A stretch of DNA of 42,766 nucleotides from Asaia bogorensis. GTDB lineage: Bacteria > Pseudomonadota > Alphaproteobacteria > SHVZ01. The stretch lies in contig CAMDFP010000007.1 in NCBI GenBank assembly GCA_945897335.1, positions 1 to 42,766 of the forward strand, given 5' to 3'. Of this stretch, positions 1 to 42,766 are shown piece by piece; the stretch's first letter is position 1; every line of letters begins with the position of its first letter. Position numbers and translations under genes: made by a program. The notes under the pieces are model-generated. The model saw only the letters and a program-made list of their open reading frames with translations, had not been told where the DNA came from and ran no database searches.

Positions 1-735
1 CAGGCGGACCATCGAGGGCGGGACGTTGCGGAGCGCGTGGTTCAGCGCCTCGACATGGCGCTCGGCGCGGGCGAGGAACACCGACTCGCTGTCGTCCTTG
101 AACATCATGTGGCGGCCGACGGCGAGATCGGGTGAGTCGATCTGCAACACCAGCCCGGCCCGGTTGATCTCCTCGTATTCCGCCTGCATCGCCTCGGCGA
201 GGGCTTCGAGATACGCGTCGTCGGACGGGTAGTGGTCGTTCGGCTGGAACATGGCGATGACGCCGGGAGATGCCGCGTTCATGAAGCCTTCGGTCACCCT
301 GGCGCCGTCGAGAGCGGCCTTGAAGTTGGCGATGTCCTCGCGCACGGGACCCAAGTCCTTGACCTTGATCGGTCCGGTGCAGCGCGGCCGGCGATAGCTG
401 GGTCCGCCGCCGCGGGCAACGCGCTGGGCATAGCCGGGGAAGGTCTCGAGATCGGCGGGAACGCGCCTGGGACTGTCGCCTTCGAAGCCGGTCAGCCGGT
501 CCTTGATGTAGGTGGCGTAGCTGATCTTGCTCATCTCGCCGTCGCTGACCACGTCGACACGGGCATCGGCCTGGCGTGCGATCACCTCGACGACGGCTTC
601 GGCGATCGTCCTCCTGTAGCCGGCGTCCTCGACCTGGGTTCCGGCCTCCTTGCCGAAGACGAGGTCGCAGACGGCCTGCGAGCGCGGCAGGCTGCCGACA
701 TGGGTGGTGAGGATCCGGTCGGTCGACAGCCGCAT
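1..735 (-). CDS. Cobalamin-independent methionine synthase II-like (MetE C-terminal family) protein, partial
   Basis: This frame stays open for 245 codons from an ATG at 735 to the window edge, so the C-terminus is missing. The protein begins MRLSTDRILTTHVGSLPRS, the usual N-terminus of standalone MetE C-terminal-domain proteins of about 370 residues. The segment VVSDGEMSKISYATYIKDRL follows, and later IDSPDLAVGRHM, both typical of the TIM barrel. Members of this family move methyl or alkyl groups to or from thiols using zinc. The zinc ligands are usually in the C-terminal half, which is outside the window, so activity cannot be judged. An AGGAGCGAGGTG stretch just upstream gives a good ribosome binding site. 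Whether this protein makes methionine or degrades a xenobiotic thioether is not shown by the sequence. Confidence 0.85.
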   Translation of the reverse strand, partial: MRLSTDRILTTHVGSLPRSQAVCDLVFGKEAGTQVEDAGYRRTIAEAVVEVIARQADARVDVVSDGEMSKISYATYIKDRLTGFEGDSPRRVPADLETFPGYAQRVARGGGPSYRRPRCTGPIKVKDLGPVREDIANFKAALDGARVTEGFMNAASPGVIAMFQPNDHYPSDDAYLEALAEAMQAEYEEINRAGLVLQIDSPDLAVGRHMMFKDDSESVFLARAERHVEALNHALRNVPPSMVRL

Positions 736-813
736 GAACCACCTCGCTCCTGGGGGCGGGAGGCCCCGAGGGAGCGGAGGCTAGCGCCGATACGCGCCCG
801 CCGGAAGGGCGAG

Positions 814-842
814 TGCCGGAGTCGAGATGCTCGGCTCCGGCA
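814..842 (-). terminator. Stem-loop downstream of the DUF1236 gene
   Basis: TGCCGGAG at 814-821 and CTCCGGCA at 835-842 pair perfectly. The inner five bases extend the stem to 13 bp with one G-T wobble, and the loop is three bases. It begins nine bases beyond the stop codon at 851, on the side where transcription from the minus strand would leave the gene. There is no clear T tract, so termination is inferred from position and stem strength. Confidence 0.5.
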
Positions 843-850
843 CCGAGAGG

Positions 851-1320
851 CTAACGGGAGACGTGCACGATCTGGTTGGTCGTGGGCTCGACCAGGACCG
901 TCCGCCCGTTCACATAGGTGTAGCGATAGGGCGGCCGCGGGATGTCGTACACCACCACCGAACGCGGCCGGATCGCGCCGACCACCACCTCGCCCTGGAG
1001 ATAGACCGGATCGACCCTGTGGGTGGTCACGTAGGTCTGCACCTGCTGAGGCGGCTGGATCACGGTCCCTACTCTCAAGGTCCCGAGCGAGGGGCCGGCG
1101 ATCGGATCGCCAACGAAGATCGGGGCGCCGGCGGGAACAGTGCTCGCCCGCTGCTCCTGATAGATGATGGTCGGAACCTGGACCTGGGTCCGGACTTCCG
1201 GCAGCACCACCATCCGGCCCTGGAACTCATGCGCGAGGTAGGTGGCATAGGTCCAGCCGGTGCGGCCGTTCCAGGAGACTTGGTGAGGACGACGGCCAGG
1301 ACGAGAAGTTTGGCGTTCAT
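851..1320 (-). pseudogene. SH3-DUF1236 exported protein with an internal deletion and frameshift
   Basis: An ATG at 1320 with a GGAGGGGG ribosome binding site starts a signal-peptide-like MNAKLLVLAVVL. After about 13 codons that frame turns into nonsense. A different frame then carries QVSWNGRTGWTYATYLA, the end of a bacterial SH3 domain, and continues into a full DUF1236 domain (120 residues from the internal ATG at 1213) with YRYTYVNGRTVLVEP near its end. The usual family architecture is signal peptide, SH3, DUF1236. Most of the SH3 domain is absent here and the two halves are out of frame. I read this as a deletion of roughly 40 codons that killed the gene. A functional short protein starting at 1213 would have no export signal. 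A sequencing error alone would not explain the missing SH3 residues. Confidence 0.7.
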
Positions 1321-1458
1321 GGAGTCCCCCTCCACAGGAGGATCCCCCATTCGGAAAACGACCGAGCCGGACCTTTGTTCCTCTCCCCCGGGAACCGATT
1401 GCCTGCTCACCCTGTTACCACACTGCGCCCGAGTGGGTGCCATAGCGGAGGGAGTCAC

Positions 1459-1698
1459 ATGAACTTTTCACGGAACGGTTTGATCATGGTCGGCGCGATT
1501 CTGGCGCTCGTCGGCATCATCGCGCTTGGAATCCCCAGGATCACGACCCAGGAAACCAAGGAAGTCGCCCGCATCGGCGACCTGAAGATCCAGGCGACGG
1601 AGGACAAGTCCTACTTTATCCCGCCTCTCGTCAGCGGCGGAGCGCTGCTCCTCGGCATCGTCCTGATCGGCGCCGGCGTGATGACCCGCCGCGCTTAA
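1459..1698 (+). CDS. Small two-helix membrane protein, unknown function
   Basis: This 79-residue protein starts at the ATG in GGAGGGAGTCACATG, which has a strong ribosome binding site. An upstream in-frame extension to 1375 lacks one. Residues 7-25 and about 56-75 form two hydrophobic helices. They flank a polar segment of about 30 residues that carries TTQETKEVARIGDLKIQ. The layout resembles small inner-membrane proteins of the DUF3185 kind, but I cannot assign it firmly. It lies divergent from the broken DUF1236 gene, with about 140 bases between them, and ends seven bases before the convergent HbpS-like gene. Its function is unknown. Confidence 0.7.
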   Translation: MNFSRNGLIMVGAILALVGIIALGIPRITTQETKEVARIGDLKIQATEDKSYFIPPLVSGGALLLGIVLIGAGVMTRRA

Positions 1699-1705
1699 AG
1701 CGCGC

Positions 1706-2164
1706 TTAGCGCGGGTCGCCCGTATCGGGCACCAGCCCGATCTTGGTGATGGCGGCGACGGCGCAGACCTCGTCGTTCTCGGAGGTGTCCCCGGTGACGC
1801 CGACGGCGCCGACGACCTGGCCGGCGGCGTTGCGGATCAGCACCCCACCCTGCGCCGGGACGACGCGGCCGTCGCTGGCCGCCATCAGCGCGCTCATGAA
1901 CACCGGTGCCTTGGCGCTGCGGCGCGCGAACTCGCGTCCGGCGAAGCCCATGCCGAGCGTGCCCCAGGCCTTGCCGAAGGCGATGTCGAGCCTGAGAAGA
2001 CTGGTGCCGTCATCGGCGAGATAGGCCTTGAGCGCACCGCGCGGATCGAGCACGGCGACGGCCAGCGGGCTCATCTTCTGCGCACGGCCATGGGCCAGCG
2101 TCGCTTCGGCGATCGCGGTCGCGGCCTCGAGCGTGATGGTTTCGGACGGGATAGTGAGCGCCAT
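1706..2164 (-). CDS. GlcG/HbpS-like protein (PF03928 family)
   Basis: This protein has 152 residues from the ATG at 2164, which has GGAG nine bases upstream. It matches the GlcG/HbpS family: an opening helix (ITLEAATAIAEATLAHG), then PLAVAVLDPRGALKAYLADDG, and a glycine-rich GGVLIRNAAGQVVGAVGVTG strand-turn region. HbpS of Streptomyces binds haem or iron, and GlcG lies in the glycolate operon; most family members have no known ligand. Here the gene is the last in the TctABC/CoA-transferase operon, 32 bases after tctA. It may bind or process the substrate or a cofactor of that pathway. No signal peptide is visible, so it should be cytoplasmic. Confidence 0.85.
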   Translation of the reverse strand: MALTIPSETITLEAATAIAEATLAHGRAQKMSPLAVAVLDPRGALKAYLADDGTSLLRLDIAFGKAWGTLGMGFAGREFARRSAKAPVFMSALMAASDGRVVPAQGGVLIRNAAGQVVGAVGVTGDTSENDEVCAVAAITKIGLVPDTGDPR

Positions 2165-2196
2165 GTCGATGACTCCGGAAGAATGGGTAGGACGGT

Positions 2197-3696
2197 CTAC
2201 GCCCGGCGGCGGAGGCGGCGCCAGAGAAAGCCGATCAAGGGCGCGATCAGGATGATCGCCGAGATCGCCAGGATCGAGGCCGAGAGCGGGCGGTCGACGA
2301 AGGCCCACCAGTCGCCGCGGGACGCGATCAGCGTGCGGCGGAACTCCTTCTCGATCAGCGGCCCCAGCACCAGGCCGAGAATGACCGGGGCCAGCGGGTA
2401 CCTATAGCGGCGAAGCAGGAATCCCAGCACGCCGATCCCGAACATCAGGTAGAGGTCGGTCACGTTGCGCCCCAGGCTGTAGACCCCGAGCACGCTGAAG
2501 GCGAGGATCATCGGGTAGAGCAGCGCGTCCGGCACCTTCAGTAGCTTCACCCAGAGCCCGACCAGCGGCAGGTTGAGAATGAGCAGCATGACGTTGCCGA
2601 TATAGAGGCTGGCGATCAGGCCCCAGACCAGCTCCGGATGTTTCTGCAGGAGCAGCGGCCCGGTGTTGATGCCGTAGCCCTGAAGCGCGGCCAGCATCAC
2701 CGCGGCGGTTGCCGATCCCGGAATCCCGAGCGTCAGCAGCGGGACCAGCGATCCGCCAGCCGAGCCGTTGTTGGCGGCTTCCGGCCCGGCGACGCCCTCG
2801 ATCGCGCCCTTGCCGAACTCCTCCGGATTCTTCGCCACCTTCTTCTCGACGCCGTAAGAGAGGAAGGTCGCGATGGTGGCGCCGGCGCCGGGAAGGACGC
2901 CGATGACGAAACCGATCGCCGAGCCGCGGAGCCAGGGGGCGAGCGAACGCCGCCACTCGTCCCGCGTCATCATCAGCGAGCCGGCCTCGATGAACCTGGG
3001 CGCCGTCTGTTTTCGAAGATTGCCGAGGCCGACCAGCACCTCGCCGACCGCGAACAGGCCGATCGCGGCGACGACGACGCCGACTCCGTCGAACAGCGTC
3101 GGGATGCCGAAGGTGAAGCGGAGCGCGCCCGAGGTGATGTCGATGCCGACCATGCCGAGTACCAGGCCGAGCAGAGTGCAGAGCGCCGCCTTCATCGGTT
3201 GCCCGCCGCCGATGCCGGTGACCGAGCAGAGCGCCAGCAGCATCACCGCGAAGTACTCGGCCGGGCCGAACTTCAACGCCAGGTCGACCAGCGGCTGGGC
3301 CAGCACCATCATCAGGAAGGTAGCGATGGTGCCGGCGACGAAGGAGCCGATGGCGGATGTAGCGAGCGCCGCACCGGCCCTGCCCTTCCGCGCCATCTGA
3401 TAGCCGTCGATCGCCGTGATCACCGACGAGCTTTCGCCCGGCGTGTTGATCAGGATCGAGGTGGTCGAGCCGCCATACATGGCGCCGTAGAAGATGCCGC
3501 CGAACAGGATGAAGGCGCCGACCGGGTCGACCAACTGATAGGTGAAGGGAAGGAGGAGCGAGATCGCCAGCGACGGGCCGATGCCGGGCAGCACGCCGAT
3601 CGCGGTACCGATCGCGGTGCCGATCAGCGCCCACATCAGATAGTAGGGCTGCAGCGCGATCGCGAAGCCCGACAGGATGCCTGAGAAGCTTTCCAC
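2197..3696 (-). CDS. tctA: Tripartite tricarboxylate transporter, large permease subunit TctA
   Basis: This is a 499-residue polytopic membrane protein of the length usual for TctA. It starts with a GTG at 3696 with AGGGGA upstream. Family hallmarks are [20 protein letters not shown] near residue 37, the [20 protein letters not shown] loop, and a second [19 protein letters not shown] segment. These two similar half-domains form the transport path. TctA works with the small subunit TctB and the periplasmic binding protein TctC to take up carboxylates using an ion gradient. All three genes are adjacent here in the order C-B-A. The substrate is not evident from the permease. Confidence 0.95.
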
Positions 3697-3724
3697 TCGG
3701 ATCGTCCCCTTGAGGCCGCCCCTG

Positions 3725-4264
3725 CTACTGGAACAGGGGGGCGAGAATGCCGTTGGGCAGCCGCTGCAGCAGCACTTCGGTGAACAGGTAGAAGAAGAAC
3801 AGCGAGAAGACGAGGGCGGTGACCAGGTTGCGGAGCCATCGACTCGGGCTGAAGAAGGTCGCGAGCCCGAACAGGAAGAGCGTGAAGCTGACGATAAAGC
3901 CCAACGGCTCCAGGGTCGCGATCAGCGCGAAGAAGCCGATGAGGACGGCCCAGACCGCCGGCCAGTCGTCGATCCTGGTGTCGTCGTCGTCGAGCGGCAC
4001 CACCGTCATCTCGCCGACGCCCCGGCCGAAGAGGCCGGGGGCGATATCGCGCAGCCGGCGGGAGACGATGACGATCGAGACGCCGAGCATGATGGTGCCG
4101 ACGATGATCGGAAAGGTCCCGGAGCCGACCGAGATGTTGCGCGGCGGCTCGGGGATCTGGGTCGCCAGCCAGATGAACAGGGCGGAGAAGGCGACGAAGA
4201 AGACGGCGAAGGCCGTCTCGATCTTGCGGTCGAGCGACCCTCGCAATCCTGACCCGCCGCTCAC
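3725..4264 (-). CDS. tctB: Tripartite tricarboxylate transporter, small membrane subunit TctB
   Basis: The protein has 179 residues if it starts at the GTG at 4264, which overlaps the tctC stop as GTGA. I prefer this start to upstream ones because the ribosome would reinitiate there. Four hydrophobic segments are visible: FAVFFVAFSALFIWLA, the helix around FPIIVGTIMLGVSIVIV, a central helix near WAVLIGFFALIATLEPLGFI, and the C-terminal LVTALVFSLFFFYLF. A loop with several aspartates (PLDDDDTRIDDWPA) separates the second and third. The pattern and length fit TctB. It should sit in the inner membrane with TctA. Confidence 0.9.
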   Translation of the reverse strand: MSGGSGLRGSLDRKIETAFAVFFVAFSALFIWLATQIPEPPRNISVGSGTFPIIVGTIMLGVSIVIVSRRLRDIAPGLFGRGVGEMTVVPLDDDDTRIDDWPAVWAVLIGFFALIATLEPLGFIVSFTLFLFGLATFFSPSRWLRNLVTALVFSLFFFYLFTEVLLQRLPNGILAPLFQ

Positions 4265-5247
4265 TTGAGCAGGCCGAGCTGACCCAGGAGCGCCTTGGAC
4301 GAGTCGTACTCCTTGTCGAGCGAGGCGACGAAGGTGTCGGTCTCGAGCGAGTCCGCCCACTGGTTCTTCTCAAGCTCGGCCTTCCAGGCCGCGGTCTTCG
4401 TCATCTTGGTGAAGGCGTCGCGCCAGTACTTGACCACGTCGGCGGAGACGCCGGGCGGGCCGAAGATGCCGCGCCAGTTCTGGTTGACGACGTCGTAGCC
4501 CTGCTCGACGAAGGTCGGGATGTCCTTGAAGTTGCCGCCGAGGCGCTTGTCGGAGCTGATCGCCAGCGCCCGCATCTTGCCGGACTGGACGAAGTCCATC
4601 ATGTCGAGGCCCCCCATGCCGACATCGACGTGGCCGCCGAGGATCGCCGGGTTGGACTCGCCGCCGGAATAGGCGATGTAGGTCACCTTGCGCGGGTCGC
4701 CGCCGAGGAGCTGGGCGAACTTGGCGACGACGATGTGATCGGAGTTGCCGAGGCTGGCGCCGCCGAAGCGGAGGCTGCCGACGTCCTTGCGCAGCGCCGC
4801 TTCGACGTCCTTCAGGTTCTTGATCGGCGACTCGGTGCGCACGACCATCATCTGGTATTCGGAGAAGATCTTGGCGATCGGCGTCAGCGTCTTGTAGGAG
4901 TTCGGCGTCCCCAGCGTCAGCGGCGTGTAGATCACGTGCAGCGCGAAGGCGGAGAGGCTGTAGGGGTCGCCCTTGCGAGGGCCCGCCATCTCGGCCATGC
5001 CGAGCTCGCCGCCGGCGCCCGGCTTGTTGAAGACCTGGATGCGCTGGTTGACGATCTTTTCATCGACCAGGACCTTGGCGACGGTGCGGCCGAACAGGTC
5101 GACGCCGCCGCCCGGCGCGAAGGCGACCATCAGCTCGATCGGCTTCGCCGGATAGTTCGCCTGGGCGAAGGCCACGGCCGGCGCCAGCAGCGCGGCGGCC
5201 ACCGCGGTGCTGCGGAAGACATTTCTCAACTTGCCTGACATGCGCAT
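4261..5247 (-). CDS. tctC: Tripartite tricarboxylate transporter, periplasmic binding protein TctC/BugT type
   Basis: The ATG at 5247 lies six bases after GGAGGAAA and gives a 328-residue protein of normal Bug-family length. A signal peptide with a hydrophobic AVAAALLAPAVAFA core should be cut near residue 28. The mature protein opens NYPAKPIELMVAFAPGGGVD, the standard Bug start, and has FNKPGAGGELGMAEMAG, the second ligand-binding loop. These proteins bind carboxylates and related acids in the periplasm and deliver them to TctAB. The gene lies between the CoA-transferase gene, 32 bases away, and tctB, which it overlaps by four bases. The substrate is therefore probably an acid that is then activated to a CoA thioester. 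Confidence 0.93.
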   Translation of the reverse strand: MRMSGKLRNVFRSTAVAAALLAPAVAFAQANYPAKPIELMVAFAPGGGVDLFGRTVAKVLVDEKIVNQRIQVFNKPGAGGELGMAEMAGPRKGDPYSLSAFALHVIYTPLTLGTPNSYKTLTPIAKIFSEYQMMVVRTESPIKNLKDVEAALRKDVGSLRFGGASLGNSDHIVVAKFAQLLGGDPRKVTYIAYSGGESNPAILGGHVDVGMGGLDMMDFVQSGKMRALAISSDKRLGGNFKDIPTFVEQGYDVVNQNWRGIFGPPGVSADVVKYWRDAFTKMTKTAAWKAELEKNQWADSLETDTFVASLDKEYDSSKALLGQLGLLK

Positions 5248-5279
5248 GGGTTTCCTCCGTTTATGACTGTTCTCGTTCG

Positions 5280-6458
5280 CTAGATCACGCCGTCGGCCTT
5301 CAGCTTGGCCAGCCTGTCGCCGTAGCCGAGTTTGGCAAGGATCTCTTCGGTGTGCTCGCCCAGCAGCGGCGCCGGCGTCTCGACGCCCCCCGGTGTCTCC
5401 GAGAGCTTCACCGGCACGCCGATGACGCGGAGCTTGCCGGCGGTCGGGTGCTGCTGCTCGACGATCATGTTGCGGGCGATCACCTGGTCGTCCTTGGTCA
5501 TGCGGCCGACGTCGTTGACCGGCGAGGCGGGGACGCCTGCCTTCAGCATGACCTCGACCCAGTGATCGACCGGCTTGGTGATGAAGATCTCGTCCAGGAT
5601 CGCATGCATCTCCTTGGCGTTCGCAGTCCGCTTCTCGCGGCTGACGAAGCGCGGATCGGATGCCAGGTGCTGGAGTCCCATCGCCTCGACGAAACGATCC
5701 CACAGCGCCGGATAGCTGGCGAAGATCGAGACGTAGCTGCCGTCGGAGCAGAGGAAGAAACCGGACGGCGCGTTGCCGTCATGGCGGTTGGCCTTGTTGC
5801 CGCCCTTGGCATGATCATAGGCGGCGAGCGGGCTGTACATCAGCGAGAGGCCGGCCTCCAGCAGCGACATGTCGACTTCCTGGCCCTGGCCGGTCTTCAG
5901 GCGGCGGCTGTATGCCGCCATGATGCCGTAGGCTGTCCACATCGAGCCGACGACGTCGCAGAGCGCATAGCCCATCGGCACCGGCGCGCGGCCGTCCATG
6001 ATCGTGGTCGAGGCAAGCCCGCTCGCTGCCAGCGCGATCATGTTGACGCCGGGATAATCGGCCTTCGGCCCGGTGTTGCCGTAACCCGACAGCGAAGCGT
6101 AGATCAGCGCCGGGTTGATCTTCTTCAGTGCCTTGTAGGTCAACCCCAGCTTCTTCATCGTGCCCGGACGGAAATTCTGGATCAGGATGTCGGAGGAGCG
6201 GACGAGATCGAAGAAGACCTCCTTGCCGGCGTCCTGCTTGAGGTCGAGGGTGACGCTCTTCTTATTGCGGTGGAGCATCATGAAGATGACGCTCTCGCCG
6301 CCGACATAAGGATAGCCGCCGCGCGCTTCCTTTTCCTGGCGCGGGCTTTCGATCTTCAGCACCTCGGCGCCCATGTCGCCCAGCATCATGCCGCAATAGG
6401 GGCCGGCCCAGGCATGGGTCAGCTCGAGCACGCGCACGCCCTGGAGGGGACCGCTCAC
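5280..6458 (-). CDS. CaiB/BaiF family class III CoA-transferase
   Basis: This 392-residue protein has the family start LQGVRVLELTHAWAGPYCGMMLGDMGAEVLKIE. It has NKKSVTLDLKQDAGKE and QNFRPGTMKKLGL at about residues 66-80 and 94-106. The segment YALCDVVGSMWTAYGI places the likely catalytic aspartate at residue 168. Class III enzymes move CoA between carboxylic acids through an aspartyl-CoA intermediate, in the cytoplasm. The start codon overlaps the preceding hydratase gene as ATGA, so the two are translationally coupled. With TctABC next to it, the enzyme probably activates the imported acid, using succinyl-CoA or a similar donor. The acid itself is not identified. Confidence 0.92.
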   Translation of the reverse strand: MSGPLQGVRVLELTHAWAGPYCGMMLGDMGAEVLKIESPRQEKEARGGYPYVGGESVIFMMLHRNKKSVTLDLKQDAGKEVFFDLVRSSDILIQNFRPGTMKKLGLTYKALKKINPALIYASLSGYGNTGPKADYPGVNMIALAASGLASTTIMDGRAPVPMGYALCDVVGSMWTAYGIMAAYSRRLKTGQGQEVDMSLLEAGLSLMYSPLAAYDHAKGGNKANRHDGNAPSGFFLCSDGSYVSIFASYPALWDRFVEAMGLQHLASDPRFVSREKRTANAKEMHAILDEIFITKPVDHWVEVMLKAGVPASPVNDVGRMTKDDQVIARNMIVEQQHPTAGKLRVIGVPVKLSETPGGVETPAPLLGEHTEEILAKLGYGDRLAKLKADGVI

Positions 6459-6907
6459 GAGGCTTTTCCTTCCTTGATCCAGCTCCGCTTGTCCGACGGC
6501 TGGCCTGCCCAGGCGGTGCCGACGGAGGTCTTGGTGCCGTCCTGCCTTTCGACCCAGAGCTGTACGGTCACCCGCGGCTTGCCGTCGACCTCGGTCACCT
6601 CGGTGACGAGGCCATGGGGCGTCAGCTTGTCGCCGCCGTAGACCGGATGGATGTAACGGGCCGAGATCTTCCCGCCATAGACCCAGGCATCGCCGAAATT
6701 GCGCTCCAGCATCTCGTGATAGAAGGCCATCTGATTCTGGCCCGAAGCGATGGTCTTCGACATGCCGTCGCGCTTGGCGGCTTCGGGGTCGCTGTGGGAG
6801 TTCTGCCCGCGGTCCCAGACCACGCGCTCGAACAGCACCATCTTCGCTTCCTCGATTTCGCGAGTGAAGGTGGCGAGCCTGTCGCCGACCTTGAGCGGCT
6901 CAGCCAT
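6455..6907 (-). CDS. MaoC-like acyl-CoA hydratase subunit
   Basis: This is a 150-residue hot-dog-fold protein. A stretch near residues 32-41 carries D32 and H38 in a context like the hydratase motif D-x-N-P-x-H, but with one extra residue between them. It is followed by SKTIASGQ, which aligns with the usual I-V-H-G segment. The later YGGDKLTPHGLVTEV strand is also typical. It probably hydrates an enoyl-CoA or dehydrates its 3-hydroxy form. The adjacent gene encodes a second hot-dog protein, and such pairs usually form a heterodimer in which only one half carries the catalytic residues. I regard this as the catalytic half. Confidence 0.8.
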   Translation of the reverse strand: MAEPLKVGDRLATFTREIEEAKMVLFERVVWDRGQNSHSDPEAAKRDGMSKTIASGQNQMAFYHEMLERNFGDAWVYGGKISARYIHPVYGGDKLTPHGLVTEVTEVDGKPRVTVQLWVERQDGTKTSVGTAWAGQPSDKRSWIKEGKAS

Positions 6908-7346
6908 TCTTCTTCTCCCACTTGCCGGCGACGTCCGCCAGCGCGGGGCGGGTCGTCGGACGGGCGAGCCCGACCAGCCGGCTGATCTCGATCAGGCGCC
7001 CGTCCTCGTCGGTCGCCGTCGCTTCGATGATCAGGTAGGCCTTTTCGCGGCGGATATACTTGTCGGCGACCGTCGCCTTCACGAAGATCCGCTTGCCGGC
7101 GATCGGCGGGTTGAAGAACTGGGAGTCGTGCCCGGTGTTGGGGACGCGCATCACCGCCCGGTACTTGCGATAGAACAGGTTCGCCGGATGGCGGGCGGCG
7201 ACGGTCGGATATGCGGCGGTCGGATTGCCGACCACCTCGCGATAATCCGCGATCATCTTCTCGGTCATCACGTAGTCCATGGTGCCGAGATCGTCACCGA
7301 CCGGGATGGACTCCCAGACCGCATTGCTTTGGTCAGCCTCACTCAC
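6900..7346 (-). CDS. MaoC/FAS1-like dehydratase partner subunit
   Basis: The chosen start is a GTG at 7346, seven bases after GAGAGGAG, giving 148 residues. Upstream in-frame ATGs have no ribosome binding site and would add a proline- and arginine-rich tail. The protein resembles the N-terminal half of two-domain hydratases: MTEKMIADYREVVGNP early, YRKYRAVMRVPNTGH in the middle and KRIFVKATVADKYIRREKAY as a long strand pair. No clear D-x-N-P-x-H motif is present, so it is probably the structural or substrate-binding partner of the following gene, which it overlaps by eight bases. It is the first gene of the operon running down to 1706. Confidence 0.75.
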   Translation of the reverse strand: MSEADQSNAVWESIPVGDDLGTMDYVMTEKMIADYREVVGNPTAAYPTVAARHPANLFYRKYRAVMRVPNTGHDSQFFNPPIAGKRIFVKATVADKYIRREKAYLIIEATATDEDGRLIEISRLVGLARPTTRPALADVAGKWEKKNG

Positions 7347-7533
7347 GGGCGCGCTCCTCTCCCGACAATGTGACGGTAGCGCTATCATCTTCGAAAGTCC
7401 GGTGAAAGCGGGTTCCAATCCGCAGTTCGGCGAAACGAGGCAACGTCCGGTGAGGCCCCGCCTCGGGGGATCGCGGCATCCCCAGGCAGGCCATGCTAGT
7501 CTGGTTCGTCCGATACCCCCAGGGAGCGGCCTG

Positions 7534-7941
7534 ATGAGCGTCCTTCGCATGATTCCCCTGATCGGCTGTATCGCCGCGGTCTACGCCCTCCTTGCCTTGG
7601 CTGGCACCGACGTTCCGGCGCGGCCGCTGGCGTCGATCGGCCTGCCGTCGGGGATCGCCTGGAATATCACAACCGGTGATCTGCTCCTGCTGCTTGCCGT
7701 CATCGCTCTCTACTTCGAGGTGCTGAAGGCGACCCGCACCGCTCAATCCTCGGTCGTCGATCACATTCTCTCGCTCGCCGCCTTCGTCGCCTGCCTGCTG
7801 GGCTTCCTGCTGATGCCGTCGCTGGGGACCTCGACTTTCCTCATCATCATGGCGATGTCGCTGTTCGACGTGATCGCGGGATTCACCATCACGCTGAGCT
7901 CGGCCCGCCGCGACCTGGCGCTGTCCACCGACCGTCTCTAG
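7534..7941 (+). CDS. Four-helix membrane protein, unknown function
   Basis: The 135-residue protein starts at an ATG seven bases after AGGGAG. Hydrophobic helices are at roughly residues 7-24, 47-65, 79-97 and 101-120. The second ends in YFEVLKATRTAQSSVVDH, a charged loop facing one side of the membrane. I do not recognise the family. It is divergent from the hydratase gene, with 187 bases between them in which I see no convincing promoter or operator. It ends ten bases before the dehydrogenase gene, so the two may be co-transcribed. Confidence 0.7.
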   Translation: MSVLRMIPLIGCIAAVYALLALAGTDVPARPLASIGLPSGIAWNITTGDLLLLLAVIALYFEVLKATRTAQSSVVDHILSLAAFVACLLGFLLMPSLGTSTFLIIMAMSLFDVIAGFTITLSSARRDLALSTDRL

Positions 7942-7951
7942 GAGCTCACCC

Positions 7952-8986
7952 ATGAAAGCCTGCGTCCTCCACGCGCCGAAGGATCTCCGCTTCGAGGAGA
8001 TCGCGGACGAAGATCTCGGCGAGCGCGACGTCCGTGTCGACGTCGCCGCCGGCGGCATATGCGGGTCGGACCTGCACTATTTCTTCCATGGCGGCTTCGG
8101 CACCGTGCGCCTGAAGCAGCCTATGATCCTCGGCCACGAGGTTTCCGGCACGATCGGCGCGATCGGCTCGGGCGTCCGCTCGGTCAAGGTCGGCCAGCTC
8201 GTCGCCGTCGATCCCGGCATCGCCTGCGGCACCTGCCGCTATTGCCAGGACGGCCTGCAGAACCAGTGCCTGGACATGCGCTTCTTCGGCAGCGCCATGC
8301 GCTTCCCGCATGTCCAGGGCGCGTTCCGCCAGAGCCTCACCATCGGCGAGCGCCAGGCCCGCGTGCTGCCTACGACGGTCACCGCCTCGCAGGCGGCCTT
8401 TGCTGAGCCGCTGGCGGTTGCGCTCCACGCCATGACCCGGGCGGGGGCGCTGCTGGGAAAGCGCGTTCTGGTCACCGGGGCCGGCCCGATCGGCGCGCTC
8501 ACTGTCGCCGCCGCGCGGATGTGCGGAGCGGCGGAGATCGTTGCGGTCGACGTCGCCAAGGCGCCGCTCGCCGCTGCGCTGAAGATGGGCGCCGACCACG
8601 CCATCGACGCCTCGGCCGATCCGGACTGGGCGACGCGCTACGAGGCGAACAAGGGCACCTTCGACGTCGCCTTCGAGGCGTCCGGCAACGAGCGCGCGAC
8701 GCGCGCGGCGATGATGGCGACCCGCGCCCGCGGCATCCTCGTCCAGCTCGGCATGGGCGGCGATATGAACGTGCCGATGAACATGGCCGTCACCAAGGAG
8801 ATCGATGTCCGGGGCTCGTTCCGCTTCTATGAGGAGTTCGGCTGGGCGGTAGATTGCATCGCCTCGGGCCGCATCGACGTGCTGCCGATCCTCACCGACA
8901 CCATCGCCGCGACCGACGCCGATCGCGCCTTCGCCCTGGCCGGTGACCGCTCACGCGCGATGAAGGTCCATCTGAGCTTCGCCTAG
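7952..8986 (+). CDS. idnD: L-idonate 5-dehydrogenase-like zinc alcohol dehydrogenase
   Basis: This is a 344-residue medium-chain dehydrogenase. The catalytic zinc site is C37 in GGICGSDLHY and H62-E63 in ILGHEVSG. A structural zinc site is formed by C92, C95, C98 and C106. The cofactor loop reads TGAGPIGAL near residue 175. The segment DMRFFGSAMRFPHVQGAF and the later TRARGILVQLGMGG and VRGSFRF are close to E. coli IdnD as I remember it. That enzyme oxidises L-idonate to 5-ketogluconate. AGGAG lies just upstream of the ATG. No ketogluconate reductase, kinase or transporter lies nearby, so the substrate may be a related polyol or sugar acid. The stop codon overlaps the stop of the convergent gene by four bases. 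Confidence 0.85.
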   Translation: MKACVLHAPKDLRFEEIADEDLGERDVRVDVAAGGICGSDLHYFFHGGFGTVRLKQPMILGHEVSGTIGAIGSGVRSVKVGQLVAVDPGIACGTCRYCQDGLQNQCLDMRFFGSAMRFPHVQGAFRQSLTIGERQARVLPTTVTASQAAFAEPLAVALHAMTRAGALLGKRVLVTGAGPIGALTVAAARMCGAAEIVAVDVAKAPLAAALKMGADHAIDASADPDWATRYEANKGTFDVAFEASGNERATRAAMMATRARGILVQLGMGGDMNVPMNMAVTKEIDVRGSFRFYEEFGWAVDCIASGRIDVLPILTDTIAATDADRAFALAGDRSRAMKVHLSFA

Positions 8987-10632
8987 AGGCGTCGTTCCAG
9001 CCGTTTGAGGGTGATTGCGACGCGCCCGGCCAGCTCGGGCCAGTCGCCCCGGCGATGCTGGCGCCAGAGCCGCATGGACGGATACCAGCTCGTGTCCTCG
9101 CCCTCGAGGCCCCAGCGCCAGTCCGGCACCTTCGCCAGCAGCGTCCACACCGGGTGGCCAAGCGCGCCGGCCAGATGCGCCATGGCCGTATCCACGGTGA
9201 TGACCAGATCGGTGGCGGCGACGAAGCGCGCGGTCTCGGCGAAGTCGCCGAGGCGCTCGCCGAGATCCATGAGATTCGCACGCGCGACGTCGGCCGCCTT
9301 CGCGCCGAACTGAAGTGAGAGCCAGCGGATGCCAGGCACAGCGAGCATCGGGGCCAGGGCATCGAGGGACGCCGACCGCTGCTCGTCACGGGCCTGGCCC
9401 GGATTGCCGGCCCAGACGAGGCCGACGGTCGGCCGGGGGTCGGGCGGAAGTTCGGCGGCAGGGGGACGTGGCAGATAGGCGGCCGCCGCCGCATCGGCGC
9501 CGAGCGCGAGCGGCAGGCTCATGATCGGGATGGCGACGTCGTGAGGCGGTAGGGGCAAAGCATCGTTGACGACCGTGGCGGCGGGGAAAGCCCCCTGCAG
9601 CAGCCGCAGCACCGGCGCCGGGACCGCCAGCACCACGCGTGCGACGCGCTCCACCGCAGCCGGGACGTAGCGGGCGAACTGCAGGACGTCGCCGAGCCCC
9701 TGTTCGGCATGGACGAGAAGCGTCGTTTCCCGGTTATCGGCACCTGTCCAGCGGGGCGCCTCGCTCGGCGACCGGCAGAGACCGGGAACGCGCCAGCGCC
9801 ATTCGTACTCCCGGCGACCTTCGCCGATCCGCCCGGCGGTCAGCAGCAGGACCGCGTGGTTGTAATGGTCGGCCGCAGACTGCGGCGCGATGGACAGCGC
9901 CCGCCGCGCCGCCTCCTCCGCAGCAGTGAGATGCGGAAACTCGAGCAGGCAGTTGCTGAGGGTCCGGTGGAAGCCCTCATGCGCGGGAAGGATCGCGAGG
10001 CTGCGCCGGGCGCAGGCAAGGGCCGCATCGAGCGCGCCGACGCGGCGAAGACCGTCACCGAGATTGTTCCAGATCTCCGGGTCGCCGGGCGTGACAAGTG
10101 CCGCGCGCCTCAACCGGCTGACCGCCCGGCCGGGCTGGCGCGTCAGATCGGCGATCCCGAGATTGAGCTGTGCGGCGGCGAATGCGGGCTCGAGGGCGAC
10201 GGCGCGGCGCCAGGATCGCGATGCCGCGTTGGTGTCGCCGGTCGCTTCCTCCGCCTTCCCGAGATTCACCCAGGTGATGGCGTCCGCGGGATCGCTCCAG
10301 AGGATTCGCCGGAAGAGCGCGACGGCGACTGTGGCGTCACCTTGACCGAGCGCCAGGAGCGCAAGGGTGCCGGTAACGGCGGCGCGGCCGGGATCGAGGA
10401 CGAGGGCTCGCCGCAGCAGCCGCTGGGCAAGATCGGGCCGGTGGCTAGCCTCGGCGACCTGGGAGAGAGCCAGGGCGGCATCGATGTGCGCGGGCTGTGC
10501 CGCGATCGCCCGGTGAAGGGCGGCGGCACTCGCGCCGGTGGCGCCGAGGAGGAACCACCCGTCCGCATCATCCGGACGCAGGACGAGGTGACGCAGAATG
10601 TCGCTCCGGGCGATGCCGGTTCCGGACGTCAC
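8983..10632 (-). CDS. TPR-repeat protein with GT9-like glycosyltransferase domain
   Basis: The protein has 549 residues from a GTG at 10632; the start is not certain. Residues about 20-285 are helical TPR-like repeats, for example WVNLGKAEEATGDTNAASRS and IWNNLGDGLRRVGALDAA. From about 303 the sequence reads TLLVHAEQGLGDVLQFARYV, then VGLVWAGNP near 404, TDLVITVDTAMAHLAGALG near 475-491 and VPDWRWGLEGEDTSWYP near 502-518. These mark the heptosyltransferase-like (GT9) fold common in TPR fusion proteins of proteobacteria. The acceptor is unknown. It follows the two oxygenase genes by 35 bases on the same strand and could be part of their operon. Confidence 0.85.
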   Translation of the reverse strand: MTSGTGIARSDILRHLVLRPDDADGWFLLGATGASAAALHRAIAAQPAHIDAALALSQVAEASHRPDLAQRLLRRALVLDPGRAAVTGTLALLALGQGDATVAVALFRRILWSDPADAITWVNLGKAEEATGDTNAASRSWRRAVALEPAFAAAQLNLGIADLTRQPGRAVSRLRRAALVTPGDPEIWNNLGDGLRRVGALDAALACARRSLAILPAHEGFHRTLSNCLLEFPHLTAAEEAARRALSIAPQSAADHYNHAVLLLTAGRIGEGRREYEWRWRVPGLCRSPSEAPRWTGADNRETTLLVHAEQGLGDVLQFARYVPAAVERVARVVLAVPAPVLRLLQGAFPAATVVNDALPLPPHDVAIPIMSLPLALGADAAAAAYLPRPPAAELPPDPRPTVGLVWAGNPGQARDEQRSASLDALAPMLAVPGIRWLSLQFGAKAADVARANLMDLGERLGDFAETARFVAATDLVITVDTAMAHLAGALGHPVWTLLAKVPDWRWGLEGEDTSWYPSMRLWRQHRRGDWPELAGRVAITLKRLERRL

Positions 10633-10667
10633 CGGACGATGTTCCGCGCCCGGCTCAGGGGCGCCGT

Positions 10668-11492
10668 CTAGGCCGCCTCGGTCTTCCGCATGGTGATCGC
10701 GCGGCGGCGCTCGATGAACTGCTTGTGGATGGCCAGGGCCTCGTCGGTGAAGTCGCCGAGGGCGCGCGGCTGCAGGTCGAAATTACCGTAGCGATTCTCG
10801 CCGCGGACCAGCGCGGCGGTGTCGCGCATGCCGGTCGTCTGCCGCACATGCGCTGGCACGTAGCGGATGACCAGGCCGATGCGGCGCTCGTCGGTCTCGT
10901 TCGGGCCCGAGCCATGGGCGATCTTCACGTGATGCAGCGACATCTGCCCGGTCGCGAGCGGCATGTCGACGCAGCGGGCCGGATCGACCGCCACCTGCAT
11001 CTCCTGGCCGCGGGAGAGCATGTTGTCCTGGCCGAAGGTGTCCTTGTGCGGCGACAGCTCGCCGATATGCGATCCCGTCATCACCTGCATGCACCCGCTC
11101 TCGCGCGTCGCCGGGCTCAAGGCGACCCAGGCGGTCAGCACGTCGTAGGGCTCGAGCCCCCAGTACTTGGCATCCTGGTGCCAGGAGAAGAACGACTTGG
11201 CGTGCGGCTCCTTGGTCAGGAATGCCGATTCCCAGCAGAGAATGTCGGGGCCGAGCAGGCTCTCGACCCGGTCCAGGATGCGGGGAGAGCGGATGATCTC
11301 GTCGACAGTGGTCGAGTAGATGTTGGGCATGGCGATCAGCGACCGTGGCAGCGGCCCGCCCAGCTTCGCCTCGAAGCTCTCCAGCTTGCGCCGCGCCTCG
11401 GCGACCTCGCCGGCATCGAGCACGTCATAGGGGAAGAGATAGCCGTCGCGCTGGTAGCGGGCGACTTCGTCGGACGAAAGGGCATAGCTCAT
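10668..11492 (-). CDS. Phytanoyl-CoA dioxygenase (PhyH) family Fe(II)/2-oxoglutarate oxygenase
   Basis: The protein has 274 residues from the ATG at 11492; an upstream extension adds only a low-complexity tail. The iron-binding triad is visible: H105 and D107 in SWHQDAKYW and H193 in VKIAHGSGPNET. An arginine (R203, R204 or R210) is placed to hold 2-oxoglutarate. The TAWVALSPATRESGCMQVMTGSH stretch (about residues 120-142; quoted here only by its ends TAWVAL and MTGSH) is the family core. Such enzymes hydroxylate small molecules in the cytoplasm; the substrate cannot be read from the sequence. The gene follows the TauD-like gene by 13 bases, so the two oxygenases are probably made together. 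Confidence 0.9.
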   Translation of the reverse strand: MSYALSSDEVARYQRDGYLFPYDVLDAGEVAEARRKLESFEAKLGGPLPRSLIAMPNIYSTTVDEIIRSPRILDRVESLLGPDILCWESAFLTKEPHAKSFFSWHQDAKYWGLEPYDVLTAWVALSPATRESGCMQVMTGSHIGELSPHKDTFGQDNMLSRGQEMQVAVDPARCVDMPLATGQMSLHHVKIAHGSGPNETDERRIGLVIRYVPAHVRQTTGMRDTAALVRGENRYGNFDLQPRALGDFTDEALAIHKQFIERRRAITMRKTEAA

Positions 11493-11505
11493 CGGATCTT
11501 CCTTT

Positions 11506-12585
11506 TTACGCCGCGGCCTGGCCGATGCCGCCGCGGTCGGCGCCCGGCTCGATCGAGCGCCACAATACTTCATGGCCCTGCGGCAGCGCCCGGCTGTTGG
11601 GGAGTGCCAGCCAGATCCGGAGCAGCAGGCGGTCCTGTCCGGAGGCGGCGTCGTCCTCGAAAGGCGTGCGGCCGTGGTAGATCACGTGGTTATTGAGGAA
11701 CTGCATGTCGCCCGGCTCGAAGCGCATCTCGAAGGACAACTCCTGGGCAAGCTCCATCAGCATGTCGATGCCCTGGCGCTGGGCCTCGGTCAGCCGCGGC
11801 ACCTCGCCCATCTTCTGGGCGGCCTCGATGTAGGTGAGCGAGTAGTGGCTGGTGAAGCGGCCGTCGCGCTGACCGAAGATCGGCAGCGGATAGGCCAGCT
11901 TCTCGCCGCTCGGCTCCTCGCCGAAGCGGCTCCGCCAGATGTCCTCGTAGAGCGCGGCGCAGAGCTCCGGGCGGCGTTCGAGCATGACGTTGTGGACCTT
12001 GGCCGAGCTGGCGAGCTTGCTGACGCCGCCTGACTTCGCCTGGCGGACGCAGAGGAGCCCGACGGCATCGCAGCGGTCGGTATGGAAGCGGAGCTGGCCG
12101 TTGGTGAGGGTGCGAGCGTAGGAGGAGAGGAAGGTCTTGCCCTGGCCTTCGTCGAGCTGGCCGTAGCGCTGGCCGGCGAGCGCGGCGCCGCCCTCGTCGC
12201 GGATGGCGCGCATCAGCTCGCCCGACTTGTTCTGGTTGAGCGGCCGGCCGAGGTTGGCGCCGAGCCCGAACCAGATCCGGCGCAGATCCTCCTCGGCATA
12301 TCGCGCGACCGGCAGGCCGCGCAGCTTCACCATGCCGCAGCCGTTCTCGAGTTCGTCGCGGATGTCTTCGAAGAGCGCGGCCATGCCGGGGAGAGGGAAA
12401 TCCGCCTTGCCGATCGCCGACCAGGCGAGGCCGCGACGCTTGGCACCCTGGAGTGCCGCATCGATTTCGGTAATGGCATCGGCCGGAAGGTCGCGCACCC
12501 AGCGCGAAGATCGCGCCACATCACGCCCGAGCCAGGCGGAGGGGCCTGCGATCGGGCGGGGGAGAGTGGTGGTGGTCATCGGCAT
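11506..12585 (-). CDS. TauD/TfdA family Fe(II)/2-oxoglutarate oxygenase
   Basis: This is a 359-residue protein. The iron ligands are H168 and D170 in LRFHTDRCD and H304 in NNHVIYHGRTPFED. R323 in LLLRIWLALPN is the expected 2-oxoglutarate ligand. MKLRGLP-type sequence near residue 86 (MVKLRGLPVARY) and the GLGANLGRPLNQN loop are typical of the larger TauD-like hydroxylases. The protein is longer than taurine dioxygenase (about 280 residues), and the extra length is mainly N-terminal. It is the first gene of a minus-strand group with a PhyH oxygenase and a TPR-glycosyltransferase, and it is divergent from an MFS transporter. Its substrate is unknown. Confidence 0.9.
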   Translation of the reverse strand: MPMTTTTLPRPIAGPSAWLGRDVARSSRWVRDLPADAITEIDAALQGAKRRGLAWSAIGKADFPLPGMAALFEDIRDELENGCGMVKLRGLPVARYAEEDLRRIWFGLGANLGRPLNQNKSGELMRAIRDEGGAALAGQRYGQLDEGQGKTFLSSYARTLTNGQLRFHTDRCDAVGLLCVRQAKSGGVSKLASSAKVHNVMLERRPELCAALYEDIWRSRFGEEPSGEKLAYPLPIFGQRDGRFTSHYSLTYIEAAQKMGEVPRLTEAQRQGIDMLMELAQELSFEMRFEPGDMQFLNNHVIYHGRTPFEDDAASGQDRLLLRIWLALPNSRALPQGHEVLWRSIEPGADRGGIGQAAA

Positions 12586-12602
12586 TTCCCAGATTGCGAG
12601 CG

Positions 12603-13943
12603 ATGATAGCGCGTCGGGTCGGGGTCGGGCAAAGTGCCTCGCCGTCAGCGCGCCTCCCGGAGCCCTCCCTGTCCCATCCGTTCATCGACCTCGTCAAGGA
12701 TCCGCCGACCCGGCGGGTCTGGGCCGGTCTCAGCCTGCAGAGCATCGCCGAGGAACTACTGCGCATGGCGGTGATCTGGCTCGCCATCGACATGGTGGGT
12801 GCAGCCGCGAGCTTCCTGCCGGCGGCTCAGTTCGTCGCCGCCTTCGTCGTCAGCATCCTTGCCGGTGCGGTCGCCGACCGGTTCTCGCCGCGGGGGACGA
12901 TGGTGTGGGTGAATCTGATCCGTGCCGGCCTGGCACTCCTGCCGGTAGCGATGTTTCTCGCCGATCTCCTCTCCTTCCCGATGCTGATGCTGGCTGCCGT
13001 CGCCATGTCGTCGCTCCGCGGCGTCTACGACCCGGCGCTGCAGGCGAGCGTGCCGAAACTCGCGCCGTCGCCGGGCCACATGCAGGCGATGAACGGACTC
13101 TTCGATTCCACCCACCGCATGGCCCGCCTGATCGGGCCATTCATCGGCGGCTTCCTGTCCCTGGTGTTGCCGGTCATCCACTTCCTGACGGTGACCGCGA
13201 TCGGCTACGTGCTGAGCGCGCTGGCGATCCGCGGCGTCGGCCGTGGCCTCGACGTGCCGCATGGAATCCAGGGGTCCGCCGGCGTCGCCGGTGCGATCCG
13301 GCGGATGCTGCAGGGAGTGACGGTGGCCCGGCGCGACCGGCCCGTCGGCCGCATCCTCATCGCCAATTCCGTCAACCTGTTCGGCTGGATCCTCGGGCTG
13401 ACCCTCGGCATTCCGATGCTGATGGCGAACCATCCGCCGTCGGGCTTCGAGGATCAGCCGCTGGTCGCCTTGAGCTGCATCGTCGGCGCCTACGGGGCTG
13501 GCGACTTCTCTTCCAACATCTGGGTCGCGAACCGCTATCCGGCCGACCGCTGGCGCTTCATGTTCACTGGATACCTAGTGCTCGGCCTCGGCACCGCCTG
13601 CCTGCCGCTGCCGATCATCATCGGCCTCGGCTCCTGGGAGCTGCCGGTGATGATGGCGATCGGCTTCGTCGGCGGATGGGGCGGGCCGATCTTCTTCCTG
13701 CCGATGCTGACGACGCTGCAGACCCGGGTCTCCGGCGCCGACCTCGCCGCGGTGTTCCGGCTCCGGATCGCGCTCACCTCGGGCTCGATGGCGCTGAGCT
13801 CGCTCACCGGGTCGTGGATGTTCGCCGGGCCGGGGCCGATATTTACCGTCGTCTTCGCCGGCCTGTTCATGGCGGCGACCGGCTGCGTCGGCCTCCTCGC
13901 GCGGCCGCCGGAGATGTCGGCGGCCGCGTCTAAGGAGACTTAG
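12603..13943 (+). CDS. MFS transporter (MFS_3/EntS-like)
   Basis: This is a membrane protein of about 446 residues with around 12 hydrophobic segments. The loop after the second helices, GAVADRFSPRGTMVWVNLIR, is the MFS A-motif region, and LRGVYDPALQASVPKL follows as in EntS-type exporters. The start is uncertain. I give the ATG at 12603, but a TTG at 12594 is also in frame and neither has a good ribosome binding site. The conserved part begins near LVKDPPTRRVWAG. The gene lies only 17 bases from the divergent TauD-like gene, so the two must share promoter DNA and are probably linked in function. The stop overlaps the convergent gene's stop (TTAG). Confidence 0.85.
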   Translation: MIARRVGVGQSASPSARLPEPSLSHPFIDLVKDPPTRRVWAGLSLQSIAEELLRMAVIWLAIDMVGAAASFLPAAQFVAAFVVSILAGAVADRFSPRGTMVWVNLIRAGLALLPVAMFLADLLSFPMLMLAAVAMSSLRGVYDPALQASVPKLAPSPGHMQAMNGLFDSTHRMARLIGPFIGGFLSLVLPVIHFLTVTAIGYVLSALAIRGVGRGLDVPHGIQGSAGVAGAIRRMLQGVTVARRDRPVGRILIANSVNLFGWILGLTLGIPMLMANHPPSGFEDQPLVALSCIVGAYGAGDFSSNIWVANRYPADRWRFMFTGYLVLGLGTACLPLPIIIGLGSWELPVMMAIGFVGGWGGPIFFLPMLTTLQTRVSGADLAAVFRLRIALTSGSMALSSLTGSWMFAGPGPIFTVVFAGLFMAATGCVGLLARPPEMSAAASKET

Positions 13944-15541
13944 GCCGTCGCGACGTAGCCGTCGCGGCGGGGATCGCAGCCGCCGGTCATGGCGCCGGAG
14001 GCCGGGTCGATGGTGATCCCGTGCATGCCGCCGACCGACATGGTCCAGGGAACGTAGTGCTCGGCGTCATGGCCGCGGGCCTTCAGTGCGTCGACCACCT
14101 CCGGGCGGACGCGACCTTCGACCTGGACCCGCTTGCCGTCCCACAGGCGCGCCCGCGGCGCCTCGATCGCGTCCTGGATCGGCAGGCCGAAATCGACCAG
14201 CTGGACCATGGTCTGGGTCTGGGTCTGGCAGATGCCATAGCTGCCGGGCGTGCCCAGCGCCAGCACCGCCTTGCCCTTGCGAAGCCCCACCGACGGCGCC
14301 ATCGGCAGCGCCAACGGGCCGCCCGGGCGCATGTAGTTGGTGCCCTTCGGGTTGATCTCGCCCCAGTAGAGGAAGTTGTTGGAGCAGACGCCGGTGCCCG
14401 GAATCACCACGCCGCCGCCGAAGCCGGCGCCGAGGCTCTGGGTCAGGCAGATGACGTTGCCGTCCTTGTCGGCGGCGGAGAAGGACGTGGTGTGCTCCTT
14501 CCGCTCGTCGATCGGCTTCGGCTCGACCCATTGCTCGGTCGGCGCGTCGATCGGCTTGCCGTCGGCGACGCGCTTCCGGAGCTTGGCGACGAAGGCGTCG
14601 GAGAGCAGCTCCTTCAGTTTTTTCGCGGACGGATTGTTGTTGAGGATGCGCGCCTCCGCGGCGACGCGGATGGCACGATAGACGATGTCGAGATGCTCGA
14701 CGCCGTTGCGCTCGAGCCGGCCGAGGTCGAAGCCGTCGAGGATGCGCAGCGTGAGCAGGTATTGGAAGCTCTCACAGGGCGGCGGCAGTGAGTAGACGGT
14801 CATGCCGCGATAGTCGGCGGTGACGGGCTCCAGCCACTCGGGCTTCACCGCGTCCAGGTCCTCCTGGGTCAGGCAGCCGCCGAGCTTCTTCATGTGGCTC
14901 AAGAACGCCTTGCCGAGGTCCCCCTTGTACAGATAGTCGGGGCCGTTCTTGACGATCGACTCGTAGGTCTTGGCGAGGTCGGTCTGCTTAAGCACCTGGC
15001 CCGCTTTCACCGCCCCCTTGCCGAAGGCGTAGTTCTTGTTCCAATCCTCGTAGAAGGCTTTGTATGGCTTGAGGTCGCGGGCGGCTTCCATGAACTTGTC
15101 TTCGTTGAAGACGGTCAGCACGATGCCGTCGCGTGCCAGCTCGATCGCGGGTGCGAACACGTCCTTCAGGGACTTCTTGCCATAGGTCTCGACCAGAGTG
15201 CACCAGCCGGCGAGGTTGCCTGGTGTCGAGCAGGCGAGCGGTCCGCGGTGCAGATCCTCACGGTCCTTGAAGCGCGAGACCGGCAGCTTGAAGGGAACTT
15301 TGGTGATGAAGTCGAGCGTACGGACCCGCTTCTCCTTGGCGACGTACATGGTCGCCATGCCCATGCCGGCGAGGCCGGACATGTAGGGCTCGGCGACGTT
15401 GAGCACGGCGGCGGTGGCGGCGATGGCGTCGAAGGCATTCCCGCCTTCGCGCATCAGGCGGGCGCCGGCCTGGGCGGCCAGCGGATGCGCTGCAGCGACG
15501 ACGCCATGGACCGATGCGACCGGCGGACGTTTCCCGTTCAT
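13940..15541 (-). CDS. Gamma-glutamyltransferase family protein (Ntn hydrolase)
   Basis: This 533-residue protein has the gamma-glutamyltransferase layout. An N-terminal AAHPLAAQAGARLMREGGNAFDA is marked here by its ends AAHPLA and GGNAFDA. GPLACSTPGNLAGW lies near residue 100. The autocleavage site KEHTTSFSAADKDGN makes T351 the predicted nucleophile of the small subunit. C-terminal GTPGSYGICQTQTQTMVQ and GRVRPEVVDALKARGH also fit. No signal peptide is seen, unlike E. coli Ggt, so it should act in the cytoplasm. The family includes hydrolases for gamma-glutamyl compounds and some cephalosporin-type acylases; the substrate is open. It is only 35% or so alike by eye to the second copy at 33035, so the two are not a recent duplication. 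Confidence 0.9.
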   Translation of the reverse strand: MNGKRPPVASVHGVVAAAHPLAAQAGARLMREGGNAFDAIAATAAVLNVAEPYMSGLAGMGMATMYVAKEKRVRTLDFITKVPFKLPVSRFKDREDLHRGPLACSTPGNLAGWCTLVETYGKKSLKDVFAPAIELARDGIVLTVFNEDKFMEAARDLKPYKAFYEDWNKNYAFGKGAVKAGQVLKQTDLAKTYESIVKNGPDYLYKGDLGKAFLSHMKKLGGCLTQEDLDAVKPEWLEPVTADYRGMTVYSLPPPCESFQYLLTLRILDGFDLGRLERNGVEHLDIVYRAIRVAAEARILNNNPSAKKLKELLSDAFVAKLRKRVADGKPIDAPTEQWVEPKPIDERKEHTTSFSAADKDGNVICLTQSLGAGFGGGVVIPGTGVCSNNFLYWGEINPKGTNYMRPGGPLALPMAPSVGLRKGKAVLALGTPGSYGICQTQTQTMVQLVDFGLPIQDAIEAPRARLWDGKRVQVEGRVRPEVVDALKARGHDAEHYVPWTMSVGGMHGITIDPASGAMTGGCDPRRDGYVATA

Positions 15542-15676
15542 GTTTCCCCCTCAGTTTAAGCCGGGCTGCGGCTTTCGGCGGAAAGACTAGACCAGCTTCG
15601 CGCCTGGTGTCGCCTTTCCCTTTCCAATACGAAACCGGCGGTGACGGGTCTCGCGGCGGCTGCTAGCGTCGCCGTC

Positions 15677-16162
15677 ATGGGAATGAACACGCCGGGGCGG
15701 AGCTATCCGCCCTTCACCGATGAAAGCCGAATTCTCGCCATCGTCGAGGGCTTCAAGGCGCACACGCTGCCGGCGACGGAGTGGACGCACCAGGCGCATC
15801 TCGCAGTCGGACTTTGGCACGTGCGCCGCTTCGGCGAAGGGGCCGCGAAGGCGCTGCTCCGCGACGGCATCGGCCGCTACAACGAGGCCTCGGGCACCCC
15901 CAACAGCGACACCCGCGGCTACCACGAGACGGTGACGATGTATTACGTCTGGGCCGCCGCGCGCTTTCTCGAGACGGCGACGTCGACGTCGCTGCTCGAC
16001 CTCGTCAACGGCTTCGTCGAGAGCCGCCACGGCTCCAAGGCCGGCATCTTCGTCTTCTGGAGTCGTGATATCCTGCTGTCGACGCCCGCCCGTCGCTCCT
16101 GGGTCGAACCCGATCTGGCGCCACTTTCGGTCGGGACTCTCGCCGCCGCGGTCTTCACTTGA
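15677..16162 (+). CDS. Uncharacterised conserved-looking protein with histidine motifs
   Basis: The protein has 161 residues from the ATG at 15677; a second ATG lies two codons later, and an upstream GTG at 15641 is also in frame. I do not recognise the family. It is mostly helical and soluble, with two striking motifs: EWTHQAHLAVGLWHVRR and TRGYHETVTMYYVWAAARF. The histidines and the glutamate in GYHE could bind a metal, but that is a guess. Codon use matches its neighbours and the sequence looks like a constrained protein, not chance reading frame. It is divergent from the gamma-glutamyltransferase gene and 164 bases before the metalloprotease gene. Confidence 0.7.
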   Translation: MGMNTPGRSYPPFTDESRILAIVEGFKAHTLPATEWTHQAHLAVGLWHVRRFGEGAAKALLRDGIGRYNEASGTPNSDTRGYHETVTMYYVWAAARFLETATSTSLLDLVNGFVESRHGSKAGIFVFWSRDILLSTPARRSWVEPDLAPLSVGTLAAAVFT

Positions 16163-16259
16163 ATTTTGACGTCGCTCCCCCGTTCGGATGACGACGCCTC
16201 CGCGGCGATCTGATCGTCTTTCGCCTCGCAAAGTCGCCGATATCCGATCCCTATCGTTC

Positions 16260-16289
16260 TTGTTATTTCTCCGGCGTTTTATGTAAAAT
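16260..16289 (+). promoter_or_regulatory. Putative sigma-70-type promoter of the metalloprotease gene
   Basis: TTGTTA at 16260-16265 and TAAAAT at 16284-16289 are separated by 18 bases in a locally AT-rich patch that stands out in this GC-rich sequence. Transcription would start near 16296, about 30 bases before the GTG at 16327. This also argues against the ATG at 16288, which lies inside the -10 element. Confidence 0.6.
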
Positions 16290-16300
16290 GCGATGTATAG

Positions 16301-16314
16301 CCCCACGCGTGGGG
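16301..16314. promoter_or_regulatory. Perfect 14-bp palindrome between promoter and ribosome binding site
   Basis: CCCCACGCGTGGGG is a perfect palindrome. It lies a few bases past the predicted transcription start and directly abuts the GGAGGA ribosome binding site at 16315-16320. The position suits a repressor operator. It has no loop, so an RNA hairpin is less likely. No regulator gene lies beside it. Confidence 0.45.
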
Positions 16315-16326
16315 GGAGGATCCTTC

Positions 16327-19300
16327 GTGAAACGCATCCTATTGCTTTCGCTGGTGCTGGCGTTCGGCGTTGCGACAGCTGTCTCGGCGCATGACACGCC
16401 GGCAGCGAAGCCGGGATCTCCGGCCTCCGCTCAGGCGCTCGCGCAGGCGGCGGATGCAGGATTGTTCAAGAGCCCCTCAGGAGACGCGCCCCTCTCGCGT
16501 GTCCAGACGAAGGCCGACGGTCAGCTGCCGCCGGAAGTCTTCCGCCGCAGGGTGGTGGAGGCGGATCTGGCTTATCTGCAGGCCAAGGTCATGCCGCGGG
16601 TCGCGCCGGCCGATGCCGGCTCGGCCAAGCGGGTCGAGACGAGCGGCGACGCCGTCCGCCTCAACCTCTTCGCCGACGTGGTCGTCGATGCCGTCATCGA
16701 GACCTTCCAGCACACCCAGTCGGGCGACCTCGTCTGGCAGGGCCGGCTCGCCGACGGCAAGGCCGGCTCGGTCCACCTCGTCATCGCCAAGGGCAAGATC
16801 ACCGGCTCGGTGACCGCAGGCGGCATGACCTACGCGATCTTCCCGGACAAGCAGGGCAATACGGTCATCGACCAGATCGATCCGGCCGGCTTCCCCAAGG
16901 TCGGCCCGCACCCGATCCCGGATCCCCCCAAGGGCGAGAAGCGGGGCGACCTGCCCTTCTGGCAGGCGCCGGCGGACGGACCCAGCATCGTCGGCGATCC
17001 CAACAGCATGACGATCGTGACGCTACTGGCGGCCTACACCGATGCGGCCTCGTCCGAGTCGGCCGACATCCAGAGCGAGATCAATCTCGCCGTCAGCCTG
17101 GCCAACACCGCGTTTGCCAATTCCGGCATCAACATCACGCTGCAGCTCGTCGGAACCATCGCCGCCACCTATGTGGAGGCCGGCAGGTCGGCGTCGACGG
17201 TGATCAATGACGCGCGTCTCGGGATGGCGGGTTCCGGCGAGCTGTCCGAGCTCTATGCTGCCCGACGCACCTACGGCGCCGACCTCGTCGCCCTGATCGT
17301 CAGGAACTACAGCGCCTTTCAGGCCTGCGGCATCGGCTACATGCCGCTCAACCCCACCGTCGCCTATGCGCAGTACGGCGTCTCGGCCTCGATGCGCGGG
17401 TCCTGCATCACCAGCAACCAGACCCTGGCGCACGAGATCGGCCACAACATGGGCGTCGCCCATGACCGCTACGCCGTACGGGTCTACAACGAGGGCCCCT
17501 GGTACGGAACGCTTCCCCAGGACTACGACTATTTCGGCTATGTCAGCACCTCGGCACGCGAGATGGACGTCATGTCCTATTCCGACGCCTGCGCCGCCGC
17601 CGGTGTCAGCTGCACGCGGGCGACCCGGTTCAGCAACCCGAGCCGCACCTTCACCAACGGGACCGCCTCGGGCATCTCGCTCGGACAAACCGATCCGGCC
17701 AACAATGCCCGCGTGCTGAACATCAACAAGGACGTGGTGGCGCAGTGGCGGCCGACGACGTCGACGGGCGTCACGCTCACCGTAGTCAAGAGCGGGACCG
17801 GCAGCGGCACGGTCATATCGAGCCCCGACGGCATCAACTGCGGCAGCACCTGCAGCGCCTCGTTCACCGCCGGCCAGGCGGTGGTATTGACCGCAGCGGC
17901 CTCCAGCGGTTCGGTCTTCGCCGGCTGGTCGAACTCGTGCTCCGGCACGTCGGCGGCGACGACCCTCACGCTTTCGGCGAGCGCGTCGTGCGGCGCCACC
18001 TTCACGGCGTCGTCCACCGTCTCGCGGCCGGCGAACGACGCACTCAGCGCCGCCACCGCCATTACCGGCACATCCGGCTCGACCACCGGCAGCAACATCA
18101 ACGGCACCAAGGAAACCAGCGAAGCCAATCATGCCGGCAACTCCGGCGGAAAGTCGGTGTGGTGGACCTGGACCCCGAGCGGCAGCGGCAGCACCACGAT
18201 CACCACGGTCGGCAGCAGCTTCGACACGCTGCTCGCGGTCTACACGGGCACCGCCGTCGCGTCGCTCACCGCCGTGACCTCGAACGACGACATCTCGACC
18301 TCGACCCTGCAGAGCTCGGTCACCTTCACCGCGACCGCCGGCCAGGCCTATCTGATCGCGGTCGATGGCTACTCCGCCGCCTCCGGATCGATCGTGCTGA
18401 ACTGGACGCAGACGGTCGGCACGACCGGGCCTACGAACAACGCCTTCTCGAGTGCGATCGCGCTGACCTCGGCCTCCGGAACCACCAGCGGCAGCAACGC
18501 GTCGGCGACGAAGGAAACCAGCGAGCCGCGCCATGCCGGCAACGGCGGCGGCGCCTCGGTGTGGTGGAAGATCACGCCGACCGCGGCCGGCCGGGTCACC
18601 GTCAACACGGCGGGAAGCAGCTTCGATACGCTGCTCGCCGTCTACACCGGCTCGTCCGTCAGCCAGCTGACGACCGTCACCTCGAACGACGATACCGGCG
18701 CCACGCTGCAGAGCGCCGTCTCCTTCACGGCGACGGCCGGAACCACCTACTACATCGCCGTCGACGGCTATGACGGCGCGACCGGCAGCATCGTCCTCGC
18801 CTATACCGGCGGACCGTCGGCGACGTTCACGGCCCAGACCGGTTGGTGGTGGGCGCCGACGTCGCCTGGCACCGCTCTCGGCATCGAGCAGTCGGGAACG
18901 AACCTCTTCGTCAGCGCCTATTTCTACGATACCGATGGGACGGCCGTCTGGTACGCCGCCATGGGCCCGATCAGCGGCAGCACCTTCAGCGGCAGCCTGG
19001 TCGAATACCGCGGCGGCCAGACGTTGAACGGCGCCTATCAGGCACCATCGGTTCGACAGATCCTCGGCACCCTCACGATCCTGTTCACCAGCGCCACCAC
19101 TGCCACCGTCTCCTGGCCCGGGGGGGCGACGCTGGCGATCGAGCGCTTCAACATCGTCTCCGGCGGGGTCACGGCTGGCAGCGAGACCAGCGATCCGGAG
19201 AAGGGCTGGTGGTGGAGCTCGACCGAGTCCGGGCGGGGCTTCTTCCTTGAGACCCAGGGCAGTACCCGCGCCTTCTACATGGCGAGCTACATGTACGACG

Positions 19301-19545
19301 CCGACGGCTCGGCGGTCTGGTACGTGACCTCGGGCACCCTCCAGGCCGGCGTGTTCGGCGTCGGATCGATCTATACCGGCTATCTCGTCGAGTACTCCGG
19401 CGGACAGACCCTCGGCGGGACCTGGCAATCACCGTCGCTCGCCGGATTGCGGGGAGCGATCACTGTGGAGTTCACCAGCTCGACCCAGGCGACTCTGACC
19501 TTGCCATCCGGCGCGCAGGTGGCGCTGACGCGCTTCACGTTCTGA
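16327..19545 (+). CDS. Secreted reprolysin-like zinc metalloprotease with PPC and C-terminal repeat domains
   Basis: The start is the GTG at 16327, six bases after GGAGGA, giving 1,072 residues. A signal peptide (KRILLLSLVLAFGVATAVSA) is followed by a propeptide. The catalytic domain has HEIGHNMGVAHD, with H369, H373 and H379 as zinc ligands, E370 as catalytic base, and M416 as the Met-turn in DVMSYSDAC. Residues about 481-561 form a bacterial Ig-like/InlB-type repeat containing three cysteines. Two pre-peptidase C-terminal (PPC) domains follow at about 567-695 and 702-828. Two copies of a domain opening GWWW lie at about 839-946 and 960-1072. The protein should be exported and mature by loss of propeptide and perhaps of C-terminal domains. 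It stands alone, and its target is unknown. Confidence 0.92.
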   Translation: MKRILLLSLVLAFGVATAVSAHDTPAAKPGSPASAQALAQAADAGLFKSPSGDAPLSRVQTKADGQLPPEVFRRRVVEADLAYLQAKVMPRVAPADAGSAKRVETSGDAVRLNLFADVVVDAVIETFQHTQSGDLVWQGRLADGKAGSVHLVIAKGKITGSVTAGGMTYAIFPDKQGNTVIDQIDPAGFPKVGPHPIPDPPKGEKRGDLPFWQAPADGPSIVGDPNSMTIVTLLAAYTDAASSESADIQSEINLAVSLANTAFANSGINITLQLVGTIAATYVEAGRSASTVINDARLGMAGSGELSELYAARRTYGADLVALIVRNYSAFQACGIGYMPLNPTVAYAQYGVSASMRGSCITSNQTLAHEIGHNMGVAHDRYAVRVYNEGPWYGTLPQDYDYFGYVSTSAREMDVMSYSDACAAAGVSCTRATRFSNPSRTFTNGTASGISLGQTDPANNARVLNINKDVVAQWRPTTSTGVTLTVVKSGTGSGTVISSPDGINCGSTCSASFTAGQAVVLTAAASSGSVFAGWSNSCSGTSAATTLTLSASASCGATFTASSTVSRPANDALSAATAITGTSGSTTGSNINGTKETSEANHAGNSGGKSVWWTWTPSGSGSTTITTVGSSFDTLLAVYTGTAVASLTAVTSNDDISTSTLQSSVTFTATAGQAYLIAVDGYSAASGSIVLNWTQTVGTTGPTNNAFSSAIALTSASGTTSGSNASATKETSEPRHAGNGGGASVWWKITPTAAGRVTVNTAGSSFDTLLAVYTGSSVSQLTTVTSNDDTGATLQSAVSFTATAGTTYYIAVDGYDGATGSIVLAYTGGPSATFTAQTGWWWAPTSPGTALGIEQSGTNLFVSAYFYDTDGTAVWYAAMGPISGSTFSGSLVEYRGGQTLNGAYQAPSVRQILGTLTILFTSATTATVSWPGGATLAIERFNIVSGGVTAGSETSDPEKGWWWSSTESGRGFFLETQGSTRAFYMASYMYDADGSAVWYVTSGTLQAGVFGVGSIYTGYLVEYSGGQTLGGTWQSPSLAGLRGAITVEFTSSTQATLTLPSGAQVALTRFTF

Positions 19546-19561
19546 GGATGGCAGGAGTCGG

Positions 19562-19590
19562 TTGACAGGCTGCGCGACTTGACGCGCGAT
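19562..19590 (+). promoter_or_regulatory. Possible promoter of the aldo/keto reductase gene
   Basis: TTGACA at 19562-19567 is a perfect -35 hexamer in the 75-base gap before the aldo/keto reductase gene. About 17 bases further the sequence is CGCGAT, a poor -10. A second TTGACG follows at 19579. The match is weak as a whole and could be chance. Confidence 0.3.
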
Positions 19591-19620
19591 GGCGCCCGCC
19601 AGCGAAAGACGGAGCCTGCC

Positions 19621-20643
19621 ATGGACTATCGCCGTGTCGGCCGCACCGGCCTCAAGGTCTCGGAGATCTGCCTCGGCACCATGACCTTCGGTCACGGCGC
19701 CGACCAGGCGGAGACCGACCGCATCGTCGGAACCTCGCTCGATGCCGGCGTCACCTTCTTCGATACCGCCGACGGCTACAATGCCGGCCAGTCCGAGATC
19801 ATGCTGGGGAAGGCGCTGGGCCAGCGCCGGAAGCAGACCGTCATCGCCAGCAAGGTGTTCAACCCGACCGGGCCGGGGCCGAACGATTCCGGCATGTCGC
19901 GCTCCCACATCCTCGACAACATCGAGTCCAGCCTGAAGCGGCTCGGCACCGACTATCTCGACCTCTACTACATCCATCACGTCGACATCGAGACGCCGCT
20001 TGACGAGATGCTAAGGGCCTTCGACGACCTGGTCCGCCAGGGCAAGGTCCGCTACATCGCCTGCAGCAACTACGAGGCCTGGCGGCTGATGGAGGCGATG
20101 TGGATCTCCGACAGCCGGGGCCTCGAGCGCTTCGCCTGCCACCAGCCGCAATACAGCCTGGTGGTGCGCGACATCGAGGAAGAGATCGTGCCGGCCTGCG
20201 AGCTGAAAGGGCTCGGCGTCGTCTGCTGGTCGCCGCTCGCCGGAGGCTATCTCGGCGGCAAGTACAAGCCGGGCGAGAGCAAGGTCGCCGGCACCCGCTC
20301 GGCCGAGGGCTGGGCCTACCCGTCGAAATACTTCTGCCCCCAGGCGGATGCCGTGCTCGCCGCCTTGCTGGCGGCGGCAAAGGAGATCGGCCGCAGTCCC
20401 GCCGAGGTGGCGCTCCGCTGGGTGCTCGACCGGCCGTTCATGACCAGCGCCATCGTCGGCGCGCGGACGGCGGCGCAGGCGGCCGAGTCGATGAAGGCCG
20501 GCGGTTGGCGCCTGCCGGAGGCGATCTACAGGAAGCTTGAAGAGGTCTCGTCCCTGCCGCCGAGATACCCACGATCGATGGAGACGGGAATGGATCAGCG
20601 CCGCGCCGCCGCCGTGAAGATGCCGGGGATGAAGACCTCATGA
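19621..20643 (+). CDS. Aldo/keto reductase
   Basis: This is a 340-residue (beta/alpha)8 oxidoreductase starting at MDYRRVGRTGLKVSEICLGT. The catalytic tetrad is complete: D48 and Y53 in FFDTADGYNAGQSE, K78 in VIASKVFN and H119 in LYYIHHVD. The C-terminal SAIVGARTAAQ region is the usual NADPH-phosphate site. The overall form resembles the bacterial YajO/Tas-like group (AKR11-13) that reduces aldehydes or ketones. The stop codon overlaps the next start as ATGA, so it is made with the PEP mutase-family enzyme. A shared pathway with a 2-keto or 2-hydroxy acid is plausible but not shown. The next upstream gene, the metalloprotease, is probably a separate unit. Confidence 0.9.
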   Translation: MDYRRVGRTGLKVSEICLGTMTFGHGADQAETDRIVGTSLDAGVTFFDTADGYNAGQSEIMLGKALGQRRKQTVIASKVFNPTGPGPNDSGMSRSHILDNIESSLKRLGTDYLDLYYIHHVDIETPLDEMLRAFDDLVRQGKVRYIACSNYEAWRLMEAMWISDSRGLERFACHQPQYSLVVRDIEEEIVPACELKGLGVVCWSPLAGGYLGGKYKPGESKVAGTRSAEGWAYPSKYFCPQADAVLAALLAAAKEIGRSPAEVALRWVLDRPFMTSAIVGARTAAQAAESMKAGGWRLPEAIYRKLEEVSSLPPRYPRSMETGMDQRRAAAVKMPGMKTS

Positions 20644-21509
20644 GCTCGCCTGCCGATCGTCTCAGGAAGGTGCTGAAGCGCGGCCGCCTGACCGTCCCCA
20701 GCTGCTATGACGCGCTCGGGTTCCGCATGGTGCATCAGGCCGGATTCCCGGCCGGATTCCTCTCAGGCTTCTCCGTCTCGGCGGCGAAGCTCGGCGTGCC
20801 CGATGCCGGGCTCCTCTCTTATGGCGAGATGGCGAGCCAGGCGCGCGACGTCGCTGCCTCGGCGCCGATGCCGCTGATCGTCGATGCCGATACCGGCTTC
20901 GGCAATGCCCAGAACGTGCAGCGGACGGTACGGGGCCTCGCCTCGGCCGGTGCCGCCTGCCTGATGCTGGAAGACCAGGAGAGCCCGAAGCGCGACTTCG
21001 GCGCACCGGGCGCGGTTGTCTCCCGCACCGACGCGCTGCGTCGAGTGAAGGCGGCGGTGCAGGCCCGTGACGCAGGATCCGACATCCTGATCATCGGCCG
21101 CACCGATGCCCGCAATGCCGCCGGCGCCGCCAGCGGCATGAAGGAGGCGCTGTGGCGTGCCAACGCCTTCGCCGATCTCGGCGCCGACATCCTGTTCGTC
21201 ACCGGGCCGCATGACCGGAAAGAGCTGGAGCGCATCCGGGCGGCGACCAAGCTGCCGCTGATCGTTCAGGTCGACGAACCCGGCCGTGCGCCGCTGACGC
21301 CTTCGGACGTCCACAAGCTGGGATTCACCATCGCGCTCTACGGTGTGACCCTGGTCTTCGCCGCCGCCGGCGCCTTCCGCGACGCCATCGCCCACATGAA
21401 GGCCGGCCGGCCGCTGCCACCCGAGCGTGCGGTCACGCCGGCCACGATGGCGGAGATCGTCGGCGTCCCCGCCTATCTCCAGGTCGACAAGGACCTGAGG
21501 AAGCGCTGA
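20640..21509 (+). CDS. Isocitrate lyase/PEP mutase superfamily enzyme
   Basis: This 289-residue TIM barrel carries the family marks: SCYDALGFRMVHQAGF near residue 21, LSGFSVSA, PLIVDADTGFGNAQNV with D82 and D84 as metal ligands, and LEDQESPKRDFGAPG with E111 and D112. At residues 117-121 the active-site loop reads KRDFG where isocitrate, methylisocitrate and oxaloacetate-cleaving members usually have K-K/R-C-G-H. The catalytic cysteine is missing. That argues against a classical lyase and leaves hydrolase-, mutase- or decarboxylase-type activity on a C3-C5 acid. IGRTDARN at about 152-159 is normal. It is coupled to the aldo/keto reductase gene by a four-base overlap. Confidence 0.88.
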   Translation: MSSPADRLRKVLKRGRLTVPSCYDALGFRMVHQAGFPAGFLSGFSVSAAKLGVPDAGLLSYGEMASQARDVAASAPMPLIVDADTGFGNAQNVQRTVRGLASAGAACLMLEDQESPKRDFGAPGAVVSRTDALRRVKAAVQARDAGSDILIIGRTDARNAAGAASGMKEALWRANAFADLGADILFVTGPHDRKELERIRAATKLPLIVQVDEPGRAPLTPSDVHKLGFTIALYGVTLVFAAAGAFRDAIAHMKAGRPLPPERAVTPATMAEIVGVPAYLQVDKDLRKR

Positions 21510-21520
21510 GTGTGTTTTGC

Positions 21521-21661
21521 CCCCTCTCCCGGCGAAGCCGGGGGAGGGACGGGGTGGGGGCCGAGCGAAGCGAGGGGTTCTCGTTTTGGCAAGCGGCACA
21601 AGTACAACCTCGCTTCGCTCGCCCCCACCCTGCCCTCCCCCGCGTACGACGCGGGAGAGGG
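21521..21661. repeat. Palindromic intergenic repeat between convergent genes
   Basis: Two arms of about 55 bases (21521-21575 and 21607-21661) are inverted copies of each other. The inner ends pair as CGAGCGAAGCGAGG with CCTCGCTTCGCTCG. The outer ends carry the CCCTCTCCC / GGGAGAGGG theme. Each arm also contains its own short hairpin, for example CTCCCGGC-GAA-GCCGGGGGAG. The style is that of dispersed REP-like elements of alphaproteobacteria. It fills almost all of the gap between two convergent stop codons and may end transcription from both sides. Confidence 0.75.
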
Positions 21662-21668
21662 TTCCGAA

Positions 21669-23033
21669 CTAGCGTTCGTAGCGGTTCGAGGCTTCCTTCG
21701 CGGCTTCCGCCTCGGGCTTCAGCGTGGAGCCGGTCGCGTAGAGCTCGGCGACCTTGCCGCGCTTACGGATGCGCCGCACCTTCTCGCCATAGCTGGCGAA
21801 GCCGCCGGCCTCGGCGACGCGGCCCCTGTCGCGGCCCGAGACCTCGATCTCGCTCGCGTCCATGAAGGGATCGAGCAGCGAGGGCGTCGCCACCATCACG
21901 CGATCGCCCATCGGCACCAGGTCGAAGCAGCCCCAGAGGCTCCACCAGCGTCCGGTCCAGTCGGCGATCCGCCGCGCCGGAACGCCGCGCTGGTGGAAGC
22001 GCCTGAGGATGTGCATGCAGCCGTCGAGGAACTGGTGCGATAGGCCGTCGGCGGCGTTGGTGAGTATCGAGATCGTCAGATCGTGCGCCGGGATCGTCGC
22101 GGTGCGGGTGATGAATCCCGGGAAGCCGCCGGAGTGGCCGAAATGGTCCCAGCCGCCGAGCGTGCCCGAGATCGTGCCGAGCCCGTACCAGCGCTCGAGC
22201 TGGGAATGAGGCACCTTCCAGTGGCGGCGCGACATCTCGCGCCGGCTGGCGACGGAGAGGATGCTCTTCTTCGCACCAGGCGAGAGCTGGTTGAAGAACA
22301 AGGCCAGGTCATGCGCGGTCGAGACGAAGCCGGTCGCCGAGGCGAGGCCGTTGGTCGGCGTGTCGCTCGGCAGGATGACGCGGCGGCCGAGCGGAAGCTT
22401 CGAGGAATGGCCCTTTGCCAGCGGCGCGCCCTTCGCCAGCGGCATGTCGGGGCGGGTCTCCCCGAGACCGGCGGCGTCCACCACCTCGCGCTTGATCCAG
22501 GCGTTGTAGCCCTCCCCGGTCACCGCCTCGATGACCTGGCCGGCGAGGCCGTAGCCGTGGTTCGAGTACTTCATGCGCAGATTGGCGTCGATCGGCTGCG
22601 GCTCGGCGAGTTCCTTCAGGAACTCCTTGGCGCTGAGGAAGGGCCGGCGATGGGTCCACTGGCCGGTGTCCTTGCCATCGCGGATGATGCCGGCGGTGTG
22701 CGAGAGCAGCTGCGCAACAGTCGCCTTCGCCACTGTCGGGTGCAGGCCCTTCACGTAGCGGCCGGCCGGATCGTCGAGCTGCAGCTTGCCCTTCTCGCGC
22801 AGCTTCATGATGCCGGCGGCGGTGAAGCTCTTGGAATGCGAGGCGACGCGCATCAGATGCCGCGGCGTCAGCTCGACCTTGCGATCCGCATTGGCGTAGC
22901 CCCAGGCCTGCTCCAGCACCACCTTGCCCTTGTACGCGATCGCCAGCGCGCAGCCCGGCTGCTCGGTCAGGCGCATCTGGAAGCCGAGCCACTCGGGGAT
23001 GTAGTCGAGGGCGGCTGAGAGCCATCTGTCCAT
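21669..23033 (-). CDS. Serine hydrolase, class C beta-lactamase-like
   Basis: The protein has 454 residues from the ATG at 23033; an upstream extension looks non-coding. The active-site motifs are S65-H-S-K68 in RVASHSKSFTA, Y156-S-N158 in MKYSNHGYGLAG, and HSG in HFGHSGGFPG in place of K-T-G. There is no signal peptide, so it is not a periplasmic beta-lactamase. It is more likely a cytoplasmic esterase, peptidase or D-amino acid amidase. The C-terminal 120 residues (after WTGRWWSLWGCFDLVPMG) form an extra beta-rich domain seen in many such hydrolases. It follows an MFS transporter gene by 70 bases on the same strand, so it may act on an imported ester, amide or peptide. Confidence 0.88.
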   Translation of the reverse strand: MDRWLSAALDYIPEWLGFQMRLTEQPGCALAIAYKGKVVLEQAWGYANADRKVELTPRHLMRVASHSKSFTAAGIMKLREKGKLQLDDPAGRYVKGLHPTVAKATVAQLLSHTAGIIRDGKDTGQWTHRRPFLSAKEFLKELAEPQPIDANLRMKYSNHGYGLAGQVIEAVTGEGYNAWIKREVVDAAGLGETRPDMPLAKGAPLAKGHSSKLPLGRRVILPSDTPTNGLASATGFVSTAHDLALFFNQLSPGAKKSILSVASRREMSRRHWKVPHSQLERWYGLGTISGTLGGWDHFGHSGGFPGFITRTATIPAHDLTISILTNAADGLSHQFLDGCMHILRRFHQRGVPARRIADWTGRWWSLWGCFDLVPMGDRVMVATPSLLDPFMDASEIEVSGRDRGRVAEAGGFASYGEKVRRIRKRGKVAELYATGSTLKPEAEAAKEASNRYER

Positions 23034-23103
23034 GGGGTCGTCTCTTCTTTTCTTAGGGAATGGGCGAAGATAGCGAGGGAAGGGAGGGCGCGGCAAATAC
23101 CGA

Positions 23104-24333
23104 TCAGGCGATTGCCAGCCGGCGCGGGCGCATGGAGAGGAGCCAGAGCGCGATCCCCACATTCACCAGGTTCCAGGCGATGCCGTTGATGAAGGCTGCC
23201 TGGTAGGAGCCGGTGAGATCGAAGATGGCGCCCGAGAGCCAGCCGCCGGCGGCCATGCCGACGATGGTCGACATCAGCACCAGGCCGACCCGCGTTCCCG
23301 CCTCCTCGGCCGGCAGGTGCTCGCGCACGATGATGGCGTAGCTCGGCACGATGCCACCCTGGGCCAGGCCGAACAGCGCCGAGACGACGTAGAGCGACAT
23401 CAGCCCGTCGAAGGGCAGATAGAAGAAGAGCGTCAGGCATTGCAGCGCCGAGCCCAGCAGCAGCGTGCGGACGCCGCCGATGCGATCGCAGATCCAGCCC
23501 GAGGCGAGTCGGCTGACCACGCCGCAGCCCAGCATCAGCGCCAGCATCTCGGCCCCGCGGGCCACGCCGTAACCGAGGTCACCGCAATAGGCGACGATAT
23601 GGACCTGCGGCATCGCCATGGCGAGGCAGCAGGTGATACCGGCGATGATCAGCATGGTCTGCAGCGTGCCGGCGGAGACCGGCAGCTTGCCCAGCGTGCC
23701 GCCGGCGCCGGTCGAGGCGCCGTGGCCGCGAGGCGAGGGCCGCCTCAGCAGAAGCGCCAGCGGCAGCATGGTGACGAGGCAGACGACGCCGATCGCCATG
23801 TAGGTGTGACGCCAGCCGATGACCTCGACCAGGTTCTGGATGATCGGCGGCCATACGGTGCCGGAGAGGTAGTTGCCGCTGGCGCAGATGCCGACGGCCA
23901 TGCCGCGGCGACGGTCGAACCAGTGCGAGACGTCGGCGACCAGCGGCCCGAACACCACCGAGCAGCCGAGGAAGCCGATGCCGATGCCCTGGAAGACGAT
24001 GAACAGCCAGAGGCTGCTGCTCAAGGCGGCGCCGACATATCCCACGCAGAGCATCACGCCGCCGAGCAGGATCGGCACGACGACGCCGAAACGGTCGGCG
24101 AGCCTCCCCATGAAGACGCTGCCGGCGGCGAAGCCCATCATCGTCGCGGTGTAGGGGATCGAGGCGCCGCCGCGGGCGACGCCGAACTCGGCCTGCACCG
24201 CCGGGAGGACGACGACCACCGACCACATGCCGACACCGCCGATGGTGGCGATCAGCAGCGAGATCCAGAGACGCGTCCAGGCATAGGGCGACTCGATGCC
24301 TGCGGCATCGCCGGCCGTCGTGGAATGAGACAC
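23104..24333 (-). CDS. MFS transporter (monocarboxylate/OFA-like)
   Basis: This 409-residue protein has 12 hydrophobic segments. It starts with a GTG at 24333. The loop FMGRLADRFGVVVPILLGG carries the MFS A-motif form G-R-L-A-D-R-F-G. DRRRGMAVGICASGNYLSGTVWP (residues quoted here only by ends DRRRGMA and LSGTVWP) is typical of the oxalate/formate-monocarboxylate group. It probably imports or exports an organic anion. It is the first gene of a pair with the serine hydrolase. It is divergent from the NTF2-like gene, with about 150 bases between the likely starts. Confidence 0.9.
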   Translation of the reverse strand: MSHSTTAGDAAGIESPYAWTRLWISLLIATIGGVGMWSVVVVLPAVQAEFGVARGGASIPYTATMMGFAAGSVFMGRLADRFGVVVPILLGGVMLCVGYVGAALSSSLWLFIVFQGIGIGFLGCSVVFGPLVADVSHWFDRRRGMAVGICASGNYLSGTVWPPIIQNLVEVIGWRHTYMAIGVVCLVTMLPLALLLRRPSPRGHGASTGAGGTLGKLPVSAGTLQTMLIIAGITCCLAMAMPQVHIVAYCGDLGYGVARGAEMLALMLGCGVVSRLASGWICDRIGGVRTLLLGSALQCLTLFFYLPFDGLMSLYVVSALFGLAQGGIVPSYAIIVREHLPAEEAGTRVGLVLMSTIVGMAAGGWLSGAIFDLTGSYQAAFINGIAWNLVNVGIALWLLSMRPRRLAIA

Positions 24334-24482
24334 GGATGACCGTTCCCGAGGATGGGCCGGGGGATGGGGGAGGGCGCCGGACCCCGGCGTCCGCGCCGCT
24401 TCACCCTTACGGCGGGAATAGGCTCCCGGTCCAGCAAGATTGCCGGTCGAGCGGGCGGCGTGCGCGGCTTATCATCCTGCCC

Positions 24483-24863
24483 ATGAGTGAAACCGAGATC
24501 CGGTCACAGCGGCGGCGGACCAATAAGCTGATCGCCGAACACAAGGCCGAGCGCCTCCGGCCGCTTTTTGATGCAGAGATCAGGCTGATCGCCGGCGACG
24601 GCACGCTGATCCAGGGCGCCGATGCCGTCGTCGAAGCCTTCGCCGGACAGTTTGAGGACGCGACTTTCGTCACGTACCTCCGCACCACCGAGTCGGTGAC
24701 GATCGACGGAGACGGCAAACGTGCCGCCGAGCCCGGGACCTGGGTCGCGACATGGCGCGGTCCGCGTGGCGACATGCATGTCTCCGGGCGCTATCTCGCG
24801 GTCTGGAAGAAGACCGGCAATCAGTGGGTGATCGAATCCGAGCTCTTCATCACGCTCGCCTGA
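24483..24863 (+). CDS. SnoaL/DUF4440-like (NTF2-fold) protein
   Basis: The protein has 126 residues from the ATG at 24483; an earlier in-frame ATG at 24336 adds a low-complexity tail and is less likely. An opening helix (NKLIAEHKAERLRPLFD) is followed by the strand pattern of the NTF2 fold. The last part, GRYLAVWKKTGNQWVIESELF, is the signature end of DUF4440/SnoaL-like proteins. These are small cone-shaped proteins that bind or isomerise hydrophobic ligands, or act as immunity-like partners. No function is apparent here. It is alone between the MFS gene and azlC. Confidence 0.8.
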   Translation: MSETEIRSQRRRTNKLIAEHKAERLRPLFDAEIRLIAGDGTLIQGADAVVEAFAGQFEDATFVTYLRTTESVTIDGDGKRAAEPGTWVATWRGPRGDMHVSGRYLAVWKKTGNQWVIESELFITLA

Positions 24864-24947
24864 CACCGCGGCGTTTCGCGCGCCTTGGCGGCTGTAGCGC
24901 GCATGATAATGTGATCTCCAATCTCCACTCCCCCGGTTTTTCCCCTC

Positions 24948-25685
24948 ATGTCCTCCTCTCCCACGCCCGCCCAGCTCACCTGGCGGGGCGTGCGCGACGG
25001 CCTGAAGCTGGCGCCGCCGCTGGTCCTCAGCACCTCGCTCTACGGCATCATCTTCGGCGTGCTGGCGGCCCAGGCCGGTCTCGCACTAGCCGAGTCCGGC
25101 ATCATGAGCGCCACCATCTTCGCCGGCGCGGCGCAGCTCCTGATCATCGAGACCTGGGCGCGCCCGGTGCCGGTCGTGGCCGTCGTTCTCGGCCTCCTGG
25201 TGGTGAACGCGCGCCACATGCTGATGGCGATCGCCATGCGGCCCCATCTCGTCGGCCTGCCGCTGTGGAAGCAACTGCTCGCCGCCAGCGTCATCGTCGA
25301 CGACAACTGGGCGTTGATGATGGGCAAGTTCGAGGAGGGTTACCGCGACGCCGGGTTCATCCTCGGCCTCGCGCTGTTCGCCGTTCCCGCGTGGACGGCG
25401 ATGACCCTGGTCGGCCATGTGCTGGGCGGCGGCATCGCAGATCCCCGGCGCTGGGGCCTCGACTTCGTCATCGTCGCCATGTTCATCGTGCTGCTCTGCG
25501 GGCGCTGGCGCGGCGTTGCCACGCTGCTGCCCTGGGGCGTCGCCGCCGCGGTCGCGGTCGGTGCCTCCTACTGGCTGCCGGGGAAGTGGTACATCGTCGT
25601 CGGCACGCTCGCCGGCAGCTTCGCCGGCCTCTTGCGCGCCGATCCAGACGGGCCGCTCAAGGCGGCGCTGAAGGCCAAGCCGTGA
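24948..25685 (+). CDS. azlC: AzlC family branched-chain amino acid exporter, large subunit
   Basis: This is a 245-residue membrane protein with seven or so helices. The N-terminus RDGLKLAPPLVLSTSLYGII, the GIMSATIFAGAAQLLIIETW segment and LLVVNARHMLMAIAMRPHL are AzlC hallmarks. AzlC with the small partner AzlD exports branched-chain amino acids and analogues in several bacteria (BrnFE in Corynebacterium). The stop overlaps the next start as GTGA, so both subunits are coupled. No Lrp-type regulator lies beside the pair. The convergent TetR gene belongs to the quinate operon by its position. Confidence 0.9.
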   Translation: MSSSPTPAQLTWRGVRDGLKLAPPLVLSTSLYGIIFGVLAAQAGLALAESGIMSATIFAGAAQLLIIETWARPVPVVAVVLGLLVVNARHMLMAIAMRPHLVGLPLWKQLLAASVIVDDNWALMMGKFEEGYRDAGFILGLALFAVPAWTAMTLVGHVLGGGIADPRRWGLDFVIVAMFIVLLCGRWRGVATLLPWGVAAAVAVGASYWLPGKWYIVVGTLAGSFAGLLRADPDGPLKAALKAKP

Positions 25686-25978
25686 CCGCCGACGCAGCCC
25701 TCGCGCTCGCGGCGCTGGCGCTCGCCGCCTTCGCCGTACGTTCCGGCGGCATTCTGCTGGGCAGCCTGATCCCCTCCACCGGCAAGGCCGGTCAGTTGCT
25801 CCGCGAGATGCCGGGTGCGGTCATGGTGTCGCTGGCCGCGCCGTCGGTGGTGAACGGCGGGCCGGCGGAGTGGCTGGCGACCGTGCTGACCGCGGCGGTC
25901 GCCTGGAAGACGCGCAGCCTGATCGTCACCATGGTTACCGGCCTCGCCTTCATCTGGGCGCTCCGACAAGTCCTCTAG
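25682..25978 (+). CDS. azlD: AzlD family branched-chain amino acid exporter, small subunit
   Basis: This is a 98-residue membrane protein beginning at a GTG that overlaps the azlC stop by four bases. The frame is also open far upstream through azlC, but only this part has protein character. Three or four hydrophobic helices are visible: ALALAALALAAFAVRSGGILL, then LREMPGAVMVSLAAPSVV, and WLATVLTAAVAWKTRSLI followed by the last helix. REMPGAVMVSLAAP is the family's conserved loop. It pairs with AzlC in the inner membrane. It ends four bases before the convergent TetR gene. Confidence 0.88.
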   Translation: MTADAALALAALALAAFAVRSGGILLGSLIPSTGKAGQLLREMPGAVMVSLAAPSVVNGGPAEWLATVLTAAVAWKTRSLIVTMVTGLAFIWALRQVL

Positions 25979-25982
25979 CGGC

Positions 25983-26639
25983 CTATGCCTTCACGTAGCG
26001 GAGGATGGTGTCGACGACGATGGCGCGGCGCTTGGCCAGCGCCCGCGGCGAGCCCATGTCGCGCTCGAAGATCAACGAGAAGGTCGCGCGGTTGGAGACG
26101 TTGAAAAAGCAGAGCGCGCTGATCGACATGTGGATGTCGATCGGGTCGAGGCCCTTGCGGAAGACTCCGGCGGCGACGCCGCGCTGGTAGAGCCCTCTGA
26201 TCGCGTCGATCACGGTCACGTTGACGTCGCCGATGGCGCGCGACTGCTTGAGATGCGCGCCGTGGTGGATGTTCTCCACCATTACCAGGCGGACGAAGTC
26301 CGGATTGCCGCTCTGGTAGTCGAAGGTGGACTCGACCAGCGCCGTCAGCGCCGCCTCGGGTTCCAGGTGATCGAGGTCGAGAGCGTTCTCGATGCTGCGG
26401 ATGCGCCGATAGGCCTCCTCCAGGACGGCGACGAATAGGCCCTCCTTGTCCTGGAAGTAGTAGTAGATCATCCGCTTGCTGGTGTTGGTGCGCGCCGCGA
26501 TCTCGTCGATGCGCGCGCCGCTGAAGCCCTTGTTCGCGAACTCCTCGTTGGCGACGTCCAGGATGTTCCGCCGCGCGCTCTCCGCATCCGGCGTGCGGGG
26601 CGATACGGCGCGTCCGGGCTTGTCTTCGTCTTCGCGCAT
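25983..26639 (-). CDS. TetR family transcriptional regulator
   Basis: This 218-residue protein has an N-terminal DNA-binding domain at about residues 20-66: NILDVANEEFANKGFSGARI, then ARTNTSKRMIYYYFQDKEGLF (ends ARTNTS and DKEGLF), the helix-turn-helix signature. The C-terminal part, with NPDFVRLVMVENIHHGAHLK and IDIHMSISALCFFNVSNRATF, is of the type found in regulators of aromatic-acid genes. It is divergent from the shikimate/quinate dehydrogenase gene. A palindrome typical of TetR operators lies in between. The likely role is repression of the quinate/shikimate operon, relieved by an intermediate, and self-repression. Confidence 0.9.
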   Translation of the reverse strand: MREDEDKPGRAVSPRTPDAESARRNILDVANEEFANKGFSGARIDEIAARTNTSKRMIYYYFQDKEGLFVAVLEEAYRRIRSIENALDLDHLEPEAALTALVESTFDYQSGNPDFVRLVMVENIHHGAHLKQSRAIGDVNVTVIDAIRGLYQRGVAAGVFRKGLDPIDIHMSISALCFFNVSNRATFSLIFERDMGSPRALAKRRAIVVDTILRYVKA

Positions 26640-26726
26640 CGTCGAGGGGTCTCGTCTCCTGAAGGCGTTCGGCCCGCACTATACCGGCGGCTGCCGCTCG
26701 GTGAACGAACTCCCCGATGCGGGAAC

Positions 26727-26753
26727 TTGACTGAACTAACTAGTTCGTACATT
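26727..26753 (+). promoter_or_regulatory. Operator (and possible promoter) for the quinate/shikimate operon
   Basis: Bases 26735-26748, ACTAACTAGTTCGT, form a 14-bp palindrome with one mismatched pair around a perfect AACTAGTT core. An overlapping GAACTA-AC-TAGTTC repeat (26733-26746) is also perfect. This is the form of operators bound by many TetR-type repressors. TTGACT at 26727 and TACATT at 26748 flank it as possible -35 and -10 elements, but the 15-base spacer is short. The patch is AT-rich against a GC-rich background. Confidence 0.6.
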
Positions 26754-26815
26754 GCTATCGGCAAGAAGACAACGCCGGGTGTGAACGCGGCGGGACGTTC
26801 CTAGGGAAGGGCGAC

Positions 26816-27727
26816 ATGAGGCCGCAGACGCGGGCCGAGCGCGACATGCGCGGCCCGGATCCACTGCCGACCGCGAGGCTGCCGTCACGATCGCTGTTGA
26901 TCGGCCTGATCGGCGCCGGCATCCAGGCGTCGCGGTCGCCGGCGCTCCACGAGCGCGAGGCGGAGGAGCAGGGGCTTCGCTGTCTCTACCGGCTGATCGA
27001 TCTCGATGTCCTCGGGCTGCCGGCCGAGGCGGTTGGCGAGCTGCTGACCGCCGCCGAGCGGATGAGCTTCGCCGGTGTCAACGTCACCCATCCCTGCAAG
27101 CAGACGGTGATCGGGGCCCTGGACCGTCTCTCGCCCGAAGCGGAAGCGATCGGCGCGGTGAACACCGTCGTCTTCGGCAAGGATGGGCGGACCGGCCACA
27201 ACACGGATTCCTGGGGCTTCGCCGAGAGCTTCCGCCGCGGCATGAGCGGCGCTCGGCTCGGCCGCGTCGTCCAGATCGGCGCAGGTGGTGCCGGAGCGGC
27301 GGTGGCGACTGCGGCCCTGTCCCTCGGCGTCGAGACGCTGACCATCGTCGATCGCCTGCGCGACCGGGCGGAGGCGTTGGCGACGCGCCTCGAACGCTAT
27401 GCCGGCTCGCGCCGGACCACGGCGGGGTCAGATGCGGAGGCTGCGCTCGCCGACGCCGACGGCCTGATCAACGCGACGCCGATGGGCATGGCCAAGTATC
27501 CGGGCCTGCCGGTTCCGGCGGAGCTTCTCCGCCCCGGCCTCTGGGTCGCCGATATCGTCTACACCCCGATCGAGACCGCCTTGCTGCGCGCCGCGCGGCA
27601 GGCCGGCTGCCGGACGCTGTCCGGCGGCGGCATGGCCGTGTTCCAGGCCGCGGAAGCCTTTCGCCTGTTCTCCGGCATCGCCCCCGATGCCGCCCGCATG
27701 CTCCGGCACTTCGAGACGATGAGATGA
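26816..27727 (+). CDS. Shikimate/quinate dehydrogenase (AroE family, probably NAD-dependent)
   Basis: This is a 303-residue AroE-family protein. The substrate site is S39-R-S41, K95 in VNVTHPCKQ, N116 and D131 in HNTDSWGF. The nucleotide loop is GAGGAG at 155-160, and the second strand ends VDRLRDRAE. AroE enzymes that use NADP have an N-R-T turn there; an aspartate points to NAD. The NVTHPCKQ motif is like that of the NAD-dependent quinate/shikimate dehydrogenase of Corynebacterium. I therefore read it as a catabolic enzyme oxidising quinate or shikimate to the 3-dehydro form. AGGGAAGG lies before the ATG. The neighbours supply the transporter and the next two pathway steps. Confidence 0.88.
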   Translation: MRPQTRAERDMRGPDPLPTARLPSRSLLIGLIGAGIQASRSPALHEREAEEQGLRCLYRLIDLDVLGLPAEAVGELLTAAERMSFAGVNVTHPCKQTVIGALDRLSPEAEAIGAVNTVVFGKDGRTGHNTDSWGFAESFRRGMSGARLGRVVQIGAGGAGAAVATAALSLGVETLTIVDRLRDRAEALATRLERYAGSRRTTAGSDAEAALADADGLINATPMGMAKYPGLPVPAELLRPGLWVADIVYTPIETALLRAARQAGCRTLSGGGMAVFQAAEAFRLFSGIAPDAARMLRHFETMR

Positions 27728-27778
27728 CCGCCGGAGGCTTCACGCCGTCGACCAAACACACCGAAAGGGAGGATGATC

Positions 27779-28765
27779 ATGGACTTATCGGTTAGCCGCC
27801 GCACGCTGCTCAAGACCAGCGCCGCGCTGATGGCCGCTTCGGCCGTACCCGCCTATGCGCAAGCCAAGCCGAATCTGCGCTTCTCCGCCGTGTTCTCCGA
27901 CAAGGACATCCGCGCGAAGATGATCGAGATGCTGGCGAAGGACGTCGAGGGCGACTTCAAGATCGAACCGCATCTCAACGGCTCCCTGTTCAAGCAGGGC
28001 ACCGAGCTGGTCGCGCTCCAGCGCAACAACCTCGAGATGGGCAACATCGCGCCCCAGGACGTCTCGAACCAGATCCCGGCGTGGTCGATCGTGACCTCGG
28101 CCTATCTTTTCCGCGACGCCAAGCACCTTCACACCTTCTTCGCCAGCGCGCCCGGCGCCGAGATGACGAAGATGGTCGAGGACCAGCTCAAGGTGAAGAT
28201 CCTCGGCCCCACCTTCTTCGGCACCCGCCAGGTCGGCCTCAAGCCCAACAAGAAGGTCGCTACGCCCGCCGATATGGCCGGGATCAAGCTCCGCATGCCC
28301 GGCGGCGACGCCTGGCAGATGCTCGGCCGCTCGCTTGGCGCCAACCCGGTGCCGGTCGCCTATGCCGAGGTCTACACGGCGCTGCAGACCGGGGCTATCG
28401 ACGGCCAGGACAATCCGCTGCCGAACGTGCAGAACATGAAGTTCTACGAAGTCATGTCGCAGATGGTGATGACCAGCCATCTGATCGGCTTCGACCTTCT
28501 CACCATCTCGTCCAAGGCGTGGGGCGACATGTCGGCGGCGCAGAAGCAGAAGTTCCAGGCCGCGGCGACCAAGGCGATCCAGTGGAGCGCCGACGAGCAC
28601 CTGAAGCAGGAAGCCGAACTCGTCGAGTTCCTGAAGAAGCAGGGGCTCCAGATCAATACGCCGGACGTCAAGGCGTTCCGCGAGCATGCGCAGAAGATGT
28701 ACCTGGCATCCGACCAGGCGAAGACCTGGCCGGCCGGCATGCTCGACAAGATCAACGCGCTCTAG
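27779..28765 (+). CDS. dctP: TRAP transporter substrate-binding protein DctP
   Basis: The ATG at 27779 lies six bases after GGGAGG and is preferred to one two codons earlier. The protein has 328 residues. The signal peptide has a twin-arginine form (SRRTLLK) and should be cut after AYAQA. Mature-protein marks are KLRMPGGDAWQMLGRSLGA and ALQTGAIDGQDNPLPN, the conserved ligand region of DctP proteins. The arginine in LRMPG normally binds the carboxylate of the ligand. It lies between the quinate/shikimate dehydrogenase and its own membrane subunits, so the ligand is predicted to be quinate, shikimate or a close relative. Confidence 0.93.
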   Translation: MDLSVSRRTLLKTSAALMAASAVPAYAQAKPNLRFSAVFSDKDIRAKMIEMLAKDVEGDFKIEPHLNGSLFKQGTELVALQRNNLEMGNIAPQDVSNQIPAWSIVTSAYLFRDAKHLHTFFASAPGAEMTKMVEDQLKVKILGPTFFGTRQVGLKPNKKVATPADMAGIKLRMPGGDAWQMLGRSLGANPVPVAYAEVYTALQTGAIDGQDNPLPNVQNMKFYEVMSQMVMTSHLIGFDLLTISSKAWGDMSAAQKQKFQAAATKAIQWSADEHLKQEAELVEFLKKQGLQINTPDVKAFREHAQKMYLASDQAKTWPAGMLDKINAL

Positions 28766-28774
28766 GACGCGTAT

Positions 28775-28810
28775 CCTCTCCCCGTCGGCCGGTCGGCGGG
28801 CGGGGAGGGG
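28775..28810 (+). promoter_or_regulatory. Stem-loop between dctP and dctQ
   Basis: CCTCTCCCCG at 28775-28784 pairs with CGGGGAGGGG at 28801-28810 (one G-T wobble) around a 16-base loop. It starts ten bases after the dctP stop, and its right arm contains the likely ribosome binding site of dctQ. It could protect dctP mRNA or lower dctQ translation, giving more binding protein than membrane subunits. Confidence 0.5.
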
Positions 28811-28818
28811 CGCTGCGA

Positions 28819-29337
28819 ATGACCTCATTCATCGAGAAAGCGGGGCCCTGGCTCCGTCGCCGGGCCGAGAACGTGATCGCGCTGCTGTTCGCGGTCATGT
28901 TCGTCGCATTCCTGGTCCAGATCGTCTTCCGCTACGTCTTCAACTTCCCGATCGGCTGGACCTCCGAGCTCACCATCGTCACCTGGATCTGGCTGGTGCT
29001 GTGGGGGGCCGCCTTCGTCGTCACCGAGCGCGAGGAGATCCGCTTCGACCTGATCTATGCCGCGGTCGGGGATCGCATCCGCCGGATCATGGCGGTGATC
29101 ACCGGACTCTCGCTGATCGGGCTCTACCTGGTCTCTTTGCCGGCGATGGTCGACTACGTCACCTTCATGAAGGTCGAGAAGACCGCCTATCTCAAGATCC
29201 GCTTCGACCACCTCTACTCGATCTACGTGATCTTCGTCATTGCCGTTCTCGCGCGATACATCTGGCTCGTCGTCGCCGCGGTTCGCGGCAAGGCGCCGGC
29301 CGCCTTCGATCCGACCCAGGCGAGCTCGGGCGTATGA
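28819..29337 (+). CDS. dctQ: TRAP transporter small membrane subunit DctQ
   Basis: This is a 172-residue membrane protein with four helices at about residues 17-39, 48-68, 87-107 and 129-150. The second helix region contains the DctQ pattern IGWTSELTIVTWIWLVLWGA, and the following TEREEIRFDL is the usual cytoplasmic turn. GGGGAGGGG lies eight bases before the ATG. The stop overlaps the dctM start as ATGA. It forms the membrane part of the transporter with DctM. Confidence 0.92.
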   Translation: MTSFIEKAGPWLRRRAENVIALLFAVMFVAFLVQIVFRYVFNFPIGWTSELTIVTWIWLVLWGAAFVVTEREEIRFDLIYAAVGDRIRRIMAVITGLSLIGLYLVSLPAMVDYVTFMKVEKTAYLKIRFDHLYSIYVIFVIAVLARYIWLVVAAVRGKAPAAFDPTQASSGV

Positions 29338-30635
29338 GTGCCGCCTTCTCCTGGTGCATCGCCGCGATCGTCGCCTTGAGCCTGCTCGGCCTCCCGATCG
29401 GGCATGCGATGATCGGCGGAACGGTCTTCTATCTGCTGCTCGCCGGCCTCGACATGTCGACGGCGGCCGAGCAGCTCCTGAACGGCCTCTATACCGGCTT
29501 CGTGCTGCTGGCGATCCCGCTCTTCATTCTTGCCGCCGAGTTCATGAACTCGGGCAGCATCACCGACCGCCTGCTCCGCTTCTGCGATGCCATCGTCGGC
29601 CGCTATCGTGGCGGTCTCGCCCACGTCAACGTGGTGCAGAGCATCATCTTCGCCGGCATGTCCGGCTCGGCGATCGCCGATGCCGCCGGCTCGGGCAAGC
29701 TGATGCAGGCGATGATGACCAAGGACGGCAAGTACCCGCCGGCCTTCGCCGCGGCGCTGACCGCGGTCACCGCGGTGATCGGCCCGATCATCCCGCCCTC
29801 GATCCCGATCGTGATCTACGCGCTCGTGTCCGACACCTCGATCGGCTACCTGTTCCTCGGCGGCGTCGTCCCGGGTGTGCTGATCGGCCTCGTGCAGATG
29901 GCCTTGATCGCGGTTACCGCCAGGCGCCGCAACTTCCCGGTCGAGAAGGCGGTACCGCTTCGCGACATGCCGCGGATCACCGTCGACGCCCTGCCGGCGC
30001 TGATGATGCCGGTGGTTCTGCTTGGCGGCATCTACAGCGGCGTTATGACGCCGACCGAAGCGGCGGCGGTGGCGGCGGCCTATGCGCTTGCCGTCTCGAC
30101 GCTGCTCTACCGCAACATGGGCTGGGGCGACATCTACCGCTCGCTCCTGGCGAGCGCGCGGACGACTGCGTCGATCGGCATGCTGATCGCCGGTGCGCTC
30201 GCCTTCAACTACGTCGTCACGATCGAGAACATCCCCAAGACACTCAGCGTGTACCTGCAGGCCATCCAGTTCACGCCGATCATGTTCCTGATCGCCGTCA
30301 ACATCCTGCTGCTGATACTCGGCTGCCTTCTCGAAGGCACCACGATCCTGCTGATCGTCGTGCCGGTGCTGATTCCGACGGCCGAGGCGCTCGGCGTCGA
30401 CATGGTGCATTTCGGCATCGTCGTCGTCGTCAACATCATGCTGGGCCTGGTGACGCCGCCCTACGGGCTGCTCCTCTTCGTCATGACCAACATCTCGGGT
30501 GTCTCGCTCAGCGCCCTGGTGCGAGAGGTGCTGCCCTTCCTCTGGGTCATGATCGGGGCGCTGGCGCTGATCACCTTCATCCCGGACCTCGTCCTGTTCC
30601 TTCCCAAGCTTATGGGCTACCGGGCATCGCCATGA
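29334..30635 (+). CDS. dctM: TRAP transporter large membrane subunit DctM
   Basis: This is a 433-residue membrane protein with about 12 helices, of usual DctM length. Family segments include IPLFILAAEFMNSG, IIFAGMSGSAIADAAGSGKL and AVTAVIGPIIPPSIPIVIYA near residue 145, and GGIYSGVMTPTEAAAVAAAYA in the second half. It catalyses sodium-driven uptake of the acid delivered by DctP. Both ends overlap neighbouring genes by four bases (ATGA), so dctQ, dctM and the dehydratase gene are tightly coupled. Confidence 0.95.
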   Translation: MSAAFSWCIAAIVALSLLGLPIGHAMIGGTVFYLLLAGLDMSTAAEQLLNGLYTGFVLLAIPLFILAAEFMNSGSITDRLLRFCDAIVGRYRGGLAHVNVVQSIIFAGMSGSAIADAAGSGKLMQAMMTKDGKYPPAFAAALTAVTAVIGPIIPPSIPIVIYALVSDTSIGYLFLGGVVPGVLIGLVQMALIAVTARRRNFPVEKAVPLRDMPRITVDALPALMMPVVLLGGIYSGVMTPTEAAAVAAAYALAVSTLLYRNMGWGDIYRSLLASARTTASIGMLIAGALAFNYVVTIENIPKTLSVYLQAIQFTPIMFLIAVNILLLILGCLLEGTTILLIVVPVLIPTAEALGVDMVHFGIVVVVNIMLGLVTPPYGLLLFVMTNISGVSLSALVREVLPFLWVMIGALALITFIPDLVLFLPKLMGYRASP

Positions 30636-31081
30636 CCAAACCGATCTATGTCCTGAATGGACCGAACCTGAACCGTCTCGGCAAGCGCGAGCCCGAGATC
30701 TATGGCACCACGACGCTGGCCGAGATCGAGGCGATGTGCCGGAAGGCGGCCGGCAGCCGTCCGCTCGAGTTCCGCCAGTCGAATGCCGAGTACCAGCTCG
30801 TCGACTGGATCCACGAGGCGATCGACGCCGGTGTCGTCGGCATCGTCATCAACCCGGCCGGGCTGACCTTCACCTCGATCCCGATCCTGGACGCGCTGAA
30901 GATGTTCCCCGGCCCGATCTTCGAGCTGCACATCTCCAACATCCACCGGCGCGAGCCGATCTATCACAACTCGCTGGTCTCCAAGATCGCGACCGCCGTG
31001 ATCGCCGGCCTCGGGCCCGACGGATACCCGACCGCGGTCGCGGCGATGCTGCGTCTCCTGGAGACGACACCCAAGAAGTAG
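30632..31081 (+). CDS. aroQ: Type II 3-dehydroquinate dehydratase
   Basis: The 149-residue protein is of normal length. It starts at MTKPIYVLNGPNLNRLGKRE. Catalytic residues R19 and Y24 (IYG) are present, as are N74, E98-L-H100 in FELHISN and R107. It dehydrates 3-dehydroquinate to 3-dehydroshikimate. At residues 79-82 the sequence reads TFTS where most relatives have THTS, so F80 replaces a usually conserved histidine in the substrate pocket. The position in the operon, between the dehydrogenase/transporter genes and the dehydroshikimate dehydratase, makes it the catabolic copy. A biosynthetic aroQ or aroD probably lies elsewhere. Confidence 0.93.
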   Translation: MTKPIYVLNGPNLNRLGKREPEIYGTTTLAEIEAMCRKAAGSRPLEFRQSNAEYQLVDWIHEAIDAGVVGIVINPAGLTFTSIPILDALKMFPGPIFELHISNIHRREPIYHNSLVSKIATAVIAGLGPDGYPTAVAAMLRLLETTPKK

Positions 31082-31088
31082 GTTTGCC

Positions 31089-32975
31089 ATGCAGACCGCC
31101 ATAGCCACCGTCTCGCTCAGCGGGACGCTCGAGGAGAAGCTGGAGGCGATCGCCGAGGCGCGCTTCACCGGCGTCGAGATCTTCGAGAACGACCTGCTCT
31201 CCTTCAACGGCACGCCGGCCGACGTCCGGCGCATAGTCGGCGACCTCGGCCTCCACACCGTCACCTTCCAGCCGTTCCGCGACTTCGAAGGCATGCCGGA
31301 GCCGCAGCGCGCCCGGGTCTTTGACCGGGCCGAGCGCAAGTTCGACCTGATGCAGACTCTGCGCTGCGACCTGCTGCTGATCTGCAGCAACGTGGCGCCG
31401 GATGCGATCGGCGGTATCGACCGGGCGGCCGCGGATTTCCATGAGCTGGGCGTGCGGGCGGCGAAGCGCGGCCTCCGCGCCGCCTACGAGGCGCTGGCCT
31501 GGGGCCGCCACGTCAACGACTACCGGGACGCCTGGGAAGTGGTGCGGCGCGCCGATCATCCGTCGATCGGCCTGGTGCTCGACACCTTCCACACCCTGGC
31601 GCGGAAGACCGACCTCAAGGCGATCCGCTCGATCCCGAAGGACCGGATCTTCCTGGTCCAGGTCGCCGACGCGCCGCTGCTGGACATGGACTACCTCTCC
31701 TGGAGCCGACACTTCCGCTGCCTCCCCGGCCAGGGCGAGCTCGATCTCGACGGCTTCATGGAGGCTCTCCAGGCGACCGGCTTCGACGGCATCCTGTCGC
31801 TCGAGATCTTCAGCGACCGTTTCCGCGCCGGGTCGACCCGCAGAGTCGCGGTCGACGGCCAGCGCTCGCTGCTCTTCATGCTGGACGAGCTACGACAGCG
31901 CACCGGCCTGGCGACGCCCGGCATTCCGGTCCTGCCCGAGCGCGCCGTCTGCACCGGTGTCGAGTTCGTCGAGTTCGCCGTCGACGAAGCCTTCCAGCCC
32001 GGCTTCGAGACGCTGCTCCGGGGCTTGGGATTCCGCCGTTCCGGCGTCCACCGTTCGAAGGCGGTGACGCGCTGGAGCCAGGGCCAGATCAGCCTGGTCC
32101 TGAACGCGGAGAAGGAAGGCTTCGCGCATTCCTACAACATCGCGCATGGCCCGTCGGTCTGCGCCATCGCGCTTCGGGTGGACGATGCGACGGCGACGAT
32201 GGAACGGGCGCGGGCGCTGCTGGATCAGAGCTATGTCGGTCGTGCCGGCCCGGGCGAGCTGGAGCTGCCGGCGCTTCGCGGCCTCGGCGGCAGCCTGCTC
32301 TATCTCATCGACGGCAAGAGCCGTCTGGCGACACTCTGGGAAACCGACTTCGAGCCCGTCAGCTCAACCGAGGACGATCCTTCCGCGGGCCTCACCCGGG
32401 TCGACCACATCGCCCAGTCGATGCAGTACGAGGAGATGTTGACCTGGCTCCTCTTCTATACCTCGCTGCTGGACGTGACCAAGACGCCGGTGCTGGATCT
32501 CGTCGATCCCGGCGGCGTCGTGCAGAGCCAGGTGGTGCAGACGCGAGACGGCGCGCTGCGCCTCGTCCTCAACTCCTCGCAGAGCCAGCGCACGCTCTCG
32601 GCGCGATTCCTTGCCGAGTTCTTCGGCTCGGGCGTGCAGCATCTCGCATTCGCCACCGACGACATCTTCGCCACCGCCGAGCGGCTCCGGGCGGCGGGCC
32701 TGGACCTGCTGCCGATCCCCGAAAACTACTACGACGACCTCGAAGCCAAGACCGGCCCTCCGGCAGAAGAGATCGATCGGATGCGGCGTCTCGGCATCCT
32801 CTACGACCGCGACGACGAGGCGGAGTACCGGCAGCTCTATACCAGGACCCTGGCCGAGGGCTTTTTCTTTGAGATCGTCGAACGCCGGAACTACCAGGGT
32901 TTCGGCGCCGTCAACGCACCGATCCGCCTGGCCGCCCAGACCCGCCTCGCACAGCGCCCGTCGCCGCGATTGTGA
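31089..32975 (+). CDS. quiC: 3-dehydroshikimate dehydratase fused to an HPPD-like domain (QuiC type)
   Basis: This is a 628-residue two-domain protein. The N-terminal TIM barrel (about 1-270) has metal ligands E134, D165, Q191 and E239 in AAYE, VLDTFHT, LVQVADAP and LSLEIFS. These are the positions I recall for the Pseudomonas putida enzyme QuiC1. It converts 3-dehydroshikimate to protocatechuate. The C-terminal part (about 285-628) is a 4-hydroxyphenylpyruvate dioxygenase-like double domain, and its iron triad looks intact: H440 in RVDHIAQS, H518 in GVQHLAFAT and E595 in FFFEIVERR. Whether this half has its own activity is unclear. It is the last gene of the quinate operon and is followed by a strong hairpin. 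Confidence 0.92.
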   Translation: MQTAIATVSLSGTLEEKLEAIAEARFTGVEIFENDLLSFNGTPADVRRIVGDLGLHTVTFQPFRDFEGMPEPQRARVFDRAERKFDLMQTLRCDLLLICSNVAPDAIGGIDRAAADFHELGVRAAKRGLRAAYEALAWGRHVNDYRDAWEVVRRADHPSIGLVLDTFHTLARKTDLKAIRSIPKDRIFLVQVADAPLLDMDYLSWSRHFRCLPGQGELDLDGFMEALQATGFDGILSLEIFSDRFRAGSTRRVAVDGQRSLLFMLDELRQRTGLATPGIPVLPERAVCTGVEFVEFAVDEAFQPGFETLLRGLGFRRSGVHRSKAVTRWSQGQISLVLNAEKEGFAHSYNIAHGPSVCAIALRVDDATATMERARALLDQSYVGRAGPGELELPALRGLGGSLLYLIDGKSRLATLWETDFEPVSSTEDDPSAGLTRVDHIAQSMQYEEMLTWLLFYTSLLDVTKTPVLDLVDPGGVVQSQVVQTRDGALRLVLNSSQSQRTLSARFLAEFFGSGVQHLAFATDDIFATAERLRAAGLDLLPIPENYYDDLEAKTGPPAEEIDRMRRLGILYDRDDEAEYRQLYTRTLAEGFFFEIVERRNYQGFGAVNAPIRLAAQTRLAQRPSPRL

Positions 32976-32978
32976 GAC

Positions 32979-33010
32979 GGAGGGACCGCGCCTATCATCG
33001 CGGTCCCTCC
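32979..33010 (+). terminator. Perfect 12-bp stem-loop after quiC
   Basis: GGAGGGACCGCG at 32979-32990 and CGCGGTCCCTCC at 32999-33010 pair without mismatch around the eight-base loop CCTATCAT, starting four bases past the quiC stop. No T run follows, so it may be a factor-dependent terminator or a 3'-end protecting hairpin. It separates the quinate operon from the next gene group. Confidence 0.6.
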
Positions 33011-33034
33011 CGACGACCCTCAAAAGGAACGACC

Positions 33035-34621
33035 ATGCGCGTCCGCGATTTCTACTCGGGTCGTTCCGCGATCTATGCCGATCACGGCATCGCCGCCACC
33101 GCGTCGCCGCGCGCGACCCTGGCCGCCCTCGACATGCTGCGTTCCGGCGGCAATGCCGTGGATGCGGCGCTGACCGCGATCGCCATGCTCTGCGTTATCG
33201 AGCAGGGATCGACCGGCATCGGCGGCGACTGCTTCGTCCTCTATTCGCCGAAAGCAGGGAAGCCGATAGGCCTCAACGGCTCCGGCCGGGCACCGGCGGC
33301 GGCGACCGCGGCGTGGTACGCCGCCGAGGGCATCAAGAAGATCGAGATGCAGACGCCGCATGCCGTCACCGTCCCCGGTGCCATCGACGCCTGGTGCCGG
33401 CTGCACGCCGATCACGGCAGCCGGTCGCTGGACGAGATCTTCGCCCCGGCGATCGAGGCGGCGGAACAGGGTTTCCGGCTTACGCCCCGTATCGGCACCG
33501 AATGGGCGAAGCTGATTGGCAAGCTCTCGGTCGATGCCGACACCAAGCGGATCTACGTGCCGAACGGCAAGGTCCCGGCGATCGGCGACACCCACAAGCT
33601 GCCGACGCTGGGTGCCACGCTCCGGAAGATCGCCAAACAGGGGCGCGACGGCTTCTACAAGGGCGAGGTCGCCCAGGACATCGTCGACAAGCTGCAGAGC
33701 GTCGGTGGCCTCCACACCATGGCGGACTTCGAGGCGTCGCGGCCGGACTATGTGACGCCGATCTCGACCCGCTATCGCGGCCATGACGTCTACGAGATCC
33801 CGCCGAACGGGCAGGGCATCACCGCGCTGATCATGCTGAACGTGCTTCAGGGCTACGACTACGGCTCCGACAAGCTGAGCCAGGCCGACCGCATCCACCT
33901 GATGAGCGAGGCAGCCAAGCACGCCTATCGGCTGCGCAACCTGCACGTCGCCGACATGAGCCAGGCCGAGGTGCCGGTCGAGCGCCTGCTCTCGACCCAG
34001 GAGGCGGAGTCGATCCGCAGCCAGATCGACATGGCGAAGGCCGGCGCCATCACCAAGGCCGACTTCATCCAGCACCGCGACACGACCTATCTCTGCGTCG
34101 TCGACAAGGACCGGAACGCGGTCTCGCTGATCAACTCGCTCTACTCCCACTACGGCTCGGGCATCACCGCGCCGAAATCCGGCGTCATCCTGCAGAACCG
34201 CGGCCAGGGCTTCGTGCTGCGGGAAGATCACCCCAACTGCATCGCGCCCGGCAAGCGCCCGATGCACACCATCATCCCAGGCATGATGATGAAGGACGGC
34301 AAGACGGTGATGCCCTTCGGGGTCATGGGCGGCGACTTCCAGCCGATCGGCCACACCTCCGTAGTGACGCACATGCTCGATTCCGGCATGGATCCCCAGG
34401 ACGCGATCGCCCAGCCGCGGGTCTTCCCCTACGAGGGCAAGGTCCAGCTCGAGCCGGCGATCCCCGAAAGCGTCGCCGAGGATCTCCGTCGGCGCGGCCA
34501 TGTGGTCGAGCGGACGGACGTGCCGCCGGGCGGCGGCCAGGCGATCTGGATCGACCACGACCGCGGCGTCCTGATCGGCGGCTCCGAGCCCCGCAAGGAC
34601 GGCTGTGCCTTCGGCTACTGA
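33035..34621 (+). CDS. Gamma-glutamyltransferase family protein (second copy)
   Basis: The protein has 528 residues from the ATG at 33035, which follows AAAAGGAACGACC. An upstream in-frame start would run through the hairpin and is rejected. Family features are SGGNAVDAALTAIAM near residue 38, TPHAVTVPGAIDAW near 107, and the processing site HRDTTYLCVVDKDRN, which predicts T350 as nucleophile. The glycine loop is FGVMGGDFQPIGH in the C-terminal part. There is no signal peptide. It belongs to the FGVMGGD-type branch, different from the copy at 13940. It heads an operon with a binding protein, a PLP enzyme and oxoprolinase subunits, which fits cleavage of a gamma-glutamyl or similar amide bond. 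Confidence 0.9.
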   Translation: MRVRDFYSGRSAIYADHGIAATASPRATLAALDMLRSGGNAVDAALTAIAMLCVIEQGSTGIGGDCFVLYSPKAGKPIGLNGSGRAPAAATAAWYAAEGIKKIEMQTPHAVTVPGAIDAWCRLHADHGSRSLDEIFAPAIEAAEQGFRLTPRIGTEWAKLIGKLSVDADTKRIYVPNGKVPAIGDTHKLPTLGATLRKIAKQGRDGFYKGEVAQDIVDKLQSVGGLHTMADFEASRPDYVTPISTRYRGHDVYEIPPNGQGITALIMLNVLQGYDYGSDKLSQADRIHLMSEAAKHAYRLRNLHVADMSQAEVPVERLLSTQEAESIRSQIDMAKAGAITKADFIQHRDTTYLCVVDKDRNAVSLINSLYSHYGSGITAPKSGVILQNRGQGFVLREDHPNCIAPGKRPMHTIIPGMMMKDGKTVMPFGVMGGDFQPIGHTSVVTHMLDSGMDPQDAIAQPRVFPYEGKVQLEPAIPESVAEDLRRRGHVVERTDVPPGGGQAIWIDHDRGVLIGGSEPRKDGCAFGY

Positions 34622-34639
34622 GACGAGAAGAGGAACTCC

Positions 34640-36214
34640 ATGACCCGGTCCGTACGCTCGCTTGCCTCCCTGATCGCCGCCTCGTCGCTGCTCGGGATCT
34701 TCGCCTCACCGGTGTTGGCGCAGGGCACCCTGAAGATGGTGCCGCATGCCGACCTCAAGGTTATGGACCCGATCTTCACCACCGCGACGATCACCAACGA
34801 TCACGCGATGATGATCTACGACCAGCTCTTCGCCTGGGACGACAAGCTGACGCCGAAGCCGCAGATGGTGGAGAACTGGGCGGTCGCGCCCGACAAGCTC
34901 TCCTATACCTTCGCGCTTCGCCCAGGCCTCAAGTTCCATGACGGCTCGACCGTGACTGCCAAGGACGTCGTCGCCTCGATCCAGCGCTGGTCGAAGCGCG
35001 ATCCCATGGGGCAGAAGATGGCGGAGTTCACCGCCGGCTGGTCGGTGGTCGACGACCGCACCTTCGCGCTCCGGCTGAAGGAGCCTTTCGGCCTGGTGCT
35101 CGACACGCTGGCCTCGACTGCCGCCAACATGCCGGTGGTGATGCGCGAGAAGGATGCCGCGACCGATGCCTTCACCGCGATCACGGAAGCGGTCGGCTCC
35201 GGCCCGCACCGCTTCGTGAAGGAGGAGTACCAGCCCGGCAACAAGGTTGTGTACGCGAAGTTCGCCGACTATGTGCCGCGGGCCGAGCCGGCGGACGGTC
35301 TTGCCGGCGGCAAGCGCGTCCGCGTCGACCGGGTCGAGTGGGTGTCGATCCCGGAGCCCTCGACCGCCGCCTCGGCGCTGGTCGCCGGCGAAGTCGACAT
35401 GATCGAGGCGATCAACAATGACCAGAAGGTCCTGCTGACCCGCTCCAAGGACGTGAAGGTCGAGGCACTCTCCCGGCTCGGCTGGTTCGGCCTGCTGAGG
35501 CCGAACCATCTGCACCCGCCCTTCGACAATCCCAAGGCGCGGCAGGCTCTGGCATTGATGGTCGACCAGTCCGAGTACATGCAGGCGGCCTTCGGCGGCG
35601 GCGAGGCCTGCTTCTCCTACTTCACCTGCGGCAGCCCGTTCGGCATCGAAGTCGGCTCCGAGAGTTTCCGGAAGCCCGACTTCGCCCGCGCGAAGCAGCT
35701 CCTGGCCGAGGCCGGCTACAAGGGCGAGAAGGTCGTGCTGCTCGGCGCCGGCGACCTCTTCCATCACAACGCCGCTGCCCAGGTGACCACCGAGAACCTG
35801 AAGAAGATCGGCATCAACGTCGACCTGCAGATGTCCGACTGGGGGGCGGTCATCACCCGCCGCGCGAAGAAGGACAAGCCCGAGGCCGGCGGCTACAACA
35901 TCTACCAGACCTTTTCCGACGGCGTGTCGGCGATGACGCCGGCGACAAACGTCTCGATCGTCTCGACCTGCGACGGCAGGAACGCGGTCGGCTGGCCCTG
36001 CGACGAGCAGGTCGAGAAGCTGCGCGACCAGTACATCCGCGCCACCGACGACGCCGAGAAGAAGCGGATCCTGGAGACGCTGCACCGGCGCCTGTGGGAG
36101 ACGGTGCCTTACGTGATCCTCGGCAAGTACGAGCGCCTGGCGGCCTATCGCACCAGCCTCGACGGCGTGCTGCACACCAACGTGCTGGCGCTCTGGAACA
36201 TTGCCAAGAAGTAG
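34640..36214 (+). CDS. ABC transporter substrate-binding protein, family 5 (oligopeptide type)
   Basis: This is a 524-residue exported protein. The signal peptide ends ASPVLA-Q near residue 27. The core shows the DppA/OppA pattern: [42 protein letters not shown] (ends LRPGLKF and KDVVASI), and later [19 protein letters not shown]. These proteins bind peptides, opines, nickel complexes or sugars. No permease or ATPase gene lies in this operon, which is unusual, so it must share membrane components encoded elsewhere. Its neighbours, a gamma-glutamyltransferase homologue and oxoprolinase, suggest a peptide or acylated amino acid as ligand. Confidence 0.92.
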
Positions 36215-36222
36215 CCAGCCGC

Positions 36223-37425
36223 ATGACTGAACGATCCAACATCCGGGCTCGCCTCGGGCTCCGGCCGGTCATCAACGTCTCCGGCACCATGACGACGCTG
36301 GGCGCGTCGATCGTGGTGCCGGACGCGGTCCGCGCGGTGAGCGAGATCCTGCCGGAATGGGTCGAGGTCAACGACCTGCATCGGATGGCGAGCCGCGCCA
36401 TCGCCAAGGCAACGGGTACGGAAGCAGGCTTCGTGACCGCTTCCGCCGCCGCCGGCATCACCCTGGCGTTGGCCGGCTGCATGACGGGGGCTGACCTCGG
36501 CCGCATCGAGCAACTTCCCGACACCACGGGCATGAAGAACGAGGTAGTGATCCAGATGGGCCACCTGACCGGGTATGGCGCTTCCGTCGACCAGGCGATC
36601 CGCCTCGCCGGCGCGAAGTGCATTCCGGTCGGCAACGTCACCGATGCGCGGCCCTATCAGCTCGCCCACAAGATTACGGAGCGCACGGCGGCGGCGCTCT
36701 ACGTCGTCTCGCACAGCACGGCGCAGTACGGCCAGATGCCGCTCGACGTCTTCGCCCGCGTCGCCCATGACCAGGGCGTCCCGGTCGTCGCCGACCTGGC
36801 TTCCGAATACGACCTCAAGGGCTTCGCCGCCGTCGGCGCCGATCTCGTCATCTACAGCGGGCACAAGTTCCTGGGAGGGCCGACGGCCGGCATCGTCGGC
36901 GGCCGCAAGGCACTGGTGCGCGCCACGTTCCTGCAGAACTACGGCATCGGCCGTGGCATGAAGGTGGGCAAGGAGAGCATCGCCGGCACCATCGCCGCGC
37001 TGGAAGCCTGGGAGAAGCGCGACCACACCGGCATTCGCAAGCTCGAGCGCAGCACTCTGGATCTCTGGGTCAGACGCTTCTCAGACCTGCCGGGCGTGAC
37101 GGCAACGATCACACCAGACCCCACCGACAATCCGCTTGACCGGCTCGATCTCAAGGTCGATCCGGAGGCCGCGTGCATCACCGCCTGGGAACTGGCGGAT
37201 GCGCTGGCGGCCGGCAGCCCGCCTGTCGCGGTACGCGACATCCAGGTCGAAAACGGCTGGTTCCAGCTGGATCCCTGCAACCTGCATCCGGGCGAGGCGG
37301 AGATCGTCGCCGACCGCATCGTCGCCGAGCTGACGGAGGCGCGAAAGCGCAACCGCCCGCAGCAGTACAGCCTCGCCGAACGCCAAGCCAAACGTATCGA
37401 AGGCCTGCTACGCTGGCCTGATTAG
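36223..37425 (+). CDS. SelA-like PLP-dependent enzyme (fold type I)
   Basis: This 400-residue protein starts eight bases after the preceding stop. [18 protein letters not shown] near residue 14 is the signature start of the SelA/DgaE group. D191 in [10 protein letters not shown] and K215 in [17 protein letters not shown] are the expected cofactor aspartate and lysine. The C-terminal [20 protein letters not shown] also fits. Despite the SelA label of many databases, relatives that lie outside selenocysteine gene clusters act as ammonia-lyases, transferases or racemases on amino acids or amino sugars, such as D-glucosaminate-6-phosphate ammonia-lyase. No selenocysteine genes lie here. It probably acts on the amino acid freed by the gamma-glutamyltransferase-like or oxoprolinase step. 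Confidence 0.88.
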
Positions 37426-37448
37426 CCCGCCGAGAGAGAGGAAGCCCG

Positions 37449-39200
37449 ATGGCCGCCGCAGCTGATCCGATCGTCGCCTCGGTGATCCAGCACCGGCTCT
37501 TCGCCATCGTCGAGGAGATGGGCGAGGCCATGCTCCGGACCTCGTACTCCCAGATCCTGAATTCCAGCCGCGATTTCTCGACCGGCATCTGCGATCCCGA
37601 GGGCCGGCTGATCGCCCAGGCCGAACATGTGCCGATCCATGTCGGCGCGCTGCCCTGGGCGGCGCGTGCGGTCACCGAATTCTTCAAGGACGACGTCCAT
37701 CCCGGTGACGTCTTCCTGCTGAACGACCCCTATCACGGCGGCAACCACCTGCCGGACCTGACCGCCTTCGTGCCGGTGTTCGAGGACGGCAAGCTCACCT
37801 TCTGGTCGATCAACCGCTCGCACCAGAGCGACATCGGTGGCGCCACTCATGGGGCCTACAACGCGGCGGCGACCGAGATCTGGCAGGAAGGGCTTCGCAT
37901 CACGCCGCTCCGCCTCTACGACAAGGGCGAACTCCGCCGCGACGTCTACGAGATGATCGTCACCAACGTCCGCCACCCGCGCGACTTCCGCGGCGACCTG
38001 GCGGCGATGATCGGCTCGGCCCGCATCGGCGAGCGCCGTATGCAGGCGTTGATCGCCGAGTTCGGCTCCGAGCAGTCGCATGCGGCGATCGAGGCGATCC
38101 TGGATTCGGCCGAGCGCCAGGCCCGCGCCGTCATCGCCTCATGGAAGGACGGCGTCTACAAGGGCGAGGCGTTCCTCGACGACGACGGTCACAAATACGA
38201 GGACGTCCATATCCGCGCCACGGTGACCAAGAAAGGCTCGGACCTCACCATCGACCTGACCGACTCCCACCGGCAGGTGGTGGGTTTCATCAACTCGTCT
38301 TATCCGAACATGCGCTCGGCCGTGGCGATGGCGCTGGCCTATCTGATCGACCCGCACACGCCGAAGAACGACGGCACCTTCCGGCCGCTGACCGTGCTGG
38401 CCGAGCCCGGCACGGTGGTCTGGGCCAATCCCGGCGCGCCGGTAACGCTGGCGACCAACCACTGCGCGCAGGAGATCATGGAGGCGATCATCAAGGCGCT
38501 GGCGCCGGCCTGCCCTGACCGCGCCATGGCCGGCTGGGGCCGGCGCTTCCGCATCGCCATCCAGGGCACGGATCCGCGCCTCGGGCGGCCCTTCATCTGG
38601 CACCTGTTCCAGGCGCGGCCGGGCGGCGGCGGCTCCTCGGCCGGCGACGGCTGGCCCGGCGGTGGCGAGTGGCAGGCCGCCGGCGGCATCAAGTTCGGCA
38701 GCATGGAAGTGACCGAGGTTCGTTTCCCGCTGTTCTTCGAGCGCCACGAGTTCCGCGTCGACTCCGGTGGTGACGGCAAGTACCGCGGCGGCCCCGGCTG
38801 CGTTCTCGACCTACGGATGGAGATCGAGGAACCGGCCCTCGGCAACACCGCGGGCGACGGTGCCCGCTACGGCGCCTGCGGCATGCTGGGCGGCGAGGAC
38901 GGGTTGCCGCATCGCTACGTGCTGCGGTCCAAGCGGCGGCCCGACCGCGTCATCAAGACCAAGGAGGTCGGCATCGAGATCCGGCCGGGCGACGTCTTCC
39001 ACATCCTTTCCGGCGGAGGCGGCGGCTGGGGCTTGGGCAAGGACCGCGATCCCGCCGCCCGCGCCCGCGACGTCGTGAACGGATTCGCCAGCCGTGCGTT
39101 GAAGCCGAAAGCCAAAGCGATGTCCAAGGCGCGGAAGGCAAAGCCGGCCGTTCGCAAACCTGCCCCGAAGCGCGCAGCCAAGGGGCGGAGCAGGCCATGA
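37449..39200 (+). CDS. hyuB: Hydantoinase B/oxoprolinase family protein with a basic C-terminal tail
   Basis: This is a 583-residue protein starting after GAGAGAGAGGAAG. The family's N-terminus (PIVASVIQHRLFAIVEEMGE, then LRTSYSQILNSSRDFSTGI) is clear. VPIHVGALPWA, LNDPYHGGNHLPDLTAF and the glycine-rich GGDGKYRGGPGC segment follow. It acts with HyuA as an ATP-dependent cyclic amidase on hydantoins, 5-oxoproline or related rings, or as a carboxylase. The last 35 or so residues are a lysine-, alanine- and proline-rich tail (SKARKAKPAVRKPAPKRAAK) not part of the usual fold. The stop overlaps the hyuA start as ATGA. The order B then A is the reverse of many operons. Confidence 0.92.
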   Translation: MAAAADPIVASVIQHRLFAIVEEMGEAMLRTSYSQILNSSRDFSTGICDPEGRLIAQAEHVPIHVGALPWAARAVTEFFKDDVHPGDVFLLNDPYHGGNHLPDLTAFVPVFEDGKLTFWSINRSHQSDIGGATHGAYNAAATEIWQEGLRITPLRLYDKGELRRDVYEMIVTNVRHPRDFRGDLAAMIGSARIGERRMQALIAEFGSEQSHAAIEAILDSAERQARAVIASWKDGVYKGEAFLDDDGHKYEDVHIRATVTKKGSDLTIDLTDSHRQVVGFINSSYPNMRSAVAMALAYLIDPHTPKNDGTFRPLTVLAEPGTVVWANPGAPVTLATNHCAQEIMEAIIKALAPACPDRAMAGWGRRFRIAIQGTDPRLGRPFIWHLFQARPGGGGSSAGDGWPGGGEWQAAGGIKFGSMEVTEVRFPLFFERHEFRVDSGGDGKYRGGPGCVLDLRMEIEEPALGNTAGDGARYGACGMLGGEDGLPHRYVLRSKRRPDRVIKTKEVGIEIRPGDVFHILSGGGGGWGLGKDRDPAARARDVVNGFASRALKPKAKAMSKARKAKPAVRKPAPKRAAKGRSRP

Positions 39201-41242
39201 TCCGGATCGGCATCGATGTCGGCGGCACCTTTACCGACCTGGTCGCGATCGACGAGGCGGGCGGATCCACCATCGCCAAGGCGGCTTCGACCCCGACCGA
39301 TCCCTCGATCGGCGTGATCGACGGGCTCGAGCGGCTGGCGGCGATGCTCTCGACCGATCTCGCGACCCTTCTGCAGCGGACCGAGCGCATCGTGCATGGC
39401 ACCACGGTCGCCACCAACGCGCTGCTGGAGCGGAAGGGCGCCAAGGTTGGGCTGCTCACCACCGACGGCCATCGCGACGTCATCGAGATGCGGGAAGGGC
39501 TGAAGGACGACCGCTACAATCTCCGCATGCCGGCGCCGGAGCCGCTGGTGCCGCGTGCGCTCCGGCTCGGCGTCAAGGAACGCATGCGCGCCGACGGCAA
39601 GGTCGGCACGCCGCTCGACCGCACCTCGCTGGAGCGCGCCATCGCCCAATTGAAGACGCAGGGCGTTGAGTCGGTCGCCGTCTGCTATCTGCACGCCTAT
39701 CGCGATCCGCGCCACGAGCGCGCGACCGGCAAGGCGGTCAGGAAGGCGATGCGCGGCGCCTATGTCTCGCTCTCCTCCGAGGTTTTCCCGCAGATCAAGG
39801 AGTTCCAGCGGGTTTCGACCACGGTGGTCAACGCCTATGTCGGCCCGATCCTGTCGCGCTATCTGACGCGGCTCGAGAAGCGTCTGAAGGACGCCGGCTA
39901 CACTGGGCCGGTGCTGATCATCCAGTCCCATGGCGGCGTCACGCCGATCGACGAGGCGGTGCGGCTCGCCGCCGGCTCTGTGCTCTCCGGCCCTGCGGGC
40001 GGCGTCGCCGGCAGCCGGCATGCGGCGAGCCTGATCGGCTCGGGCGATCTCATTCCCTTCGACATGGGCGGGACCTCGACCGACATCTCGCTGATCGTGA
40101 ATGGCGAGCCGTCGCTGGCGCCCGACCGTGCGGTCGGCGGCCAGCGCGTCGCGCTCAACAGCCTCGACATCGTCAGCCTGGGCGCGGGCGGCGGCTCGAT
40201 CGGACGCGTCGATGCCGGCGGACTGCTCTATGTCGGGCCGGAAAGCGCCGGCGCCGAGCCAGGCCCGGCCTGCTATGGCCGCGGCGGCCTCGCCGCAACG
40301 GTGACCGACGCCAACCTGGTTCTGGGCTATCTCGATGCCGGCAACTTCCTCGGCGGCCGCAGCAAGCTCGACCGGCCGGCGGCCGAAGCTGCGCTCGACC
40401 GGCTGGCGAAGGAGCTCAAGGTCGATCGTGTGGCCGCCGCAGCCGGGGTGCATCGCGTCGTCAACACCAATATGGCCGAGGGCATCCGTCTGGTGTCGGT
40501 GCGCCGCGGCGTCGATCCGCGGCGCTTCGCGCTGCTCTCTTTCGGCGGCGCCGCCGGGCTGCACGCGACAGACGTCGCCCGCCAGCTCGATCTCACGCGA
40601 GTGATCGTGCCCAGAGTCGCGGCCGTGCTCTCGGCCTGGGGCATGCTGGCGACCGATCTCCGCTACGAGGTGGCGCGCACCCATATCGGCGATGCCAAGC
40701 ACTTGAGCGTCAGCGCGCTGAAGGCTCTTTACGAGGAAATGGCGGCCGAGGGCAGGGCGCGGCTGCCTGCGACCTTCGACGGGCCGATCCGCATCCACTA
40801 CGGCGCCGACATGCGCTACGGCGAGCAGATCTTCGAGGTCGCGGTGCCGCTGGACGGCGTCGACTGGACCAAGGATGACCCGATGCCGGATATCGTCGAG
40901 CGCTTCCACCAGCGTCATGAAGAGCTCTTCACCTATGCGCTGCGCGACCAGGAGGTGGTGCTGGTCAATGCCCGGGTCGCGGTGGTCGGCGTGCTTCCCG
41001 ACCTGCCGAAGGAACCGACGCTTCCCGACCGCTCGCCGGCGCCGCCGCGGGAAGAGCGGCGCGTCCATCTCGGCGAGTGGATCGAGGCGCCGGTCCATGA
41101 CTTCGATACGGTTGCGCGCGACCAGGTCATCGAGGGCCCGGCCATCGTCGAGTCGCCGACAACGACGGTGCTGCTGCGGTCGGGCGACCGGGCGCGCGTG
41201 ACCGCCGAAGGCTGGCTCGATATAGCAGTCCTGCGTCGCTAG
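39197..41242 (+). CDS. hyuA: Hydantoinase A/5-oxoprolinase family protein
   Basis: This is a 681-residue protein of the usual length for HyuA. The phosphate-binding start RIGIDVGGTFTDLVAID is that of the actin-like ATPase fold. HGTTVATNALLERKGAKVGLL lies at about residue 68 (quoted by ends HGTTVATN and AKVGLL). DMGGTSTDISLI and SLGAGGGSIGRVD lie in the middle, and GPESAGAEPGPACYGRGG follows. ATP is used to phosphorylate the ring or its product, and HyuB completes the reaction. The pair stands in an operon with a gamma-glutamyltransferase homologue, which is the known source of 5-oxoproline-related products, so a 5-oxoproline or N-acyl-amino acid route is likely. The stop overlaps the convergent cytochrome gene's stop as CTAG. 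Confidence 0.92.
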   Translation: MIRIGIDVGGTFTDLVAIDEAGGSTIAKAASTPTDPSIGVIDGLERLAAMLSTDLATLLQRTERIVHGTTVATNALLERKGAKVGLLTTDGHRDVIEMREGLKDDRYNLRMPAPEPLVPRALRLGVKERMRADGKVGTPLDRTSLERAIAQLKTQGVESVAVCYLHAYRDPRHERATGKAVRKAMRGAYVSLSSEVFPQIKEFQRVSTTVVNAYVGPILSRYLTRLEKRLKDAGYTGPVLIIQSHGGVTPIDEAVRLAAGSVLSGPAGGVAGSRHAASLIGSGDLIPFDMGGTSTDISLIVNGEPSLAPDRAVGGQRVALNSLDIVSLGAGGGSIGRVDAGGLLYVGPESAGAEPGPACYGRGGLAATVTDANLVLGYLDAGNFLGGRSKLDRPAAEAALDRLAKELKVDRVAAAAGVHRVVNTNMAEGIRLVSVRRGVDPRRFALLSFGGAAGLHATDVARQLDLTRVIVPRVAAVLSAWGMLATDLRYEVARTHIGDAKHLSVSALKALYEEMAAEGRARLPATFDGPIRIHYGADMRYGEQIFEVAVPLDGVDWTKDDPMPDIVERFHQRHEELFTYALRDQEVVLVNARVAVVGVLPDLPKEPTLPDRSPAPPREERRVHLGEWIEAPVHDFDTVARDQVIEGPAIVESPTTTVLLRSGDRARVTAEGWLDIAVLRR

Positions 41243-41787
41243 CGGCCGGGCAGCATCCGCACCAGAGTACGGTCGCGCAGCACGAAGTGGTGGAACAGCG
41301 CCGCGGCCGCGTGCAGGAGCGCCAGGATGAGGAGGGCATTGGCCAGAACCTCATGCACCTCCTTGACGGACCGTGCAGTCGCGCGCACCGCGGTCATCGG
41401 CGAGGGGATGGTGACGAGGCCGAGAACCGGCAACGCCTCGCCCCTCGCGAACTGCGCGGCGATCCCGGCCAGGGGAACGGCGAGCACCAGGGCGTAGAGC
41501 GCGTAGTGCGCGACCGCGGCGAAGCGTTCCGCCCAGCGTCCGAACGGCATCGGCTCCGGGGGCGGCGGCGCATCGACGACACGCCAGACGATGCGCGGCA
41601 GTAAGAGCGCCAGGACCAGAAGCCCGGTTGAGACGTGGATGAAGAAGGCGAGGTCCCGCCCGGCACCACGAGGCAGCTCCTCGCCGAAAGTGCCGAGCGC
41701 CCAGCCCGCTACCACGAGGGCGACGACCGCCCAGTGAAAGGCCTTGGCGATCGCGCCGTAGCCATGGGGAGTGTTTGCGAGCTTCAT
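41239..41787 (-). CDS. Cytochrome b561
   Basis: The protein has 182 residues from the ATG at 41787, which follows GGAGGC by five bases. An ATG nine codons earlier has no ribosome binding site. Four helices are seen. Candidate haem-binding histidines are H18 (AFHWAVVAL), H51 (FFIHVSTGL), H94 (VAHYALYAL), and H145 and H159 in the last helices. This is the layout of bacterial di-haem cytochrome b561, an inner-membrane protein that moves electrons between quinol and oxidants such as superoxide. It lies 23 bases after the ATPase gene on the same strand and could be read from its transcript. No link to the oxoprolinase cluster is apparent. Confidence 0.9.
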   Translation of the reverse strand: MKLANTPHGYGAIAKAFHWAVVALVVAGWALGTFGEELPRGAGRDLAFFIHVSTGLLVLALLLPRIVWRVVDAPPPPEPMPFGRWAERFAAVAHYALYALVLAVPLAGIAAQFARGEALPVLGLVTIPSPMTAVRATARSVKEVHEVLANALLILALLHAAAALFHHFVLRDRTLVRMLPGR

Positions 41788-41810
41788 TGATAGCCTCCGA
41801 TCATTCGAGT

Positions 41811-42766
41811 TCATGCGCGGAGCGCGCCGCGCCAGACGGATTTGGTGACCTCCAGGATCGCCAGCAGGACGCCGGTCCCGGCGAGCGAGATCGCGATGTC
41901 GTCGAGGTGAAGAGGACCGAAGCGGAAAAGTTCCCGGGCCGGTGGCCAGGTCAGGGCGACCGACAGCAGACCTGCAGCCGTCGCCACCACCAGCCAGAGC
42001 GCGGGATTCGGTCTGACGAAGGCGGTAATCAGCGAGCTTCGGTAGGACCGATTGACCAGGATCAGGCCGATATTGGCGATCACCAGCGAGACGAAGGCCA
42101 GCGCGCGGACCTCCCCCTCGGGCATGCCTCGTGCCTCCGCCAGGAAGTAGATGGTGGCGACGGCTGCAAGCGCGACCAGGCCCTGGAGCAGGCTCCAGGC
42201 GACCAGCGCGGTCGAGAACAGCGGCGCCGCGGGATCCCGTGGTGGTCGCGCCATCAGATCGCTCTCCTCCTTCTCCGCCTCGAAGACGATCGAGCAGACC
42301 GGATCGATCACCATCTCGAGGAAGGCGATGTGGATGGGCGTCAGGATCAGGGGCATGCCGAAGAGCAGTGGCAGGAAGGCCAGGCCCGCGATCGGCACGT
42401 GTACGGCCAGGATGTAGGCCATGGCCTTCCGGAGATTGTCGTAGATCCGCCGGCCGAGCCGGATGGTGCGGACGATGGAACCGAAGTCGTCGTCGAGGAG
42501 CACGAGGGAAGAGGCCTCGCGGGCGACGTCGGTGCCGCGCCCGCCCATGGCGATGCCGATATGCGCAGCCTTGAGCGACGGCGCGTCGTTGACGCCGTCC
42601 CCGGTCATGGCGACGATCTCGCCGGCACCCTTGAGCGCGCTGACGATGCGGAGCTTCTGGGAGGGCGTGATGCGGGCGAAGATGCTCGCCCGCGGCAGCA
42701 GAGCGGCGAGCGCGCCCTCGTCCAGCCCGTCGAGTTCCTCGCCCGAGACCACGGGACCGTCGGCGA
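41811..42766 (-). CDS. P-type cation-transporting ATPase, C-terminal part (cut by window edge)
   Basis: The frame is open to the window edge, so only about the last 317 residues are seen. The visible part begins in the P domain: the hinge motif [14 protein letters not shown] and the preceding [17 protein letters not shown] are complete. Membrane helices follow, including [21 protein letters not shown], marked here by its ends TPIHIAF and CSIVFE. This is the P2 type (calcium- or other cation-pumping) of the proteobacterial kind. The phosphorylated aspartate and the ion-binding helix M4 are outside the window, so the ion cannot be deduced. It should sit in the inner membrane. Confidence 0.9.

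Follow-up and report, generated by a model that had tools for sequence, protein, structure and literature searches.

Background

Several family-5 solute-binding proteins (SBPs) can depend on a single Dpp permease, for which Pseudomonas aeruginosa provides a precedent, its DppA1-A5 sharing DppBCDF (PMC4206461). Among GGT-type enzymes, changes at R114 and in the Ser-Ser (SS) pocket have been reported for the extremophile/YwrD group (PMC8062742), and the H163A variant of DGL was found to be still active, with stereospecific protonation lost and the enamine released (PMC9529869). Relatives of these proteins occur together with a HyuB-HyuA pair, the nearest solved relative of which is caprolactamase, in a five-gene run (Table 1) of the window, by which we mean the whole 42,766-nucleotide stretch analysed (contig C7 of a metagenome-derived 5.0-Mb draft genome in 442 contigs). 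Here we report that this run is a mosaic, specific to its lineage, whose parts all come from known families.

Results

The preliminary description had placed five genes at 33035-41242, and these boundaries proved exact, with all five genes present on one strand and their identities upheld by Pfam and NCBIfam profile matches. The run is as tight an operon as had been claimed (intergenic distances 18, 8 and 23 bp, with HyuB and HyuA overlapping by 4 bp), and neither an ABC permease nor an ATPase gene lies within it. The number of sigma-independent terminators within the run was no higher than in shuffled sequences. On the same strand, quiC (ending at 32975) precedes the run, with a gap of 59 bp to GGT.

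Table 1 Features of the five-gene run and its flanks, in window positions
Feature	Position	Strand	Evidence or remark
Upstream shikimate/quinate-type cluster: shikimate dehydrogenase-like, TRAP transporter, AroQ-like, QuiC	26816..32975	+	
Promoter-like TTGTGA-N17-TATCAT and 12-bp inverted repeat	32970..33010	+	Repeat arms 32979-33010, just 3' of quiC
GGT-like Ntn hydrolase, YwrD/BhGGT type	33035..34621	+	PF01019 476 bits; best solved relative 2nlz
Lineage-specific insertion, SBP and SelA-like, between GGT and HyuB	34622..37444	+	Nucleotide comparison with G004
Family-5 solute-binding protein (SBP), signal peptide	34640..36214	+	SBP_bac_5 235 bits; orphan clade of about 50 paralogues
SelA-like/DgaE-type PLP ammonia-lyase paralogue (putative)	36223..37425	+	PF03841 49 bits; TIGR01437 300 bits
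HyuB/CapB-type metal-site subunit	37449..39200	+	Hydantoinase_B 538 bits
HyuA/CapA-type ATP-binding subunit	39197..41242	+	Hydantoinase_A 308 bits; DxGGTFTD, DMGGT, GxxPGP motifs
Cytochrome b561 gene	41239-41814	minus	Next gene, convergent; overlaps HyuA stop

The run was compared with five genus-mates (G001 to G005) and one further family member taken from the genome database. Each genus-mate had one HyuB orthologue (90-95% identical), the gene order being GGT-HyuB-HyuA in G004 and QuiC-GGT-HyuB-HyuA in G002, both without SBP or SelA, and QuiC-HyuB-HyuA without GGT in G005 and G001; in G003, a different SBP (42% identical) lay ahead of HyuB. With G004, nucleotide homology broke off where the GGT stop codon ends (34621) and picked up at 37445, four bases before HyuB. 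Because the short GGT-HyuB spacer is homologous between G004 and G002, GGT-HyuB contiguity is, on this comparison, the older state, and SBP plus SelA came in later, as a derived insertion of 2.8 kb. The two genes that it carries are intact and have ribosome-binding-like sites. We also considered whether they are foreign by composition and rejected this, as their composition and codon usage match those of the flanks. Alternatively, the SBP-SelA segment might have been misjoined into this contig during assembly, given that the draft is fragmented and the arrangement is known from one assembly. However, both junctions fall exactly between genes with the tight spacing preserved, composition and codon usage equal those of the flanks, and the assembly would have had to misjoin twice, each time at a gene border, so that we regard an assembly chimera as highly improbable.

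At the promoter-like site upstream of GGT, the -10-like TATCAT sits inside the loop of the 12-bp inverted repeat (hairpin z -4.3). The loop (CCTATCAT) is identical in G004 and G002, the pair of genus-mates in which GGT likewise occupies this place, and the repeat arms, which differ in G002, have changed across the two yet still pair. This retention of loop and pairing suggests that the GGT unit may have its own controlled promoter, apart from the quinate/shikimate genes. The shikimate/quinate-type cluster is lost or reduced in G004, where GGT-HyuBA is retained, and is probably a neighbouring, separate unit.

In the GGT-like protein the nucleophile is still Thr, with Thr-Thr-Tyr aligned with the nucleophile region and small-chain matches beginning at residue 350. 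The canonical gamma-glutamyl carboxylate site is absent in the alignment (E. coli Arg114 replaced by Ser, Ser462/Ser463 by His-Thr); by inspection the protein has no signal peptide, and it is probably cytoplasmic. The GGT family is unusually well represented in this genome, with 22 matches, some of them partial, and two intact members lie in the window (13940-15541, minus strand, and 33035-34621). The ASKHA ATP motifs are present in HyuA, and HyuB has the D-H-D-H metal site, the CapB ligands D41, H99, D102 and H124 being conserved in the alignment; the NCBIfam equivalog cut-offs for caprolactamase were missed (623 and 397 vs 1000 bits). Past the end of the CapB match, HyuB carries an extra Lys/Ala/Pro-rich C-terminal tail (39030-39200; KPKAKAMSKARKAKPAVRKPAPKRAAKGRSRP). 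Together, the GGT-like and HyuAB motifs support a predicted hydrolysis of amides and of lactams or imides in general, and 5-oxoproline is not singled out. Nothing favours this earlier proposed substrate in particular, as caprolactamase is the nearest solved HyuAB relative and the GGT pocket is of the YwrD/cephalosporin-acylase type, not canonical gamma-glutamyl.

The SelA-like protein scored 300 bits against TIGR01437 (DgaE-like; cut-off 385) and 59.7 bits against the selenocysteine synthase SelA profile TIGR00474 (cut-off 267.9), and is 37% identical to DGL. The PLP lysine is kept (Lys215, DGL Lys213), and the three phosphate-site Arg of DGL read R, R and C, the Cys being common to all 90 close relatives. 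The proton donor His163 of DGL is replaced by Ser165, at a position where all 90 relatives sharing ≥57% identity have His. That H163S might characterise the SelA subfamily as a whole, and so account for its RidA neighbours, was rejected on this count. Across 149 near-invariant positions in the 90 relatives, the protein deviates at only four (H165S, V167A, I336A and H340I), which are confined to two catalytic loops, 336 and 340 flanking the equivalent of DGL Arg332.

In the tree, the SelA-like protein falls inside the genus clade of an ABC-linked gene that persists on contig C69; its gene is therefore, by phylogeny, a genus-level duplicate of a putative DgaE-type ammonia-lyase. Its pairwise dN/dS against the C69 copy is about 0.16, above the 0.06-0.14 of C69-type orthologues, so that by this measure the copy is under purifying selection overall, yet evolving faster. 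The simplest inference is that the protein would be a retuned ammonia-lyase, although the gene could also be a decaying copy.

No five-gene synteny was found in the genus-mates, 80 named genomes, 14 HyuBA loci or 20 GGT loci of the class. Outside the genus, none of 14 HyuBA loci (HyuB 60-76% identical) had a GGT, SBP or SelA homologue nearby, and HyuAB was near none of 20 GGT orthologue loci in other families. Among 80 loci of SelA relatives (60-84% identical), HyuA or HyuB occurred within 6 kb in none and GGT was nearby in one; an ABC ATPase was near 79, RidA near 73, Dpp-type permeases near 66-68 and a COG3964-like amidohydrolase near 44. The SelA-like enzyme is indeed an odd partner, as the preliminary description had it. 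In the genus itself, the usual SelA gene is the last gene of a polar-amino-acid-type ABC operon. Two loci are recorded separately. At one of the 20 GGT loci (L267, 4392-7300), which belongs to a different family of the class, the gene immediately upstream of the GGT orthologue is distantly SelA-like (32%), and in one further genome beyond these 20 loci (G186) a HyuA-like gene (41%) is divergent from GGT.

The preliminary description had read the run as one dedicated gamma-glutamyl/oxoproline pathway and had named the scattering of the homologous genes as what would speak against it; the homologues were indeed mostly apart, and the proposal found no support. In such a pathway for one substrate, the SBP would import a gamma-glutamyl or lactam compound, GGT would cut it, HyuBA would open the ring and the SelA-like enzyme would deaminate the product. 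The single tight co-directional run, the presence of every key catalytic motif save the SelA proton donor, and the divergence of the SelA copy in its active-site loops, as if retuned, all fit this reading, but the combination is absent from every other genome examined, the five genus-mates included, and two genus-mates retain HyuBA having lost GGT. We thus consider it unlikely. It is rather improbable, too, that SBP-SelA is a bystander in function, transcribed together with a GGT-HyuBA unit for generic amide/lactam opening yet having no metabolic link to it. The HyuBA core is kept in genus-mates with GGT, without GGT or with the different SBP of G003, as a bystander would allow, whereas the integrity of the inserted genes, their ribosome-binding-like sites and matching composition, and the SelA dN/dS of 0.16 argue against it.

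Querying the genome with the SBP gave 101 family-5 matches, 53 of them in a close clade; some of the 53 are fragments at contig ends, which makes about 50 genes an upper-end figure. A PF00528 permease lay within 5 kb in only 5 of the 53 clade members (48/53 without) and in 26 of the 46 other family-5 SBPs of the genome (20/46 without). Strong matches to the SBP numbered 26-51 in each of seven family members searched, and 40 other families of the class that were sampled had 0-3 copies of the clade; at 9/9 clade loci examined from other families, the order was SBP-permB-permC-ATPase. The window SBP lacks the usual mark of a Dpp-type transporter SBP, namely a permease and an ATPase encoded alongside it. 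The operon thus has no permease because its SBP belongs to an orphan clade that generally lacks a nearby one. The absence noted in the preliminary description is real, but it is no peculiarity of this operon, being a general trait of the SBP clade in this bacterial family.

On contig C5, permB, permC and two ATPase genes form an operon with no SBP. Its permB shares 66% identity, and its permC 64%, with the partners of the SBP clade in other families (the next best permB in the genome reaches 47%). The set is orthologous to those permeases and a natural candidate for a shared translocator. Just upstream of this operon (L248, 6797-10787) are two RidA genes, a creatininase and a COG3964-like amidohydrolase. 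In the first C5 ATPase the signature motif is interrupted by an in-frame stop, which is either genuine or an artefact of the assembly, and the genome holds about 30 other Dpp-type permB genes. Among 31 sampled, the neighbours of orphan SBPs included five M81/MlrC peptidases, two AstE/AspA deacylases, a penicillin amidase, and N-formylglutamate amidohydrolase, M19 dipeptidase, formamidase, dimethylformamidase-like and S15 genes. Since orphan SBPs often lie beside amide/peptide hydrolases, GGT beside the window SBP fits the pattern. Some orphan family-5 SBP genes stand in tandem or divergent pairs (L198, L199, L225 and L195), suggesting local duplication as one source of the expansion.

Discussion

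We consider it probable (roughly 0.6) that the run is a recent mosaic, in which a two-gene insertion into an older GGT-HyuBA unit works with a shared importer and the hydrolases and lyase. The comparisons themselves show the mosaic origin, the orphan clade and the permease set that has no SBP. The older, genus-level unit comprises the GGT-like amidase, HyuB and HyuA (predicted ATP-dependent amide/lactam opening), probably under its own promoter after the quinate/shikimate cluster, and the insertion brought the orphan SBP and the duplicated DgaE-type PLP lyase into it. We infer how these parts might act in sequence. In the periplasm, the SBP may bind a small amide, peptide or amino-acid derivative, then dock to a shared Dpp-type importer encoded elsewhere, possibly the permB-permC-two-ATPase set of contig C5, passing on its ligand; in the cytoplasm, the GGT-like Ntn hydrolase would cleave an acyl/amide bond, HyuAB would open a lactam or imide using ATP, and the SelA-like lyase would take the amino group off an amino acid by beta-elimination. 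Against this working part of the mosaic reading stand the in-frame stop in the C5 ATPase and the many alternative permB genes, and the enzymes could act on different substrates though in one transcript.

What appeared to be an unknown pathway thus becomes a plain example of an operon still being assembled, with the missing permease accounted for. The more interesting content lies in the clade of orphan SBPs, together with the permease set that lacks one, and in the altered lyase duplicate, the latter offering a clean natural test of proton-donor loss in DgaE. Tentatively, and with less confidence than for the mosaic itself, one SBP-less Dpp-type permease set might, in this bacterial family, serve as a hub for about 50 orphan family-5 SBPs, each by its own amide/peptide hydrolase. 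The window operon would be a fresh spoke, its duplicated lyase without the proton-donor His being retuned to a new amino acid and possibly releasing enamine for RidA. If this is true, the hydrolase adjoining each binding protein would hint at its ligand, and the system would be a large ABC counterpart to what Rhodoplanes and Bordetella have in their orphan TTT binding proteins. A literature search on orphan family-5 SBP expansions found none with the terms used.

Compared with known systems, the GGT-like protein resembles YwrD/BhGGT-type proteins (PDB 2NLZ; PMC4568574, PMC8062742) as an Ntn-hydrolase with a Thr nucleophile, R114 changed to Ser, SS to HT and no signal peptide, but differs in its gene neighbourhood. 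HyuA and HyuB share the HyuA/HyuB fold, CapA ATP motifs and CapB metal ligands with caprolactamase CapAB of Pseudomonas jessenii (PDB 6YRA, PMC8453981), whereas HyuB here lacks the CapB vicinal disulfide and the scores are far under the equivalog cut-offs. Like DGL, the SelA-like protein has the PLP Lys, the carboxylate Arg226 and two of three phosphate-site Arg; unlike DGL, it has Ser for His163 and Cys for Arg346, misses the family cut-offs and has no phosphotransfer genes near its gene. As is thought for DppA1-A5 and DppBCDF of P. aeruginosa (PMC4206461, PMC12728205), several family-5 SBPs may use one Dpp permease, but there are about 50 here, not five, scattered beside hydrolase genes. Finally, a lineage-specific SBP expansion without permeases is shared with the orphan TTT-family SBPs of Rhodoplanes (PMC5994714), also an alphaproteobacterium, and with the Bordetella Bug proteins, although the SBPs described here are of the family-5 ABC type and not of the TctC/TTT type.
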